From: Pseudonocardia autotrophica
Lineage (GTDB): Bacteria; Actinomycetota; Actinomycetes; Mycobacteriales; Pseudonocardiaceae
Assembly (NCBI RefSeq): GCF_003945385.1
Contig: NZ_AP018920.1
Span: forward strand, 1,302,001-1,366,000
Direction: 5' to 3'
DNA length: 64,000 nucleotides
Part shown: positions 1 through 64,000 of the stretch, piece after piece
Position numbering within the stretch: position 1 is the first letter of the stretch
Layout of the letters: each line of letters begins with the position of its first letter
Position numbers and translations under genes: made by a program
The notes under the pieces: model-generated
The model's database searches: none
Seen by the model: the letters and a program-made list of their open reading frames with translations, nothing else
What the model was told of the DNA's origin: nothing

Positions 1-135
1 CCCACGCACATACGCCCGTGCCCGCCGCCGCGGCTCGGGCCGGAAGAACCGGCCCGCCACCAACCCGAACAGCCCGTCCAGGCCACCGGCCCACGCCTCG
101 AGATCCTCCTCTTCCTTCACAAGATCGAAGCCTAG
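1..135 (+). other. possible 3' end of a gene cut by the window edge
   Basis: Frame 1 is open from base 1 to a TAG at 133-135 and ends with a plausible hydrophobic/charged tail (LEILLFLHKIEA). I do not recognise the product; 44 codons in GC-rich DNA can be open by chance. An IS701-family element begins 34 bases downstream. Confidence 0.2.
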
Positions 136-235
136 CGCAACCAACATCACGAACTGCGGCTGGAGTATTAGTACTGCAACGGCGTTTCGACGTGTCGTGA
201 GAGGCTGATCCGGGTTCGGCGGTGATGATCGCCGG

Positions 236-1423
236 GTGGTGGATCTTGCTGGATGGGTAGCGGCGTTGGACCAGGTCATCGCGTCGATCGGGCCGCGGTT
301 CTTCCGTCGTGAGCCCCGCGCGCGGGCCGGGGCGTATGTGCGCGGCCTGCTGGCCGGGTTGGAGCGCAAGAACGGGTGGACTCTGGCCGAGCATGCGGGG
401 GCGGTCTCGCCGGACGGGACGCAGCGGATGCTGCGCATCGCTGACTGGGACGTCGACGGGGTCCGCGACGACGTGCGCGACTACGTCCTCGACGCCCTCG
501 GCGACCCCGCAAGTGAGGTGTTCGTGGTCGACGAGACCGGGTTCATCAAGAAGGGCCTGCGTTCGGCGGGAGTGCAACGCCAGTACACCGGTACCAGCGG
601 CAAGGTCGACAACTGTCAGCTCGGGGTGTTCCTGGCCTATGCCAGCTCGAAGGGGCGGGCGTTGATCGACCGCGAGCTCTACCTGCCGACCTCGTGGACC
701 GAGGACCGGGACCGCTGCGCCAGAGCTGACGTGCCCGATGAGGTCGGGTTCGCCACGAAGCCCCAGCTCGGGCTGGCGATGCTCGCCCGCGCCCACGCCT
801 GCGGGGCCCTCACACCCCGCTCGTGGGTGACCGCCGACGAGATCTACGGACAGAATCCGACCTTCCGCACCTGGCTGGCCGACCGGGAGATTCCGTTCGT
901 GCTGGCCACTCGCAACGACGACGTCCTGACCAGCCCGGACGGGCATCGCCGCCAGGCCAAGGTCCTCGCCACGATCGCCGGCGCCCGCGACCCCGACACC
1001 GGCCGCAGCGGGTGGGAACGGCGCCAGGTCGGCGCGGGTGCGCACGGAGAGCGGATCTATGACTGGACCACCGTCGCCCTCGACCCGGCCGGCCTGCCCC
1101 ACGGGTGGGGGCACTGGCTGCTCGTGCGCCGCCAGACCGAACCCGGGCAGGGCAAGACCACCCGGGAGCTGGCGTTCTACCGCTGCGCCGCCCCCGCGGC
1201 CACGCCGCTGCGCGAGCTGGTCCGCGTCGCCGGCGCACGCTGGGCGATCGAGGAATGCTTCCAGACCTCCAAGAACGAAGCAGGCCTCGACCACTACCAA
1301 GTCCGCTCCTACCGAGCCTGGTACGCCCACATCACACTGGCCATGCTCGCCGCCGCCTACCTGTCCGTCACCCGCGCACAGGAGGCCGAAAAGGGGGATC
1401 TCCAGCCGAGCGGACCGGGCTGA
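236..1423 (+). CDS. IS701-family DDE transposase, zero-frame product (C-terminus continues in -1 frame to 1587)
   Basis: Cuts and joins the element at its terminal repeats. The RNase H-like triad is visible: Asp99 (VVDETGF), Asp201 (TADEIYG) and Glu339/340 (IEECFQTSK). The GTG at 236 is followed at once by another GTG, so the exact start is uncertain. The zero-frame protein is 395 residues and stops early; the conserved IS701 tail (LIPLSGNEIRRLL, then an Arg-rich end) lies in the -1 frame, ending with TGA at 1585-1587. At 1390-1396 the zero frame reads A AAG GGG, a classical -1 slippery heptamer, exactly at the junction. A shift there gives a 450-residue transposase of normal family length. 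Either programmed frameshifting or an inactivating indel explains this. Confidence 0.85.
   Translation: MVDLAGWVAALDQVIASIGPRFFRREPRARAGAYVRGLLAGLERKNGWTLAEHAGAVSPDGTQRMLRIADWDVDGVRDDVRDYVLDALGDPASEVFVVDETGFIKKGLRSAGVQRQYTGTSGKVDNCQLGVFLAYASSKGRALIDRELYLPTSWTEDRDRCARADVPDEVGFATKPQLGLAMLARAHACGALTPRSWVTADEIYGQNPTFRTWLADREIPFVLATRNDDVLTSPDGHRRQAKVLATIAGARDPDTGRSGWERRQVGAGAHGERIYDWTTVALDPAGLPHGWGHWLLVRRQTEPGQGKTTRELAFYRCAAPAATPLRELVRVAGARWAIEECFQTSKNEAGLDHYQVRSYRAWYAHITLAMLAAAYLSVTRAQEAEKGDLQPSGPG
1390..1396 (+). promoter_or_regulatory. candidate -1 ribosomal frameshift site (A AAG GGG)
   Basis: The heptamer matches X-XXY-YYZ in the zero frame of the transposase. Slipping back one base resumes with GGA at 1396 and reads through 63 codons of conserved IS701 C-terminus. 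No downstream pseudoknot was worked out. Confidence 0.5.
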
Positions 1424-1608
1424 TCCCGCTGAGCGGCAACGAGATACGGCGTCTGCTCGCCACCCTCATCCTCACCCCAGCCGCCTGCCTGGCCAGCACA
1501 CTCGCCTGGTCCACCTGGCGCCGACGACGCCAGCACCAGGCCCGGACCTGCCACTACCGCCGCCGCGGCCAACGCCCACCAGCCTGACAAAACGCCGTTG
1601 CAGTACTA

Positions 1609-1900
1609 GGAGTCAAGGCCAGGCGTTGCCGAACGAACGCAACGGAGACCAAAGCGGCCACGACGTTTTTGCAGCTCGGGACGGACAACGGCGGAGGACG
1701 CGCTCTAGCGAGCAGTGTCGTTCTTGGCTCGGGCGGTTAGTGGTCTTGCTCAGCGCTACGTGGACAAGGTCCTACGCTCAGCGTGGTGTCTAACTGAGTG
1801 ACGACCGACCGGCGGCTCGCCGGACGCCCACGGACGCCACCGGACTTCTGACCAGCCCGGACGCCGATATCCCTGCAAGTCGAGAGCGTTCTGCCGGTGC
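1609..1900. other. non-coding stretch between IS701 and the tRNA fragment
   Basis: No open frame with homology that I recognise, no promoter-like or repeat structure stands out. It would lie inside the former element if 1901-1944 is an attachment junction. Confidence 0.4.
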
Positions 1901-1944
<44 letters not shown>

Positions 1945-1952
1945 CTGAATGT

Positions 1953-1985
1953 AAGGCCGGAACCAGATCGCTGGTTCCGGCCTTT
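1953..1985 (+). terminator. Rho-independent terminator of the tRNA-Ala fragment
   Basis: A perfect 14-bp stem (1953-1966 with 1971-1984) closes a 4-base ATCG loop and is followed by a short T tract, 8 bases after the tRNA 3' end. This suggests the downstream flank of the original tRNA gene is preserved here. Confidence 0.8.
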
Positions 1986-2235
1986 CCTGCTGCTGAGCAT
2001 CCGGAACATCTGACATCATGATCCTTGGATGATCGTGTGTATGTCCACCGTGGTCTCACGCTGGAGCATTCAGCGCGGGGGCGTGAGATGCGGTCGGGAT
2101 TCTGCTCCAGGTTCGTGTGTCGTTCGGGGAACTCGGGGCGGTCCCGACCGGGAGCCGACCGTCGACGCCGCACTCGAGGACTACACCGAGGACCGCAAGC
2201 CCGGCCGCAACAGCGAGGGCGATTTCTGGCGCGCC

Positions 2236-2455
2236 TCGATGCGACGCTCCGCGCAGACCACGAGAACACCGTCGAGACCTGCCCGAGCAGCTGCGGCGAC
2301 GCCCACGAGACCGCTCGCCACTGCGCCTCCGCCGCACCACGCTGTACCGGCGGCCGAACCGGGCCGAGCAGCTTCCGGGTCGCTGCCCCGCCGGCGCGAA
2401 CGTCCGGGTCGATCGTCGGCTCGCGCACCGACTCGGCAGACTCCTACACATGTAG
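2236..2455 (+). pseudogene. decayed PucR C-terminal fragment
   Basis: The stretch matches the last ~65 codons of the intact PucR gene at 10760-11950. Shared words include [16 protein letters not shown] in one frame and then, after a frameshift, RTTLYxRxNRAEQL and GANVRVD in another, up to a stop at 2453-2455. The N-terminal and middle regions of PucR are missing. The similarity continues past the stop into the palindrome and about 60 more bases (GATTTCGCC then GCGGACTGT), so gene end and downstream control region were duplicated together. Confidence 0.75.
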
Positions 2456-2458
2456 GGG
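2441..2458. promoter_or_regulatory. 18-bp palindrome, copy A (upstream of kynA)
   Basis: CTCCTACA-CA-TGTAGGGG, 119 bases before kynA. It belongs to a set of four (2441, 5913, 11954, 14349) with consensus CTCCTACA-NN-TGTAGGAG. Because copies A and C directly follow PucR sequence, PucR is the likely binder; that is inference. Confidence 0.6.
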
Positions 2459-2576
2459 CGATTCTGCTCAGATTTCGCCACACCGCGGACTGTCCGAGCC
2501 GGTCGTTGCTGCGAGGCTCGGGGAGATCGTGCGAGGAGATCCGCTCCCGCGGTCCACGGGGAGTGATCACAGGGCG

Positions 2577-3431
2577 ATGCCGGAACACCGCAACAGACGT
2601 GACATCGAGCCGGGAGTGCTGCGCGATCTGCACACCGAGCTGACCTACGAGGGCTACCTGCGGCTGGACCTGCTGCTGGCCGCCCAGCAACCGCTCAGCG
2701 TCCCCGAGCATCACGACGAGATGCTGTTCATCATCCAGCACCAGACCTCCGAGTTGTGGATCAAGCTGGTCATCCACGAGCTGCGCTACGCGATCGTGTG
2801 CATGCGCGGGGGCTCGCTCGGGCCCGCACTCAAGGCTCTGGCCAGGGTGAAGGCGGTGCAGCGTCAGCTGTTCGAGCAGTGGGAGGTGCTGGCGACACTG
2901 ACGCCGTCGGAGTACATCCAGTTCCGGGACACCCTCGGGCACTCCTCCGGCTTCCAGTCCGTCCAGTACCGGACCGTCGAGTTCCTGCTCGGTAACAAGA
3001 ACGCGGACATGATCGACGTCTTCGGGTACAACCCCGAGGCCGCCGCCGGGCTGCGCGCCACGTTGCAGGCGCCGAGTCTCTACGACGAGTTCCTCGGGCA
3101 CCTGGCCCGCCACGGCCATCCCGTGCCCGACGATCTCCTCCAGCGCGACGTGACGCTGCCGCACGAGTTCAGCAAGGAGCTGGTCCCGGTCCTGCGCGAC
3201 ATCTACCGCGATCCGGACCGCAACTGGGCGGCCTACGAGACCTGCGAGGCACTGGTCGATCTGGAGGAGAGCTTCCAGCTGTGGCGGTTCCGGCACATGA
3301 AGACCGTCGAACGGATCATCGGCTACAAGCGCGGCACCGGCGGATCCAGCGGCGTCGGGTTCCTCAAGGCCGCACTGCAGCTGACCTTCTTCCCGGAGAT
3401 CCTCGCCGTCCGCACCGAACTGGGCACCTGA
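2577..3431 (+). CDS. kynA: tryptophan 2,3-dioxygenase
   Basis: Haem enzyme that opens the indole ring of L-tryptophan with O2 to N-formylkynurenine, cytoplasmic. The 284-residue product aligns without gaps to the numbering of Xanthomonas TDO: Phe51, His55 (active site), Arg117 (carboxylate binding), His240 (haem ligand, FRHMKTVER) and the Thr254-Gly255 loop (KRGTGGSSG). The open frame extends upstream to 2025, but that part is PucR remnant, so the ATG at 2577 is chosen; this puts all active-site residues at family positions. kynU follows after 22 bases with its own ribosome binding site. No kynurenine formamidase gene is in the window. Confidence 0.95.
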
Positions 3432-3453
3432 GCCCGACCTCCGAGGAGACACA

Positions 3454-4683
3454 GTGGACATCGCCGACGCACGGGCGCTCGACGACCGCGACCCGCTCGC
3501 CGGGTTCCGGAGGCGGTTCATCGCCCCCGGCGAGCACGACCGGGTGGTGGCCTACCTGGACGGCAACTCGTTGGGCCGCCCACCGCTGGCCACCCGCGAC
3601 CGGCTGATCGAACTGATCGACGAGCAATGGGCGGGGCGGCTGATCCGCTCCTGGTCGGAAGGCTGGCTGGAACTGCCCGCGCAGATCGGCGACCGGCTCG
3701 CCGCCGCCGTGCTCGGCGCCGCACCCGGCCAGACGATCGTCGCCGACTCGACGACGGTGTGTCTCTACAAGACGCTGCGCGCCGCAGCCGCGCTGCGACC
3801 CGACCGCACCGAGATCGTCACCGACCGGCACAACTTCCCGACCGACAGCTACGTCGTCGACGGCGTCGCGACCGAGCTCGGCATGACGGTGCGCTGGATC
3901 GACTCCGACCCGGCATCCGGGGTCACCGTCGAACAGGTCGCCGAGACCCTCGGCGACCGGACCGCGGTGCTGCTGCTCTCGCACGTGGCCTACCGATCGG
4001 CCTACCTGGCCGACATGGCCGCGATCACGGCGCTGACCCACCGGCACGGCGCGGTCGTCGTGTGGGACCTGTGCCACAGCGTCGGTTCGGTGCCGGTCGA
4101 GCTGGACGCGTGCGGCGTGGACTTCGCCGTGGGCTGTACCTACAAGTTCCTCAACGCGGGCCCCGGCGCCCCGGCGTTCCTCTACGTCCGCGCCGAGCAC
4201 CAGGACGACTTCGCCGCGGCCATCCCCGGCTGGATGGGCCACGACGACCCGTTCGCGATGGAGAAGGCCTACCGCCCGGCGGCCGGGATCAAGCGCGCCC
4301 TGTCCGGGACCCCGCCGGTGACCGGCCTGATCGGCGTCGAACAGGGCGTCGCGCTGGTCGAGCAGGCCGGCATCGACCGGATCAGGACCAAGGCGGTCGA
4401 ACTCACCGAGTTCGTCACCGCACTGGTCGACGTGTGGCTCGTGCCCCTGGGCGCCGGCTACGGCTCGCCCCGCGACCCACGTCTGCGCGGCGGCCACGTG
4501 ACCGTCACGCACCCGGACGCGGCGCGGATCAGCACCACACTGATCGAGCGTGGGGTGATCGTCGATCACCGACCGCCGGGCGGCATCCGGATAGGGCTCT
4601 CCCCGTTGACCACGAGCTTCGCCGAGACATACTCCGCGATGGAGATCTTCCGCGACATCCTGGACGGGGCAACGGCCGGATAA
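3454..4683 (+). CDS. kynU: kynureninase
   Basis: PLP enzyme cleaving L-kynurenine to anthranilate and L-alanine. The 409-residue length is typical. The fold-type I signature is clear: Asp/His-rich VWDLCHS at about 204-209 and the PLP lysine at 231 in CTYKFLNAGPG; the HNFPTD segment near 126-131 is also typical. The GTG start has GAGGAG five bases upstream. It forms an operon with kynA. The pathway output, anthranilate, has no obvious degradation gene next door because an IS5-family insertion and a decayed region follow. Confidence 0.95.
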   Translation: MDIADARALDDRDPLAGFRRRFIAPGEHDRVVAYLDGNSLGRPPLATRDRLIELIDEQWAGRLIRSWSEGWLELPAQIGDRLAAAVLGAAPGQTIVADSTTVCLYKTLRAAAALRPDRTEIVTDRHNFPTDSYVVDGVATELGMTVRWIDSDPASGVTVEQVAETLGDRTAVLLLSHVAYRSAYLADMAAITALTHRHGAVVVWDLCHSVGSVPVELDACGVDFAVGCTYKFLNAGPGAPAFLYVRAEHQDDFAAAIPGWMGHDDPFAMEKAYRPAAGIKRALSGTPPVTGLIGVEQGVALVEQAGIDRIRTKAVELTEFVTALVDVWLVPLGAGYGSPRDPRLRGGHVTVTHPDAARISTTLIERGVIVDHRPPGGIRIGLSPLTTSFAETYSAMEIFRDILDGATAG

Positions 4684-4984
4684 CTCGAGGTGCCGTCGCG
4701 ACCATCGGAGAGAGGCGCCGTGGCGCGCGGCCGAGCCGGTCACGGCCCACCTCGCTGCGCGGCGGCGATCCCCGTCCACGCCACCGACGTCCGGAGGGCG
4801 GGAGCGGGCCCCGGTGGGCGTGGCGGACAGGAGACTGGGCGGTATCTCGCTCGGTATGCGCAACCGCCTCGGGATCACCGCGTTCCCGACCCCCTCAGGA
4901 GATCGGGTGGTCGTGACGGCCACGCGGCGATCTCCCGGGTCGGTGTGCGCGTCCGGCTCCCGGGCCGGGAGAGGTGCCGACTCA
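4684..4984. other. non-coding gap between kynU and the IS5 element
   Basis: About 300 bases without a convincing gene. A short frame (4814-4996) contains SLGMRNRLGI, reminiscent of the ABC-ATPase signature region, but the similarity ends after about 15 residues and the frame has no Walker B, so I treat it as chance or a very small relic. Confidence 0.35.
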
Positions 4985-5906
4985 GAGCGTGTTTGAGAAG
5001 GCCGGCGTGTCTGCGTGGTCCGGGCGCCGGTGTGGTCCATCGTGGATGGGTGGCTCGGCGTAAGCGGCGGTATCCCTCGGACACCAGCGATGCCCAGTGG
5101 GCGTTGATCGAGCCGCTCCTGCCCGAGGCCGGATCGGGTGGGCGGCCGGAGAAGCATCCACGCCGGGACGTGGTCGACGCGATCCTCTACGTGGTGCGCG
5201 CGGGGTGCGCATGGCGTGCTCTGCCTGCGGACTTCCCGCCATGGCAGACCGTGTACTGGTACTTCAACCGATGGGAGCAGCAGAAGGTCACCGAACAGAT
5301 CCTGCCGGTCGTACGCGGACAGCTGCGCGCCGACGAGGGCCGCGACCCGGAGCCGAGCGCGGGCATCATCGACTCCCAGTCCGTGCGCGGCGCCGACACC
5401 GTCGGACAGGACACACGTGGATACGACGCCGGAAAGAAGGTCAACGGTCGGAAGCGGTTCATCATCACCGACACCCTCGGCCTGCTCTTGACGACGATGG
5501 TGTGCTCGGCGTCGGTCCAGGACCGCGACGGCGCCAAGTCGATCCTGCTCGACCTCTACCTGCGCACGAGGGTGCGCTTCGTGTTCGCCGACGCCGGGTT
5601 CGCCGGCCGCCTGCTCGACTGGGCCACCTCGATCCTGCGGACCACGGTCGAGGTCGTCCGCAAACCGCCTGAGCAGCGCGGATTCGCCGTCCTGCCGCGC
5701 AGGTGGGCGGTCGAGCGGACCCTGGCCTGGCTCACCGCGCACCGGCGTCTGGCCCGAGACTACGAACGCGACCCCGCCGTGTCCGAGGCCATGATCCGCT
5801 GGGCGGCGATCAACACCATCACCCGCCGCCTCGCCCGCGGCACCCCGGCCGCCCGGCAACAGAAGTACATGATCACACCCGCGACTTGATCTTCTCAAAC
5901 ACGCTC
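4985..5906 (+). mobile_element. IS5-family insertion sequence, 922 bp
   Basis: Perfect 16-bp terminal inverted repeats, GAGCGTGTTTGAGAAG at 4985-5000 and its complement at 5891-5906, enclose one transposase gene. The trinucleotide TCA flanks both sides (4982-4984 and 5907-5909), fitting the 3-bp duplication made by IS427-type members. Intact ends, target duplication and gene suggest a recent insertion. It landed 4 bases before palindrome copy B. Confidence 0.85.
5032..5889 (+). CDS. IS5-family transposase
   Basis: DDE transposase of the IS5/IS427 type, 285 residues from the GTG at 5032. The N-terminal DUF4096-like block (RYPSDTSDAQWALIEPLLP, then CAWRALPADFPPWQTVYWYF) and the catalytic positions are present: Asp in IIDSQSVRG, Asp in VFADAGFAG, Glu in RWAVERTLAWL. 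The stop lies just inside the right terminal repeat. The frame is open further upstream, beyond the left repeat, so the start was set inside the element; GTG at 5050 is the alternative. No frameshift is seen, so it is probably active. Confidence 0.85.
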   Translation: MVHRGWVARRKRRYPSDTSDAQWALIEPLLPEAGSGGRPEKHPRRDVVDAILYVVRAGCAWRALPADFPPWQTVYWYFNRWEQQKVTEQILPVVRGQLRADEGRDPEPSAGIIDSQSVRGADTVGQDTRGYDAGKKVNGRKRFIITDTLGLLLTTMVCSASVQDRDGAKSILLDLYLRTRVRFVFADAGFAGRLLDWATSILRTTVEVVRKPPEQRGFAVLPRRWAVERTLAWLTAHRRLARDYERDPAVSEAMIRWAAINTITRRLARGTPAARQQKYMITPAT

Positions 5907-5912
5907 TCAGTT

Positions 5913-5930
5913 GCCCTACACCTGTAGGAG
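5913..5930. promoter_or_regulatory. 18-bp palindrome, copy B (upstream of the dead permease)
   Basis: GCCCTACA-CC-TGTAGGAG. From here to the permease start the DNA parallels the region before the intact permease at 14500, including GATTCAGTCA, a GTGT-CTGCC block and CCATAATCT. The IS5 element sits immediately to the left and may have separated this site from upstream sequence. Confidence 0.6.
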
Positions 5931-6030
5931 TGCGGCGACACGGATTCAGTCACATTGTGTACTGCCGCCCGACGGTGAGCGATGCCATAATCTATTGATT
6001 GGACGAGTGGCCTGAACGAGCCCAGGGTTC

Positions 6031-6080
6031 CGCATTGTTTCGCAATGTCCCGCAATGTCCCGCAATGTTCCGCAATGTTC
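6031..6080 (+). repeat. five 10-bp tandem repeats (CGCAATGTYC)
   Basis: Units start at 6031, 6041, 6051, 6061 and 6071; the first is CGCATTGTTT, the others CGCAATGTCC or CGCAATGTTC. The unit length equals about one DNA helical turn. The paralogous leader at 14460-14480 has a single GGCAATGTTCCG, so the array expanded only in this copy, directly before the permease pseudogene start. Confidence 0.8.
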
Positions 6081-6090
6081 GGAGTGCAGA

Positions 6091-6300
6091 ATGGTGACAA
6101 CTCGGCGAGAGGTGGTCGATCATACGGCAATGCGTAGGGTGGCCCTATGAGGTTTCCTCGATCCGGCAGTCGGGTCCGCCGGCTCCCGCTGTCGTGGGGC
6201 ACTGCGGCCTTGGTTTACGACAAAAATTTCTTCGTCGACCTCGATCCGGTCGGTGGAGCGTTGTTCGGGCATCTCGGTGGCCGGGTGAGTCGCATGTCCG
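6091..6300 (+). pseudogene. decayed MHS-type permease (5' fragment)
   Basis: The start (GTGACAACTC, then GCGAGAGG) and early codons match the intact permease at 14500-15819. A premature TGA and frameshift follow at about 6150. Later blocks remain recognisable: GTGGGGCACTGCGGCC, the TTTACGACAAAAATTTCTTC segment matching DKVFF, LDPVGG, and LFGHLGGRV matching FFGHFGDRV, with an internal deletion between the last two. Nothing of the remaining ~350 codons is left; unrecognised sequence fills 6300-6420. Confidence 0.75.
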
Positions 6301-6420
6301 CCGGCCACGCCGGGTGCCGGGCCGGCAGGCGGGTGCGACCCCCGCGTGCTCACCCGGCAGGTGCCACGACCTGCTGGTCCACGTTCAACTGTCCTCATCG
6401 CGATTCCTGGTGGTGTTCAT

Positions 6421-7035
6421 ATGACTGAATCAGATGGCGCGACGCTCGATTCTGCTGAGGAGCTGCGCAAGGTATACCCCATGTACCAGGACCTCACGGT
6501 GCGCAAGGTCCTGCCCTATCTCGACGCACACTGTCGGGACTTCATTGCGCATTCACCGTTCCTGTGTGTTGCGAGTGCCGGCGAGGACGGCGCTGTGGCC
6601 GTGTCGCCACGAGGAGATCCGGCCGGCTTCGTCACCGTCGAGGACGAGAAGACGCTGATCATCCCCGATCGCCCCGGCAATAATCGACTCGACATCATGG
6701 AGAATCTTCTGGTGCGACCGCAGGTCGGGATCATCTTCTTCATTCCCGGCCGCGACGACACGCTACGTGTGAAGGGGACTGCGTTGATCGATGTGTCACC
6801 ACAGCGGATTGCTGCGCACGCGGTTGCGAGCCGAACTCCTCGATCGGTGCTCCGAGTGGCGATCGACGAAGTCTTCATTCACTGTGGCCGCGCGCTGAAA
6901 CGCTCGCGGCTGTGGTCCGGCGAACCCGCGCCGGCAGCAGAAGATGTGGCCCCCTTCGGCCGGATCCTCTCCGAGCACTCGAAGGTGGAACTGTCCGACG
7001 AATTGGTCGAACGTGAGGACTGGAAGTTGTACTGA
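6421..7035 (+). CDS. FMN-binding PPOX (pyridoxamine-phosphate oxidase-like) protein, MSMEG_1061 type
   Basis: A 204-residue split-barrel flavoprotein. The conserved block VAVSPRGDPAGFVTVEDEKTL (near 60-80), followed by IPDRPGNNRLD and a VGIIFFIPGRDDTLRVKG strand, marks the MSMEG_1061-like PPOX group, in which FMN or F420 may bind; the substrate is unknown. The ATG at 6421 is chosen over an upstream in-frame ATG (6346) because homology to the PPOX fold starts after it. A decayed second copy lies on the opposite strand near 13.9-14.15 kb. Its neighbours (flavin/P450 and amine enzymes) suggest a redox role in the same catabolic set; this is inference. Confidence 0.8.
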   Translation: MTESDGATLDSAEELRKVYPMYQDLTVRKVLPYLDAHCRDFIAHSPFLCVASAGEDGAVAVSPRGDPAGFVTVEDEKTLIIPDRPGNNRLDIMENLLVRPQVGIIFFIPGRDDTLRVKGTALIDVSPQRIAAHAVASRTPRSVLRVAIDEVFIHCGRALKRSRLWSGEPAPAAEDVAPFGRILSEHSKVELSDELVEREDWKLY

Positions 7036-7116
7036 TACGCCGGAGGCCGATCGTGATGGCGTCACGCCGTGGGCTTCTGTGACGGGGTCGGTACGGCACC
7101 GGCCCTGATGTCGCGG

Positions 7117-7660
7117 GCCTGCCGGCCCAGGTCGTGTTCCTCGTCGCCGCCGGCAACAGGACCACGGTCGACAGCTCCGGCGGCGTCGTCCACCTGCTCC
7201 GGTACACCGGGTGTTCGCGCGGCGCTGCTGGCCGGCGCCGCCGACCAGGGGCACCTTTCCACCGACGGGTCGCTGCGGCTCGACACCCCGATCGGTATCG
7301 GTGCCCCTCGCGCGACCTCGGGAACGACGACGCCGGGCGAGACGGAACCCGCGCCCGGTGCGCTCGTCCTCCAGGTCCACGGAGCGGCCCGCGACGACCT
7401 GCCGGTTCGACGACCCCACCCGGCTCCGGCTCGACCGGACGCCCGACCACCGGATGTCCTGTGACCACGGGATCCACAGCTGCCTCGGCGCGCCGCTCGC
7501 CCGGCTCGAGAGCGAGGTGTCCTGCACCCGGATCCTCGAGCGGTACTCGGACTCCGTTGCCGACAGCGGTACCGACCGGCTGCGGCAGGGCCATGTCGTG
7601 GTCGCCGGCCCGGACCCCCTGCACGTCCAGTTCCAAAGGGCAGAGGCACAGTTCGGCCCG
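7117..7660 (+). pseudogene. cytochrome P450, C-terminal half, frameshifted
   Basis: P450 motifs appear in order but in changing frames: FLVAAGNRTTVD (I-helix region), then VRAALLAGAADQ, LRLDTPIGI (K-helix to meander area), FDDPTRLRLDRTPDHRM, and the haem loop HGIHSCLGAPLARLE with its Cys ligand, ending RLRQGHVVVAGPDPLHVQF. At least two frameshifts separate these pieces and the N-terminal half is missing. The intact ferredoxin and reductase genes follow in the same direction, so this was probably the first gene of a P450-ferredoxin-reductase operon. Confidence 0.8.
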
Positions 7661-7738
7661 CTCGGCGCGGGCGGGGTCGGTCGATGCGCCGGCCCGGGCC
7701 GTCCTGCCCGTCAACTGTCAACGAGAGAGGTCTGACTG

Positions 7739-7999
7739 ATGGCCTACGTCATCACGCAGCGGTGTGTCGGTACCAAGGCGGGCTCGTGCACCGAGGTCTG
7801 CCCCGTCGACTGCATCCAGCCCACGCCGGACCACCCTGACTTCGACGAGGTCGAGCAGCTGTTCATCAACCCGGACGACTGCATCGAGTGCGGGGCTTGC
7901 GTGCCGGTGTGTCCCAACGATGCCGTGTTCGACGAGGAAGACGTCCCGCAGGACCTCCTGGGGGACATAGCGGCCAACGCGGCGCACTTCGCCGCGTGA
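7739..7999 (+). CDS. 7Fe/8Fe-type ferredoxin (FdxA-like)
   Basis: An 86-residue electron carrier. Cysteines at 9, 17, 21 and 25 and at 48, 51, 54 and 58 match the seven-iron FdxA arrangement (C-x7-C-x3-CP then CIECGACVPVCP), holding a [3Fe-4S] and a [4Fe-4S] cluster. The acidic C-terminus is usual. A GAGAGAGG ribosome binding site precedes the ATG. It lies between the dead P450 and the reductase, so its original partner was probably that P450; it may now serve other enzymes. Confidence 0.9.
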   Translation: MAYVITQRCVGTKAGSCTEVCPVDCIQPTPDHPDFDEVEQLFINPDDCIECGACVPVCPNDAVFDEEDVPQDLLGDIAANAAHFAA

Positions 8000-8094
8000 G
8001 TTCCCCGGCCGGGCGACGGTGCCCGCACTGCCTCGCGGCCGACGGCCGGCTCGGTCGCCGCCGCGGCCGCCCGACCGACCGAGATGAGTGAGAC

Positions 8095-9444
8095 ATGCCT
8101 CCCTTCTACGTGGCCGTCGTGGGCGCTGGTCCCGCGGGCTTCTTCTCCGCCGCGTCGTTGCTCAAGATCGAGCACCCGGCCGTTCATGTCGACATGTTCG
8201 AGCGGCTACCCACTCCGTGGGGGCTCGTGCGCTCCGGTGTGGCGCCCGACCACCCCAAGATCAAGGCGGTCAGCGCCGTGTTCGCCAAGACGGCGCTGCA
8301 CGACCGGTTCCGCTTCTTCGGGAACGTCGAGCTGGGACGGGACATGAGCAGGGAGCAACTGCTGGAGCGGTACGACGCCGTCGTGTACGCGACCGGTGCC
8401 CAGCGCGACCGCGCTCTCGGCGTGCCGGGCGAAGACCTGCCGGGCAGTGTCGCCGCCACCGAACTGGTCGGCTGGTACAACGGGCATCCGGACTTCACCA
8501 CGCTGCCCGTCGATCTCTCGGTACGAGCCGCCATCGTGATCGGCAACGGTAACGTCGCGCTCGACGTGGCTCGGATCCTCACCACGCAACCGTCGGAACT
8601 GTGCAGCACGGACATCGCCGACCATGCGTTGCAAGCGTTGACGGCCAGCGCGATCGACGAGGTCACGGTGGTCGGCCGCAGGGGACCGTTGCAGGCCGCG
8701 TTCACGACCTCGGAGCTGCGTGAGCTCGGCGCACTGGACGGCGTGTACGTCGATGTCGACCCGGCCGACCTCGCCGATATCACCGATGACGAGCTGGCCG
8801 CGGTCGGCCCGGTCGAGCAACGCAACATCGAGGTCCTGCGAGACCTCGCGGTACGTCCGCGGCCGTCGGGCCGGCACAGGCGGATCACACTGAGGTTCGG
8901 GCGTTCGCCGGTCGAGCTGCGGGGAGGGGGCCGGGTCCGGGAGATCGTCCTGGCCCACAACGATCTCCGAGTTGATGGGGCGGGTGTCGTAGCGGTCGAT
9001 TCCGGGCAACGGGAGCACCTCGACTGCGGCCTGGTCGTCCGCGCCATCGGATACCGTGGCGCCGCGATCGAGGGAGTCCCGTTCGACCGGGACCGCGGAA
9101 TCGTCCTGCACGTCGACGGACGGGTCACCGGCGGGGACCGGGAGTACGTGGTCGGATGGGCCAAGCGAGGCCCGTCCGGGATCATCGGCACCAACAAGAA
9201 GTGCGCGCAGCAGACGGTCGACGTGATCGTCGGCGATCTCGCCTCGGGCGCACTGGCCCCGCTCCGAGGCCGGCTCGAGCCGCCGAACATGGCCGAGACC
9301 GGTGAGCATCCGGGCGTGGTGCTCGCCGAAGGCTGGCTCGCCATCGATCGTATGGAGGTCGCTTCGGGGCGAGCGGCCGGCCGACCGCGCGTCAAGCTGT
9401 GCACGAGGGACGAGTTGCTCGCCGCGGCCCACTCCGCGACCTGA
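8095..9444 (+). CDS. ferredoxin-NADP reductase, adrenodoxin-reductase type (FprA-like)
   Basis: Moves electrons from NADPH through FAD to ferredoxin. The 449-residue protein starts with the FAD dinucleotide fold GAGPAG at 10-15, has the NADP-binding GNGNVA near 150, and the C-terminal GWAKRGPSGIIGTNKKCA segment that typifies the adrenodoxin-reductase/FprA family. It follows the ferredoxin by 95 bases in the same direction and is closed by a strong terminator, so the two form a redox cassette for a P450. With the adjacent P450 gene dead, the physiological acceptor is unknown. Confidence 0.92.
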   Translation: MPPFYVAVVGAGPAGFFSAASLLKIEHPAVHVDMFERLPTPWGLVRSGVAPDHPKIKAVSAVFAKTALHDRFRFFGNVELGRDMSREQLLERYDAVVYATGAQRDRALGVPGEDLPGSVAATELVGWYNGHPDFTTLPVDLSVRAAIVIGNGNVALDVARILTTQPSELCSTDIADHALQALTASAIDEVTVVGRRGPLQAAFTTSELRELGALDGVYVDVDPADLADITDDELAAVGPVEQRNIEVLRDLAVRPRPSGRHRRITLRFGRSPVELRGGGRVREIVLAHNDLRVDGAGVVAVDSGQREHLDCGLVVRAIGYRGAAIEGVPFDRDRGIVLHVDGRVTGGDREYVVGWAKRGPSGIIGTNKKCAQQTVDVIVGDLASGALAPLRGRLEPPNMAETGEHPGVVLAEGWLAIDRMEVASGRAAGRPRVKLCTRDELLAAAHSAT

Positions 9445-9460
9445 CGCCGCCGGAGACGGC

Positions 9461-9494
9461 GGAAGGCCCGGGCGTCACTTGGCCCGGGCCTTCC
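9461..9494 (+). terminator. strong stem-loop after the reductase gene
   Basis: A perfect 13-bp GC-rich stem (9461-9473 with 9482-9494) with an 8-base loop starts 17 bases after the reductase stop. There is no long T tract, as is common in high-GC actinomycetes. Confidence 0.7.
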
Positions 9495-9559
9495 GCTGCG
9501 CCGGAGCGGGTCGAACCGCCCCGGCGTGTCGGGACCCGATCGACCGCGGGGACGGAGTC

Positions 9560-9725
9560 ATGACAGGTTGTTCCCCGCCGCTGTATCCGCCGCCGTCGCG
9601 TGAGCGGGCGGTGCGCATTGTCGCCGAGGTCGGTCGGACCACGACTCACCGTGGGGGGCGATGACCGCCGTCGCCGCCGGGCTCGGCGTCGGGGACCTGG
9701 TCCAGCGCTGGTTCGCCGAGCCTAG
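9560..9725 (+). pseudogene. IS3-family OrfA remnant
   Basis: Two short pieces resemble the N-terminal helix-turn-helix of IS3 OrfA: PSRERAVRIVAEVG, then after a stop TAVAAGLGVGDLVQRWFAE, as in (R/F)RERAVRxV ... LGV...LRRWV. It ends abruptly at the OCD gene; no terminal repeats or OrfB remain. Confidence 0.5.
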
Positions 9726-10675
9726 AACGGGATCGTCACCCCGATCCCGTTCTCCCGGGCGAACGCGACGACCACCGAGGCGGCGGCGACATCGAGCGCA
9801 GCGTGACCGGTCGACTTGAACACGGTGATCGCGGCACCCGGCTCCATCACCGACTGCGGATCGCTGGGATCGAGGAGGGCGCCGAGCGAGATCACCTCGG
9901 ACGGGTCGAGTCCCTGCAGCTCGGGGGCGCCGACCGGGGGAGGCTCGGTGACGGACCCCGGCCACTCCGCGCACACCGACGCATCCGCGATCGTCTCTGC
10001 ATCGAGCTCCGGACAGCCGTGCGAGCCACCTACCGAACTGACGTAGACGCCGTCAGCGAGCCATGACCGGTCGACGACCGGGCTCGACGCGCCGGTGCAG
10101 CACAGGACGACATCGGCGCCGCGCACCGCCGCCTCGATCGTGTCGACCGAGCCCTGCGGATGCAGCTCGGCGAGGCGTCCGGCAGCACTTGCGTCCCGCG
10201 CCCCCACCACGACCGGACATGCCACCTCCGTCAGAAGCTCGATCTGGGCGCGGGCCTGGACCCCGGAACCCACCACGGCGATCTTCGTCGGATTCGCCGG
10301 GCCGATCGCCCGCATGGCCAATGTCGCGGCCATCGCGGTACGAACAGCTGTGATCGACTGCGCGTCGACGAGTGCGGTCAACCTGCCGTCTTCCACGTCG
10401 AACTGTGCGACAACGCCGTTGTGCAGGCTGCGTCCCGGCCGGCCCGGCACGGGAGACATCGTCACGAGCTTCGCCGCGAGTCCGAGGCCGGGGACGTAGC
10501 CCGGCATCGACCCCAGCATCGCCCCGTCCGGGGTCAGGGCCACCCCTCGCGCCGGCGCGGACACGCCCCCTCGGCTCAACTCGATCAGCGCTGTCGCGCA
10601 GGCATCCGACAGGTCGACACGGGCGAGGATCGACCGTGTCTGATCCGCTCCCAGCACAAGGACATCACTCACCAT
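9722..10675 (-). CDS. ornithine cyclodeaminase / mu-crystallin family protein
   Basis: NAD(P)-dependent enzyme of the family that contains ornithine cyclodeaminase, alanine dehydrogenase and ketimine reductases. The 317-residue protein shows the early substrate-binding LAAKLVTMSP segment (near 86-95), the family RTAMAATLAMRAI helix and the Rossmann motif VVGSGVQARAQI (near 135), ending with the usual FKSTGHAALDVAAA helix. It is divergent from pucR with 84 bases between start codons, so PucR may control it. The substrate cannot be read from sequence; a ketimine/imine reductase or deaminase acting on an amino acid-like intermediate is plausible. Confidence 0.85.
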   Translation of the reverse strand: MVSDVLVLGADQTRSILARVDLSDACATALIELSRGGVSAPARGVALTPDGAMLGSMPGYVPGLGLAAKLVTMSPVPGRPGRSLHNGVVAQFDVEDGRLTALVDAQSITAVRTAMAATLAMRAIGPANPTKIAVVGSGVQARAQIELLTEVACPVVVGARDASAAGRLAELHPQGSVDTIEAAVRGADVVLCCTGASSPVVDRSWLADGVYVSSVGGSHGCPELDAETIADASVCAEWPGSVTEPPPVGAPELQGLDPSEVISLGALLDPSDPQSVMEPGAAITVFKSTGHAALDVAAASVVVAFARENGIGVTIPF

Positions 10676-10759
10676 GGCAATCTTATAGCATCAATTTGAC
10701 GGCGGTGGTCAATCGGCTATATCTGCCCCTCGCCGGCGACCGAGCAGTAGGGCCGCCCT

Positions 10760-11950
10760 GTGCAAGGCGCCCGTCGTTGCCCCAGGATGCACGTTGTGCA
10801 CGAGAACCTGCAGGTGCTGGCCGATCAGCTCGCAGCCGACCTCGGACGATCGGTCCTGATCGAGGACCTGTCGCGTCTGCTCGCGGCCAGCGCGCTGCTC
10901 GGTGTCGTGGATCAGTCGCGCAAGGACTCGATCCTGATGCGGCGTCCCGACGACTCCGTCAAGCCGCTTCATCGACGCCATCGCATCGACGACGCACGGG
11001 AGCCGGTGTTGGTGGCGGCCGATGAGGAGCTCGGCACGCTGGCGCGGTGGTGCATCCCGCTGCGCACCGACGTGCTGCACGGGTTCATCTGGTTGATCGA
11101 CGAGCCCCCGCTGAGCCCCGACGAGCTGGAGCACGCCCGCTCGGCCGGCGCCCGCGCCCTGGAGGTGCTGACCCGCCGCCGACAGCACGAGGCACGAACC
11201 GGCCGACTGCTCGACGAACTGCTCACGGCCGAGGAACCCGCCAGACAGGAGGCTGCGGCTGCGCTGCTCGAGCACGGCCCACTCGCCGACGACCCTCCGT
11301 TCACCCTCACCGTGGTGCGCGCCGGCCGGGGCGACGACCTCGCGGCAGGCGACCTGGAGTCCGTCGGGGCCCGACTGCGTGAACGTATGCCACCGGCCGC
11401 AATGGTGAGCGCCGTCGGCGACGGGCACCTCGTCGCCGTACTGACGACCACCGGTACGGCGAACTCGGGCGCATCGGTTGAGGGCACTCTCGCGGACGCT
11501 CTGCGGGACGGCACCCCGAACCTCGTCGTGGGTACCGGCGCACCGGCACCCACGCTGGCGGCTGTGCCGGAGCAGCTGGCCAACGCACGTTATGCCGCGC
11601 TGGTCGCCGCCTCCGCACCCGAGTTCGGCGGCGGCGCCGCGTGGGAGCAGCTGGGCAGCTGGACCCTGCTCCAGCACGTCGATCACACCGAAGCCGGTGT
11701 CGAACGCCTGTGTCGCGGCGCCGGTGTCCTGCTCGACCCCCGGAACGAGATGTACCGGGAGACCATCGAGACATATCTGGGCACCTGCGGCGACGCGCGC
11801 GAGACCGCTCTGCGGCTGCACATCCACCGCACCACGCTGTACTGGCGACTGAACCGCGCCGAGCAGCTGCTGGGCCGCAGCCTCGGCGACGCGAACGTAC
11901 GGATCGACCTGCAGCTGGCGCTACGGCTCGGTGCGCTCCTGCCGCGATGA
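10760..11950 (+). CDS. PucR-family transcriptional regulator
   Basis: A 396-residue one-component regulator: an N-terminal sensory part, a GGDEF-like middle domain and the C-terminal PucR helix-turn-helix (ETYLGTCGDARETA ... HRTTLYWRLNRAEQLLG, last 65 residues). The GTG at 10760 has GTAGGG upstream; the ATG at 10787 is an alternative with no visible binding site. PucR proteins typically control purine, amine or amino acid use. It is divergent from the OCD gene, and palindrome copy C begins 3 bases after its stop codon. A decayed copy of its 3' end precedes kynA. Confidence 0.9.
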   Translation: MQGARRCPRMHVVHENLQVLADQLAADLGRSVLIEDLSRLLAASALLGVVDQSRKDSILMRRPDDSVKPLHRRHRIDDAREPVLVAADEELGTLARWCIPLRTDVLHGFIWLIDEPPLSPDELEHARSAGARALEVLTRRRQHEARTGRLLDELLTAEEPARQEAAAALLEHGPLADDPPFTLTVVRAGRGDDLAAGDLESVGARLRERMPPAAMVSAVGDGHLVAVLTTTGTANSGASVEGTLADALRDGTPNLVVGTGAPAPTLAAVPEQLANARYAALVAASAPEFGGGAAWEQLGSWTLLQHVDHTEAGVERLCRGAGVLLDPRNEMYRETIETYLGTCGDARETALRLHIHRTTLYWRLNRAEQLLGRSLGDANVRIDLQLALRLGALLPR

Positions 11951-11953
11951 CGT

Positions 11954-11971
11954 CTCCTACACCTGCAGGAG
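11954..11971. promoter_or_regulatory. 18-bp palindrome, copy C (downstream of pucR, upstream of ridA)
   Basis: CTCCTACA-CC-TGCAGGAG, the cleanest of four copies apart from one mismatch. The following GATTTCGCC...GCGGACTGT block is shared with copy A. It faces the ridA-LLM genes across 420 bases. Confidence 0.6.
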
Positions 11972-12394
11972 TGGAAGCCAGTCGATTTCGCCGCTCTGCG
12001 GACTGTGTGGGCCCGCCACAGCTGCGAAGGTCGGTAGATCCCGTGGTCCATCCGGTTCCGCGGTCCGCATAGGGAGCGATCGTGAGCATCGGCTGTGCGC
12101 AGGTGGTCACCTCGGTGTGACCGAGCGAGTTGTTCCCCACCGTGGTCCGGGTGCTCGATGTCGGGGGTCCGCCCCTCGATCAGCCGGATCGGGGCGGCGG
12201 TGGGACCTTCCTGCTGTCGCCGGCGATCGACGGGATCGGCATCCACGACACCATCCTGATCCTGGGCGGTGATCCGGGCCGCCCGACCGGCCGTGGCGTG
12301 GCGGTGGGCAACCCGGGACGGGCACCCGTCCAGTCACTGAGCGGCGCGCGCTGCGCCGCGACGTCGGCAACTACTGCCAAGGAGGCATGAGCAC
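11972..12394 (+). other. leader with degenerate ORF before ridA
   Basis: About 420 bases lacking a solid gene. A GTG at 12082, placed like the kynA start relative to palindrome A, opens a frame that stops after 12 codons; a second frame (from TTG 12130 to 12390) reads 86 codons without recognisable domain. This looks like a gene that was lost at its start. AAGGAGG at 12379-12385 is the ridA ribosome binding site. Confidence 0.4.
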
Positions 12395-12775
12395 GTGTCG
12401 GACCGGTTCATCGAAGGAAACCCGCTGGAAGAAGTCGGTGGGTACGCCAGGGCTGCCCGGGAGGGGAGTCGGATCGCGGTGAGCGGCACCACCGCGAACC
12501 TGACGCCCGACGAGGTGCTCGACACCTACGCGCAGACCGCCCAGGCCCTGGGCAGGGCCGTGCAGGCGGTGCAGCAACTCGGCGGCGGTGTCGACGGCGT
12601 TCTCCGGACGCGCGTGTATCTCGCCCCCGGTGCGGACTGGCAGGGCGCGGCGCGGGCTCATGGGGAGGTGTTCGCCGGACAACGGCCGGCCAACACGATG
12701 CTGTTCGTGTCCGGGCTGGTCGGTGACGACGGCGTCCTGGTCGAGGTCGAGCTGGACGCGGAGGCCTCGGCATGA
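12395..12775 (+). CDS. RidA/YjgF/RutC-family protein
   Basis: A 126-residue protein of the RidA fold, which hydrolyses reactive enamine/imine (or, in RutC, aminoacrylate-type) intermediates. The final QRPANTMLFVSGL block with its Arg and the DVLVEVELDAEA end are characteristic. The GTG start lies 9 bases after a near-perfect AAGGAGG; an ATG 8 bases upstream is in another frame. The stop overlaps the start of the luciferase-like gene (ATGA), so both are made together, as RutC is with RutA. Confidence 0.85.
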   Translation: MSDRFIEGNPLEEVGGYARAAREGSRIAVSGTTANLTPDEVLDTYAQTAQALGRAVQAVQQLGGGVDGVLRTRVYLAPGADWQGAARAHGEVFAGQRPANTMLFVSGLVGDDGVLVEVELDAEASA

Positions 12776-13791
12776 GCCTGACCTTCAGCATCCGCCTGAA
12801 CAACGACCTCGAAGTCCGCACGCTGATCGACATCGCGCGAGTGGCGGAGGCTCACGGATTCGACCAGATCTGGGTGTCCAACGATCTGTTCCTGCGGTCC
12901 GGCCCGATCATTCTCTCGGCCATCGCCCAGCACACGGAACGGATCAGGATCGGGTCGGGGATCCTCAATCCCTACTCCATCCATCCCTCCGAGATCGCAA
13001 TGATGGCCGCGACCCTGCAGGAGGTGTCCGGTGGACGTTTCCTGTTGGGACTCGGCGCAGGCGCCGAGGATTTCCTCGACTGGGCGGGACTCGGGCGCCC
13101 CAAACCGCTCACCACCACCCGCGAGGCGATCATTGCGATCCGCGCACTGCTCGCTGGGAAGTCGCCATCGGATGTACCCGGTTCCGGCGTGGGGTGGACG
13201 TCGCGCGCGCGTCTGGCTGCCGGCGAGGGGCACACCCCGATCTACGTCGGCGGGATGAGCCCGAAGATGTTGGCCATGGCGGGCGCGCACGCCGACGGCG
13301 TCCTGCCCCTGCTCTATCCACCAGAACACTTCGCCACCGCCGCGGCGCAGATCGCCGACGGCGCGCGGGAGGCCGGTCGCACCCTCGCCGACATCGACCT
13401 CCCGGCCTGCTTCTGGTGCTGTGTGGACGACGACCCGGAGCGCGCGTCGGCGGAGCTGGCGGACAAGATCGCCTACTACGGCGCGTCGTTCGCGCCGTAC
13501 CTACTGTCCAAGGCGGGCCTGACCGTCGAGGACTTCGGCCCGATCCAGGAAGCACTCGCCGACGGCGACACCGCCAAGGCCCGCTCGCTGGTCACACCGA
13601 CGATGCTCGGCCTGGGTATCGCCGGCGGCCCGGATGCCGTGATCTTACGCTGCCGAGGGTTGATGGCCGACGGTGCCACCCACCTGTCGTTCGGGCCGCC
13701 ACTGGGCCTCGACCCGCAGACCGCGGTACACACCCTGGGTGAGCGGGTTCTGCCCGCGATCCGGGCCCAGGTCGAGACGATGTCGTCGTGA
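12772..13791 (+). CDS. luciferase-like (LLM) flavin/F420-dependent oxidoreductase
   Basis: A 339-residue TIM-barrel protein of the luciferase-like superfamily, closest in look to the methylene-H4MPT reductase-like branch: ARVAEAHGFDQIWVSNDLF at the start, RIRIGSGILNPYSIHPSEIAMMAATLQE, then GRFLLGLGAGAEDFL. Such members use F420 or FMN. It overlaps ridA by 4 bases. With RidA, an OCD-like gene and a PucR regulator it resembles a rut-like amine or N-heterocycle pathway, but it is not RutA itself. Whether it is a monooxygenase or an F420 reductase cannot be decided from sequence. Confidence 0.85.
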   Translation: MSLTFSIRLNNDLEVRTLIDIARVAEAHGFDQIWVSNDLFLRSGPIILSAIAQHTERIRIGSGILNPYSIHPSEIAMMAATLQEVSGGRFLLGLGAGAEDFLDWAGLGRPKPLTTTREAIIAIRALLAGKSPSDVPGSGVGWTSRARLAAGEGHTPIYVGGMSPKMLAMAGAHADGVLPLLYPPEHFATAAAQIADGAREAGRTLADIDLPACFWCCVDDDPERASAELADKIAYYGASFAPYLLSKAGLTVEDFGPIQEALADGDTAKARSLVTPTMLGLGIAGGPDAVILRCRGLMADGATHLSFGPPLGLDPQTAVHTLGERVLPAIRAQVETMSS

Positions 13792-13919
13792 TCTCGAGCA
13801 GGGACGGGGGCGACATCGGGCCGGAGGTGCGGCGAGACGGGCACGCCGAGCCGGCCCACGAGATCATCTGCGGCGAGATCTCCTGCTCATCGCCCAGCAG
13901 TCGCTGAGCCGTCCCGAGC

Positions 13920-14150
13920 CTGTCAACGGCGGACGAGTGTATGCGTCGGGTGCGTTGTCGTGGCCCTCTCCACACGAGGCGTGTCGCCGCGGACGGGAAC
14001 GAAGGGAACGATCCCGTCGTGCGGTCGCACCAGAAGCTTGTCCGTGATGTCGGGTCGACCGTCGCCAGAGCGATCGGGATCGATCAGTGTCTGTGTGTCC
14101 TCGACGGTCACGAAGCCGGCCGGATCTCCTCGTGGCGATACGGCCACGGG
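13920..14150 (-). pseudogene. decayed second copy of the PPOX gene
   Basis: On the minus strand the words VAVSPRGDPAGFVTVED, TLIDPDR, LLVRPHDGIVPFVP and RGDTPRVE match residues 60-125 of the PPOX protein at 6421-7035. Both ends are missing and the frame is not continued by family sequence. It is inverted relative to the permease that follows. Confidence 0.75.
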
Positions 14151-14348
14151 GTGCGTGGTAACTCAATCGTCATCAAGTAGATCTTTCGAGGAAAAGGGCG
14201 TCGAGTACGCGTATTCAACCCGCTCCGTGACCTGCGGGTGAGCACCCGGAAAATGTCTGATCACGATGTGGCCGGGTCGGCCGTGCGGCGATCTTCCGGG
14301 TGCGGCGTGCTCTTCCGGTACCTGAGTCGAAGAGTTGGCGTCAGAGCG
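14151..14348. other. non-coding leader upstream of palindrome D
   Basis: About 200 bases without recognisable coding sequence, between the PPOX fragment and palindrome copy D. Confidence 0.35.
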
Positions 14349-14366
14349 ACTCGACACCTGTAGGAG
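14349..14366. promoter_or_regulatory. 18-bp palindrome, copy D (upstream of the MHS permease)
   Basis: ACTCGACA-CC-TGTAGGAG, the most diverged left arm of the four. It is 134 bases before the permease start and is followed by the same GATTCAGTCA...CCATAATCT block as copy B. Confidence 0.55.
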
Positions 14367-14499
14367 TACCGACACATGGATTCAGTCATTTTGTGTGCTG
14401 CCCTTCGACGGTGCGCGGTGCCATAATCTGTCGATTGGATCAGCAGTCCGAACGAACTCGGGACTCGGCAATGTTCCGTACTGATCAGAGTGGAGAACG

Positions 14500-15819
14500 G
14501 TGACAACTCAGCGAGAGGCAGTCGACCGTACGAAAATGCGTAAGGTGACACTGTCAAGCTTCCTCGGTCAGACGCTCGAGTCCTACGACTTCCTCCTCTA
14601 TGGGACTACTGCGGCCCTGGTTTTCGACAAGGTGTTCTTTCCTGATCTCGATCCGATCGCCGGCACGCTTGCGGCGTTGTCCACCTTTGCGGTCGGCTTC
14701 GTGGCCAGGCCGGTCGGTGGGGCATTCTTCGGACATTTCGGTGACCGGGTGGGGCGGAAGTCGATCTTTGCGATCACCCTGCTGCTGATGGGCATCGTGA
14801 CCGTCGGCATCGGTCTCCTGCCGGGCTACGCCACCATCGGAGTCGCCGCGCCTCTGATTCTGGTCGTATTCCGTTTCGTGCAGGGCTTCGCCGTCGGTGG
14901 CGAATGGGCTGGGGCATCGCTCATGGTGCTCGAACAGGCACCCACCAAGAGGCGAGGGCTCTTCGCCAGCGCCATCGGCGTCGGGACCTCGGCCGGAGTG
15001 TTGTTGTCCACCGGCGCGGTAGCGCTGACATCTCAGATGGACGCCGAAGCTTTCCTGGCATGGGGTTGGCGCATACCGTTCCTCGCCAGTCTCCCGCTCA
15101 TTCTGTTCGCGCTCTACGTCCGGATGCGGCTCCCGGAGCCCGAGGTATTCGCGAAAGCAAAGGAGGACCGGAAGCGAGCACGCCACCCGCTGGTCACGCT
15201 GTTCTCCACGCACCGACGAAGCATGCTGCTGGTCATCCTGATGTCGCTGGCCGAGTCGGTTCCGTTCTTCCTGGCCTCGGTGTGGGTACTGTCCTATGCG
15301 CCGCAGTATTTCGGTATCGACAGGTCCTTCCTTCTTGCCTGCGTGACGATCAGTGCGGCGATCGGGTTGGTGACCATACCGGCGTTCGCCGCCCTGTCCG
15401 ACCGGATCGGCCGCCGCCGTCTCTGTCTCGCTAGCTCGCTCGCTATCGCGCTGTTGACGTTCCCGTTCTTCTGGGCGCTGGAGAGTACGCTGCCAGTGAT
15501 CATCGTGCTCACCTACATCGTTCTCATCAACGGTGGCCACGACGCGATCGCCAGCGTCCAGTCGTCCTACTACGCGGAGCTGTTCGAGCTCCGGATCCGC
15601 TACAGCGGCACAGCATTGAGTCGCCAGCTCGGCGCCATGATCGGTGGCGGATTCGCGCCGTTCATCGCCACGGCATTGGTCGCGCTCTCCGGGGGCAGCT
15701 GGATCCTGGTTGCCTGCTATATGATGCTCGCCTCACTGGTTGCGGCTGTGGCGACGTACTTCGCACCAGAGACCTACCGGTCCGATCTGGCCAGTACCTC
15801 GTCGCCCGGCCGAGCCTGA
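14500..15819 (+). CDS. MHS-family MFS transporter (metabolite:H+ symporter)
   Basis: A 439-residue inner-membrane symporter with the 12-helix MFS pattern. Family marks: LGQTLESYDFLLYG in helix 1, FGHFGDRVGRKSIF between helices 2 and 3, RFVQGFAVGGEWAGASLMVLE in helix 5, and AALSDRIGRRRLC in the second half. MHS members import organic acids such as shikimate, 2-oxoglutarate or proline betaine. The GTG start has GGAGAA upstream. Palindrome D lies in its leader, and a truncated paralogue with palindrome B sits at 5.9-6.3 kb. It probably imports the substrate of the neighbouring enzymes. Confidence 0.9.
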   Translation: MTTQREAVDRTKMRKVTLSSFLGQTLESYDFLLYGTTAALVFDKVFFPDLDPIAGTLAALSTFAVGFVARPVGGAFFGHFGDRVGRKSIFAITLLLMGIVTVGIGLLPGYATIGVAAPLILVVFRFVQGFAVGGEWAGASLMVLEQAPTKRRGLFASAIGVGTSAGVLLSTGAVALTSQMDAEAFLAWGWRIPFLASLPLILFALYVRMRLPEPEVFAKAKEDRKRARHPLVTLFSTHRRSMLLVILMSLAESVPFFLASVWVLSYAPQYFGIDRSFLLACVTISAAIGLVTIPAFAALSDRIGRRRLCLASSLAIALLTFPFFWALESTLPVIIVLTYIVLINGGHDAIASVQSSYYAELFELRIRYSGTALSRQLGAMIGGGFAPFIATALVALSGGSWILVACYMMLASLVAAVATYFAPETYRSDLASTSSPGRA

Positions 15820-16034
15820 TCCGGGGGCCTGCCCGGGCTGAAGGCTCCGCACCGAGCGACGATCCTGGCGTTGATCAGCCCTCCGGCGATGCTGCCCAGC
15901 GCCGCGCCGGCGAGGAGCACGCCCTACCCCCATCGGAGCTGGGATTTCAGCGACGGCTGCTCGACTCGGACGGGCACAAGCCGTGGCCGGGCGGTGAATC
16001 GCGCAACCGGGCGGATTCGCCCTCATGTCCGTCG

Positions 16035-16832
16035 TCAGCCGGGCGGCCGGGGCGGGCCCTCGCAGTGGTCGGCCCGGTAGCGGCCCGGGGTCTGGCCGAC
16101 GACGTCGGTGAACGCCGCGATGAAGCTCGACGGGTTCGACCATCCGCACATCATCGCGGTGGCGGTGACCGAGACCCCGTTGGTGAGGTGCAGGAGAGCG
16201 TGATGGATGCGCAGGATCGTGCGCCAGCGGTGAAAGCTCATGCCGAGCTCGGCGTGGAACAGCCTGCTGAGGGTCCGTTCGCTCGCTCCGGCTGCTCGTC
16301 CGAGCTCGGCCAGGGTCGAGCTGCGTCCGGGGTCGGCGTGCAGGAGGTCGGTGACGGCGCGCAGCCGGTCGTCGTCGGGCTCGGGCAGGTGCAACGGCTG
16401 CTCCGGAGTTTCGGTCAGCTCGTCGATCACGACCGCGAGCAGTCGTCCGTGGGCGCCGGCGCGGGTCTCCGGCCGGCCGGTCAGCGCCAGGATGGCCTCA
16501 CGGAGCAGCTGACTCACGGCGAACACACCGGGACGCCCCGCGAGGTCGTCGCACATCCGCTTCGGAACGACGACGACCCGGGCATCGGCGCGACCGTAGA
16601 ATCGGTGCGAGTGTTCGAAACCCGGTGGGGTCCACGTCACCCGGTCGGCGGGCGCGATCCAGGTCCCGTGATCCGTCGTGGTGGCCAGCGCTCCGGCGGC
16701 CGCATAGACCAGCTGGCCGTGGGCGTGCCGATGGGCGTCGAGGTAGAAGCCGTCGGGCAGCCATGCTCCCCGCCGGGTGGTCAGCACCTGAAGGTCGGCG
16801 AACAGCGGATCGACGTGGCGGGTTTTCGGCAC
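16035..16832 (-). CDS. AraC-family transcriptional regulator
   Basis: A 265-residue regulator: an N-terminal cupin-like sensor (HRHAHGQLVYAAAG near 34-47) and a C-terminal AraC double helix-turn-helix (LAELGRAAGASERTLSRLF ... GWSNPSSFIAAFTDVVGQTPGRYR). It is divergent from the siderophore-interacting protein gene 86 bases away, the usual arrangement for local control. About 215 bases of featureless sequence separate it from the MHS permease. Confidence 0.9.
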   Translation of the reverse strand: MPKTRHVDPLFADLQVLTTRRGAWLPDGFYLDAHRHAHGQLVYAAAGALATTTDHGTWIAPADRVTWTPPGFEHSHRFYGRADARVVVVPKRMCDDLAGRPGVFAVSQLLREAILALTGRPETRAGAHGRLLAVVIDELTETPEQPLHLPEPDDDRLRAVTDLLHADPGRSSTLAELGRAAGASERTLSRLFHAELGMSFHRWRTILRIHHALLHLTNGVSVTATAMMCGWSNPSSFIAAFTDVVGQTPGRYRADHCEGPPRPPG

Positions 16833-16918
16833 AGCTCGTCAGTTTACCGGTAGTACGTCGCCCCTGCCTCGGTGACGATGGCGTGTGGAAACGCATCCGT
16901 CGGTGTCGGGAGGAACTG

Positions 16919-17758
16919 TTGACCAGCCTTGAAGAGGCGATCGGGATGGCGGGCAAGTACCGGCGTCCGAGCAGGAGGCGAATGTTGGCGCTGACCGTCC
17001 AACGGTCCGAACGAATCAGCCCGCACTTCGTCTCCGTCACGGTGGGAGGCGACGACGTCCGGCATCTGGAGCAGTCCGGGTACGACCAGGTGGGCCGCCT
17101 GTTCTTCGGTGTGCCCGGTCACGGCCCGGTCGTTCTCCCGACCAGCGAGCGGTGGATGCTCCAGTTCGCTCTCCAGTCGGCTGCGAGTCGTCCACGGGTG
17201 CGGATGTACTCCGTCCGCAGGTTCCGGCCGGAGATCTCGGCCTTCGACATCGAGGTCGTGGTCCACGAGGAGGTCGCGGACCGGCCCGCCGCCCCCGGGG
17301 CGTCCTGGGCGCTGGGAGCCCGGCCCGGAGACGCGGTCGGCTTCCTCGACGAGGGGTACACCTACGGGCCGACCCCGGGCGCGACCTGGCAGCTGCTCGT
17401 CGGCGACGAGAGCGCCGCCCCCGCCATCCTCGCGATCCTGGAGCAGTCCACCGGCGAGCTGCCCGCCGAGGTGTTCCTGGAGGTCCCCACCGACGAGGAC
17501 ATCCGCCCGGAGGTAGCCGCGCCCGCCGGGACGACGATCCACTGGCTGCCCCGCAACGACCCGTCCGCCACACCGGGCACGCTCGCCCTGGCGACCGTAC
17601 GGAACGCGGAGCTGCGACCCGGGCCCTTCTACACCTGGACCGCGGGTGAGTCCGCTCTGTCCACCGGACTTCGCAGGCATCTCGTCAACGAACGCAATGT
17701 CCGCAGGTCCGACATCGCCTTCCTCGGCTACTGGAAGCAGGGCCGGGCCAGCCCGTGA
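16919..17758 (+). CDS. siderophore-interacting FAD-binding protein (SIP/ViuB-like reductase)
   Basis: A 279-residue NAD(P)H-flavin reductase of the SIP family, which reduces ferric siderophores in the cytoplasm. The FAD site RxYSVR (RMYSVRRFRP near 96) and the C-terminal SIP domain (QLLVGDESAAPAILAIL, then TWTAGESALSTGLRRHL) are present. The open frame runs on upstream, but a TTG at 16919 with GGGAGG six bases before it is the best supported start. It is divergent from the AraC gene. Its flavin reductase activity could in principle supply reduced flavin, but iron release is the family role. Confidence 0.85.
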   Translation: MTSLEEAIGMAGKYRRPSRRRMLALTVQRSERISPHFVSVTVGGDDVRHLEQSGYDQVGRLFFGVPGHGPVVLPTSERWMLQFALQSAASRPRVRMYSVRRFRPEISAFDIEVVVHEEVADRPAAPGASWALGARPGDAVGFLDEGYTYGPTPGATWQLLVGDESAAPAILAILEQSTGELPAEVFLEVPTDEDIRPEVAAPAGTTIHWLPRNDPSATPGTLALATVRNAELRPGPFYTWTAGESALSTGLRRHLVNERNVRRSDIAFLGYWKQGRASP

Positions 17759-17842
17759 CGGTGCGGGGCCGGCGGGCCGGGGGTGTTCCGCTCACCGGCT
17801 GCCCGGCGTCGCCCGCCGGCGCGCGGACGTCTCCGCCGCCGG

Positions 17843-19099
17843 TCAGGCGACGAATGCGATGTCACGCTCCTTCTCGACGTTGTCCTCGCTGTTGTCGAGC
17901 CGGTGGCGCAGCGCGGCGCCGAGCACCGGCAGCCGGTCGACGAACTCGAAGATCCGTCTCCCGACCATCTGCCGCCTGCTGCTGGGCGTGAACAGGGAGA
18001 CCTGTGCGATGCCGGTGCGCTGGTACGAGGCGATGGGGGGACGAAGGTGGCTCTCCCAGGCCCGCAGCGCGGGACCGATCCGGTCGCCGTGGCGTCGGAG
18101 CATCGTGCCGAGCAGATCGGCGCCGGCCAGGGCCGCGGAGGCGCCCATGCCGGAGTAGACGGTGGTGCACCAGGCGGCGTCGCCGGTCAGCACCACCCGC
18201 CCCTTCGACCACCTGCTCATCTGCACCTGCTCGGCCGTGTCGTAGAGGTACTCGTCGGTCGCTTCGAACGCGTCGAGGGCCTCACCGAGCAGCCGCCCGT
18301 AGGGCTCGGGGCGGTACGCGGTGCGGAGCCGGTCGACCGGCCGGCCGGAGAACTGCGATTCGACGTCGGAGGTGCGGTAGGAGAAGAAGGCGCTCGGCCC
18401 GCGGCCCGCGAAGGGCAGGACGAGCAACGAGCGTCCTGGTTCGAGCAGCATGGCGCCCTCGTTCGCGGCCATGCCGCCGATCGGTCCCGGAAGCGTGAAC
18501 GCCGCGATCATGTATCCGAGACGGTGAAGGTGCTGCTCGTGCGGGGCGAACACCAGGCGTCGGACCGTCGACCGCAGGCCGTCGGCGCCCACCACCAGAT
18601 CGAAGCGCTCGGTGCCGGTCGTACCGTCCCGCTCCAGTGTGACGTCGACACCGTCGGTGTCCTGCTCGATGTGGACCGGTGAGGTCGAGTACCGGATCTC
18701 CACATCGTCCGGCAGCGCGGCGAAGACACCCTGTTCCACGTCGCCGCGCGACATGACCCGGGGTTCGCTGGGGAAGTCGGTGAACCCCAGCCCGGACCGG
18801 CGATTGCCGGAGCGGGTGACGACGTAGTCGGCGCTGTTCGCGGGCGAGCGGTCGGGAATGGCGTCCAGGATGCCGAGCCGTCGTGCGGCTGCCTGACCCG
18901 CACCGAAGATCCCGACGAAGTAGCCGCCCGTGCGGCGCCCGGGGGACTTCTCCACGATCACCGGATCCCAGCCGATCGAGCGCAGCCGCACGGCGGTGGC
19001 GATCCCGCTGACTCCGAGGCCGACGACCAGGGCGCGTCTTCCCCCGGTCGGCGGAACCGGGTGGGGGAATGCGTGCTCTTCGATGTCCATGGGCACCAT
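17843..19099 (-). CDS. FAD-dependent aromatic-type monooxygenase
   Basis: A 418-residue class A flavoprotein hydroxylase-like protein. The FAD fold GLGVSG begins near residue 27, followed by the PVIVEKSP strand; the second FAD motif GDAAWCTTVYSGMGAS lies in the C-terminal half, and VVGADGLRSTVRR is the NADPH/FAD DG motif. The start at ATG 19099 is chosen over upstream open frame because the Rossmann fold begins there; ATG 19090 is possible. It points away from the AraC gene at 19423 across 323 bases, which may hold their shared control region; I see no clear motif in it. Substrate unknown. Confidence 0.85.
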   Translation of the reverse strand: MVPMDIEEHAFPHPVPPTGGRRALVVGLGVSGIATAVRLRSIGWDPVIVEKSPGRRTGGYFVGIFGAGQAAARRLGILDAIPDRSPANSADYVVTRSGNRRSGLGFTDFPSEPRVMSRGDVEQGVFAALPDDVEIRYSTSPVHIEQDTDGVDVTLERDGTTGTERFDLVVGADGLRSTVRRLVFAPHEQHLHRLGYMIAAFTLPGPIGGMAANEGAMLLEPGRSLLVLPFAGRGPSAFFSYRTSDVESQFSGRPVDRLRTAYRPEPYGRLLGEALDAFEATDEYLYDTAEQVQMSRWSKGRVVLTGDAAWCTTVYSGMGASAALAGADLLGTMLRRHGDRIGPALRAWESHLRPPIASYQRTGIAQVSLFTPSSRRQMVGRRIFEFVDRLPVLGAALRHRLDNSEDNVEKERDIAFVA

Positions 19100-19422
19100 C
19101 GTCGGCTCGTCGATCTGTGGCGCGCTACCGATACACAGACTCCAGATGCCGTAAAGTCGCCAAGCCGCTGCTCGCTGCGAGGAGCAGCCCGGGTACGTGC
19201 CGTGCACAGGCTGCTCACTCGCATCAGGGGGCCCGGCCGAGGGCCGGACGAACCTGGCTCGCCCGTCCACCGGTGTGGCACGCAGGCTCCACGTCGCCGC
19301 GCCGCCGGTCGGCGAGTGCGCTCCGGCACGCCGCCGGGATTCTCACGCTGGTCATCCCGCCGGGAGTCGGCCTAGCCTGATGCCCCGGCGTCGCCACAGG
19401 GTCGTGGGAGGCGAGAGGTCGT

Positions 19423-20493
19423 ATGCGCGCAGCCTCGGAGTACTGGAGCACGGACCGTGACACGTCGGTGGTGGTCGAGCAGTGGCAGGAGATGCTGTCC
19501 GCGACGCACCTGAAGTGGTCGATCGCGGTGCCCGAGGCCGAGCCCGGGGGCGAGGTGTTCGAGGCGACGGTCCAGCGCTGGTGGATCGACGACCTGGCCC
19601 TTGTCGACTGCACCTGCGGGCTGTGCTCGGGCACCCGGACGAAGCGCGACATCGCAGGAACCGACGGCGAGTTCGTCGTGGTGCTGATCAACCGTGGCGG
19701 GCGGGAGACGGTTGCCCAGGGCGGCTCCGAGGCCGGGTTGGGGCGTGGCGACGCGGTCGTCTGGGACAGCTCCACGACGGCCCGGTTCGTCGTCCAGGAG
19801 CCGCTGTCCAAACGCAGCCTGCTGATCCCGCGCGCCGCGCTGGACGAGATCGTCGGCCGGGCGCAGATGACCGGCGGAGTGCTGCTCGACGGCCGGAAGC
19901 CCGCGACCCGGCTGCTCATCTCCTACCTGGACACCCTCAGCGCGGCACTGCCCGATCTGGACCGGTCCGCGGTGTCCGCGGCCCGCAACGCGACGCTGGA
20001 GCTGTTCATCGGCGCGCTCCGGAGCGGCGGCGACGTCCCCGAATCGGCGATCGCCCGACCGGCACTGCGGGCGGCGATGGACCGCTACATCGAGCGCCAC
20101 CTGGCCGACTCCACACTCAACCCGACCCGGCTGGCTCGTGCGCACGGCGTATCGCTGCGCACCGTCAACCGCATCTTCACGGCGTCCGGGCAGACCGTCG
20201 GCGAGGTGCTGCGGGCACGCCGGCTGGCCCGGGCCCGTGAGGAGCTCGCCGGCACCGATCGTCCGGTCGCGTCGATCGCGCACCGCTACGGATTCTCCGA
20301 CAGCAGCCATCTGAGCCGGCTGTTCAAGGCGCACTACGGGGCCAGCCCGACGCAGTACCGGGCCGCTGCCCGCGGCGACGACGACTCCGGCGGCGCCGCC
20401 GAAGATGGCGTGGGTGTTCAGCGGCGTGGCGCGCAGATTCATCGATCCGGACGGCGACGTCGCGAGACTGGGGTCACCGCGGTTCAGGGGTGA
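19423..20493 (+). CDS. AraC-family regulator with FeaR-like ligand domain
   Basis: A 356-residue regulator. The N-terminal part (WSIAVPEAEPGGEVFEATVQRWWIDDL) resembles the AraC-binding-like domain of FeaR/NphR-type activators of aromatic catabolism; the C-terminal AraC domain is clear (TRLARAHGVSLRTVNRIFTASGQTVGEV ... YGFSDSSHLSRLFKAHYGASPTQYR). About 45 extra residues after the DNA-binding domain are low-complexity and may be chance read-through. Divergent from the FAD monooxygenase, its probable target. Confidence 0.85.
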   Translation: MRAASEYWSTDRDTSVVVEQWQEMLSATHLKWSIAVPEAEPGGEVFEATVQRWWIDDLALVDCTCGLCSGTRTKRDIAGTDGEFVVVLINRGGRETVAQGGSEAGLGRGDAVVWDSSTTARFVVQEPLSKRSLLIPRAALDEIVGRAQMTGGVLLDGRKPATRLLISYLDTLSAALPDLDRSAVSAARNATLELFIGALRSGGDVPESAIARPALRAAMDRYIERHLADSTLNPTRLARAHGVSLRTVNRIFTASGQTVGEVLRARRLARAREELAGTDRPVASIAHRYGFSDSSHLSRLFKAHYGASPTQYRAAARGDDDSGGAAEDGVGVQRRGAQIHRSGRRRRETGVTAVQG

Positions 20494-20540
20494 GCGGGTG
20501 CTTCCCCGGGCCGATCGATTCGACCCGGGAGGTACCGGAG

Positions 20541-21440
20541 ATGGCTCGACGTGATGTGGAGTTCACCGGCGAGGACGTGACCCTGCGCGGCTGGTTCTAC
20601 CCGGCCGAGGGCGCCGACGGGGCCGCGCCGGTGGTCGTGATGGCGCACGGCTTCTCCGCGGTGAAGGAGATGTACCTCGACAAGTACGCGGAGGCGTTCT
20701 CCGCGGCCGGGCTGAACACGCTGGTCTTCGACAACCGCAACTTCGGTGCCAGCGACGGCGAGCCGCGCCAGGAGATCGACCCGATCCAGCAGGTCCGCGA
20801 CTACCGGCACGCGATCACCTACGCGCAGTCGTTGCCCGAGGTGGATCGCAGCAGGGTCGGGGTATGGGGTTCGAGCTACTCCGGCGGGCACGTCCTGGTC
20901 GTCGCCGCGATCGACAAGCGGGTCGGCGCCGTGGTCTCACAGGTCCCGCTGGTGTCCGGCCACGAGAACATCCGGTCGCTGGTGCGCTCGGACTTCATCG
21001 GTGGCTTCCGGGAGATGTTCGATCAGGACCGCGAGGCCCGCGGCCGGGGCGAGGCGCCGGCGATGGTGCCGGTGGTCGACAAGGACCCGCTCGCCCCGTC
21101 CGCGCTGCCGACGCCGGACTCGTACCAGTGGTTCACCGAGACCCACGAGCAGCGCGCCCCGTCCTGGCGGAACGAGGTCACCCTGCGCACCGTGGAGATG
21201 CTCTCCGAGTACGAGCCGGGCGCCTGGATCCACCGGATCGCCCCGACCCCGCTGCTGATGCTGGTCGCGAAGGACGACGTGCTCACCCCGACCGAGCTGG
21301 CGATCGGCGCGTTCGGGAACGCCCGGGAGCCGAAGAAGCTGGTCGTGCTGCCGGGCGGGCACTTCGACGCCTACGTGAACGGCTTCGAGGAGTCCTCGGT
21401 CCCGGCGACGGACTGGTTCGCCACGCACCTCAACGGCTGA
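20541..21440 (+). CDS. alpha/beta hydrolase (DLH / X-Pro peptidase-like)
   Basis: A 299-residue hydrolase. The oxyanion strand VVVMAHGFSAVKEMYLDKYAE (near 31-50) and the nucleophile elbow GSSYSGG (Ser112) are typical of the dienelactone-hydrolase/acetyl xylan esterase-like group; Asp in AKDDVLTP and His in PGGHFDAY complete the triad. The ATG at 20541 has GGGAGG eight bases upstream; an in-frame GTG overlapping the AraC stop is the alternative. It follows the AraC gene and may be its co-transcribed partner. Substrate not determinable. Confidence 0.85.
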   Translation: MARRDVEFTGEDVTLRGWFYPAEGADGAAPVVVMAHGFSAVKEMYLDKYAEAFSAAGLNTLVFDNRNFGASDGEPRQEIDPIQQVRDYRHAITYAQSLPEVDRSRVGVWGSSYSGGHVLVVAAIDKRVGAVVSQVPLVSGHENIRSLVRSDFIGGFREMFDQDREARGRGEAPAMVPVVDKDPLAPSALPTPDSYQWFTETHEQRAPSWRNEVTLRTVEMLSEYEPGAWIHRIAPTPLLMLVAKDDVLTPTELAIGAFGNAREPKKLVVLPGGHFDAYVNGFEESSVPATDWFATHLNG

Positions 21441-21567
21441 GAGGGCGCGATCCCGGCGTCCGGCTCCCGAGGAATCCGATGCGGCGCTCGCGGCCGCCCC
21501 GGTGACCGAGACTCCGCATCGGCGGTGCGGGTACCGAGGAGGCCGCTCGCGCCGCGCAGCAGCGATG

Positions 21568-22212
21568 TCAGGTCGGGTCGGGCACGTAGAACGCGGTGGT
21601 GGCCGCGACCGCGGCCGCGACCTGCTCGGGTTCGCCACCGGCGGCCAGGTGGGCCCGGCCCCAGGCCGCGGCGCTGCGCCGGCTGAACTCGCGCCCGTCG
21701 GACGATTTCCCGAACTCCTCGTGATCGGCGATCTCACCATCGGCCAGCAGCCGGGCCAGCGTGAGCAGAGCCAGGTCCCAGCCGACGCCGCCGGCGCCGG
21801 GGCCGTAGGTCGGGAACATGGGCTCGCCGACGGCCGCCGCGTGGATCAGCGTGAACTCGGTGCCGCCGGTCGGGTCCGGGGCCAGGCGCACGTCGACCTC
21901 GCTCGTGCCGGGCCAGGCGTCGGCCTCCGGACCGAAGAGCCAGGACACCCCCAGCAGCCGCGGCGGCTCGCACCGGAGGATCTCGCCGTGCTCACCGCCC
22001 TCCAGCTCGAACGTCCCGCCCAGCCGGAGGTCTCCGGTGACCGGCCGCAGCCAGCGGCGCAGTCGCTCGGGACGGGTGATGGCATCCCAGACGTCGTCGA
22101 TCTCCGCGTCGTATCGGCGCCGCAGCTCCACGGTGTAGGCCTCGCCGGCCGGCAGGCTGCCCGTGCCCATCCGCCGGTGTACGGCGGCGAGCTCGTCCAG
22201 TACGTCCTTCAT
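21568..22212 (-). CDS. SRPBCC/AHSA1-family protein
   Basis: A 214-residue START/AHSA1-fold protein. The hallmark YDAEIDDVWDAITRPERLRRWL at about 33-54 and the following GDLRLGGTFELEGGEHGEIL strand match the Activator-of-Hsp90-like group found next to ArsR regulators in actinobacteria. The start lies 2 bases after the ArsR stop, so the two are one transcript. The function of such ArsR-SRPBCC pairs is mostly unknown. Confidence 0.9.
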   Translation of the reverse strand: MKDVLDELAAVHRRMGTGSLPAGEAYTVELRRRYDAEIDDVWDAITRPERLRRWLRPVTGDLRLGGTFELEGGEHGEILRCEPPRLLGVSWLFGPEADAWPGTSEVDVRLAPDPTGGTEFTLIHAAAVGEPMFPTYGPGAGGVGWDLALLTLARLLADGEIADHEEFGKSSDGREFSRRSAAAWGRAHLAAGGEPEQVAAAVAATTAFYVPDPT

Positions 22213-22214
22213 GG

Positions 22215-22622
22215 TCAGGTCCTCTCGCCGGGTGGATCGGCGCAGCCCGGATCGGTGCCGGGCTCGGCCGGTGGAGTGGGGTCCGGGCCGGTCCGGGGCC
22301 GGCGTGCGCGCCTGCCCCGGGCCAGCTCGGTTCCCAGTGCGTCGAGGCGTTGCTCCCAGAACCGGCGGAACGGCTCCAGCCATGCGTCGACCTCGCGCAG
22401 CGGGGCGGGCTCGACGGCGTAGAACCGGCGGGTGCCCGCAGCGCGAACCGACGCGAACCCGCTGTCGCGCAGCACCCGAAGATGCTGGGAGACAGCTGGT
22501 TGGGAGATGGAGAACTCGGCCCGGATGACGTCCGTGATCGCCCCGGAGGTCTGCTCGCCGTCGGTGAGCAGCTCCAGTATGCGACGGCGAACGGGGTCGC
22601 CGAGGATGTCGAACGCGTGCAC
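22215..22622 (-). CDS. ArsR-family transcriptional repressor
   Basis: A 135-residue winged-helix protein: DILGDPVRRRILELLTDGEQTSGAI, then SISQPAVSQHLRVLRDSGFASVRAAGTRRFYAVEP, the standard ArsR wing. It lacks the CxC metal motif, so it is of the SRPBCC-linked non-metal type. The tail after residue 105 is Pro/Arg-rich and disordered. The gene is followed directly by the SRPBCC gene. Confidence 0.9.
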   Translation of the reverse strand: MHAFDILGDPVRRRILELLTDGEQTSGAITDVIRAEFSISQPAVSQHLRVLRDSGFASVRAAGTRRFYAVEPAPLREVDAWLEPFRRFWEQRLDALGTELARGRRARRPRTGPDPTPPAEPGTDPGCADPPGERT

Positions 22623-22655
22623 GATCCCGACTATCCCGTCTGTTGCTTATATAAG

Positions 22656-23663
22656 TCAAGACTGCATGGTGTCGGCTCGGGTATCTCCGTGCAGGTGGTC
22701 GTCGTCCGGCGCGCTGGAGTCGGTCTCCGGGGCTCGACCGGGGGCGGACGGGGTGCCCGCCCTGGTCGCCGCCACGTGTCGGAGCATCTCCACGGCCGCC
22801 TGCTGGAGCGGTGAGAAGAACTTCGACTCCCGGTGGAACAGTCCGATGCCCTCGACCAGGTGCGCATCGGTGATCGCGACGCTGCGCAACCGGCCGGCGT
22901 CGACGTCGTCGGCGACGGCGTAGGACGGGGCGAGGCACCCCCATCCGTTCGCGGCCACGGCGCGCTTCATGGCCTCGGCGTGCCCGAGCCGCATGACGTA
23001 GCTCAGCTCGTCCATCCCGTGGCTCCGCAGCTGCGCGCCCAGCGTGCGGTCGAACGCCACGCCCGCGGGGACTCCCACGAGCGGCAGATCGGCCACCCCG
23101 GCGAGGGTGATCTCGTCACCGTCCGGTGGCCCGTCCGGGGCGGCGGCGAGCACCAGCGGCTCCTCCCACAGCTTCTCGGCGTGCAGCGGATCGGGTTCGA
23201 GCTCGTCGGACCAGGTGGCGACGGCGAAGTCCGCGTTGCCGGTCGCCACGCTGCGCAGCGCCGCCGCCGGCTCGCTGATGTGGGCGGTGATGTCGGCCCC
23301 GGCCCGCTCGTGGCGCAGTGCGGTGAGCAGCGGGGGCACCAGGTAGGTGCCGATCGCCATGCTCGTGGCCACCGTCAATGACCCGGCGAGGCCCGCGCTC
23401 AGGTTCTCGATGTCGCGGCGGACCTGGGTGCTGCCGGCGAGCACGTCGGCGGCCCAGAGGTGGAATCGGTGCCCGGCCTCGGTCAGCGCCAGGCGCCGGC
23501 CGTCCCGGACGAACAGTGGGGCGTCGACGGCCTTCTCCAGGATCCGCAGCTGCGCCGACACCCACGGCTGCGCCACCCGCAGCCGCTCGGCGGCACGGGT
23601 CACGCCCCCTTCCTGGACCACGGTGCAGAACAGGTCGAGGCGACGCAGCTGGAGGTGAAGCAT
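22656..23663 (-). CDS. LysR-family regulator of the divergent catabolic operon
   Basis: A 335-residue LysR protein: N-terminal helix-turn-helix (LRRLDLFCTVVQEGGVTRAAERL ... QPWVSAQLRILEKAV) and a periplasmic-binding-like effector domain. It is divergent from the nine-gene operon starting at 23762 and is its likely activator, answering to a substrate or intermediate. A palindrome ATAC-N8-GTAT overlaps its start codon, which implies self-regulation. Confidence 0.9.
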   Translation of the reverse strand: MLHLQLRRLDLFCTVVQEGGVTRAAERLRVAQPWVSAQLRILEKAVDAPLFVRDGRRLALTEAGHRFHLWAADVLAGSTQVRRDIENLSAGLAGSLTVATSMAIGTYLVPPLLTALRHERAGADITAHISEPAAALRSVATGNADFAVATWSDELEPDPLHAEKLWEEPLVLAAAPDGPPDGDEITLAGVADLPLVGVPAGVAFDRTLGAQLRSHGMDELSYVMRLGHAEAMKRAVAANGWGCLAPSYAVADDVDAGRLRSVAITDAHLVEGIGLFHRESKFFSPLQQAAVEMLRHVAATRAGTPSAPGRAPETDSSAPDDDHLHGDTRADTMQS

Positions 23664-23677
23664 ACGAAGAATCGTAT
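23662..23677. promoter_or_regulatory. LysR-type operator overlapping the lysR start codon
   Basis: ATACGA-AGAA-TCGTAT is a perfect 6-bp inverted repeat and fits the ATAC/GTAT (T-N11-A-like) LysR box. It sits at the lysR start, 85 bases upstream of the divergent operon start. Confidence 0.6.
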
Positions 23678-23761
23678 CGATTCATTGCAAGACTCGTCAT
23701 GGTGTTATGTGATGCGGCTCCCTAGCGTCCGTTCACACCACCACGGACGAGGAGGTCTGCG

Positions 23762-24913
23762 ATGAACCCGCTGTTCGGCGGCAGCACCCTCAAGCTCGGC
23801 CTGTTCTGCACCAACGGCCCCGGTGCGTCCCAGACGCTGGTGCCGGAGGCGCACGACACGGCGTGGAGCATGTCGTTACGGACAGCGCAGGCGGCCGACC
23901 GCGCCGGCCTCGAGGCGGTCGTTCCGTTCGCCCGCTGGAAGGGCTATCCGGAGAACCGGCCCGAGCACCGGTCCGGGCGCGTGCTGGACCCGTTCACCTG
24001 GGCGGCCGGGATCGCCGCCGCCACCACGGACATCGGTGTCTTCGCCACCTCGCACGCCCCGACGCTGCACCCGATCGTCGCCGCGAAGCAGGCGGCGACC
24101 GTCGACCACATCTCCGGCGGCCGCTTCGCGCTGAACGTGGTGGGCGGCTGGAACAAGCCGGAGCTGGAGATGTTCGGGGCTCCGCTGCGTGAGCACGACG
24201 AGCGCTACCGCCAGCTCGACGAGTGGCTGCAGGTGGCCCGCAGGCTCTGGACCGAGACCGACGAGTTCGACTTCCACGGCTCGTTCTACGACGTCGTCGG
24301 CGGTGTGTCGGAACCGAAGCCGGTCCAGCCCGCGATCCCGATCATGAACGCCGGCGGCTCACCGCGGGGCATGCGCTTCGCCGCCGAGCACGCCGACCTG
24401 TGCTTCGTGATCGTGCACTCGGAGGACGAGGCGCAGATCCGCGACCAGATCCAGGGCTACAAGCAGATGGCCCGCGACGAGTTCGGCCGCGAGGTCCGGG
24501 TCTGGACCCACACGGTCGTCGTGCAGCGGGACACCGTCGCCGAGGCCGAGGCGTACTACCGGCGGTTCTCGGTCGAGCAGCAGGACGTCGAGAGCGTCGA
24601 CGCCTGGATGCGGCTGCAGGCCGCGAACACCGAACTGATGCCCCCGGCCGTCATGGAGGCCATGCGGCAGCGCTTCGCCGCGGGAGCCGGCGGGTTCCCG
24701 CTGGTCGGCACCGCCGACACGATCGCCGACCGGCTCGGCATGCTCAGCCGGGCCGGGATCGAGGGGGCGTTGCTGACCTGGGTGGACTACGACGCCGGCA
24801 TCGCCGACCTCGCCCGGGACGTGCTGCCGCTGCTCGAGGGGGCCGGGCTGCGCTCGCCGGTCGCCCGGAGCGCGGCGCGCAGCGTCCTGCCGGAGCCGGC
24901 GGTGACCGGATGA
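23762..24913 (+). CDS. RutA-like FMN-dependent monooxygenase (luciferase-like)
   Basis: A 383-residue group C flavin monooxygenase. Its core closely follows the E. coli RutA pattern: THAxTLHPIVAAKQAATVDHISGGRF, LNVVGGWNKPELEMFG, the RYRQLDEWLQVARRLW helix, FHGSFYDV, then AGGSPRGMRFAAEHADLCF and near the end LLTWVDYDAGIADL. RutA-type enzymes use reduced FMN and O2, and known members (RutA, DszA, HcbA1) work through a flavin-N5-oxide. First gene of the operon, GAGGAGG seven bases upstream; its stop overlaps the FAH gene start (ATGA). No flavin reductase is in the operon, so reduced FMN must come from elsewhere. Confidence 0.88.
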   Translation: MNPLFGGSTLKLGLFCTNGPGASQTLVPEAHDTAWSMSLRTAQAADRAGLEAVVPFARWKGYPENRPEHRSGRVLDPFTWAAGIAAATTDIGVFATSHAPTLHPIVAAKQAATVDHISGGRFALNVVGGWNKPELEMFGAPLREHDERYRQLDEWLQVARRLWTETDEFDFHGSFYDVVGGVSEPKPVQPAIPIMNAGGSPRGMRFAAEHADLCFVIVHSEDEAQIRDQIQGYKQMARDEFGREVRVWTHTVVVQRDTVAEAEAYYRRFSVEQQDVESVDAWMRLQAANTELMPPAVMEAMRQRFAAGAGGFPLVGTADTIADRLGMLSRAGIEGALLTWVDYDAGIADLARDVLPLLEGAGLRSPVARSAARSVLPEPAVTG

Positions 24914-25779
24914 GGCTCGCCCGCTTCCACACCCCGTCCGGGGAGCCCGGCTTCGGCGTCGTCGAGGGGGACCGGGTCGTGCGGCTGGACCACCGGATCG
25001 CCTCGTTCGAGTCGGTGCTGGCCGAACGGCCGCAGCCGCGCGCCGACGACCCCCGGGGCCCGGCGGCCGGCCTGCGGTGGGCCCCACCCGTCGGGGACCA
25101 CCCGAAGATCGTCTGTGTCGGCTTCAACTACGCGGCCCACGCCGCGGAGTCGGAGCGCTCACCGGACGGGACCCCGCAGCGGCCGACGTTGTTCACCCGG
25201 TTCACCGACTCGTTCGTCGGAGCGGGCACGCCCGTGGTCCGGCCGGCGCTCGACGACTCGCTGGACTGGGAGGGCGAGGCCGCGCTGGTGATCGGCGCGG
25301 CGGGGCGCCGGATCGCCGCCGAGGATGCCTGGCGGCACGTCGCCGGCGTCACCTGTGTGGCCGAGAACAGCGTCCGCAACTGGCAGCTGCACTCGGGTCA
25401 GGCGACCGCCGGCAAGAACTGGCACCACAGCGGCGCCGTGGGCCCGTGGGTCACGACCACCGATGAGGTCGGCACCGGACCGCTGCGCGTCACCACCCGG
25501 CTCAACGGGGCGACGGTGCAGGACGACACCACCGACCGGCTCACCTTCGGCTTCGCCGAGCTGGTCGCCTACGTCAGCACGTTCACGCCGCTGCGGCCCG
25601 GCGACCTGATCGCGACCGGCACACCGCAGGGCATCGGGCTGCGCCGTGACCCGCCGCGGTTCCTGCGCCCCGGCGACGAGATCGAGGTCGAGGTCTCCGG
25701 CGTGGGCGTCCTGCGGCACGGCGTGGTCGACGAGACACCGGCCCCACTGGGCCGCGAGATGCTGGAGGCGACCCGGTGA
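24910..25779 (+). CDS. fumarylacetoacetate hydrolase (FAH) family protein
   Basis: A 289-residue hydrolase/isomerase/decarboxylase of the FAH fold. Signs: VCVGFNYAAHAAE (near 68-80), LFTRFTDSFVG, the metal-binding DWEGEAALVIG (Glu residues), TATGTPQGIGL near 235 and PGDEIEVEVSGVG. Family members hydrolyse acylpyruvates or isomerise/decarboxylate oxo-diacids after aromatic ring cleavage. In this operon it would act after the bicupin dioxygenase. Start and stop overlap the neighbours by 4 bases (ATGA, GTGA), giving tight coupling. Confidence 0.9.
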   Translation: MRLARFHTPSGEPGFGVVEGDRVVRLDHRIASFESVLAERPQPRADDPRGPAAGLRWAPPVGDHPKIVCVGFNYAAHAAESERSPDGTPQRPTLFTRFTDSFVGAGTPVVRPALDDSLDWEGEAALVIGAAGRRIAAEDAWRHVAGVTCVAENSVRNWQLHSGQATAGKNWHHSGAVGPWVTTTDEVGTGPLRVTTRLNGATVQDDTTDRLTFGFAELVAYVSTFTPLRPGDLIATGTPQGIGLRRDPPRFLRPGDEIEVEVSGVGVLRHGVVDETPAPLGREMLEATR

Positions 25780-26708
25780 AGCTCTGGACCGAGGACGACG
25801 TGCGGTCCCGGCTGACCCTGCCCCAGGTGATCGACTCGCTGGAGGCGGTGCTGTCCCACGAGGCGGCCGGCTCCGCGTGGAACCTGGACAAGACCATGAC
25901 GACCTGGCCGGACGGCGAGGCCCGAGGCAGCGCGCACGCGCTGGGCGCGCTCGACCGCGACGCCGATCTGGCGATCTTCAAGACCTGGGTGAACACCCCG
26001 GCCGGTGCGAGCGCGCTGATGACCGTGTTCACCGCGGGCGACGGCGCGACCCTCGGCGTCGCCGAGGCGGGTGCGGCCGGTGCGCTGCGGACCGCGGCGA
26101 TCTCCGGCGTGGCGACCCGCCTGATGGCCGACCCGGACGCCGACGAGCTCGCCGTGCTGGGTGCGGGACGCCAGGCGTTGCGCCAGGTCGAGGCCGTCGC
26201 GGCGGTCCGCCCGCTGCGGCGGGTCCGGCTGTGGAACCGCACCACCGACCGCGCCCACACGCTGGCCGAGCAGGTCCGCGACGAGCTGGGACTCGAGGTC
26301 GTCGTCGCCGGGTCGGTCGACGAGGCGACCCGGGACGCCCCGGTCGTCACCCTGGTCACCCGCGCCGCGGAGCCGTTCCTGCGGCCCGAGCACCTCGCGC
26401 ACGGCGCCCACCTGAACGCGGTCGGCGCGATCCTGCCCGGCTACGCCGAGTTCGACCCGGCGCTGCTGCGGGAGTCCGCGCTGACCGTGGTGGACAGCGA
26501 GGGCAACGCGCGACGCGGGTCCCGCGAGCTGCGCGAGTTCTTCGGGCCGGCGGACGACGCCGACTGGGGGGCCGTTCGCCGGCTCTGCGACGTCGTCGCC
26601 GGGAAGGCCGAGCGGCCCTCCGGCGCCCGCGTGACGGTGTTCAAGGGGATGGGCATGGGCCTGTCCGACCTGGCGGTCGCCCGCCTGATCGTGGGAGGAC
26701 CCCGGTGA
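25776..26708 (+). CDS. ornithine cyclodeaminase / mu-crystallin family protein
   Basis: A 310-residue NAD(P)-binding protein of the OCD family: KTWVNTPAGASALMTVF in the substrate domain (Lys positioned for imine chemistry), GALRTAAISGVATRLM, and the Rossmann motif VLGAGRQALRQVEAV near 128. Starts with GTG overlapping the FAH stop. Likely acts as an imine reductase, dehydrogenase or deaminase on an amino acid-like fragment, implying a nitrogen-containing substrate for the operon. It is a paralogue in type of the OCD gene at 9722, though not a close copy. Confidence 0.88.
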   Translation: MKLWTEDDVRSRLTLPQVIDSLEAVLSHEAAGSAWNLDKTMTTWPDGEARGSAHALGALDRDADLAIFKTWVNTPAGASALMTVFTAGDGATLGVAEAGAAGALRTAAISGVATRLMADPDADELAVLGAGRQALRQVEAVAAVRPLRRVRLWNRTTDRAHTLAEQVRDELGLEVVVAGSVDEATRDAPVVTLVTRAAEPFLRPEHLAHGAHLNAVGAILPGYAEFDPALLRESALTVVDSEGNARRGSRELREFFGPADDADWGAVRRLCDVVAGKAERPSGARVTVFKGMGMGLSDLAVARLIVGGPR

Positions 26709-27625
26709 AGTTCCGCAGCGACCCCGTCCGGATCCGGGGGTCCATCGCCCCGGTCATCACCCCGTTCACCGACGACGGCGCGCTCGACCTCGCGTCCCTG
26801 CGCGGGCTGGTCCGGTGGCAGCTCGAGTCCGGCTCGCACGGCGTCTCGATCGGCGGCTCCACCGGGGAGCCGTCGGCGCAGACCGTCGCGGAGCGGATCG
26901 AGGCGATTCGCGCCGTCGCCGCCGAGATCGACGACGCCGTGCCGTTCCTGCCCGGCACCGGCTCGGCGAAGCTGGACGAGACCCTCGAGATCACCGCCGC
27001 CGCCCGGGACGCCGGCGCCGACGCCGCCCTGGTGATCACGCCCTACTACGCCCGCCCGACGCAGGAAGCGCTCTACCGGTGGTACCGCACGATCGCCGCG
27101 GAGTTCCCCGACCTGCCGATCGTGATCTACAACGTGCCGTCCCGGACGGCCGTCGACGTCGCCCCGGAGACGGTGGCCCGGCTGTTCGCCGACTGCGAGA
27201 ACGTGGTCGGGATCAAGGAGACCACCAAGGACTTCGAGCACTTCTCCCGGGTGCTGCACCTGTGCGGGCGCGAGCTGCTGGTGTGGTCGGGCATCGAGCT
27301 GCTCGGTCTGCCGCTGCTCGCGCTCGGCGGGGCCGGGTTCATCTCCGCGGTGTCCAACCTGGCCCCGTCGGCGGTCGCCCGGATGTACGAGGCCTGGGAG
27401 TCGGGCGACCACGAGGCCGCCCGCGAGCTGCACTACGGCCTGCACCCGTTGGTCGATCTCCTGTTCGTCGAGACCAACCCGGCTCCCGCGAAGTGGGTCC
27501 TGCACCGGCAGGAGCGCCTGGCCTCGGCGCACGTCCGGCCCCCGTTGCTCCCGCTCAGTGACGATGGTGTGCCCCGGGTCCGCGCCCTGCTCGAGCAGGG
27601 CGCGGCGGTCCTCGGACGGTCCTGA
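26705..27625 (+). CDS. dihydrodipicolinate synthase (DapA)-family aldolase/lyase
   Basis: A 306-residue class I lyase. The pyruvate-binding loop SIGGSTGEPSAQT (near 48-60), Tyr in VIYNVPSRTAVD (near 141) and Schiff-base Lys in VVGIKETTKD (near 170) are all in place, so it should form an imine with pyruvate or a 2-oxo acid. In a catabolic operon the likely reaction is retro-aldol cleavage or dehydration of a 2-oxo acid rather than lysine synthesis. The GTG start overlaps the OCD stop by GTGA; codons before it in the same frame are OCD shadow. Confidence 0.88.
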   Translation: MKFRSDPVRIRGSIAPVITPFTDDGALDLASLRGLVRWQLESGSHGVSIGGSTGEPSAQTVAERIEAIRAVAAEIDDAVPFLPGTGSAKLDETLEITAAARDAGADAALVITPYYARPTQEALYRWYRTIAAEFPDLPIVIYNVPSRTAVDVAPETVARLFADCENVVGIKETTKDFEHFSRVLHLCGRELLVWSGIELLGLPLLALGGAGFISAVSNLAPSAVARMYEAWESGDHEAARELHYGLHPLVDLLFVETNPAPAKWVLHRQERLASAHVRPPLLPLSDDGVPRVRALLEQGAAVLGRS

Positions 27626-27669
27626 GCCCCACCCGCGCCCGTCCCGGGCCCACCCGAGGAGAGACGACG

Positions 27670-29118
<1,449 letters not shown>

Positions 29119-29135
29119 TCTCGAAGGAGACCACT

Positions 29136-30539
29136 GTGGACAGTAATGTCGCGAATAAGGAGATCCTGACCAACGCCTTCTACATGGCGACGCCGTCGCA
29201 GTCCTGGACCGGTCTCTGGGCGCACCCCGGGTCCGACGCCATGAGCTACAACAGGCTCGGCTTCTGGACCGACCTGGCGCGCACCGCGGAACGCGGCCTG
29301 ATCGACGGCATCTTCCTCGCCGACGGGCTCGGCATCCACGACGTCTACCGGGGGTCGCCGGACGCGATCATGCGGGCCGGTGGGATGTTCCCGGTCAACG
29401 ACCCGATGATGATGATCCCGGCGATGGCGGCGGCCACATCGGACCTGTGCTTCGGGGTGACCGCCAACTCCAGCTACGAGCCCCCGTACCTGCTGGCGCG
29501 CAGGTTCTCCACGCTCGACCACCTCACCGAGGGACGGGTGAGCTGGAACGTCGTCACGGGGTTCCAGCCCTCAGCCGCGCGGGCGATGGGGGTCGAGCCC
29601 GTTCGGCACGACCAGCGTTACGACGTGGCCGAGGAGTACATGGACCTCATGTACCGGCTGTGGGAGCAGAGCTGGGAGGACGGCGCGGCGGTCCGGGACC
29701 GGGAGCGCCGGGTGTTCACCGATCCCGCCCGGGTGCACCGCATCCGGACCGAGGGCCGCTACGCCTGCGAGGCGTTCCACCCGTGCGAGCCGTCGCCGCA
29801 GCGCACGCCGTTCATCTACTCGGCGGGCGCGTCGGCGCGGGGCATGCGCTTCGCCGGCACGCACGCCGAAGCCGCCTTCATGTCGGTGAGCGACAAGGGC
29901 CACGCGAGCCGGATCGTCGACGGGTACCGCAAGGCCGCCGTCGACGCCGGCCGCGGTGCCGACAGTGTGAAGGTCTTCAACGCGATCACCGTCGTCGTCG
30001 CCCCGACCGAGGCCGAGGCCCGCGACATCGAGGCGCAGTGCCGCGAGTTCAGCGACGGCGAGGGCAACCTCGCGATGCTCTCCGGGTTCATCGGTCAGGA
30101 CCTGTCGAAGTACGGCTGGGACGATCCGGTCGAGCACGTCGAGAGCGACGCGATGCAGTCCGTGCTCGACGCCATGACCCGTGAGAACGGGGGCCGCACG
30201 GTCCGGATCCGGGACATCGCGTCGTTCAGCGGGCTGGCCGGCAGCGAGGCCTATGTGGTCGGCTCGCCCTCCCAGGTCTGCGACGAGCTGATCTCCTGGG
30301 TCGACGGGACCGGTATCGACGGCTTCAACCTGGTCCGCACGATCGAGCCGGGCGGGCTCCGCTCGTTCACCGAGCTCGTCGTGCCGGAGCTGCAGGACCG
30401 CGGCCGCTACAAGACCGCGTACCGGCCGGGCACCTTCCGCGAGAAGCTGTTCCCGGACGGTGGGCCGCACCTGCCCGCCGACCACATCGGATCCCGGTAC
30501 CGGCGCACCGGCGTCGCGGCGGGCGGGTCGGCCTCGTGA
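29136..30539 (+). CDS. NtaA/SnaA/DszA-family FMN-dependent monooxygenase
   Basis: A 467-residue group C flavin monooxygenase of the nitrilotriacetate/EDTA/dibenzothiophene-sulfone monooxygenase family. Family marks: LARTAERGLIDGIFLADGLG, NDPMMMIPAMAAATSDLCFGVTANSSYEPPYLLARRFSTLDHL, GRVSWNVVTGFQPSAARAMG, and the RYDVAEEYMDLMYRLWE helix. GTG 29136 is chosen because GAAGGAGA lies 5 bases before it; ATG 29115, overlapping the permease stop, is the alternative. It needs reduced FMN supplied externally. It is the second flavin monooxygenase of the operon and is coupled to the P450 gene (GTGA overlap). Confidence 0.88.
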   Translation: MDSNVANKEILTNAFYMATPSQSWTGLWAHPGSDAMSYNRLGFWTDLARTAERGLIDGIFLADGLGIHDVYRGSPDAIMRAGGMFPVNDPMMMIPAMAAATSDLCFGVTANSSYEPPYLLARRFSTLDHLTEGRVSWNVVTGFQPSAARAMGVEPVRHDQRYDVAEEYMDLMYRLWEQSWEDGAAVRDRERRVFTDPARVHRIRTEGRYACEAFHPCEPSPQRTPFIYSAGASARGMRFAGTHAEAAFMSVSDKGHASRIVDGYRKAAVDAGRGADSVKVFNAITVVVAPTEAEARDIEAQCREFSDGEGNLAMLSGFIGQDLSKYGWDDPVEHVESDAMQSVLDAMTRENGGRTVRIRDIASFSGLAGSEAYVVGSPSQVCDELISWVDGTGIDGFNLVRTIEPGGLRSFTELVVPELQDRGRYKTAYRPGTFREKLFPDGGPHLPADHIGSRYRRTGVAAGGSAS

Positions 30540-31729
30540 CGAACGCCGTGGACTTCGACCCCTACTCCGCGCACCTGAGCGAACCCGGGGTGTGGGACGC
30601 CTACGCCGCCGCCCGCGCAGCCGGGCCCGCCGCGTGGTCGGGTCGCCGTGGTGGCTTCTGGGTGCTGACGCGGTTCGACGACGTCCGCGCCGCACTGCGC
30701 GACCCGCAGACGTTCTCGTCGGGCTCGGGCCACCGGATCCCGACCGACGGCAGCCAGCGGGCGATCCCGATCGACTTCGATCCGCCCCTGCACACCGCCT
30801 ACCGCCGGCTGATGACCGCAGCACTGTCCCCGGCACGGGTACGGGAGCTGAAACCGTTCCTCGAACGCACCGTCGCCGACCTCGTCGACCGGTTCGTCGC
30901 GGCGGGTGGCGGCGAGTTCGTCCGCGAGGTCGCGCTGCCGCTGCCGCTGCTCGTGCTCACCGAGCTCATCGGTTTCGACCCGGCGACCGTCGCTCAGTTC
31001 CGCGCCGTCACCGAGCAGATGTGGTCGGGCCTCGCCGACGACGACGAGGAGGTCGACTTCGCCGGTGCGCGGGCCCGCGTCGACGAGCTGATGCGGACCG
31101 AGATCGCCGCGCACCGCGCCGACGGGCGGACGGGCTTCGTCACCGACCTGCTCGACGCCGAGATCGACGGGCGCCCGCTCGACGAGGACGAGATCATCAG
31201 CATCCTCGTCACCTTCGCCGTCGCCGGGCACGAGACCACGATGAACTCGGCGAGCACCCTGGTGCACCTGCTCGTCACCGAGCCCGGCCAGCAGGACCGG
31301 TTACGGGCGGACCCCGGCCTGGCACCCCGGTTCGTCGAGGAGATGCTGCGCCACCGCAGCCCGGCCCAGAACTTCGCGCGCCGGGCGACCTGCCCGGCCG
31401 GCGTCGGTGGGCAGGACATCGCCACCGGCGATGCGGTCCTGCTGTCCTTCGCCGCGGCCAACCGGGACCCGGAGCGCTTCGCCGACCCGGACCGCTTCGA
31501 CCCAGACCGGGACACCCGCGGCCATCTCGGATTCGGCTGGGGCATCCACCAGTGCATGGGGGCCGCGCTGGCGCGCTCGGAACTGGCGATCCTGCTCACC
31601 CGGCTCTGCGCCCACCCGCCGGTCGCGGCGGACGGCGAGGTGCGCTGGAGCGGTCTGCAGGGCGGCAACCACCTCGGCCCCACGACGTTGCCGGTCCGGT
31701 TCGGCCCGGCCCGCACCGAGAAGGGATGA
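30536..31729 (+). CDS. cytochrome P450
   Basis: A 397-residue soluble bacterial P450. Motifs: I-helix AVAGHETTMN (near 225), ExxR in VEEMLRHRSP, and the haem loop FGWGIHQCMG with Cys340. PxxF-like DFDPPLHTAYRRLM near 81-94 is the C-helix region. The ferredoxin gene follows after 7 bases and is its probable electron donor; no reductase is adjacent, so the FprA at 8095 or another must serve. It likely hydroxylates or dealkylates the operon's substrate early in the pathway. Confidence 0.93.
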   Translation: MTNAVDFDPYSAHLSEPGVWDAYAAARAAGPAAWSGRRGGFWVLTRFDDVRAALRDPQTFSSGSGHRIPTDGSQRAIPIDFDPPLHTAYRRLMTAALSPARVRELKPFLERTVADLVDRFVAAGGGEFVREVALPLPLLVLTELIGFDPATVAQFRAVTEQMWSGLADDDEEVDFAGARARVDELMRTEIAAHRADGRTGFVTDLLDAEIDGRPLDEDEIISILVTFAVAGHETTMNSASTLVHLLVTEPGQQDRLRADPGLAPRFVEEMLRHRSPAQNFARRATCPAGVGGQDIATGDAVLLSFAAANRDPERFADPDRFDPDRDTRGHLGFGWGIHQCMGAALARSELAILLTRLCAHPPVAADGEVRWSGLQGGNHLGPTTLPVRFGPARTEKG

Positions 31730-31736
31730 CCCGACG

Positions 31737-31940
31737 ATGAGCTACCGCGTGCACATCGACGAGACGCTGTGCTTCGGCTACGGCAACTGCATGGTCACCG
31801 CCCCCGAGGTGTTCGACCTCGACGCCGACACGAGCATCGCCGTCGTCCTGCCCGGCCGCCCGGTCGACGAGGACGGCCCGGCCCTGCGCGAGGCCGTGGC
31901 GGACTGCCCGGCGCGAGCCATCGCGCTGCACCGGACCTGA
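31737..31940 (+). CDS. [3Fe-4S] ferredoxin, P450-associated
   Basis: A 67-residue ferredoxin of the kind encoded beside actinobacterial P450s. Three cysteines, C12-x5-C18 (CFGYGNC) and C57 in ADCPARAI, bind one [3Fe-4S] cluster; the residue where a [4Fe-4S] protein has its extra Cys is not Cys. It directly follows the P450 gene. Confidence 0.92.
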   Translation: MSYRVHIDETLCFGYGNCMVTAPEVFDLDADTSIAVVLPGRPVDEDGPALREAVADCPARAIALHRT

Positions 31941-32001
31941 CCCCTGCCGGCACCGAGCCGGCCCGAGTCGTACCGGACACACCACACGGAGAGGAACGCA
32001 C

Positions 32002-33123
32002 ATGACCGCCACTGACGTGTCCCACGCCGTCGCCACGGTGGGGGAGGGACCCGCGCAGCCCACCCCCTGGGCGCCGCTGAGGATCACCGCGGCCGAGATC
32101 CGGGAGACCGTCGACCGGCTGTCCCAGGGGGCCGCCCCCGCCAACGGCCGGCGGTCGGCGGTGCTGGTGCACCCCGAGTCGGGCACCGGCCGCAGCTTCG
32201 CCCCCGGGGTGGAGGTCGTGATCGAGGTGTTGCTGCCCGGCGAACGGACGACACCGGTGCGCCGCAACTCCAGCCTCGTCCAGATCGGGATCGAGGGTTC
32301 CGGGACCGTCCGGGTCGGGGACACGTCGCTGGAGCTGGACACCCGCGACGTGGTGAGCGTGCCCTCGATGAAACCGCACCGGTTCGAGAACACCGGCGAG
32401 CAGCGGTGGACCCGGCTGGCGTACTCCAACGCCCCGCTGCTGGAGTTCCTCGGCACCCACTACTGGGAGGAGCTCTCCGAGGACTGGATCCCCGGGGTCC
32501 CGGTCGACGGGCCGATCGACATGGACGAGGCCGACGAGGTCGCCGACCGCGGCTCCGCACCCGACCACGAGGTGTCGCCGACCGGGGCGCGCCTGCGCGG
32601 CTACGAGTACCTGGTCGACATCGAGCCCGTGCCGAACCGGCCGCTGCACTGGCCCTACCGGCCCGTCGCGGACCTGATGTCGCAGACCCTCGGCGACGGC
32701 AGGCGCACGATCATGGCGCTCTACAACCCGGCGACCGAGCGGCGGCAGGGGGCGACCGGCAGCTTCTTCGTCACCCTCTCCCGCATCCCGCAGGGTGCCC
32801 GGCCGCGGCCGGAGGGGCCCGGCCACCGGCACAGTTCCGTCGCCATCAACTACCACCTCGACGGCACCGGCTACTCGGTCGTCGACGGGCAGCGAATCGA
32901 CTTCGAGCCGGGCGACCTGCTGCTGTCCGCGCCGTCCTGGCGGGAGCACGCGCACTACCCGAGCGAGACCGGGCTGACCGTCTACACGGTCCAGGACCAC
33001 CCGCAGCACATCGGCATGGAGTCGCTGATCTGGCAGGAGGACCTGCGCGGGCCGATCCTCGCGCTCGGGCTGGAGAAGGGACAGACCGGCTACGTCGCGC
33101 CGCGGAACTGGGACGACCGGTAA
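32002..33123 (+). CDS. bicupin ring-cleavage dioxygenase, gentisate/salicylate 1,2-dioxygenase-like
   Basis: A 373-residue double cupin of the gentisate/1-hydroxy-2-naphthoate/salicylate dioxygenase family, non-haem Fe(II) enzymes that cleave between a hydroxyl and its neighbouring carboxylate or amino carbon. In classical members the iron is in the N-terminal cupin. Here that cupin reads GERTTPVRRNSS in place of HxH and keeps only the late His of KPHRFEN, whereas the C-terminal cupin has the full pattern: HRH (GPGHRHSSVAINYHL) and WREHAHY. GGAGAGGA precedes the ATG. Last gene of the operon, probably feeding the FAH-family hydrolase. Confidence 0.85.
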   Translation: MTATDVSHAVATVGEGPAQPTPWAPLRITAAEIRETVDRLSQGAAPANGRRSAVLVHPESGTGRSFAPGVEVVIEVLLPGERTTPVRRNSSLVQIGIEGSGTVRVGDTSLELDTRDVVSVPSMKPHRFENTGEQRWTRLAYSNAPLLEFLGTHYWEELSEDWIPGVPVDGPIDMDEADEVADRGSAPDHEVSPTGARLRGYEYLVDIEPVPNRPLHWPYRPVADLMSQTLGDGRRTIMALYNPATERRQGATGSFFVTLSRIPQGARPRPEGPGHRHSSVAINYHLDGTGYSVVDGQRIDFEPGDLLLSAPSWREHAHYPSETGLTVYTVQDHPQHIGMESLIWQEDLRGPILALGLEKGQTGYVAPRNWDDR

Positions 33124-33237
33124 CCGAACTGCGGGGGGCACGCTCCACCCGGCGTCGACGTGGGGGATCGGCTGAGCGCGGTCCCGCCGCGGGCAGGGAC
33201 CTTCGCGATACGCTCGCGCGGCGAACAGGAGGTCCGG

Positions 33238-33765
33238 ATGCCGATCGAGGCGACACACTCGGACGGCCGATCGGTCCGGCGCGGGACCCTCGCCGTGGAT
33301 CGCGAGGGGCTGGTTTTCGAGCCGGCCCGGGCGTCGGGGGGCCGGCGGCTCCGCCTCCCGGCCGAGACACTGCGGCGGACGTCGGTGGAAGGGCGCGTGT
33401 CCGGCCGGGACGTGATACCCCGCCGGCGAGTGCGGGTCGACTCCGTGGGTGGGGTCGGGCACTGGTTCGTGGTCCATGATCCGGATGCGACGGCGTCGCT
33501 GATCGAGGCCGTGACGGCCGATCCGCCGCCGCACCCCGCGATCGTCGAGCGGAGGCGTCGCGACGCCGGCCGCCGGAATCCGCTGGGCTTCCTCCGATGC
33601 CAGCTGGTGCTGGTCCTGCTGCTGATCGGCGGAGCTGCGATCCGGGCACTCGAACCCGGGGCCATCGGGATCGCCGACGTCATGATCGTGGTCGGTACGA
33701 CGCTGATGGCGGCCTACGTCCTGCTGGAGATGTGGCGGTATCGCCGTTATCGGTTGACACCGTGA
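33238..33765 (+). CDS. hypothetical protein with two C-terminal membrane helices
   Basis: A 175-residue protein I do not recognise. The first ~110 residues are soluble and beta-rich (RRGTLAVDREGLVFEP ... GGRRLRLPAETL ... GHWFVVHDPDA), like a small PH-like domain; two hydrophobic segments follow (LVLVLLLIGGAAIRAL and IADVMIVVGTTLMAAYVLLEM). AGGAGG five bases upstream fixes the ATG at 33238. It is downstream of the catabolic operon but with its own signals. Confidence 0.7.
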   Translation: MPIEATHSDGRSVRRGTLAVDREGLVFEPARASGGRRLRLPAETLRRTSVEGRVSGRDVIPRRRVRVDSVGGVGHWFVVHDPDATASLIEAVTADPPPHPAIVERRRRDAGRRNPLGFLRCQLVLVLLLIGGAAIRALEPGAIGIADVMIVVGTTLMAAYVLLEMWRYRRYRLTP

Positions 33766-34113
33766 TCGTCCACGGGACTGGCTGGAAGTGACCTGCGACG
33801 CAGTGCCCGGCTGGGTGCCCGTCTCGTGGTGTCGCCGCTTCTGCTGCTCCGGATCACGAGGTTGCGTAGCGAGGCCGTGACCTGTGGGCTCAGGCCGCCG
33901 CAGCGTCGGTACGGTCCTCGGCATCGAAGCCGAACGCTGTGCGTGCCCGCCGGGGAGGCGATCCATTGCGCGATGACCGTCTCGGCGGTGGCGTGATCGG
34001 GAGCCGGGGTCGCTTCGGCGATCTGGGCCCGGTCGGGGCCGGCTCGCCGCCGAGGCCGACGAGACTCGGTGGGCCCTGCGCGCGGGTTCCGGTGCGGGGG
34101 AGGCCCCGGGGCG
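33766..34113. other. non-coding stretch between convergent genes
   Basis: About 350 bases with no frame that I can link to a gene and no clear terminator hairpin. It separates the convergent hypothetical gene and the FAD-synthetase gene. Confidence 0.4.
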
Positions 34114-34884
34114 TCACGCCCTGCCGAGCAGCGCCAGGCCGACCGGACCGGGCGGCAGCAGCGCGGACACCCGCACCGTGCCGTCGGTGCGCATCTCGGC
34201 GGTCGTCTCCCGCCCCAGGACGCGGACCCGGTAGCGGCCCGCGGCGGGCAGCAGGGGCGACGTCGGACGGACGGTGCCGCGGTCGTGGTGACCGGTGATC
34301 TCGTGCGCCCGGCCGAGTACCGCGGCGGCAGCCGCGACGTCCCCGCGGGAGACGAGCTCGCGCACCCGGGTCGACGAGCACCCCGCGAGCAGCGGCACGC
34401 CGTGCGCCTCGAACCCGTGCCGCGGGCCGAGCCGGCGCAGCAGCGTCACGTCGCCCGCCCCGCGGCGGCCGAACCGGAAGTTCGCACCGACCACCACGTC
34501 GCTCGCCCGCAGGCCCCGCACCAGGACCTCCCGGACGAAGTCGACGGCCGGGGTGTCGGCGACGGCCTCGCAGAACGGCAGCACCAGCACGGCGTCCGCG
34601 CCGCGTTCGAGGGCCAGCTCCGCGCGCTGCTCCAGCGACACGATGGCGGTGGTGTCGCGGCCGGGCCCGGCGATCGTCGCCGGATGCGGGTCGAACGTGG
34701 TGAGCACGACCGGGAGACCCCGCCGCCCGCCGAGCTCGACGGCGCGGCCGAGCAGGCGGGCGTGGCCACGGTGCAGGCCGTCGAACACCCCGAGCGTGAC
34801 GACCGAACGGCCCCAGCTCCACGGGATCTCCCGGGGCCCGTACCAGTAGGCCCGTTCCGGATCGGTGCGCAGTGCCGCCGTCAT
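34114..34884 (-). CDS. stand-alone FAD synthetase (RibF N-terminal domain)
   Basis: A 256-residue protein with the FMN adenylyltransferase half of bifunctional RibF: GVFDGLHRGHARLL (nucleotidyltransferase HxGH near 35-38), TFDPHPATIAG, VVGANFRFGRRGAGD and CSSTRVRELVSRGD. The riboflavin kinase half is absent; only ~70 poorly conserved residues follow. It should make FAD from FMN and ATP. GGAGG lies before its ATG. It is the last gene of the phenol operon, 25 bases after catC, suggesting it boosts FAD supply for the flavin-dependent phenol hydroxylase; that role is inferred. Confidence 0.85.
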   Translation of the reverse strand: MTAALRTDPERAYWYGPREIPWSWGRSVVTLGVFDGLHRGHARLLGRAVELGGRRGLPVVLTTFDPHPATIAGPGRDTTAIVSLEQRAELALERGADAVLVLPFCEAVADTPAVDFVREVLVRGLRASDVVVGANFRFGRRGAGDVTLLRRLGPRHGFEAHGVPLLAGCSSTRVRELVSRGDVAAAAAVLGRAHEITGHHDRGTVRPTSPLLPAAGRYRVRVLGRETTAEMRTDGTVRVSALLPPGPVGLALLGRA

Positions 34885-34909
34885 CGTCGACCTCCGGGAC
34901 GGGTGGGTG

Positions 34910-35185
34910 TCAGATCGCCGACGGGTGCGGGCACAACGGGGTGACCTGCACCGTCATGTACGGGAAGAGCGGGAGGTTCCACAGCAGCTCGTGCAGCTCG
35001 TCGGTGGACTCCACGTCGAAGATGCTGACGTTGGAGTACTGCCCGACGACGCGCCAGATGTGGAGCCACTTGCCCTGCTGTTGCAGGCCCTGCGAGTACG
35101 CCTTCTCCCGGGCGATCGTGTCCGCCCGCACGTCGGGATCGAGGTCACGGGGGATGGCGACGTCCATCGTCACGTGGAAGAGCAT
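34910..35185 (-). CDS. catC: muconolactone isomerase
   Basis: A 91-residue enzyme converting (+)-muconolactone to 3-oxoadipate enol-lactone. MLFHVTMDVAIPRDLDPDVRADTIAREKAYSQ and the WRVVGQYSNVSIFDVESTDELHELLWNLPLFPYM core are typical and the length is standard. Its ATG overlaps the catB stop (TGATG) with GGAGG upstream, so it is translationally coupled. Confidence 0.95.
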   Translation of the reverse strand: MLFHVTMDVAIPRDLDPDVRADTIAREKAYSQGLQQQGKWLHIWRVVGQYSNVSIFDVESTDELHELLWNLPLFPYMTVQVTPLCPHPSAI

Positions 35186-36306
35186 CACGACCTCCGGAAC
35201 GCCCGGATCTTGTCCGGGTCGAGGGTGATCCCGAGGCCGGGGCCCTCGGGAAGGTGCAGGTGCCCGTCGGCGTAGCGGAGCGGCTCGGTGAGCATCTCCT
35301 CGGCCATGAGCAGTGGGCCGAACAGCTCGCTGCCCCAGGTCACCCCGGGTGCGGCACAGGCGAACTGTAACGAGGCCGCGGTGCCGACGGGCGACTCGAT
35401 GGAGGTGGCGCCGTGCGACGGGATCCCCGCGGCGGCGCCGATCGCGGCGATCTCCATGCTGGCCCGCAGGCCACCGCACTTGGTGGTCTTGACGGCGAGG
35501 ATGTCGGCCGCCCGCAGCCGGGCGACCCGTAGCGCGTCGACCGGCGTGCGGACGGTCTCGTCGGCCATTACCGGGACCCGGAGCGCGGCGTTGATCTCGG
35601 CGAGGGCCTCGATCTCGTTCCCCGGTACCGGCTGTTCGATCATCTCGATGCCCGCGTCGGCGAGTGCCGGCAGGTGGGTGAGCGCGGTCAGCCGGTCCCA
35701 GCGGGCGTTGATGTCGACCCGCACGCCGGCCACGCCGGCCAGTTTCTCGGCGACCGCGCAGACCCGGGCGACGTCGGCGGCCGGGTCCTGGGCGCCCATC
35801 TTGAGCTTGAACGAGTGGTGCTGATCGGCGTAGAGCTTGGCGAGAGCTTCCTCGACGACGACCGGAGCGGGCTCGGTGCCCAGTGCCCAGGTCACCGGGA
35901 CCGACGTCCGGGCCGGGCCACCGAGCAGGGTGTGCACCGGAACGTCGAGCGCGCGGGCCCAGGCGTCGTGCAGGGCGATCTCCACCGCGGCCTTGGCGAA
36001 GAGGTTGGCGGCGACCACGTCGGTGACGTCGCGCAGGATGCGCTGCACGTGATCGGCCTGGCGTCCGACGAGTACCGGCGCGATGTACCGCTCGATCACG
36101 AGCTGCATGGTCTCGACGGACTCGCCGCCCCACCACGGCCCGGCGGGCACCACGCCCTCGCCCACACCGGTGATCCCGCCGGCCGTGTGGACGAAGACGT
36201 AGAGGACCGGCTGGGCGTCCATGCCGACCCGGGCGAAGCGGTGCGGCCGCCGCAACGGGATGTCGAGCAGCACGGTCTCGACGCGATCGATGCGCAGGTC
36301 GCTCAC
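35185..36306 (-). CDS. catB: muconate cycloisomerase
   Basis: A 373-residue enolase-superfamily enzyme turning cis,cis-muconate into muconolactone. The KxK catalytic motif (SFKLKMG), metal ligands in VDINARWD, MIEQPV and ADET, and the second-lysine region AVKTTKCGG are all present. The GTG start has GGAGAGGA six bases upstream. It is downstream of catA in the operon. Confidence 0.95.
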   Translation of the reverse strand: MSDLRIDRVETVLLDIPLRRPHRFARVGMDAQPVLYVFVHTAGGITGVGEGVVPAGPWWGGESVETMQLVIERYIAPVLVGRQADHVQRILRDVTDVVAANLFAKAAVEIALHDAWARALDVPVHTLLGGPARTSVPVTWALGTEPAPVVVEEALAKLYADQHHSFKLKMGAQDPAADVARVCAVAEKLAGVAGVRVDINARWDRLTALTHLPALADAGIEMIEQPVPGNEIEALAEINAALRVPVMADETVRTPVDALRVARLRAADILAVKTTKCGGLRASMEIAAIGAAAGIPSHGATSIESPVGTAASLQFACAAPGVTWGSELFGPLLMAEEMLTEPLRYADGHLHLPEGPGLGITLDPDKIRAFRRS

Positions 36307-36400
36307 GACTGTCCTCTCCGGGGGCTGGTGGCCCCGTGGTCTTCTCGGGTGATGCGGGTGGGCCCGGCTCCGGCGGGTGGCCGGAACCGGGCCCGGCCGG

Positions 36401-38826
<2,426 letters not shown>

Positions 38827-38854
38827 TGGTGAGCCCTTCTGCGTCGGAGGGAAG

Positions 38855-39406
38855 TCAAGCGATCTTGAGGAACGTGGATTCGGCGTCGAACCAGCCGGCT
38901 TCGGGGCAGTCCAGGGAGCCGCCCCAGTGGGTGCCGGTCTCGACCGGGCCGATCTCGCGGAAGGCGCCGCGGTAGAACAGCAGCGGCTGGTCGTCGGAGA
39001 CGTCGATGTGCTCGACCTCGCCGACGACGATCAGGTGGTCGCCGCCGTCGTAGGTGCGCCAGGGGCGGCACGAGTAGACCGCGGCCGATCCGACGAGAAC
39101 CGGTGCGGTCGGCCCTTCGGCCCACTGCGGCCCGGGATCGGACGGGCGACCGGCGAAGTGCCATGCGGTGTCGACCTGGGCCGCGCCGAGCACGTTGACC
39201 GCGAACGGTGCGCCGTCGAGCAACCCGCACGCCTTCGACTTGCGGGTCAGCGTGACCTGGCAGAGCGCGGGCTCCAGTGAGACCGCGGTGAACGCGTTGA
39301 CCGTGGCGCCGTGCGGAGTTCCCTCGGAGTTCCGGCAGGTCACCACGGTGACGCCGGTGGCGAACCGGCCGAACGCGATCCGTAGGTCACGGGGCGGGAC
39401 TGGCAT
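38855..39406 (-). CDS. pheA2: flavin reductase, phenol hydroxylase small component
   Basis: A 183-residue flavin reductase of the HpaC/PheA2 family that makes FADH2 from NADH for PheA1. Characteristic: [17 protein letters not shown], then [29 protein letters not shown] and [14 protein letters not shown]. First gene of the operon, divergent from the IclR gene 135 bases away. Confidence 0.92.
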
Positions 39407-39429
39407 CTCGCACCTCCCTGTGCTGAGTC

Positions 39430-39466
39430 TGAACGCTATGCGTACAGCGTGCCCGCTCTGCGTTCA
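39430..39466. promoter_or_regulatory. candidate IclR operator in the divergent promoter region
   Basis: A 7-bp inverted repeat TGAACGC (39430-39436) and GCGTTCA (39460-39466), 23 bases apart, with another GCGT in between. It lies between pheA2 and the iclR gene. Confidence 0.45.
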
Positions 39467-39541
39467 ACAGTGGGGAGAGTGCCGTATCTCCGGGGCCCGG
39501 TCAAGTCCGGAGCCGGAACGCGGTACGGAAGAATGCGGTGA

Positions 39542-40351
39542 ATGGCGGTGGAGGGCGGCGACCGTGACTACGTGCAGAGCCTCGAGCGGGGTTTTGCGGT
39601 ACTGCTCGCATTCGACGAGGACCTGACCCGTCCCACACTCGCGGAGCTGGCCGCGAAGACCGGGTTCTCCCGTCCCGCGGTCCGGCGCCTGCTGCTGACC
39701 CTGCAACGCCTCGGCTACGTCGCCAACGACGGGTCGCGCTGGACCCTCACCCCGCGCGTCCTGAGCATCGCGCAGCACTACACCGCGACCCGCGCGACGA
39801 TCGAGCTCGCCCAGCCGCACCTGCTCCGGCAGGCCGAACGCACCGGTGAGTCGGCCTCACTGGCCGAGCTGGACGGGCACGAGGCCGTCTACGTCGCCCG
39901 GGTTCCGGTGCGGCGGATCATGAGCATCAACGTCGCGGTCGGCACCCGGGTCCCGGCCTACGCGACGTCGATGGGGCGGGTCCTGCTCGCCTGGGCGGGG
40001 CCGGAGACGATCACCCGTTTCCTGGAGGAGGCCGAGATGCGGGCGCGGACACCGGCGACCGTGACCGATCCGGCCGAGCTGCGGCAACGGCTCGCCCAGG
40101 TCCGTGAGCAGGGCTTCTCGATCGTCGACGGCGAACTGGAGGAGGGACTCGTCTCCGCGGCCGTCCCGGTCCGCGACGCCGGGGGCAGGGTCGTGGCCGC
40201 GCTCGCCTCGTCCACCTCGGCGGGACGGCTGGCGCCGGAGAAGCTGGTCGAGCAGACGGTGCCGATCCTGTTGGAGACCGCCGCCGCGATATCGGCCGAT
40301 CTCGGCTACGACGCCACCGTCCTGCCGCCGATCCGCGACGGGTTCTACTGA
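39542..40351 (+). CDS. IclR-family regulator (PcaR/CatR-like)
   Basis: A 269-residue regulator: N-terminal winged helix (VQSLERGFAVLLAFDEDLTRPTLAELAAKTGFSRPAVRRLLLTL) and the IclR effector domain (SINVAVGTRVPAYATSMGRVLLAW, FSIVDGELEEGLVSAAVPVRD). This is the PcaR/PcaU type that controls protocatechuate or catechol pathways. It is divergent from the phenol operon and probably controls it. Confidence 0.92.
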   Translation: MAVEGGDRDYVQSLERGFAVLLAFDEDLTRPTLAELAAKTGFSRPAVRRLLLTLQRLGYVANDGSRWTLTPRVLSIAQHYTATRATIELAQPHLLRQAERTGESASLAELDGHEAVYVARVPVRRIMSINVAVGTRVPAYATSMGRVLLAWAGPETITRFLEEAEMRARTPATVTDPAELRQRLAQVREQGFSIVDGELEEGLVSAAVPVRDAGGRVVAALASSTSAGRLAPEKLVEQTVPILLETAAAISADLGYDATVLPPIRDGFY

Positions 40352-40366
40352 TCACGGCTCAGGACG

Positions 40367-40411
40367 ACGTGGGGCGAGGCGGCGGGCGTCCTCCGCGGCC
40401 TCGCCCCACGT
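40367..40411. terminator. bidirectional terminator between iclR and the NDH-2-like gene
   Basis: A perfect 14-bp stem (40367-40380 with 40398-40411) around a 17-base loop, followed by TTCTT on the plus strand; it lies 16 bases after the iclR stop between convergent genes. Confidence 0.75.
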
Positions 40412-40462
40412 TCTTCCCCCTGTCGTGACCGCGACGCCGAGCCCGGTGTCGCCGCGGGACGG

Positions 40463-41686
40463 TCAGGCCGCCGGGCTCGGGACCGCCTCGGTCGGCCAGG
40501 TGGTGCGGTGGTCGGCGAGGGCGAGGATCGCCTGGGCGTCGTCGACCGGCGGGTAGATCCACTCGCTGTTGATGGTGTGCTTGAGCGTCGTGGCCTCGGC
40601 GCCGGTCAGGGCGACCGTCCGGTCCCATCCCGTGGTGAGGACGGCCCCGTACGGGCCGAGGCTCAGGCATGTGACGTACGGGTTCGGCGCGAACGGGCTC
40701 AGCGGCAGGCCGAGTACGTCGGCGCCGACGTTCGCCCCCGCCAGCTTCCCCTGGGGTACGGCGTGCTGACAGCTCTGCGTCACCACGTGGCCGTTCTCGG
40801 CGACGGCGGCGGCGGTGTCGCCCGCAGCGTAGACGCCGTCCACCCCGACGACGCGCAGGTGCTCGTCGACCTCGAGCCTGCCGATGGCGTCGCGTTTGCC
40901 GGGGATCAGCTCGGTCAGCGCGCTGGCCCGCATGCCGGCGGTCCAGATGACCGTGCGGGTCGGGATCACGGTGCCGTCGGACAGGGTGGCTCGTTCGCGG
41001 TCGACCGACCGCAGGGAGACGTCGAGCAGGAGTTCGACGCCGGCGTGCTCCAGCGCCGCGAGGATCTCCGGACGGGGTCCGGGTCCGAGCTCGGGGCCGA
41101 CCGCGTCGGCACGCTCGACCAGGACGACCCGGACGGGGCGATCCCCGGCGACCGCGTGGAGCCGGCCCGGTAGCTCGGTCACGATCTCGAGGCCGGTGAA
41201 TCCGGCACCGATCACGACCGCGGTGAAGCGCTCGTCCCCGCCTGCGGTCGCGCCGAGCCTGCCGACGTGAGCCTCCAGTGCGGCGGCGGCGGGCAGGGTG
41301 TCGACGTCGAAGAGGTGCTCGGCGCCGTCGACGGGCGGGGTCAGTACCCGGCTGCCCGATGCCAGGACCAGGCGGTCGTAGCTCAGCTCGAGCGCGGAGC
41401 CGTCACGGCCGAGCGCGCTGACGGTTCGGGTGGTGGTGTCGATGTCGGTGACGATGGCGGGGATCCGCCGGACCCCGATCGGTCCGAGAATGCGATCGAG
41501 AGCCACCCGCTTGCCCTGCGGGTCGTCCTCGTAGAGGCGTGGGCGGATCGTGAGGTCGTCCGCCGCGCCGATCAGGCTCACGGTCACGGCGTCGGTGTCC
41601 GCGCCCGCTTCGTGCCGTGCGCGGATCGCGCCCGCTGCGGCCCAGACCCCGGCGAAGCCACCGCCGATAACCAATATATTTGACAT
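40463..41686 (-). CDS. NADH dehydrogenase-like FAD oxidoreductase (NDH-2 type)
   Basis: A 407-residue pyridine nucleotide-disulfide-fold flavoprotein. FAD motif GGGFAGVWAA at the start, second dinucleotide fold VIGAGFTGLEIVTEL near 157, ATG-like SYDRLVLASGS and the C-terminal GVYAAGDTAAAV. There is no redox-active CxxC, so NDH-2/quinone- or carotenoid-oxidase-like function is likelier than a disulfide reductase. It is 57 bases downstream of the Rrf2 gene in the same direction, which probably controls it. Confidence 0.85.
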   Translation of the reverse strand: MSNILVIGGGFAGVWAAAGAIRARHEAGADTDAVTVSLIGAADDLTIRPRLYEDDPQGKRVALDRILGPIGVRRIPAIVTDIDTTTRTVSALGRDGSALELSYDRLVLASGSRVLTPPVDGAEHLFDVDTLPAAAALEAHVGRLGATAGGDERFTAVVIGAGFTGLEIVTELPGRLHAVAGDRPVRVVLVERADAVGPELGPGPRPEILAALEHAGVELLLDVSLRSVDRERATLSDGTVIPTRTVIWTAGMRASALTELIPGKRDAIGRLEVDEHLRVVGVDGVYAAGDTAAAVAENGHVVTQSCQHAVPQGKLAGANVGADVLGLPLSPFAPNPYVTCLSLGPYGAVLTTGWDRTVALTGAEATTLKHTINSEWIYPPVDDAQAILALADHRTTWPTEAVPSPAA

Positions 41687-41743
41687 CCAGTTTCTCCATC
41701 CTCGTCGGCGCGGGTGCGCCTCGAACAGGTGAGCTCGGGAGGG

Positions 41744-42229
41744 TCAGCCCTCGGGCCGACGGTCGTAGGCGCTCCGGGTGAGGCGCTGTGCGTCGGGAGA
41801 GCGCTCGTCGACCTCGGCGCGGATGTCGGCGATCGTGCGGCTCGCGAGCTCGCGCCGCCACGCCAGCTCGGCGCGCCGCATCGACGCGCTGATCGCACAC
41901 GGCGCGCGGAAGGCCGAGCTCGGAAGATCGGCCCCCACGCCCTGCTTGCGGATCTCCGCGCAGCGGAAGGCCTCCCGGGTGCCTTCGATGGCCGCGACGA
42001 CATCCATCAGGGTGATCGACGCCGCGGGCCGGGCGAGCCGGAACCCACCGCGCGATCCCGGGACCGACTCCAGGATGTCGGCCTTCGCCAGTGCCTGGAG
42101 CTGCTTGTTCAGGTACGGCGCCGGCAGATCGTGGCCGGCGGCCAGTCTGCCGACGGCGACCGGCTCGTCGTCGTCGAGCCAGGTCAGGGTCAGGAGGACG
42201 TGGAGGGTCCATTCGACGCCCTGGCTCAT
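41744..42229 (-). CDS. Rrf2-family transcriptional regulator
   Basis: A regulator of about 161 residues from ATG 42229; in-frame ATGs at 42235, 42241 and 42250 are alternatives. The winged helix is QGVEWTLHVLLTL ... LPAPYLNKQLQALAKADILESVPGSRGGFRLAR. The cluster region (FRCAEIRKQGVGAD ... APCAIS) keeps only two cysteines instead of the three of NsrR/IscR, so it may sense something other than Fe-S status. A promoter lies immediately upstream. Its target is probably the NDH-2-like gene. Confidence 0.88.
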   Translation of the reverse strand: MSQGVEWTLHVLLTLTWLDDDEPVAVGRLAAGHDLPAPYLNKQLQALAKADILESVPGSRGGFRLARPAASITLMDVVAAIEGTREAFRCAEIRKQGVGADLPSSAFRAPCAISASMRRAELAWRRELASRTIADIRAEVDERSPDAQRLTRSAYDRRPEG

Positions 42230-42240
42230 CCGCATCCCCA

Positions 42241-42268
42241 TAAAGTACAACCCGGATACTTGATGTCA
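42241..42268 (-). promoter_or_regulatory. sigma70-type promoter of the Rrf2 gene
   Basis: On the minus strand a perfect -35 TTGACA is followed 16 bases later by TACTTT, with an AAGTA...TACTT inverted repeat across the spacer (a likely Rrf2 operator). The ATG codons begin at once after the -10, so the transcript would be nearly leaderless and the upstream ATG at 42250 cannot be used. Confidence 0.55.
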
Positions 42269-42396
42269 AGATTCAGTGGTGCGGCGGGCGGATCGGCACG
42301 CGGGTGCGGGGCCGAGGTCCGGCTCGGCGGCGGATGTGACCCCCGACGCAGTCCGCCGGGTTCTGTCACGCCGGCCGGTGCGGCCGACGTCCTGAC

Positions 42397-43371
42397 TCAT
42401 GTCATCCCGGCCCGGGCCGTTGCGCCGGCCGGCCGCAGCTCACACATCGGAGGGCGGTCGGTGCCGTCGACGACGTGCTCCTGAGGAACCCACCGGCCCC
42501 CGGCCCGGCCGAACTGGACGATGCTCGGCGCGCCGGCCGGGCTCCCGCTCCCGCCGGGGCACTCCCGCCGGAGCACGGTGTCGACGATCTGCCGGGCCAT
42601 CACCCCGAGCTCCAGCAGCGTGCGGTTGCGGTGCTTGCGCACGCCGAGATCGACCTGGGCGATGGCGTCGAGCCCGCGGTGCCGCAGGGTGTCGATCAGC
42701 AGCCCGATCTCCACGCCGTATCCGGCCGCGAACGGCAGCGACTCCAGCAACTCGCGGGTGGCCGCGTACTCGCCGCCGAGTGGCTGGATCACCCCGGCCA
42801 GGTCGGGCTGCAGCGCGGCCAGCAGCGGGCGGACGGTGAGCTCGGTGACCCGGCCCCCGCCGGTCGCGGTCTCGACCCCCTCCAGCCGCAGTGGCCGCCG
42901 GTAGAACCCCTTGACCAGCGCGATCCGGTCGTCCTGGAGGAGGGGTTCGAGCAGCGAGCGGACGAGTGCCGCCGCGTCGACCTGCACCAGGTCGGAGTCG
43001 ACGAACACCACGACGTCACCGGTGGTCGCGGCGAGCGAACGCCAGAGGACCTCGCCCTTGCCCGGGCGGACCGGGACCTCCGGGAGCGCCTGCTCGCGGG
43101 TGACGACCCGGGCCCCGGCGGTGGCCGCGACCTCGCGGGTGCGGTCGGTGGAGCCGGAGTCGACGACGACGACCTCGCCGACCAGCGGATCGGGGCCGCT
43201 GGTCAGCGGCACCAGCCCGGCGACGAGCTCGCCCACCGTGGCCTCCTCGTCCAGCGCGGGCAGCACCACCGAGACCGTCCGGCGGTTCCCGGGCACCCGC
43301 AGCGGCTCGCCCGAGCGGGCCGAGTCGTGCCATGTCCGGCGGTCGAACCAGTCCCGGATGTGGTCGTCCAC
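42397..43371 (-). CDS. gpgS: glucosyl-3-phosphoglycerate synthase
   Basis: A 324-residue GT-A glycosyltransferase (GT81) joining glucose from a nucleotide sugar to 3-phosphoglycerate, first step to glucosylglycerate and the methylglucose lipopolysaccharide of actinomycetes. TVSVVLPALDEEATVGELV, VVVDSGSTDRTREVA, the metal motif VDSDLV and GVIQPLGGEYAATRELLESLPFAAGYGVEIGLLID are characteristic. GTG start. Downstream 140 bases to Rrf2 show nothing. Confidence 0.93.
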   Translation of the reverse strand: MDDHIRDWFDRRTWHDSARSGEPLRVPGNRRTVSVVLPALDEEATVGELVAGLVPLTSGPDPLVGEVVVVDSGSTDRTREVAATAGARVVTREQALPEVPVRPGKGEVLWRSLAATTGDVVVFVDSDLVQVDAAALVRSLLEPLLQDDRIALVKGFYRRPLRLEGVETATGGGRVTELTVRPLLAALQPDLAGVIQPLGGEYAATRELLESLPFAAGYGVEIGLLIDTLRHRGLDAIAQVDLGVRKHRNRTLLELGVMARQIVDTVLRRECPGGSGSPAGAPSIVQFGRAGGRWVPQEHVVDGTDRPPMCELRPAGATARAGMT

Positions 43372-43462
43372 CGTCGGATCCTCTTCCTCCGGGACCGGTG
43401 ACGGGCGGGTCGTCCGGCCGGATCTCGCGTCGTGCGGGCGGGGAGCACGCCTCCGGGCGATC

Positions 43463-45430
43463 CTATCGACGTCCCGCCGCGGCGCCCCGGCGCTGCGCGA
43501 ACCCGGCGTACCAGCGCAGCGCGTCCGGATCGTCGACCGAGGCGATGTTCGCGGCCTTCTCCAGCGGCCGCCCGGCCAGCAGCTTCTTGATCGGGACCTC
43601 GAGCCGCTTGCCGCTGAGCGTGTGCGGCACGGCGGGCGCGGCGATGATCTCGTCCGGGACGTGCCGGGCCGTGAGCCGGGACCGCAGGGTGGTCACGATC
43701 GTGTCCCGGAGCTCGTCGTCGAGCACGTGACCCTCGGCCGGGACGACGAACAGGCCGAGCCAGTAGCCGTCGTCGGGCTCCTCGACGCCGACGACCAGGG
43801 TCTCCGCGATCTCCGGCAGCGTCTCCAGCACGTCGTAGAAGTCGCTGCTGCCCAGCCGTACGCCCTGGCGGTTGAGGGTGGAGTCCGAGCGGCCGTGGAC
43901 CGAGACGTCGCCCTCGGGATGGAAGGTCACCCAGTCCCCGTGCCGCCACACCCCGGGCCAGGTGTCGAAGTAGGAGTCGGTGTAGCGCACCGCATCCGGG
44001 TCGTTCCACAGGTACACCGGCATCGACGGCATCGGCTGGGTGACGACGAGGTCCCCGACCGTGCCGACGACCGGCTCGCCGTCGTCGTCCCAGGCCGCGC
44101 AGTCGACGCCGGCGAGCCGCCCGCCGATCCGGCCGACCCGTACCGGTGCGTACTCGTTGCCGCCGATGAACGAGCCGGAGATGTCGGTGCCGCCGCTGGT
44201 GGAGTCGATCCGCACGTGTGCCCCGACGTGCTCCAGGATCCAGTGGTAGCCCGCCGACGGCAGCGCCGAGCCGCTCACCATCACGTGCCGCAGCCCGCCC
44301 AGGTCGTGCTCCGCACGTGGCGACACCCCGGTGTTCGACGTCGCGGTGACCACGGCCGCACCGAGCAGCAGGACATCGGCACGGGTGCGGGCCGTGACCT
44401 CGAAGACCGCGCCGTCCGGGTGCCCGGGACTGCCCTCGTACAGCACGATCGTCGCGCCCCGGGTGAGCGCGCCGAGCTGCATGTTCCACAGCGCCCAGCC
44501 GGTCGAGGTGACGGCGAACATCCGCTCGCCCGCGCGCAGCCCGCAGTACAGGCCGGACCACTTGAGACCCTCCAGGGTGATCCCGCCGTGCCCGTGCACC
44601 AGGCCCTTGGGCAGCCCGGTGGTGCCGGAGGTGAACAGCACCCACAGCGGGTGCGAGAACTCGACCTGGGCGAACTCGAGCGGCGCGGGCTCGGCGAGCA
44701 GCTCCGCCCACGGCGTGCTGCCCTCGGGGGCCGGCCGGTCGAACAGGTACGGGACGTGCACGACCCGCCGCACGGTCGGCAGATTCGCCCGCAGCTGCGC
44801 GACGACGTCGCCGCGATCGATCTCCCGGCCGTTCCAGTGGTAGCCGTCGGCGGCGATCAGCACGGTCGGTTCCAGCTGCGCGAGCCGCCCGATCGTCCCC
44901 TCGGCGCCGAAGTCCGGGGAGCAGCACGCCCACACCGCGCCCACCGCGGCGGCGGCCAGCACCCCGATCACCGCGTGCTCGGTGTTGGGCAGGTAGGCGG
45001 CGACCCGGTCGCCGGGGCGCACCCCCGCCCGGCGCAGCCAGGCCGCCGCCGCGGCGACCGAGCCGCGCAGCTCGGCCCAGCTGATCTCGCGGGCCGCCCG
45101 GCCGCCCTCCTGCACGCACAGCAGCGCCGGCGCGTCGTCCGCGCCGTGGCGCAGGGCGTGCCGGGCCCAGTTCAGCCGCGCCCCGGTGAACCACCGGGTG
45201 TGCGGCATCGGATCGGCCGTGCGGACCTGGGTCCAGGGCGTGGACAGCTCGACGTCGTAGTGATCGACGACCGCGGTCCAGAACCGGTCGAGGTCGGCGA
45301 CCGACCAGGCCCAGAGCGCGTCGTGATCGGGGAACGGCCGACCCTCGCGCTCCTGGAGCCGGTCGAGGAACTCGCGCAGCGGGGACGACGCGATGCGGGC
45401 GTCGGACGGGCTCCACAGGATGTCGGTCAT
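43463..45430 (-). CDS. acetoacetyl-CoA synthetase
   Basis: A 655-residue ANL-superfamily ligase activating acetoacetate. The N-terminal ACS domain (LWSPSDARIASSPLREFLDRLQ), the P-loop LFTSGTTGLPKGLVHGHGG and C-terminal SGKRLEVPIKKLLAG (catalytic Lys) are present; length and the AACS-specific STGWALWNMQLGAL block fit the family. 91 bases separate it from gpgS. Confidence 0.93.
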   Translation of the reverse strand: MTDILWSPSDARIASSPLREFLDRLQEREGRPFPDHDALWAWSVADLDRFWTAVVDHYDVELSTPWTQVRTADPMPHTRWFTGARLNWARHALRHGADDAPALLCVQEGGRAAREISWAELRGSVAAAAAWLRRAGVRPGDRVAAYLPNTEHAVIGVLAAAAVGAVWACCSPDFGAEGTIGRLAQLEPTVLIAADGYHWNGREIDRGDVVAQLRANLPTVRRVVHVPYLFDRPAPEGSTPWAELLAEPAPLEFAQVEFSHPLWVLFTSGTTGLPKGLVHGHGGITLEGLKWSGLYCGLRAGERMFAVTSTGWALWNMQLGALTRGATIVLYEGSPGHPDGAVFEVTARTRADVLLLGAAVVTATSNTGVSPRAEHDLGGLRHVMVSGSALPSAGYHWILEHVGAHVRIDSTSGGTDISGSFIGGNEYAPVRVGRIGGRLAGVDCAAWDDDGEPVVGTVGDLVVTQPMPSMPVYLWNDPDAVRYTDSYFDTWPGVWRHGDWVTFHPEGDVSVHGRSDSTLNRQGVRLGSSDFYDVLETLPEIAETLVVGVEEPDDGYWLGLFVVPAEGHVLDDELRDTIVTTLRSRLTARHVPDEIIAAPAVPHTLSGKRLEVPIKKLLAGRPLEKAANIASVDDPDALRWYAGFAQRRGAAAGRR

Positions 45431-45602
45431 CCCCCGAACATAGAGCGGCCCGGCGCCGCGACCGCTCCGGTTGAGAAAGCGTTGAGATCCACCTGAGGCG
45501 GGGTTGAGCCGGTCGCGCAAAGGTCGTGAGCGGTATCCGTGTGCGCCGGTCCCGCAGGCAAGGGACGGGGCGCCGACATCGACGTCTCGAGGGGACCGAC
45601 CG

Positions 45603-46592
45603 ATGAAGCTCGCTCTCTACCTGCCCAACTTCCGCGACCACGTCACCCTGAAGGAGCTCGAGGACCTGACCGCCCTCGCCGAGGACCTGGACTTCGACTC
45701 GGTCTGGACGCTGGACCGGATCATCGTCCCGGAGACCTCGGACCGCCAGGAGCTCCAGTATCCGTTCGGCATGATGAACGACCTCCCCAACGGGCTGCCG
45801 GTGATCGCTCGCGGCAAGTGGTTCCAGGGCATGACGCTGATCCCGTGGCTCGCCGCCAAGACCGAGAAGCTCCGGATCGGCATGAGCATCATCGACACCC
45901 CCTACCGGTCGCCGGGGGTGCTGGCCGCCGAGCTCGCCACCCAGGACCACCTGGCGAACGGCAGGCTCAACGTCGGCGTCGGCTCCGGCTGGATGCCCGA
46001 GGAGTTCGCCGCGGCCAGCGCCACGCACCTGTTCCCGCGCCGGCACGGCCACGTCCGCGAGACGATCGAGATCATGCAGGGCATCTGGTCGAACGAGCTC
46101 TTCGAGTACCACGGTGAGTTCGCCGACTTCCCGCTGTCCGGCTTCGGCCACAAGCCGATCCAGCAGCCCGGACCGCCGATCTTCTTCTCCGGGCTGAAGG
46201 ACCCGAAGCGGTCGGCGAAGCGGATCGCGAAGTACGGCCTGCAGGGCTGGATCGGCATCCAGGACTCGCCCGAGGACATCCGGCGCTGGAAGGGGGAGAT
46301 GGAGCGCGAGCTCGGCGAGCTCGGTCGCGGCTTCCCCGACGGCTTCGAGATGTGCAGCATGATCTGGTTCGTCATCACCGACGAGCCGATGGACCAGACC
46401 CCGGCCGGCAAGGGCACGAACCTGCTGGCCGGCAATGCGCAGCAGATCGAGGACATGCTCAAGCGCTACAAGGACGCCGGGATGACGATGCCGCTGCTGT
46501 GGCCGCCGTTCCGCGACGTCCCGACCAGCAAGACCCTCGACGACCTCAAGCGGCTCAACGAGGAGATCCTGCCGAAGGTCAACGCGAGCTGA
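45603..46592 (+). CDS. luciferase-like oxidoreductase (F420/FMN type)
   Basis: A 329-residue luciferase-like protein: LKELEDLTALAEDLDFDSVWTLDRI, LRIGMSIIDTPYRSPGVLAAELATQDHL and GRLNVGVGSGWMPEEF. It resembles the F420-dependent LLM branch of actinomycetes. It stands alone, divergent from the acetoacetyl-CoA synthetase gene. Fourth luciferase-like gene in the window. Substrate unknown. Confidence 0.88.
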   Translation: MKLALYLPNFRDHVTLKELEDLTALAEDLDFDSVWTLDRIIVPETSDRQELQYPFGMMNDLPNGLPVIARGKWFQGMTLIPWLAAKTEKLRIGMSIIDTPYRSPGVLAAELATQDHLANGRLNVGVGSGWMPEEFAAASATHLFPRRHGHVRETIEIMQGIWSNELFEYHGEFADFPLSGFGHKPIQQPGPPIFFSGLKDPKRSAKRIAKYGLQGWIGIQDSPEDIRRWKGEMERELGELGRGFPDGFEMCSMIWFVITDEPMDQTPAGKGTNLLAGNAQQIEDMLKRYKDAGMTMPLLWPPFRDVPTSKTLDDLKRLNEEILPKVNAS

Positions 46593-46641
46593 GCGCCCGC
46601 CCCGGCGCGCCGGGGCGCGGCCCGGTGGGCTGCTCCCCGGC

Positions 46642-47913
46642 CTACCGGGCCCCGCGCCGGCCGACCAGGGCCGCGAAGGCCGCCTGGACCACCACGTAGC
46701 CGACGACGAACGGCAGCATCACCAGCGCCGGGTGCGTCGTGGCCGGATCCGGGAGCGGGACGAGCCAGGCGAAGACGACGACCAGCCCGGAGTTGAGCAG
46801 CGAGAGCCGCGCATAGCCGAACCCGTCGCCGTCGGCCTGGCGGCGGGCCAGCTCGAACACCACCACCAGCCGGAACAGCACCCCCACCATCAGTGCGGCG
46901 AGCACCGGCGCGCCGACCGGGTAGCCCTCGCCGAGCACCCGCAGCACCGGCCAGCCGAGTGCCGCGCCGAGAACGAGCAGCGGGACGAACACCATGAGCA
47001 TCCGGCGGCGGGTCGCCCGCGCGAGCTCGGCGGCCCGGTGCGGCTCACGGGCGGTCTGCACGGCCAGCGAGTTGGTGAAGAACACCGCTGCTGTGTCGAC
47101 GACGACGGTGGCCTGCCAGGCGATGAAGAAGACCGCGCCGATCTCGTTGCCCATCCTGAAGTTCGCGAGCAGCGGGATCTGGTTGTAGAGCAGCACCGCG
47201 CCGAACTGGGCCACCGCGGTGGGCGCCAGGAACGCCGCCATCGACGCCCGGCTCGGCAGGGTGCCCACCGGGCCCGCGGCGGCGAACCGGCGGACCACGA
47301 ACCACAGGACGACGGTGCCGACGGCGATCCACACCACCACCGGGATCACCCAGGACAGCACCATCCCCTGCGAGGCGAGTCCGGCGCCGAGCACGGCCAG
47401 CAGCCCGATCCGGGCGACCGCGAAGGTGCCGCTGCGCCAGACCGCGAGCCAGGGGCGGCCGATCGCGACCAGCACGAAGTCGTGGACGACGAACACGCCC
47501 CAGCCGGCGCAGCCGAGTACGAGCAACAGCAGTCCCCAGCCGAACGGGCCGTCACCGGCCGCGATCTCGGCGACCCTCGGCACGATGAGCCCGTAGCAGA
47601 GCCCCACGAGCCCGGACAGCGGCATGATCAGCAGCAGGCTGCCGAACACCAGGCGGACCGACCGGCGCCCGGCACCCGGGAGCCAGCGCATGAGGCCGAT
47701 CCCGAGGTTGAGCTGCGCGGCGCCGCCGATCAGCTGCATCGCCGAGACGAACTCGGTGGCCCGGCCGACCTCGTCCTGCGGCATCAGCCAGGCCGCGATC
47801 ACGAAGCCGATGAGCCCCGCGACGGAGTTGAACGCGGAGGTCAGTGTCAGGGCGAGCGAGTCGCCGAGCCCGCCGCCACCGCGTCGCTCGACGGCCGGGG
47901 GAGGGGGAGCCAT
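46642..47913 (-). CDS. polysaccharide flippase-like membrane protein (MVF/MATE fold)
   Basis: A 423-residue integral membrane protein with about 12 hydrophobic segments, resembling lipopolysaccharide/teichoic acid flippases: FNSVAGLIGFVIAAWLMPQDEVGRATEFVSAMQLIGGAAQLNLGIGLMRWLPGAG at the start. A Pro-rich, Gly-rich cytoplasmic N-terminus precedes helix 1. It may export a lipid-linked glycan. Convergent with the luciferase-like gene; a 16-bp perfect palindrome (46600-46615) sits between them. Confidence 0.75.
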   Translation of the reverse strand: MAPPPPAVERRGGGGLGDSLALTLTSAFNSVAGLIGFVIAAWLMPQDEVGRATEFVSAMQLIGGAAQLNLGIGLMRWLPGAGRRSVRLVFGSLLLIMPLSGLVGLCYGLIVPRVAEIAAGDGPFGWGLLLLVLGCAGWGVFVVHDFVLVAIGRPWLAVWRSGTFAVARIGLLAVLGAGLASQGMVLSWVIPVVVWIAVGTVVLWFVVRRFAAAGPVGTLPSRASMAAFLAPTAVAQFGAVLLYNQIPLLANFRMGNEIGAVFFIAWQATVVVDTAAVFFTNSLAVQTAREPHRAAELARATRRRMLMVFVPLLVLGAALGWPVLRVLGEGYPVGAPVLAALMVGVLFRLVVVFELARRQADGDGFGYARLSLLNSGLVVVFAWLVPLPDPATTHPALVMLPFVVGYVVVQAAFAALVGRRGAR

Positions 47914-48143
47914 CGGGAGAGCACGCTACGGGAGGCCGTGGCGGCTCCACCGCGGTGCACCGTGCACCGGTACCCGGGTCGCGGCGGTGATCGGCGGCAG
48001 CCGGTCGGCTCCGGCCGGTCGGCCACGCGCTGCACCACCGACGGCCGCACGGCCACGGGAACCCGGCGCACCCGGGACGACCGGCGCACCCGGGTCGCGC
48101 GGCTCGGAACGAGTGGCCTCGATGTGACCTGGGCCACTGCGGG

Positions 48144-48174
48144 TTGAGTGTGCCGCAGCGGCATCGACTCTCCT
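48144..48174 (+). promoter_or_regulatory. MerR-type promoter, copy 1 (DUF3159-MFS operon)
   Basis: A -35 TTGAGT (48144-48149), a 19-base spacer holding TGCCG-CAG-CGGCA, and a -10-like TCTCCT (48169-48174). The 19-bp spacing and spacer palindrome match two further sites at 50234 and 51814. Confidence 0.65.
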
Positions 48175-48209
48175 GGTTCCCGGATCACCGGTACGAACGG
48201 GAGAACGGA

Positions 48210-48920
48210 ATGTCCATGACCGAACGACAGGACGGCACACGAGAAGACGACGAGGCCACCACGGGACCGCTGCCCGTCGTCGGGAAGTCGGGGAAGGCCG
48301 GTGCGTCGAAGGACCCGGCCGAGATGACGCTGCTCGAGCACATGGGCGGCCCGATGGGCTTCGTCTACTCGGCGATCCCGGTCGCCGTGTTCGTCACGGC
48401 GAACGCGTTCCTGTCGCTGTCGCTGACGATCGGCATCGCGGTCGGATCGGGGCTGGCGCTGTTCGGGTACCGGCTGCTGCGCGGTGAGCGCTTCGCGCAG
48501 GCCGTCGGCAGCCTGCTCGGTGTCGCGCTCGCCTCCGCCCTGGTCGCGGTCACCGGATCGGCGCGGGACTTCTTCGCGATCGGGATCTGGGCGTCGCTCG
48601 CCGGCTTCGTGCTGACGCTCGGGACCGTGCTGGCCCGCCGACCGGTCACCGGGGTGGTGTGGAACCTGGTGCACGGCGGCACCCACGACTGGCGCGCGGA
48701 CCGGCCCACCCTGCGGGCGCACGATCTCGCGACGCTGGCCGCCGCGCTCGTCCTCGGTTCGCGGTTCGCGATCCAGCAGTGGCTCTACGTCACCGAGAGC
48801 ACGGCCGGACTGGGGATCGCCCGGGTGCTGATGGGCACCCCGCTGACGATCGTGGCAGCGCTCGTCGTCGTGTGGGCGTTCCGCCGCAGCACCAAGCGCC
48901 TGATCCCCGCCGGCCGATGA
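48210..48920 (+). CDS. DUF3159-family membrane protein
   Basis: A 236-residue protein with a polar N-terminus and about six membrane segments (GFVYSAIPVAVFVTANAFLSLSLTIGIAVG, then ASALVAVTG, DFFAIGIWASLAGFVLTLGTVLA). This matches DUF3159, an actinobacterial family of unknown function. GGGAG precedes the ATG at 48210; an upstream in-frame ATG (48144) lies inside the promoter. Its stop overlaps the MFS gene start (ATGA), so they form an operon. Confidence 0.85.
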   Translation: MSMTERQDGTREDDEATTGPLPVVGKSGKAGASKDPAEMTLLEHMGGPMGFVYSAIPVAVFVTANAFLSLSLTIGIAVGSGLALFGYRLLRGERFAQAVGSLLGVALASALVAVTGSARDFFAIGIWASLAGFVLTLGTVLARRPVTGVVWNLVHGGTHDWRADRPTLRAHDLATLAAALVLGSRFAIQQWLYVTESTAGLGIARVLMGTPLTIVAALVVVWAFRRSTKRLIPAGR

Positions 48921-50230
48921 GCATCGCCGGTGTCCGGCGCAGCCCGGCGGTGTGGCTGACCTCGTACGGGCTGTCGCTGCTGGGCAAGGGCATCGCCGCG
49001 GTGGTCCTGCCGCTGCTGGTGCTCGAACGCACCGGGGACGTGCTCGCCGCGGGAGTGCTGGCATCGGTCACGACGGCGGCGTCCGCGCTGACCGGCCTGG
49101 TCTCCGGTCTGCTGGTCGACCGGGTCGATCGCCGGACGGTGGCGGTGGCGTCCGATCTGCTGGGCGCGGTGTCGCTGGCGGCGCTGCCGCTGGTCGACCT
49201 GCTGTGGGGACTGAACCTGGGATGGTTCCTGCTGTTCGGGGTGCTCGGAGCGATGATCCGGGTGCCGGGGATGACCGCCCAGGAGACGCTGCTGCCCACC
49301 CTGGTGCGGCTCGGCGGCACCGAACCCCGGCGGCTGGAGCGCTGGGTGGCGATCCGGGAGAACCTCGGCAACGTGCTGCTGCTCGCCGGTCCGGGAACGG
49401 GCGGGCTGCTGGTCGGGATGCTCGGCGCGACGCCCACCGTGCTGTGGGTGACGGCGGTGACCAGCGTGCTGGCCGCGATGACGACGCTGGTGCTGGACCC
49501 GCGGGCCGGCCGGATCGCCCGCCGGGCCCGGGAAGCCACGGGTGGCGCGCTGCGCGCGGCGATGTCCGATCTCGTCGCCTCGTGGCGGTTCCTCGCCCGC
49601 AACCGGCTGGTGCTCGGCGCCACGCTGGTGTCGGCGGCGCTGGTGGCGGTGCTCGCGTCGCTGCAGACGACGGTGCTGCCCGCCTACTTCATCGAGGCGG
49701 ACCTGCCCGCGCTGACCGGGCTCACGTTGAGCGCGCTGGCCGGCGGCGGCGTCGTCGGGTCGGCGCTGTACGCGGCACTGGCCGGACGGGTGCCGCGCCG
49801 GGTGTGGTTCGTCGTCGGGATGCTGGGCTTCGGTGTCGGCTTCGCGCTGGTCGGGAGCCTGGCCGCGCCCTGGCTGGTACTCGCTGCCGCTGCGTTGGTC
49901 GGCCTGACCAACGCCCCGGTCGCCGCCGTGCTGGGCGTGCTGACGATCGAGGCGACCCCGGACGCGATGCGTGGCCGGGTGCTGGGCGCCCAGAACACAC
50001 TGGTGCTGGCGGCACCGGCGCTGACCGGGGCACCGGTCGCCGCGGTCGCCTCGGCCGCCGGACTGGGGGTCGCGGGGATCGTGCTGGCCGCGCTGGCGGC
50101 CACGACCGCGGTCATCGCGCTGGCGTCCCCGGCCTTCCGGAAGCTGGAGGGCCTGGCGGACCCCGACGACGTCGGGACGGGCCCGGACCAGACGGCGCCG
50201 GTTCCGCCGGTCCCGGTCGCGGGCTCCTGA
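48917..50230 (+). CDS. MFS transporter (drug exporter-like)
   Basis: A 437-residue 12-helix MFS protein: LTSYGLSLLGKGIAAVVLPLLVL, TGLVSGLLVDRVDRRTVAVASDLLGA (motif A), and IEATPDAMRGRVLGAQNT near the end, as in the MFS_3/macrolide-type exporters. Co-translated with DUF3159 protein. A MerR gene follows after a separate MerR-type promoter, so export is probably induced by the MerR effector. Confidence 0.88.
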   Translation: MSIAGVRRSPAVWLTSYGLSLLGKGIAAVVLPLLVLERTGDVLAAGVLASVTTAASALTGLVSGLLVDRVDRRTVAVASDLLGAVSLAALPLVDLLWGLNLGWFLLFGVLGAMIRVPGMTAQETLLPTLVRLGGTEPRRLERWVAIRENLGNVLLLAGPGTGGLLVGMLGATPTVLWVTAVTSVLAAMTTLVLDPRAGRIARRAREATGGALRAAMSDLVASWRFLARNRLVLGATLVSAALVAVLASLQTTVLPAYFIEADLPALTGLTLSALAGGGVVGSALYAALAGRVPRRVWFVVGMLGFGVGFALVGSLAAPWLVLAAAALVGLTNAPVAAVLGVLTIEATPDAMRGRVLGAQNTLVLAAPALTGAPVAAVASAAGLGVAGIVLAALAATTAVIALASPAFRKLEGLADPDDVGTGPDQTAPVPPVPVAGS

Positions 50231-50233
50231 CGC

Positions 50234-50264
50234 TTGACCATGCCGTCGCGGCACGGTGTGGAGT
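50234..50264 (+). promoter_or_regulatory. MerR-type promoter, copy 2 (merR autoregulation)
   Basis: TTGACC (50234-50239), a 19-base spacer with palindrome CCATGCCG-TCG-CGGCACGG (50238-50256), and -10-like TGGAGT (50259-50264). The start of transcription would fall at about the ATG 50271, so the mRNA may be leaderless. Confidence 0.65.
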
Positions 50265-50270
50265 GGAGCC

Positions 50271-50984
50271 ATGGCCTGGAGCACCCGTGAGATCGCAGAC
50301 CTGGCCGGCACCAGCCTGCGGGCGGTTCGGCACTACCACGAGGTGGGGCTGCTCGCCGAGCCCGAGCGGCTCCCGAACGGCTACAAGCAGTACGGCGTCG
50401 CGCACCTCGTCCGGCTGCTGCGAGTCAAGCGGCTGGTCGATCTCGGGTTCTCGCTGGCCCAGATCGCCGAGATGGGCGACGACGACCACCACCCCGAGCA
50501 AGCTCTGCGCACCCTGGACGCCGAGCTCGCCGCGACCGTCGAGCAGCTGCAGCGGGTCCGCATCGAGCTCGGGCTGCTCCTGCGGCATCGCGCGTCCACC
50601 GACCTGCCCGCCGGGCTGGTCCCGACGGCCGGGCTGTCGGACGCGGACCGGTCGCTCGTCGTCGTGATGACCCGGGTGCTGGGGCCACAGCGGCTGGAGG
50701 CCTACACCGAGCTGCTGCGCTCCGCGACCACGGACCCGACCGACGGCGAGTTCGACGAGCTCCCCGCGGACGCCGCCGAGGCCGTCCGCCGGGATCTGGC
50801 CGACCGGATGGCCCCCTACATCCGGCGGATCCGGGAGGAGCACTCGGCGCTCGCATCGGCGCCCGGAACCCGGCCCGAGGACCGGCTGGCGGACGAGACC
50901 GCGGCGAAGGCGGTTCAGGAGCTCTACAACCCGGCCCAGCTGGACGTGCTGCGCCGGGTCCGCGATCTGCTCAAGGACGGCTGA
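50271..50984 (+). CDS. MerR-family transcriptional activator
   Basis: A 237-residue MerR protein with the N-terminal DNA-binding domain (WSTREIADLAGTSLRAVRHYHEVGLLAEPERLPNGYKQYG), the dimerisation helix (ELAATVEQLQRVRIELGLLLRH) and a ~120-residue C-terminal domain for an organic effector. No metal-binding Cys pair is present. It probably recognises the TGCCG-N3-CGGCA palindrome in three nearby promoters, including its own. Confidence 0.9.
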   Translation: MAWSTREIADLAGTSLRAVRHYHEVGLLAEPERLPNGYKQYGVAHLVRLLRVKRLVDLGFSLAQIAEMGDDDHHPEQALRTLDAELAATVEQLQRVRIELGLLLRHRASTDLPAGLVPTAGLSDADRSLVVVMTRVLGPQRLEAYTELLRSATTDPTDGEFDELPADAAEAVRRDLADRMAPYIRRIREEHSALASAPGTRPEDRLADETAAKAVQELYNPAQLDVLRRVRDLLKDG

Positions 50985-51003
50985 CGGTGGCCGGATCCCG
51001 CGA

Positions 51004-51726
51004 TCAGAGCACCCCGGCCAGCGCGAGCGCGATGGCCTGGGCGAGTGCGTTGTTGACCGCGTGGGCGGCGACGGCCGGCCAGATCGACCCGCTGCGGCGC
51101 CGGAGCTCCCCGGCGACCAGGCCGACGATCAGCGCGGTGAAGAACACGGCGTTCAGCCCGTGCATGAGCGCGAAGACCAGGGCGCTGCCGACGACGGCGA
51201 CGACCGCGCCGTAGCGCAGCAACGCCGTCGTCAGCACCCCGCGGAAGATCAGCTCCTCGCCGAGCGGGGTGAGCAGGGCGAGGAACACCAGCGACAGCGC
51301 CACCGACCAGGCGCCCGCGCTGCCCGCGTCGGTGTAGGACTCCTGGATGTTCTCCGGCACGATCCCCAGCGCGAACATGACGATGCCGAGGATCCGGACG
51401 AGTACGAACGCCAGCACGCCGCCACCGACCCCGATGAGCAGCCAGCGCAGCGTCGTCGCGCGCACCCCGAACGCCTCGAGCGACCGGATCCGGAGCCCCA
51501 GCGCGGCGAGGAAGCCGGCGATCCCGGCGATCCCGGACAGCGCGCCCAGTGCCAGGCCGTGCGCCACCGGGGACAGGCCGAGCGGGGTGATGATCAGCGG
51601 CCCGGACCCGTACGCGACCACCGCGAGCACGGCGAGGCCGACGACGATCTCGGGCCAGCCGGGCGGACCGGTGCGGCCGGCAGCCCGGTGGGCGGCGCGT
51701 TGCGGGTGCTGCTCTGACGGTGACAT
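51004..51726 (-). CDS. CPBP-family intramembrane metalloprotease (CAAX/Abi)
   Basis: A 240-residue membrane protease. Motifs: EExxxR in PLGEELIFRGVL, FxxxH in VFALMHGLN and HxxxN in AAHAVNNAL, in eight or so membrane helices. The ATG at 51726 has GGAGAG upstream; the frame is open further but runs into a MerR-type promoter. Convergent with merR. Its place in the MerR regulon suggests a role in response to the MerR ligand; target unknown. Confidence 0.9.
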   Translation of the reverse strand: MSPSEQHPQRAAHRAAGRTGPPGWPEIVVGLAVLAVVAYGSGPLIITPLGLSPVAHGLALGALSGIAGIAGFLAALGLRIRSLEAFGVRATTLRWLLIGVGGGVLAFVLVRILGIVMFALGIVPENIQESYTDAGSAGAWSVALSLVFLALLTPLGEELIFRGVLTTALLRYGAVVAVVGSALVFALMHGLNAVFFTALIVGLVAGELRRRSGSIWPAVAAHAVNNALAQAIALALAGVL

Positions 51727-51813
51727 TCCGACTCTCCGCGGTTGCTCGGCCGGGCCCGCCGGGGTCCGGGTGGTGCTTCCCGCGGCCCACCGGACGGGTC
51801 GGGCCGCGCGACG

Positions 51814-51844
51814 ATCCGACACCGTGCCGTTGCGGCACGGTCAA
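51814..51844 (-). promoter_or_regulatory. MerR-type promoter, copy 3 (CPBP protease gene)
   Basis: On the minus strand TTGACC (51844-51839), 19 bases including CGTGCCG-CAA-CGGCACG, and -10 TCGGAT (51819-51814). This is the best match of the three; it gives an 80-base leader before the CPBP start. Confidence 0.7.
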
Positions 51845-51954
51845 GCGGGGTCCGTCGACCGGGTGGCGGGGGCGCTCGGGGCGGCGCTGCGGCCGGACCT
51901 GCGGGCGCCGCGGTGTGTCCGGACCGGGCCGGTGCTCCGTGCGCGGAACCGGGA

Positions 51955-52308
51955 TCAGCCGTCGAGCAGGGTGTAGAGCGCGCTGATCCGGCCGTCGGCG
52001 ACGAGCACGACGTCGGTCCCGGTGACGACCGGCTCGCCGCCCGCGGGGCCGAACCGCCAGTCCAGGACGCTCAGCCCGCCGGGGTTCTCCCGGATCCGCG
52101 CCACGGTGAAGACGAACCCGGGTGCCCCGTCGAGCAGCGCCCCGGCCTTCGCCACGACGTCCGCGGGCCCGCGGACCGGGCCTTCGGGATCGTGGAACTC
52201 GATGTCGGGGGCGTAGATCTCGTCACCCGCCCGCACCCGTCCGGCGGGATCGCGCTCGTTGAAGACCTCGAACAGATTGCGCTGGGCGAGCTCGGATGCG
52301 GAGGGCAT
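51955..52308 (-). CDS. SnoaL-like / nuclear transport factor 2-fold protein
   Basis: A 117-residue NTF2-fold protein: NLFEVFNERDPAGRVRAGDEIYAPDIEFHDPEGPVRGPADVVAKAGALL, then FTVARIRENPGGLSVLDWRFG and VTGTDVVLVADGRISALYTLLD. Such proteins are small isomerases/hydrolases or binding proteins. GAGGGGAA precedes the ATG at 52308. It is divergent from the sugar operon, with LacI operator 1 between them. Confidence 0.85.
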   Translation of the reverse strand: MPSASELAQRNLFEVFNERDPAGRVRAGDEIYAPDIEFHDPEGPVRGPADVVAKAGALLDGAPGFVFTVARIRENPGGLSVLDWRFGPAGGEPVVTGTDVVLVADGRISALYTLLDG

Positions 52309-52410
52309 CACGGTTCCCCTCGTTCGGCGGAACCTCCGGGCGGCGCGCCCGGGGGGCTCCATCCCAGGGCTGCGGCGGGGCGCCTGTCAAGTGGACCACC
52401 CGACCAGGGC

Positions 52411-52424
52411 TGTTAGCGTAAACA
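52411..52424. promoter_or_regulatory. LacI operator 1
   Basis: TGTTAGCGTAAACA, one of four sites with consensus TGTTAGCGCTAACA; between the SnoaL-like gene and the dehydrogenase operon, 99 bases before operator 2. Confidence 0.65.
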
Positions 52425-52509
52425 TCCGGCGGTGGCAGGGGGTCCTCAGGTGTCGTCAAGGTCGTTGAGGATGCACCTGTGCGGTCGGAGAGGTCGTTGA
52501 CAGAGATTG

Positions 52510-52523
52510 TGTGAGCGCTAACA
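52510..52523. promoter_or_regulatory. LacI operator 2
   Basis: TGTGAGCGCTAACA, embedded in ATTGT...ACAAT-like flanks, 182 bases before the dehydrogenase start. The intervening stretch has short CGACACGACAG repeats and a small ORF ending on the dehydrogenase start codon. Confidence 0.7.
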
Positions 52524-52705
52524 ATCAGATCGCCGCCGATGCCGCACGACCCGGACACGGCAGCACCGCCGGCGACACGACGACGAGCCCGACGGTGACA
52601 CGCCGGCGACACGACAGCGACACGACAGCGACACGACGACGAGGTGGTGGGCGTGCACGAGCTCAGGGAGTTCCCGGGCCGGGAGAAGCCGGCGGGCGCC
52701 ACCCC

Positions 52706-53713
52706 GTGAGCGGCGCGCGGGCGCTGGTCGTCGAGCGACCCGGCGAGCTGCGGGTGACCGACGCGGGCCGGGCCGGGCCACTCGAGCACGGCGAAGCCCT
52801 GGTGCGGGTCGCCTACGCCGGGATCTGCGGCTCCGACCGGGAGATCCTGGCCGGGACCCGCGCTCCCGGCTATGTCCGTTACCCGGTGGTGCCCGGGCAC
52901 GAGTGGTCCGGGACCGTCGTCGAACTGGGTGCCGGGACCGATCCCCGGCTGCTCGGCCGCCGGGTCGTCGGCGAGGGGTTCCGCTACTGCGCCACCTGTG
53001 ACGCCTGCCGGCGCGGCGCGACCAACCTCTGCCGCGCCGGCTACGACGAGACCGGCTTCACCAGCCCCGGAGCCTGCGCCGATGAGCTGCGGCTCCCGGC
53101 CCGGTTGCTGCACGTGCTCCCGGACGACGCCGACCTGCGCGGCGCGGCACTCATCGAACCCGCCGCGTGCATGGCCGAGGCGGTGCTCCAGGCGGCGCCG
53201 CTGCCCGGTGAACGCGTCGCGGTGGTCGGCGGCGGGACGCTGGGGCTGCTCGCCGTCCAGCTGCTGGCCGCGCACTCGCCCGCCGAGCTCCTGGTCGTCG
53301 ATCCGCGACCGCGGCCGGGGGCCGCCGCTGCCGGGGCGACCGGCGTCTGCCCGCCGGACCGGACCGGGCGCCGCGCCGGTGTGTTCGACGTCGTCCTGGA
53401 GGCGGCCGGTGCCCGTGGTGCCGGGCGGCTGGCGGTCGGGCTCACCCGGCGCGGCGGCCGGGTGGTGCTGAGCGGGCTCTACGGCGGCGCCGACGATCCG
53501 CTCCCGCCCGCCGAGCTGGTCGAGGCGGCGGTGACGGTGCGTACGGTGTTCGGGGCGCCGTCGCGGGCCTGGACGCACGCGGTCGCCGCGTTCGCCGACG
53601 GACGGTTGCGACCGGCCCCGCTGATCAGCGACGAGCTCGTGCTGGAGGACGCGGTGCGGGCGCTCGGCCCGTCCGCGCCACTGCCGATCGGAAAGGTGTT
53701 GCTGCACCCGTGA
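52706..53713 (+). CDS. zinc-dependent sugar/polyol dehydrogenase (MDR family)
   Basis: A 335-residue medium-chain dehydrogenase. Catalytic zinc: Cys in YAGICGSD and GHE in VPGHEWSG; structural zinc: C-x2-C-x2-C-x7-C in CATCDACRRGATNLC; NAD fold VVGGGTLGLLAVQL near 174. It would oxidise a sugar or sugar alcohol to a lactone or ketose, then hydrolysed by the SMP-30-like lactonase next door. The GTG start at 52706 is weakly supported; the frame is open upstream but repeat-rich. Under LacI operators 1-2. Confidence 0.85.
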   Translation: MSGARALVVERPGELRVTDAGRAGPLEHGEALVRVAYAGICGSDREILAGTRAPGYVRYPVVPGHEWSGTVVELGAGTDPRLLGRRVVGEGFRYCATCDACRRGATNLCRAGYDETGFTSPGACADELRLPARLLHVLPDDADLRGAALIEPAACMAEAVLQAAPLPGERVAVVGGGTLGLLAVQLLAAHSPAELLVVDPRPRPGAAAAGATGVCPPDRTGRRAGVFDVVLEAAGARGAGRLAVGLTRRGGRVVLSGLYGGADDPLPPAELVEAAVTVRTVFGAPSRAWTHAVAAFADGRLRPAPLISDELVLEDAVRALGPSAPLPIGKVLLHP

Positions 53714-53783
53714 ACCGGAAACCCGCACCCGTACCGCGCCGGACCGCCGCCGCAGGCCCTGCCGCGCCGCGCGGAGCGGCGTC

Positions 53784-54662
53784 GTGACCCGGGAGCTGGT
53801 CGCCGAGCAGCTGACCGGGCCGGTGGCGGAGCACGGCGAGGGTCCGGTGTGGCACCCGTCGTTCGCCGGGGTGCGCTGGGTCGACATGCTCGCCGGCGAC
53901 ATCCTGGAGCTCGCCGACGACCGGATCCGGCGCACGCACGTCGGCTCGGTGGCCGCGGCGTTCCGGCCGCGCCGCGACGGGGGACTGGTGCTCGCCGACG
54001 AGCGCGGCTTCGTGCTGCTCGACCCGGACCTGCGGGTGCAGCGGCGGCTCGGCGATCTGTGGGACGACCCCGGCATCCGGATGAACGAGGGCGGCTGCGA
54101 CCCGGCCGGCGCGTTCTGGTGCGGCTCCATGGCCTACGACACCCGGCCCGGTGCGGGAACCCTGTACCGGCTCGGGCCGGACCTGGTCGCGGAGCCCGCG
54201 CTGACCGGCGTCACGATCTCGAACGGGCTCGTCTTCACCCCGGACGGCCGGCGCGCCTACTACATCGACACCCCGACCGGCCGCATCGACGTGTTCGACG
54301 TCGACCCGGACGCCGGTGCCGCTGCGTTGCGCGACCGCAGGCCCGCCGTGCTCGTCGATCCGGCGGCCGGTCTGCCCGACGGCCTCACCGTGGACTCGGC
54401 CGGCGCACTGTGGGTGGCGCTGTGGGGCGGCTCCGCGGTGCACCGCTACACCCCGGACGGCGTGCTGGACACCGTCGTCCGGCTGCCGGTGAGCCGGGTC
54501 ACCGCGTGCACGTTCGGCGGCCCGGACCTCGGCACGCTGTTCGTGACCAGCTCCCGCCAGGAGCTCACCGCGGACGAGCTCACCGCCCAGCCTGCGGCCG
54601 GGGCGTTGTTCGCGGTGCGCCCCGGTACCGGTGGCGCGCCGGTGGCCGAGTTCAGCGGCTGA
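53784..54662 (+). CDS. SMP-30/gluconolactonase-family lactonase
   Basis: A 292-residue six-bladed beta-propeller: the Glu ligand in AEHGEGPVWHPSFAGVRWVDM, RMNEGGCDPAGAFWCGSM, ISNGLVFTPDGRRAYYIDT and LPDGLTVDSAGALWVALWGG carry the divalent metal ligands (Glu, Asn, Asp). Hydrolyses sugar lactones in the cytoplasm. The GTG start has GGAG upstream, 70 bases after the dehydrogenase stop. Confidence 0.92.
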   Translation: MTRELVAEQLTGPVAEHGEGPVWHPSFAGVRWVDMLAGDILELADDRIRRTHVGSVAAAFRPRRDGGLVLADERGFVLLDPDLRVQRRLGDLWDDPGIRMNEGGCDPAGAFWCGSMAYDTRPGAGTLYRLGPDLVAEPALTGVTISNGLVFTPDGRRAYYIDTPTGRIDVFDVDPDAGAAALRDRRPAVLVDPAAGLPDGLTVDSAGALWVALWGGSAVHRYTPDGVLDTVVRLPVSRVTACTFGGPDLGTLFVTSSRQELTADELTAQPAAGALFAVRPGTGGAPVAEFSG

Positions 54663-54721
54663 GGCCGATCACGGGTCGCTACCCTCCGTCGGGGCGGCAG
54701 CGGGGCGAGGAGGAACGGGCG

Positions 54722-55858
54722 ATGGGTGAGCGGACCCGGCGTGGCCCGTCGATGTTCGACGTCGCCCGCGTCGCCGGGGTGTCGCACCAGACGGTGTCCC
54801 GGGTGCTGAACGCGCACCCGAACGTCCGCGAGGTCACCCGCACCCGGGTGCTCTCGGCGATCGACGAGCTCGGGTACCGGCCGAACCGGGCCGCCCGCAC
54901 GCTGGTCACCGGCCGGGACCGGGTGCTCGGCGTCGTCGCCCCCGGCTCGACGCTGTTCGGCCCGGTGTCGCTGCTCGCCGCATTCGAGGAGCAGGCGGTG
55001 AACGCCGGGTTCGGGGTCAGCGTCGTGCGGATCCGCGACCTCGACGGCGCCTCGGTGCGCGAGGCCGTCGACCGGCACCTCGACGGCCAGGTCTCGGGCA
55101 TCGTGGTGATCGCCCCGGTGGCGCCGGTCGCCGCGGCGCTCGACGAGCTGCCGCGGACGGTCCCGCTGGTGACGGTGGACGGCGACCCGGCACGCCCGGG
55201 CGCGATGGCCACCGTCGACCAGGTGGAGGGCGGCCGGGTGGCGACCAGACGACTGCTCGAGGCCGGGCACCGCACCGTCTGGCACATCTCCGGGCCGCCG
55301 GACTGGTTCGATGCGGCGGGCCGGGCGGCCGGCTGGGAGGCCGAGCTGCGGGCCGCGGGCTGTGAGGTGCCGCCGGTGGTGCCGGGGGACTGGAGCCCGG
55401 ACGCCGGGTACCGGGCCGGGCAGTTCCTCGGCCGGATGCCGGAGGTGACGGCGGTGTTCGCGGCGAACGACGCGATGGCCACCGGGCTGCTGCACGCCCT
55501 GCACGAGCGGGGCCGGGCGGTGCCCGGTGACATCAGCGTCGTCGGGTTCGACGACGTGCCGTCCTCGGCGCATCTCATCCCGCCGCTGACGACGATCCGG
55601 CCGGACTTCGAGGCCGTGGCACGCGCGGCGCTGGACCTGCTGGTCGCCGGCGCCGACGGCGTCGGCGGCATCAACGGAGCCGACAACACCGGCGGAGCGA
55701 ACGGCACCGGCGGAGCGAACAACACCGGCGGAGCGAACGGCACCGGCGGCACCGGTGACACGGACCCCGTGCCGGTCGCGTCCGGGGAGGCCGTGGCGCA
55801 CCGCGGGGTGGTCCCGGTGCTGGTGGACCGCGACAGCGTCGGCCCGCCTCCGGGCTGA
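54722..55858 (+). CDS. LacI-family repressor of the sugar system
   Basis: A 378-residue LacI protein: helix-turn-helix and hinge (MFDVARVAGVSHQTVSRVLN ... IDELGYRPNRAARTL) and periplasmic-binding-like sugar domain (VLGVVAPGSTLFGP ... AVFAANDAMATGLLHAL ... VGFDDVPSSAHLIPPLTTIRPDF). Between the last helix and the C-terminal strand sits an unusual Gly/Asn/Thr repeat. GAGGAGG precedes the ATG. It is the third gene after the dehydrogenase and lactonase, and four operators flank the two transcription units, indicating self-repression and control of the transporter. Confidence 0.93.
   Translation: MGERTRRGPSMFDVARVAGVSHQTVSRVLNAHPNVREVTRTRVLSAIDELGYRPNRAARTLVTGRDRVLGVVAPGSTLFGPVSLLAAFEEQAVNAGFGVSVVRIRDLDGASVREAVDRHLDGQVSGIVVIAPVAPVAAALDELPRTVPLVTVDGDPARPGAMATVDQVEGGRVATRRLLEAGHRTVWHISGPPDWFDAAGRAAGWEAELRAAGCEVPPVVPGDWSPDAGYRAGQFLGRMPEVTAVFAANDAMATGLLHALHERGRAVPGDISVVGFDDVPSSAHLIPPLTTIRPDFEAVARAALDLLVAGADGVGGINGADNTGGANGTGGANNTGGANGTGGTGDTDPVPVASGEAVAHRGVVPVLVDRDSVGPPPG
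55664..55756 (+). repeat. 18-bp in-frame repeat in the LacI gene
   Basis: Three near-identical units (GGCGGAGCGAACGGCACC and one AACAACACC variant) at 55691, 55709 and 55727, flanked by degenerate partial units. Each encodes GGANGT or GGANNT. Changes in copy number would stay in frame. Confidence 0.85.
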
Positions 55859-55974
55859 GCAGCCTCCGGGCTGAGCCGCCGGCGCTGCAGATCGTCCGCA
55901 TGATCCCCTCGCCCGGGCGGCCCGGGTTGCCTACTCTGGGACACCGCCGCGCGTCCGTGCCCCGTCTCCGATGC

Positions 55975-55988
55975 CGTTAGCGCTCACG
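55975..55988. promoter_or_regulatory. LacI operator 3
   Basis: CGTTAGCGCTCACG, 117 bases after the lacI stop and 122 bases before operator 4. Confidence 0.6.
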
Positions 55989-56096
55989 CGGTTGGCCTGG
56001 TGGCGCCGCGACGGCATTCGGTGCTGTCCGGCCACCAAGGCTCCCCACCTCGATAGATCCATTCCGAAATCGGTGATTCCCATCTCACGCGGACTT

Positions 56097-56110
56097 TGTT
56101 AGCGTTCACA
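56097..56110. promoter_or_regulatory. LacI operator 4
   Basis: TGTTAGCGTTCACA, 73 bases before the sugar-binding protein start, where it could block transcription of the ABC operon. Confidence 0.7.
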
Positions 56111-56182
56111 GTCGACGAGCTGGAATGCCCCAGCTGCCCGGCGCCCGGCGCGTCGGGCGACATCTCGAAGAGGAGATCGCCC

Positions 56183-57325
56183 GTGTGGAAGAGAGTGCGC
56201 GCCGTCGCCGTCGGCGCTCTGCTGGTTGTGGGTCTCGCCGCATGCGGCGGGGAGGGCGCGTCCGGTGGCGGGGGTGCGGGCAGCGGCGCAGCCGCGGAGG
56301 ATCTGCTGGTCGGCGTGGCCATGCCGACGCAGACCTCGGAGCGCTGGATCGCCGACGGTAACTCCGTCCGTGACCAGCTGACCGAGGCCGGCTACCAGGT
56401 CGACCTGCAGTTCGCGGGCGACGACATCCCGACCCAGTCGCAGCAGATCGACCAGATGATCACCCGTGGGGCTGACCTGCTGGTGGTCGCCGCGATCGAC
56501 GGCACCGCGCTGTCCGGCCAGCTCCAGGCCGCCGCCGACGCCGGCATTCCGGTCATCTCCTACGACCGGCTGATCCGGGACACCGAGCACGTCGACTTCT
56601 ACGTCACCTTCGACAACTTCCAGGTGGGCGTCGCACAGGCGAACGCCCTGCTCACCGGCCTGGGCCTGCAGAACGAGGACGGCACGCCGGGCCCCGAGAG
56701 CGGCCCGTTCGTGGTGGAGCTGTTCGCCGGCTCGCTGGACGACAACAACGCCTTCTTCTTCTACGACGGCGCCATGTCGGTGCTGCAGCCGCTGATCGAC
56801 GACGGCACCCTGGACGTCCGCAGCAACCAGACCACCATCGAGCAGATCGCCACCCTGCGCTGGGCGCAGGAGACGGCGCAGCGCCGGATGGAGGACCTGC
56901 TCACCTCCGCCTACAGCGACGGGACCCCGGTCGCCGGCGTGCTCTCGCCCTACGACGGCATCTCCCGCGGCATCATCACCGCGCTGCAGAACGCCGGCTA
57001 CGGCGGCCCGGACCGGCCGCTGCCGGTCGTCACCGGGCAGGACGCCGAGATCGCCTCGGTCAACCTGGTCAGCCGCGGGGTGCAGAACTCGACGATCTTC
57101 AAGGACACCCGCGAGCTCGCCGAGCAGGCCGTCGTCGCCGCCAAGGCGTTCCTCGAGGGCGGCGTCCCGGAGGCCAACGACACCACCACCTACGAGAACG
57201 GCGTCAAGGTCGTCCCGGCGTTCCTGCTCCCGGTGCAGACGGTCTACCAGGACAACATCACGGAGGTGCTCGTCGACTCGGGGTACTACACCGCCGAGGA
57301 CGTCGAGCGCGGCCAGCAGGGCTGA
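56183..57325 (+). CDS. chvE: ChvE-type multiple sugar-binding lipoprotein
   Basis: A 380-residue substrate-binding protein. A basic start (WKRVRAVAVG) and lipobox GLAAC show export and lipid anchoring to the membrane. The mature part matches ChvE/xylose-binding proteins: VGVAMPTQTSERWIADGNSVRDQL, DLLVVAAIDGTALSGQL, IPVISYDRLIRDTEHVDFYVTFDNFQVGVAQA, VVTGQDAEIASVNLVSRGVQNSTIFKD. Sugars such as arabinose, galactose, xylose or glucuronate are typical. GTG start, AGGAG upstream. A stem-loop separates it from the ATPase gene. Confidence 0.92.
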   Translation: MWKRVRAVAVGALLVVGLAACGGEGASGGGGAGSGAAAEDLLVGVAMPTQTSERWIADGNSVRDQLTEAGYQVDLQFAGDDIPTQSQQIDQMITRGADLLVVAAIDGTALSGQLQAAADAGIPVISYDRLIRDTEHVDFYVTFDNFQVGVAQANALLTGLGLQNEDGTPGPESGPFVVELFAGSLDDNNAFFFYDGAMSVLQPLIDDGTLDVRSNQTTIEQIATLRWAQETAQRRMEDLLTSAYSDGTPVAGVLSPYDGISRGIITALQNAGYGGPDRPLPVVTGQDAEIASVNLVSRGVQNSTIFKDTRELAEQAVVAAKAFLEGGVPEANDTTTYENGVKVVPAFLLPVQTVYQDNITEVLVDSGYYTAEDVERGQQG

Positions 57326-57335
57326 TCCCGTACCC

Positions 57336-57373
57336 GGGTGCCCGGGCCGACACCCTCCCCGGCCCGGGCACCC
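57336..57373 (+). terminator. intercistronic stem-loop between binding protein and ATPase genes
   Basis: A perfect 13-bp stem (57336-57348 with 57361-57373) and 12-base loop, 11 bases after the chvE stop and 26 before the ATPase start. No T tract. Likely protects the upstream mRNA or attenuates, giving more binding protein than ATPase. Confidence 0.7.
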
Positions 57374-57398
57374 GCCACCACGAAGCACGGAGGACCTC

Positions 57399-58964
57399 GT
57401 GCCCGATCACGAGCCGTCCGGCGGGCCGCCGGACACGATTCTCGAGATGCGCTCGATCACCAAGACCTTCCCCGGCGTCACGGCGCTGTCCGAGGTCTCC
57501 CTCGCGGTGCGCCGCGGCGAGATCCACGCGATCTGCGGGGAGAACGGAGCGGGCAAGTCGACCCTGATGAAGGTGCTGTCCGGAGTGCACCCGGCAGGCA
57601 GTTACGAGGGCGAGATCGTCCTCGACGGGCGGACGGCCCGGTTCTCCGGGATCCGGGACAGCGAGTCCGACGGCGTGGTGATCATCCACCAGGAGCTCGC
57701 GCTGATCCCGCACCTGTCGATCGCCGAGAACATCTTCCTCGGCAACGAGCGGCGCGGCCGGTTCGGACTGGTCGACTGGGCCCGCACCCACCGCGAGGCG
57801 GCCCAGCTGCTGGGCGAGGTCGGGCTGGAGGAGAGCCCGTCGACCCCGGTCGGCCGGCTCGGCGTCGGCAAGCAGCAGCTCGTCGAGATCGTCAAGGCGA
57901 TGGCGAAGGACGTCCGGCTGCTGATCCTCGACGAGCCGACCGCCGCCCTGAACGACACCGACTCGGCGCACCTGCTGGAGCTGCTGCGCCGGTTCCGGGA
58001 CAGCGGCATCACCGCGATCATCATCTCGCACAAGCTCGACGAGATCGTCCAGATCGCCGACCGCACCACGGTGATCCGGGACGGCCGCAGCGTCGAGACC
58101 TTCACCATCGCCGACGAGCCCGCCCCGCGGAACCGGATCATCCGCGGGATGGTCGGTCGCGACCTGGCGTCGTTCTACCCGGAGCGGGAGTCCCGGCCGG
58201 GGGCGGAGATGCTGCGGATCTCCGACTGGACGGTCCGCCACCCCACCCAGGACCGGACGGTGGTGCACTCGGCGTCGCTGACGGTCCGGGCGGGCGAGGT
58301 GGTCGGGATCGCCGGACTGATGGGTGCCGGGCGGACCGAGCTCGCGATGAGCGTGTTCGGGCGCTCCTGGGGCCGCGACATCAGCGGCCGGCTCCACGTC
58401 GGTGGCCACGAGGTCGAGGCCCGGACGGTGGACGAGGCGATCCGGGCCGGGATCGCCTACGTCACCGAGGACCGCAAGCACTACGGCCTGAACCTGGTCG
58501 ACGACATCCGCCGCAACATCTCCGCGGCCGGGTTGCCGCGGCTGGCCCGCGGGGGCTGGGTGGACGGCGACCGGGAGCACCGGATCGCCGAGGACTACCG
58601 GCGTGACCTGGGCATCCGGACCGCCGGTGTGACGAGCGGGGTCAGCACGCTCTCCGGCGGCAACCAGCAGAAGGTGGTGCTGGCGAAATGGCTGTTCACC
58701 GAGCCCGAGGTGCTGATCCTCGACGAGCCGACCCGCGGCATCGACGTGGGCGCCCGCTACGAGATCTACGTGATCGTCAACCGGCTCGTGGAGGCCGGTA
58801 AGGCGGTCCTGGTGATCTCCTCCGAGCTGCCGGAGCTGCTCGGCATCTGCGACCGCATCTACACCCTGTCCGCCGGCCGGATCACCGGAGAGGTGCCGGT
58901 CGGCGAGGCCACCCAGGAGGGCCTGATGGCCCTCATGACCGAGGAGTCGGAGTCCGCCGCATGA
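57399..58964 (+). CDS. gguA: sugar ABC transporter ATP-binding protein, double domain (GguA/XylG type)
   Basis: A 521-residue ATPase with two ABC domains. First: Walker A GENGAGKSTLMK, signature-like LGVGKQQLVEI, Walker B LLILDEPTAAL; second: degenerate Walker A GLMGAGRTEL, signature LSGGNQQKVVLAKWL, Walker B VLILDEPTRGID, as usual for the CUT2 class. It energises uptake with the permease whose start overlaps its stop (ATGA). GTG start with GGAGG upstream. Confidence 0.95.
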   Translation: MPDHEPSGGPPDTILEMRSITKTFPGVTALSEVSLAVRRGEIHAICGENGAGKSTLMKVLSGVHPAGSYEGEIVLDGRTARFSGIRDSESDGVVIIHQELALIPHLSIAENIFLGNERRGRFGLVDWARTHREAAQLLGEVGLEESPSTPVGRLGVGKQQLVEIVKAMAKDVRLLILDEPTAALNDTDSAHLLELLRRFRDSGITAIIISHKLDEIVQIADRTTVIRDGRSVETFTIADEPAPRNRIIRGMVGRDLASFYPERESRPGAEMLRISDWTVRHPTQDRTVVHSASLTVRAGEVVGIAGLMGAGRTELAMSVFGRSWGRDISGRLHVGGHEVEARTVDEAIRAGIAYVTEDRKHYGLNLVDDIRRNISAAGLPRLARGGWVDGDREHRIAEDYRRDLGIRTAGVTSGVSTLSGGNQQKVVLAKWLFTEPEVLILDEPTRGIDVGARYEIYVIVNRLVEAGKAVLVISSELPELLGICDRIYTLSAGRITGEVPVGEATQEGLMALMTEESESAA

Positions 58965-60202
58965 CCAGCACCCTCAAGCGGGACCCGGCCGGCGAGAGCG
59001 GCGCCGCCGCCGCCCTGCACACCGGGACGAGCAATCTGCGGACCCTGCTCACCCGCAACCTGCGCCAGAGCGGCATCGTGGTCGCCTTCGTCGCGATCGT
59101 CGCGTTGTTCGCGGTGCTGACCGACGGCGTCTCGCTGAGCCCCGGCAACATCACCAACATCGTCCTGCAGTACTCCTACATCCTGGTCCTCGCGATCGGC
59201 ATGGTGATCGTGATCGTCGGCGGTCACATCGACCTGTCGGTCGGGTCGGTGGTCGCACTGACCGGCGCGATCGCCGCGGTGCTGGTGATCGGCGGTGGCC
59301 TGCCCTGGTGGGTCGGGATCGCGGCCGCGGTCGGGACCGGGGTGCTGGTCGGCGCCTGGCACGGGTTCTGGGTCGCCTACGTCGGGATCCCGGCGTTCAT
59401 CGTGACCCTCGCCGGGATGCTGCTGTTCCGCGGTCTGACCCTGCAGGTGCTCGGCAACATCTCACTCTCGCCGTTCCCGGCCGAGTACCAGATGGTCGCC
59501 GGCGGCTTCGTCAACGGCCTGATCGGCGGCCAGGGCTTCGACGCGTTCACCGTGCTGATCGCCGCGCTCGGTGTCGCCGGGTACGCGGCGTACGCCTACC
59601 GCTCACGGATCGCGAAGGTCCTCGATCTGCAGCAGGTCGAGTCGTTCCCGCTGTTCGCCTGCCGGATCGCGCTGGTCGGCGTCGTGGTGCTGGCCTTCGC
59701 CTGGCAGCTCGCGACCTCCCGCGGGCTGCCGGTGGTGCTGGTGATCCTCAGCGTGCTGGTGCTGGTCTACGGCCTCGTCACCCGGCGCACCGTGTTCGGC
59801 AGGCACGTCTACGCGATCGGCGGGAACCTGGCCGCCGCCCGGCTGTCCGGGGTGAAGGCCAGGGCGGTCACGTTCTGGATCTTCGTGAACATGGGCTTCC
59901 TGGCCGGGATCGCCGGGGTCATCTACTCGGCGCGGTCCAACGGCGCCCAGCCCGCGGCCGGGACGATGTTCGAGCTCGACGCGATCGCCGCGGCCTTCAT
60001 CGGCGGGGCCGCGGTGACCGGCGGCGTCGGCACCGTGGTCGGCGCGCTGGTCGGCGGGCTGATCATGGCCGTGATGAGCAACGGCATGCAGCTGATGGGC
60101 GTCGACCAGTCGATGCAGTCGGTCGTGAAGGGGCTGGTGCTGCTGCTGGCGGTCGCGTTCGACGTCTGGAACAAGCGTCGGGCGCGCGGCACCGGGTCGT
60201 AA
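58961..60202 (+). CDS. gguB: sugar ABC transporter permease (GguB/XylH type)
   Basis: A 413-residue CUT2-class permease with about ten membrane helices. The hallmark VGGHIDLSVGSVVALTGAIAAVL (near 87-109) and GGAAVTGGVGTVVGALVGGLIMAVMSNGMQLMG near the end fit GguB/XylH. It forms the channel for the sugar bound by the ChvE-like protein. Overlaps the ATPase gene by 4 bases. Confidence 0.95.
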   Translation: MTSTLKRDPAGESGAAAALHTGTSNLRTLLTRNLRQSGIVVAFVAIVALFAVLTDGVSLSPGNITNIVLQYSYILVLAIGMVIVIVGGHIDLSVGSVVALTGAIAAVLVIGGGLPWWVGIAAAVGTGVLVGAWHGFWVAYVGIPAFIVTLAGMLLFRGLTLQVLGNISLSPFPAEYQMVAGGFVNGLIGGQGFDAFTVLIAALGVAGYAAYAYRSRIAKVLDLQQVESFPLFACRIALVGVVVLAFAWQLATSRGLPVVLVILSVLVLVYGLVTRRTVFGRHVYAIGGNLAAARLSGVKARAVTFWIFVNMGFLAGIAGVIYSARSNGAQPAAGTMFELDAIAAAFIGGAAVTGGVGTVVGALVGGLIMAVMSNGMQLMGVDQSMQSVVKGLVLLLAVAFDVWNKRRARGTGS

Positions 60203-60258
60203 CCCAGCCGTCAGCCGGGAGCGGTGTGGAGGGAACACGGGCCGGGCACAGTGCAGGT

Positions 60259-60444
60259 ATGAGTGAGAGCAGCAACCAGCACGCCGACGTCTCCTGGCCG
60301 CATCCGGGCAGCGAGGTCGCCCGGCTCGGCGGCCACTACGCCCCCACCGGCGGTGCGGCCGACGACCGGTCCGCCCACGAGCACGACATCCACCCGGCCG
60401 GTGACCGTTCCGTCCGCGCGGCCCGCAGGGCCGTGCGGGGCTGA
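60259..60444 (+). CDS. small hypothetical protein, 61 residues
   Basis: ATG with GCAGG upstream; product is polar, His-rich (SWPHPGSEVARLGGHYAPTGG, AHEHDIHPAGD), without membrane segment. I do not recognise it. It lies 56 bases after the permease gene in the same direction and may be its last gene or independent. Confidence 0.5.
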   Translation: MSESSNQHADVSWPHPGSEVARLGGHYAPTGGAADDRSAHEHDIHPAGDRSVRAARRAVRG

Positions 60445-60478
60445 GCGGCCGGCCGCAGTCACCGTCCCGGTCCCGGTC

Positions 60479-61648
60479 TCAGCTGATCGCGCCGTCCCAC
60501 AGCTCGAGCAGTGCGCGCCGGCGCTCGGCCCGGTCCAGTCCGCGCAGGTCGGCGGTGCCGCGCTCGGTGACGACCAGATCGACGTCCTGGGACGGTGTGC
60601 TGACCGGCCGGGACAGCCGCTCCACCAGGGTCGGCGCGCCGCGGTGCAGCGAGGCGAGCGCGATCACCGACAGCCCGTCACCCCGTGCCCCGGCAGCGGC
60701 GAAGTCCGGGTGCCCACCGATCATCCCGGCCGCCGAGCGGCCCAGACCCTCGACGTTGACCTGGCCGTCGACGTCGATCTCCAGCGCCGCGTTGAGTGCG
60801 ATCAGCGGCGGCGCCCCGGCCGCGGACAGCCGCCCGATGTCGTGCGTGTGCTCCACCGGGTGCAGCAGCGCCCGCCCGTCCGCCCAGTCGTAGAGCCGCC
60901 GGGTGCCCGCCAGGTACGTGCTGACCGGCTGGTCGAGCAGCAGCCCGCGGGCATCGAGATCGACCACCGGGTCCGGCAGCAGCCCCGAGTCGAGCCGCAC
61001 CGGGACCTCGATCGCGGCGGCCATCGCGGCGGCGAGGCGTCCGGGGCCGACCTGGATCCGGGCACCCGGCGGGACGAGTGCGGCGACCCGGCGGGCGATC
61101 GCCTCGTCGTCGGTGGTCGGCGCCGGGACGGTGAGCTCGGCCGGTCCCTCGGCGGTCTCCGCGACGACCGTCACCGCGCCGGCGGGCAGCGCGGGCCCGG
61201 CGTCGGAGCACGGGCTGCCGTGCGACAGCACCGCCGCGACCGGTGTCCCGGAGTCGACGAGCCCGCGCAGGTAGCCGACCTCGGCACCGAACCGCAGGCC
61301 GTCCGGTCCGCGGACGACGGTCGCGACGAGCAGATCGGGCCGCAGCGGCCCGCGCAGCAGCGCGGGCACCGCCGACAGTCGCGCCGGTACGACGTGCGCG
61401 GCGCCGGACTCGACCGCGGCCCGCGTGCCCGGGCCGCCCATCAGCACCCGGACGTCGTCGAAGGCGGCCGGATCGAGATCGGGCGCCGGCGCCGGATGCC
61501 AGCCGAGCACGGCCGACACCGCACGTCCGGCGGCGACCCGGGACAGCGGCCCGTGCAGGGTCCGCGGGGTGCCGCAGCCGTCGGCGAGCGCGACCCGGCT
61601 GCCGTTGCTGACCAGAGCGGCGAGCGCGGACTCGGGATCGGACGTCAT
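60479..61648 (-). CDS. acetyl-CoA hydrolase/transferase family protein (ACH1/Cat1-like)
   Basis: A 389-residue CoA-transferase-fold protein. Features: SRVALADGCGTPRTLHGPL at the start, VLSHGSPCSDAGPALP, LIALNAALEIDVDGQVNVEGLG, GGHPDFAAAGARGDGLSVIAL and VVTERGTADLRGL, as in 4-hydroxybutyrate/acetyl-CoA transferases, but somewhat short. Exchanges CoA between acids or hydrolyses acyl-CoA. ATG at 61648 chosen over 61666. Convergent with the small ORF. Confidence 0.82.
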   Translation of the reverse strand: MTSDPESALAALVSNGSRVALADGCGTPRTLHGPLSRVAAGRAVSAVLGWHPAPAPDLDPAAFDDVRVLMGGPGTRAAVESGAAHVVPARLSAVPALLRGPLRPDLLVATVVRGPDGLRFGAEVGYLRGLVDSGTPVAAVLSHGSPCSDAGPALPAGAVTVVAETAEGPAELTVPAPTTDDEAIARRVAALVPPGARIQVGPGRLAAAMAAAIEVPVRLDSGLLPDPVVDLDARGLLLDQPVSTYLAGTRRLYDWADGRALLHPVEHTHDIGRLSAAGAPPLIALNAALEIDVDGQVNVEGLGRSAAGMIGGHPDFAAAGARGDGLSVIALASLHRGAPTLVERLSRPVSTPSQDVDLVVTERGTADLRGLDRAERRRALLELWDGAIS

Positions 61649-61685
61649 ACGAGGAGCATCGGCCACCGCACTCGGCGGGATGCGA

Positions 61686-62117
61686 TCAGGTCGTACAGAC
61701 GCCCGGACAGCGGCCGAGCGTGCGGTGCAGGGTGACGGTGGTGCCGTCCGGGCCCGGTCGCACGGACACGTCCTCGGCGCAGGCGGTGATCATCAGCAGC
61801 CCGCGCCCGCGGTACCCGCTGTCCTCGGGCGGGTCGCGCCAGCGGCCGCGGTCGGACACCTCGACGCGGACCCGGGGGCCGGGTCGCTCGACCTCGGCGT
61901 GCAGTGTGACGGTGCCGTCGGTGCCGTCCGGCTCCTCGCTGTAGGCGTGCTCGATGCTATTCGACACCGCCTCGTTCACCGCCAGCACCAGGTCCGATGC
62001 CGTGTCGCAGGCACGGTCCACTCCGCACAGCGACGCCAGCCACCGGCCGACCTCGCTGCGTACGCGGCCTGCGGCGCGCGGCTCGGCGGTCAGTTCGAGG
62101 ACGAGGTGCGCGGCCAT
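61686..62117 (-). CDS. RsbW-like anti-sigma regulatory kinase (HATPase_c_2)
   Basis: About 143 residues from ATG 62117 (ATG 62177 is possible). A GHKL ATPase: N-box NEAVSNSIEHAYSE, G1 box VSDRGRWRDPPED, G2 box RGRGLLMITACAEDV. Proteins of this type bind sigma factors or phosphorylate anti-anti-sigma proteins. No sigma or STAS gene is adjacent. Confidence 0.88.
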   Translation of the reverse strand: MAAHLVLELTAEPRAAGRVRSEVGRWLASLCGVDRACDTASDLVLAVNEAVSNSIEHAYSEEPDGTDGTVTLHAEVERPGPRVRVEVSDRGRWRDPPEDSGYRGRGLLMITACAEDVSVRPGPDGTTVTLHRTLGRCPGVCTT

Positions 62118-62273
62118 GGCCCTGCGTACCCCGCTCGGCGCCGTGCAACGCGTCCCGGGCCGGACCGGGTGCATCACATCGGTTCGACCCGCGGGTCGCC
62201 GGGCGCGGCTCCGGCATCGCCGGTCATGGACACCTGTCGTTGCCGTCCGCGGGAGCGCCGTGGTGTCGGCCGG

Positions 62274-63314
62274 TCACGCCGGCTCCGGTTCGTACCCGCC
62301 GCGCAGACCGTCGAGCGTCGCGTACAGCGAGGCGGGGATCGTCACGCCCTCCGACGGCGTCCGCAGCCGGGCCTCGTAGCGACGGTCGGAGGGCAGCCGG
62401 GTGCCCTCCTGTTCGAGGATCTTCGCGAACAGCTTCTCACCGTGCGCGATTCGCGCCTCGCGGTCGTGGTGCACGCTGAACCGGGCCGGGTCCATCGCGA
62501 TGACGAGCTCGCCACCGCACGGCGCCCCGGTCCGCGCGGTGTCCCGTTCGCCTGCCTCGATGCTGAGGAGGTCTCCCAGCAGCGGCCCGGTGAGCAGCTC
62601 GATCATCAATGCGATGTTGGATCCCTTGGCCCCGCCGAACGGAAGCTGGGCGCCGGCCAGCGCCTGCGCCGGATCAGAGGTGGGCAGACCGTCGGGGCCG
62701 ATGGCCGCACCGTCGGGAAGCTCGCGGCCGTCGCGCAGCCGCAGCTGGATCTCCCCGCGTGCGCAGGCGCTGGACGCCTGGTCGAAGGCGAGCGGGGGGC
62801 GGTCTCCCCGGGGCCAGGCGAACGCCATCGGGTTGGTGCCGAACAGCGGCTCCCGCCCGCCGGCCGGCGCGACGTACGGAGCGGCGGCCACGAACGCGAA
62901 CGCCACCAGGTCCCGCTCCGCGAGCCGTTCGACCTCCGGCCACAGCGCGGCGACGTGCAGCGCATTGTTGACCACCAGCGCTGCGATGCCGTGCTCCGCG
63001 GCGAGTGCGGCGAGCGGTTCCTCGCCCAGCGCGAGCGAGAGCGGGGCGAAGGTGTATCGGGCGTCCACCCGCACCACCGCGGGCGCGAGCTCCGACAGCT
63101 CCGGTTGCGCGACACCGGATGCCAGCCCCGATCGCACCCCGTCGACGTAGTACGGGATGCGGAACAGGCCGTGGTGCGGGCATTCGTCGCGCTCGGCAGC
63201 CGTCACGGTGTCCGCGATCGCCCCGGCATGGGTGTCGTCGAACCCGTGGGCCGTCAGAACCGCAACGGCGACCTCGTGCACGTCCTGCAACGTCAACGTG
63301 ACGGTCTCACTCAT
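62274..63314 (-). CDS. Ldh2-family NAD(P)-dependent oxidoreductase (malate/L-lactate dehydrogenase-like)
   Basis: A 346-residue member of the Ldh2/YbiC/DpkA family: RDECPHHGLFRIPYYVDGVRSG at the start (catalytic His), GTNPMAFAWPRGDRPPLAFDQASSACARGEI and GGAKGSNIALMIELLTGPLLG. Members reduce 2-oxo acids or cyclic imines (e.g. piperideine-2-carboxylate). The next gene upstream is a GlcD-like hydroxy acid oxidase, so 2-hydroxy/2-oxo acid turnover is likely. Confidence 0.9.
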   Translation of the reverse strand: MSETVTLTLQDVHEVAVAVLTAHGFDDTHAGAIADTVTAAERDECPHHGLFRIPYYVDGVRSGLASGVAQPELSELAPAVVRVDARYTFAPLSLALGEEPLAALAAEHGIAALVVNNALHVAALWPEVERLAERDLVAFAFVAAAPYVAPAGGREPLFGTNPMAFAWPRGDRPPLAFDQASSACARGEIQLRLRDGRELPDGAAIGPDGLPTSDPAQALAGAQLPFGGAKGSNIALMIELLTGPLLGDLLSIEAGERDTARTGAPCGGELVIAMDPARFSVHHDREARIAHGEKLFAKILEQEGTRLPSDRRYEARLRTPSEGVTIPASLYATLDGLRGGYEPEPA

Positions 63315-63452
63315 CGTCAGCTTCCTGTCATGTCGTGGCGCGGCCCTGGGGAGCGATCACCGGAGCGGATGCGGAGACGGTGACCGGGGCGGTGTTCCGG
63401 AGCTCGCACGGGCCACGCCGGGCGGTGCGGGTGGGGACGGGCGTGGCGGTGG

Positions 63453-64000
63453 TCAGCTGCGCAGCACCTTGCCCGGGTTGAGGATCCCCGTGGGGTCGAG
63501 GGTGCGCTTGATGTCGCGTTGCAGCTCCAGCCCGTCGGCTCCCAGCTCGGTCTCCAGCCACTCGGCCTTCAACAGCCCGACGCCGTGCTCCCCGGTGATC
63601 GTTCCACCGAGGTCCAGTGCGAGCTTCATGACCTGGTCGAAGGCGACACCCGCGCGCCGGACCTGTTCGGGGTCGGCCGGGTCGAAGACCACCGTGGGGT
63701 GCATGTTGCCGTCGCCGGCATGCCCGGTGCAGGTGATCAGGACGTCGTTGTCGCGACTGATCCTCTCCACGCCCACGACGAGATCGACGAGCGCCGACCG
63801 GGGGACACACGCGTCCTCCGAGATGAACGACCCGAGCAGCTCGGTCGCGACACCGACGCTGCGCCGGGCCTCGAGCAACATCGCGGACTCCGCGGCGTTC
63901 TCGGCCAGCACGACGTCACCGCCGTGCCCCGTCGCGACCTTCTCGAACTCGGCGAGATCCTGCGCGGCGAGCGCGCCGCGGTCGGACTGCATGAGCACCA
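63453..64000 (-). CDS. GlcD-like FAD-linked oxidase, 3' part (5' end beyond window)
   Basis: The last 181 residues of an FAD-binding oxidase of the glycolate oxidase/D-lactate dehydrogenase type: HAGDGNMHPTVVFDPADPEQ, GGTITGEHGVGLLKAEWLE and DPTGILNPGKVL are the C-terminal cap and FAD signatures. The gene continues past base 64000 on the minus strand. 138 bases separate it from the Ldh2-like gene. Confidence 0.92.
   Translation of the reverse strand, partial: VLMQSDRGALAAQDLAEFEKVATGHGGDVVLAENAAESAMLLEARRSVGVATELLGSFISEDACVPRSALVDLVVGVERISRDNDVLITCTGHAGDGNMHPTVVFDPADPEQVRRAGVAFDQVMKLALDLGGTITGEHGVGLLKAEWLETELGADGLELQRDIKRTLDPTGILNPGKVLRS

Follow-up and report, generated by a model that had tools for sequence, protein, structure and literature searches.

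What does a run of nine closely packed genes, which joins two flavin monooxygenases, a cytochrome P450 and a bicupin to enzymes of the FAH, OCD and DapA families, do for Pseudonocardia autotrophica? We analysed the window (the whole stretch of 64,000 nucleotides, whose first letter is position 1) together with related loci. Our reading, to which we give about an even chance (roughly 0.5), is that the genes constitute a catabolic operon for an aromatic acid, probably an amino-bearing one, with a recruited homoprotocatechuate-type lower half. It is built on the genes present, their linkage and co-occurrence, the conservation of catalytic residues and the relatives of the aldolase, and the reactions, their order and the substrate are predictions from these sequence data.

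Layout and probable regulation of the operon

Positions 22656-33123 hold a LysR gene and, all on the + strand, nine genes called here A to I; the ORF check of the window found all ten open. They lie where an earlier note on this DNA had placed them and, according to Pfam and NCBIfam, belong to the families it had named. The same note described nearly all junctions as coupled by 4-base overlaps; coupling is present, but only at five of the eight junctions (A/B, B/C, C/D, E/F and F/G), the others being gaps of 44 (D/E), 7 (G/H) and 61 bases (H/I). Only two genes of the 7.54-Mb genome belong to the OCD family, which corresponds to an expected 0.005 of them in 20 kb, and a look for conserved gene order elsewhere, which had been suggested as a check, found the order kept in related loci; for these two reasons the clustering is not due to chance. 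The proposal of a single operon of the catabolic type next to a LysR gene is supported. The nine-gene run includes neither a flavin reductase nor a ferredoxin reductase. Searches of a paper library with the gene set found no description of it and no assignment, in line with the earlier statement that no described pathway with this set was recognised, and the conserved operon is apparently undescribed.

The operon is very likely controlled by the divergent LysR-type regulator (22656..23663, - strand; PF00126 and PF03466 over the Pfam cut-off), a homolog of which was found by tblastn in 23 of 29 loci; L006 begins near a contig end, and the absence of LysR there is not interpretable. Alignment of the intergenic regions revealed an operator-like conserved stretch, CATACGAAGAATCGTATCG (23661..23679, unstranded), whose bases 1-3 complement the lysR start codon and whose remainder is intergenic. 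It can be aligned, recognisable with differences, in all 12 LysR/RutA-like intergenic regions, and its pattern, which was derived from the same sequences, has one exact match and one match with 1 mismatch in the 7.54 Mb. A second operator-like site, which lies 27 bases into an open frame whose start is provisional, was set aside as evidence.

A variable periphery and a putative core

The 29 loci were selected for holding the bicupin, whose presence in them is therefore by construction, and the presence of the other genes was scored by tblastn, the ORF caller being crude. The set omits the near-duplicates L069, L070, L071 and G652, the Paraburkholderia plasmid matches H4, H5 and H8, and the weak bicupin matches L018-L026 and H9-H16. 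Two Rhodococcus clusters in it, L039 and L073, are nearly identical; Paraburkholderia supplies both L040 and L074, and L036 and L037 come from overlapping parts of a single contig. Genome searches (the 390 family genomes, and those for D without the bicupin) scored the best five first-look candidates per genome. The bicupin-swap clades were named after the first trees had been inspected.

The nine genes had been taken as one fixed set, a view that the loci contradict: the NtaA-like gene F occurs in 2 of 29 (identity at least 89%), the permease E in 10 (at least 68%), the P450 G in 13 (at least 51%) and the RutA-like gene A in 15 (at least 77%). Because of this patchiness, both flavin monooxygenases, the P450 and the permease look like swappable, peripheral parts. 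A (23762..24913), a RutA/SfnG-like FMN-dependent luciferase-like monooxygenase (PF00296), has RutA as its best PDB relative (121 bits), reaches 144.8 bits of the 498.3 needed for the RutA pyrimidine monooxygenase family TIGR03612, and is also under the SfnG NCBIfam cut-off. F (29115..30539) is an NtaA/DmoA-family FMN-dependent monooxygenase over cut-off (TIGR03860, 463.9 bits; cut-off 279.7), with 420.6 bits against the dimethyl-sulfide monooxygenase of the PDB. E (27670..29118) is an MHS-family permease (TIGR00883, 402 of 443 bits), G (30536..31729) a cytochrome P450 (PF00067) with the heme motif FGWGIHQCMG, and H (31737..31940) a ferredoxin matching Fer4_13, Fer4_15 and Fer4_19, whose three Cys (12, 18 and 57) agree with the [3Fe-4S] type proposed for it. 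Scans for accessory genes in the related loci found amidase, Rieske, caprolactamase-like, CoA-ligase and RibBA-type genes, each in one or a few loci, and no upstream substrate common to the loci.

The core would consist of the bicupin, the OCD-like reductase, the DapA-like aldolase and the FAH protein. The bicupin I (32002..33123), a putative ring-cleaving dioxygenase, matches Cupin_2 and the gentisate dioxygenases of the PDB. It belongs to a family with 829 relatives at E <= 1e-20 among 8000 candidates scored; of the 120 matches listed, the ones that carry a name are annotated as hypothetical protein, AraC-type ligand-binding-domain or cupin domain-containing protein, dioxygenase or gentisate 1,2-dioxygenase. 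His275, His277, His316, His318 and Asn283 are invariant in 38 of 38 aligned relatives. The first three, which we take to be Fe ligands, align to His residues of solved gentisate-type enzymes and give a three-His site, so that the Fe ligands are intact by residue alignment. The HxH...HxH motif of gentisate-type bicupins (2d40, 3bu7, 3nst) can be aligned with that of the window bicupin, but the Arg of their HRHxxxA(L/F)RF motif (ALRF/AFRF) is replaced by Asn283 in all 38 relatives. The His-bearing cupin of the window protein is C-terminal, which may set it apart from those enzymes, but the repeats cross-match in alignment: profile positions 216-322 align to 53-160 of 2d40 and 78-157 only weakly to 271-348, whereas 266-342 align to 298-372 of 3bu7 and 72-172 to 97-198. 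The motif Arg is not universal, since the single-cupin 5-nitrosalicylate dioxygenase 8ch4 has a Tyr (ALYF) at the Asn283 position. Given Asn for Arg and the low score against gentisate 1,2-dioxygenase (TIGR02272, 72.2 bits, far below the cut-off of 442.1), the cleavage site is not assured.

The tightest partner of the bicupin is C (25776..26708), an OCD/mu-crystallin-family reductase (PF02423). Both occur in exactly the same 20 of the 390 family genomes, less than 8 kb apart in 19 of them; in the other, G047, they lie 0.9 Mb apart and both are kept. Among plasmids, the eight records with an OCD match (E <= 1e-30) are the eight that hold the best of the 16 bicupin matches. In L027 the OCD match covers residues 1-195 only and runs into DapA, so that this locus may either manage without the reductase or have lost the pathway. 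C matches 14 NCBIfam families, in every case below the cut-off. Its nearest PDB relatives are thiomorpholine-carboxylate dehydrogenase/mu-crystallin, with pyrroline-2-carboxylate reductase also near; they share with it the family, the dinucleotide motif and the Lys and Arg positions, and differ from it in that the window enzyme is linked to a bicupin. The substrates of these solved enzymes are imines or ketimines, which favours the imine-reductase kind proposed in the earlier note. The motif Lys and Arg are retained in 24 of 24 aligned loci, and the Asp of GGDCPGK, presumably the catalytic residue of ornithine cyclodeaminase, corresponds to Ile or Leu in all 23 loci that cover the position (24 aligned).

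D (26705..27625; PF00701) is a DapA-like pyruvate aldolase; its Schiff-base Lys and the NVPSRT motif Arg are present in 22 of 22 proteins. It scores 266.8 bits against 4-hydroxy-tetrahydrodipicolinate synthase (TIGR00674, over the cut-off of 206.15) and 343.4 bits against 2,4-dihydroxyhept-2-ene-1,7-dioate aldolase of the DapA type (TIGR02313, under the cut-off of 396.7). A role as housekeeping DapA was ruled out by the six DHDPS-family genes of the genome, five of them besides D, and by the operon linkage. D is not diagnostic of the operon: 106 further genomes have a relative, mostly with 65-77% identity, but lack the bicupin, and the known setting of these relatives is nitrogen-free. Outside the operon they adjoin an FAH gene in 12 of 12 loci examined and HpaD or an HpaD-like gene in 10 of 12 (over the HpaD cut-off in L072), and this setting in homoprotocatechuate clusters backs the claim that the enzyme is a catabolic lyase. 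D is absent nearby in 5 of 29 loci (L035-L038 and L063), the 26% matches in L036 and L037 being scored absent, and two of these five have an HpaH-type hydratase, over cut-off in L038 and at 347.9 of 351.5 bits in L063. The setting of the D relatives and the hydratase of these two loci together point to conversion of a C7 2-oxo-1,7-dioate into pyruvate and a C4 semialdehyde.

The fourth candidate core gene, B (24910..25779; PF01557, 204.5 bits), encodes an FAH-family hydrolase/hydratase/decarboxylase, absent from 4 of 29 loci (L035, L036, L040 and L074). Each of the three positions that we take to be metal ligands carries an acidic residue, Glu or Asp, in all of the 22 loci; a lost ligand was considered and rejected, the alignment pairing Glu with Asp. 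The pairwise-identity matrices of FAH, OCD and DapA are concordant (rho 0.90-0.94).

A proposed route and its rivals

In the proposed route, the aromatic acid would enter through the MHS permease, and the variable P450/ferredoxin and FMN monooxygenases would trim or hydroxylate it. The C-terminal cupin of the bicupin would then cleave the ring with Fe(II) and O2, probably between the carboxyl- and hydroxyl-bearing carbons, to give a C7 2-oxo-diene-1,7-dioate with nitrogen. The imino-acid form of this product would be reduced by the OCD enzyme with NAD(P)H, the FAH protein would perform a hydration, isomerisation or decarboxylation, and the DapA-like aldolase would split the 4-hydroxy-2-oxo-heptane-1,7-dioate skeleton into pyruvate and a C4 semialdehyde-acid, either succinate or aspartate semialdehyde; these products would most likely enter central metabolism. 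A bolder version, which we consider possible though unlikely, has the operon running lysine-pathway chemistry backwards on a 3-aminosalicylate-type amino-aromatic acid, with the nitrogen kept in an amino acid. Cleavage between the same carbons would yield 6-amino-2-oxohepta-3,5-dienedioate, which, if left alone, would close to dipicolinate; reduction of its alpha-imino form by the OCD enzyme and hydration would lead to 6-amino-4-hydroxy-2-oxoheptanedioate (the usual product of DapA, in its open form), which the DapA-like enzyme would split into pyruvate and aspartate semialdehyde.

Only the OCD enzyme argues for nitrogen in the substrate, and the main competitor dispenses with nitrogen altogether: a salicylate- or dihydroxybenzoate-type acid would be cleaved, the OCD enzyme would reduce or aminate the ring-fission keto acid, and the aldolase would release succinate semialdehyde as in homoprotocatechuate catabolism. 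A C7 dioate is what salicylate-type cleavage gives even with a plain ring, and the D relatives sit in clusters for that nitrogen-free pathway; however, the enzyme most tightly tied to the bicupin, with relatives that work on imines and ketimines, would be left without an obvious job, and we hold this reading to be improbable. The nitrogen heterocycle favoured in the earlier note survives as one possibility, and was not supported as stated. Here, a pyridine-type ring or a lactam would be opened or hydroxylated by the P450 and FMN monooxygenases, the bicupin would cleave a hydroxypyridine carboxylate and the OCD enzyme would reduce a cyclic imine. RutA-like FMN enzymes do act on cyclic amides, and L003 has an amidase over cut-off and L004 caprolactamase/acetophenone-carboxylase-like genes under cut-off, but the monooxygenases are missing from many loci and the aldolase relatives use a C7 all-carbon skeleton that a pyridine ring with one carboxylate would be unable to supply, which makes this substrate quite doubtful.

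Biosynthesis of a specialised metabolite, rather than catabolism, seems very unlikely. The hosts are actinomycete, and P450s, FMN enzymes and, in some related loci, an AMP-ligase would suit it; against this, none of the ten genes belongs to an assembly-line family in Pfam, the permease belongs with the MHS symporters, and homoprotocatechuate-type lower-pathway genes are found in the window or its sister loci. Should the aromatic-acid reading hold, the large bicupin family would be placed in a pathway, with a substrate that is very likely different, and the linkage yields an enzyme-by-enzyme prediction of ring cleavage, imine reduction and C7 aldol cleavage. If the amino-acid-retaining route is true, biosynthetic dihydrodipicolinate chemistry would have been recruited for aromatic catabolism, which would explain how an amino ring-fission product escapes a dead-end pyridine dicarboxylate.

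Relation to known systems

The mab cluster for 3-aminobenzoate of Comamonas sp. QT12 resembles the operon in grouping a dioxygenase, MabB, with a deaminase and a hydrolase, both predicted, and differs from it in that the main text of its report mentions neither an aldolase nor a cyclodeaminase (PMC9584955). Against the profile of MabB, a 5-aminosalicylate 1,2-dioxygenase (NF049978), the window bicupin reaches 56.4 bits, the cut-off being 650. With the homoprotocatechuate (4-hydroxyphenylacetate) meta pathway, HpaD/HpaG/HpaH/HpaI, the operon family has in common the D relatives and the HpaH-type hydratase. The FAH protein of homoprotocatechuate-type clusters differs from B (36% identity in Embleya), and the window and 26 of the 28 other loci lack an HpaD match, the two overlapping loci L036 and L037 having one of 31%. 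Compared with that pathway, the window has a bicupin in the place of HpaD and an OCD reductase in addition.

Gene content and variants of the operon

The nine-gene run at 23762-33123 (+) is a real conserved catabolic-type operon adjoining a divergent lysR gene at 22656-23663 (-), and the window holds one extended version of it. All ten genes are open in this window (1302001-1366000 of a 7.54 Mb host genome in two contigs), and we confirmed the families named in an earlier note: RutA-like (A), FAH (B), OCD (C), DapA-like aldolase (D), MHS permease (E), NtaA-like monooxygenase (F), P450 (G), three-Cys ferredoxin (H) and bicupin (I). The 4-base overlaps which that note saw at nearly all junctions exist at five of the eight, the other three having gaps of 44, 7 and 61 bases. 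As for its proposal of a new N-aromatic pathway, no literature assigning the gene set was found in a search that took in few subscription journals, and an earlier description may exist. The permease N-terminus (27670-27800) is a Pro-Thr repeat tail, and for most relatives the alignment does not begin until about residue 18-48.

The comparison used 29 loci including the window, with the near-duplicates L069, L070, L071 and G652 left out. OCD is present in 27 of them, FAH in 25, the DapA-like gene in 24 and LysR in 23, followed by the RutA-like gene (15 loci, identity at least 77%), the P450 (13, at least 51%), the permease (10, at least 68%) and the NtaA-like gene (2, at least 89%; L029 has a 47% identical relative at its edge). 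Three loci (L001, L030 and L064) have an extra ferredoxin reductase, flavin reductase and AMP-ligase, none of which occurs in the window's nine-gene run; the host flavin reductases closest to that of locus L028 (51% and 48% identity) are both far from the operon. The Rhodococcus version contains RibBA and a flavin reductase (L039, 828-2596, -; L073, 16786-18554, +), which suggests flavin supply for the FMN monooxygenase.

Between lysR and the RutA-like gene, 34 of 133 columns are invariant across 12 aligned loci; they partly correspond to the start codon of lysR and to A's ribosome-binding site, and blocks between these are also conserved. The pattern CATACGANNAANNNTATCG, derived from these same intergenic sequences, has one exact match in the genome, in this region, and a one-mismatch site close to where an open frame begins. 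Conservation and match would fit a pathway-specific regulator.

Linkage of bicupin and OCD, and their phylogenies

In the family set of 390 genomes, the bicupin (by profile, E <= 1e-50) and the OCD (E <= 1e-40) pick out the same 20 genomes, with less than 8 kb between the two genes in 19. The exception is genome G047, where they lie 0.9 Mb apart: the bicupin accompanies LysR, a permease and a different P450 (L035), and the RutA-like, FAH, OCD, DapA-like and P450 genes stand together elsewhere (L090). In a set of 72,556 plasmid records, the bicupin has matches in 16 and the OCD, at E <= 1e-30, in eight, which are the eight best bicupin records. The OCD family has two members in the host genome (0.005 expected per 20 kb). 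A class-wide sample contained the bicupin in 2 of 295 genomes, the host's own counted, which makes this a rare and patchy trait. A P. alni protein is 86% identical to the window bicupin.

The pairwise-identity matrices of FAH, OCD and D correlate with rho of 0.90-0.94, and that of the bicupin correlates more weakly with them (0.43-0.58). The bicupin tree joins the window type to Rhodococcoides/Gordonia and to two loci from the Actinomycetospora genus group (100/100); in the OCD and D trees, by contrast, this genus group stays together. For clades defined only after the first trees had been seen, the bicupin data rejected the genus group (p-AU 8.8e-48), and the bicupin clade was rejected by OCD (1.1e-63) and more weakly by D (0.013). 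The ring-cleaving gene was thus exchanged, while the rest of the operon was largely inherited together.

The bicupin and a probable change of substrate

Solved relatives of the bicupin are deposited as gentisate dioxygenases and a 5-nitrosalicylate dioxygenase; some of those labelled gentisate dioxygenase act on salicylate. His275, His277, His316 and His318 occur in all 38 aligned relatives. In the window protein, HxH is absent from the N-terminal cupin; the cupin with the His residues is the C-terminal one, and its counterpart in the alignment to 2d40 is the N-terminal cupin. The repeats also cross-match, so that a swapped domain order is no more than a possibility. Gentisate-type enzymes have the motif HRHxxxA(L/F)RF, whereas the window bicupin reads HRHSSVAINY, and the Arg, which we take to be a substrate-pocket residue, is Asn in 38/38 relatives; 5-nitrosalicylate dioxygenase has Tyr there. 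The natural reading of this replacement is an altered pocket, hence an altered substrate.

Beside the operon, an aromatic cluster (34114-39406, -) comprises genes for a RibF-like protein, a muconate cycloisomerase scoring over cut-off, an HpaB-like monooxygenase and a flavin reductase.

Proposed intermediates and the homoprotocatechuate pathway

The mechanism of the operon is a model; gene content, linkage, residues and phylogeny are what sequence analysis has demonstrated. The solved proteins nearest OCD are thiomorpholine-carboxylate dehydrogenase, mu-crystallin, pyrroline-2-carboxylate reductase, alanine dehydrogenase and iminosuccinate reductase, the first two being ketimine reductases. 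Its motif Lys and Arg are conserved in 24/24 loci, and the position of the cyclodeaminase Asp, placed by the motif of those enzymes, is Ile or Leu in all 23 loci covering the site. From these relatives and residues we infer that OCD may reduce an imine, so that the intermediate would contain nitrogen.

Apart from C, the genome yielded a single OCD-family gene (9722-10675, -); it lies about 13 kb upstream and is nearest to pyrroline-2-carboxylate reductases, under cut-off. At 12772-15819 (+) a luciferase-like oxidoreductase nearest F420 types precedes another MHS permease, which shares 43% identity with E. In genome G038, the OCD match (L027, 13552-15639, -) ends near residue 195 and continues in one frame into DapA, an apparent fusion; a Pseudonocardia database protein is built alike. 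A further DapA-family gene, followed by TRAP-type transporter-like genes (by eye), lies just beyond the window end (L078, 4135-8486, +).

Aldolase D scores over the dapA cut-off and under that of the DapA-type 2,4-dihydroxyhept-2-ene-1,7-dioate aldolase. Its relatives (E <= 1e-80; identity mostly 65-77%, a few 51-54%) occur in 125 of the 390 genomes: 19 of the 20 with bicupin (G007 lacks one) and 106 others. Twelve loci of such relatives outside the operon were compared (10 family genomes without bicupin, a second copy in G048 and one Embleya plasmid): a FAH gene adjoins the D relative in all 12, and 10 have an HpaD-like extradiol dioxygenase nearby. That of Embleya scores over the curated cut-off, and the others were identified through their 58-73% identity to the Embleya protein. 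D is therefore usually at home in homoprotocatechuate catabolism, in which the aldol substrate is 4-hydroxy-2-oxoheptane-1,7-dioate. HpaH-type hydratases occur in L038 (over cut-off) and L063 (347.9 vs 351.5 bits), both bicupin loci without D. Both the setting of D and these hydratases point to a putative C7 2-oxo-1,7-dioate intermediate, a skeleton that would arise directly if a benzoic acid underwent salicylate-type cleavage. The homoprotocatechuate clusters differ from the operon in their FAH, which is distinct from B, that of Embleya being 36% identical to it.
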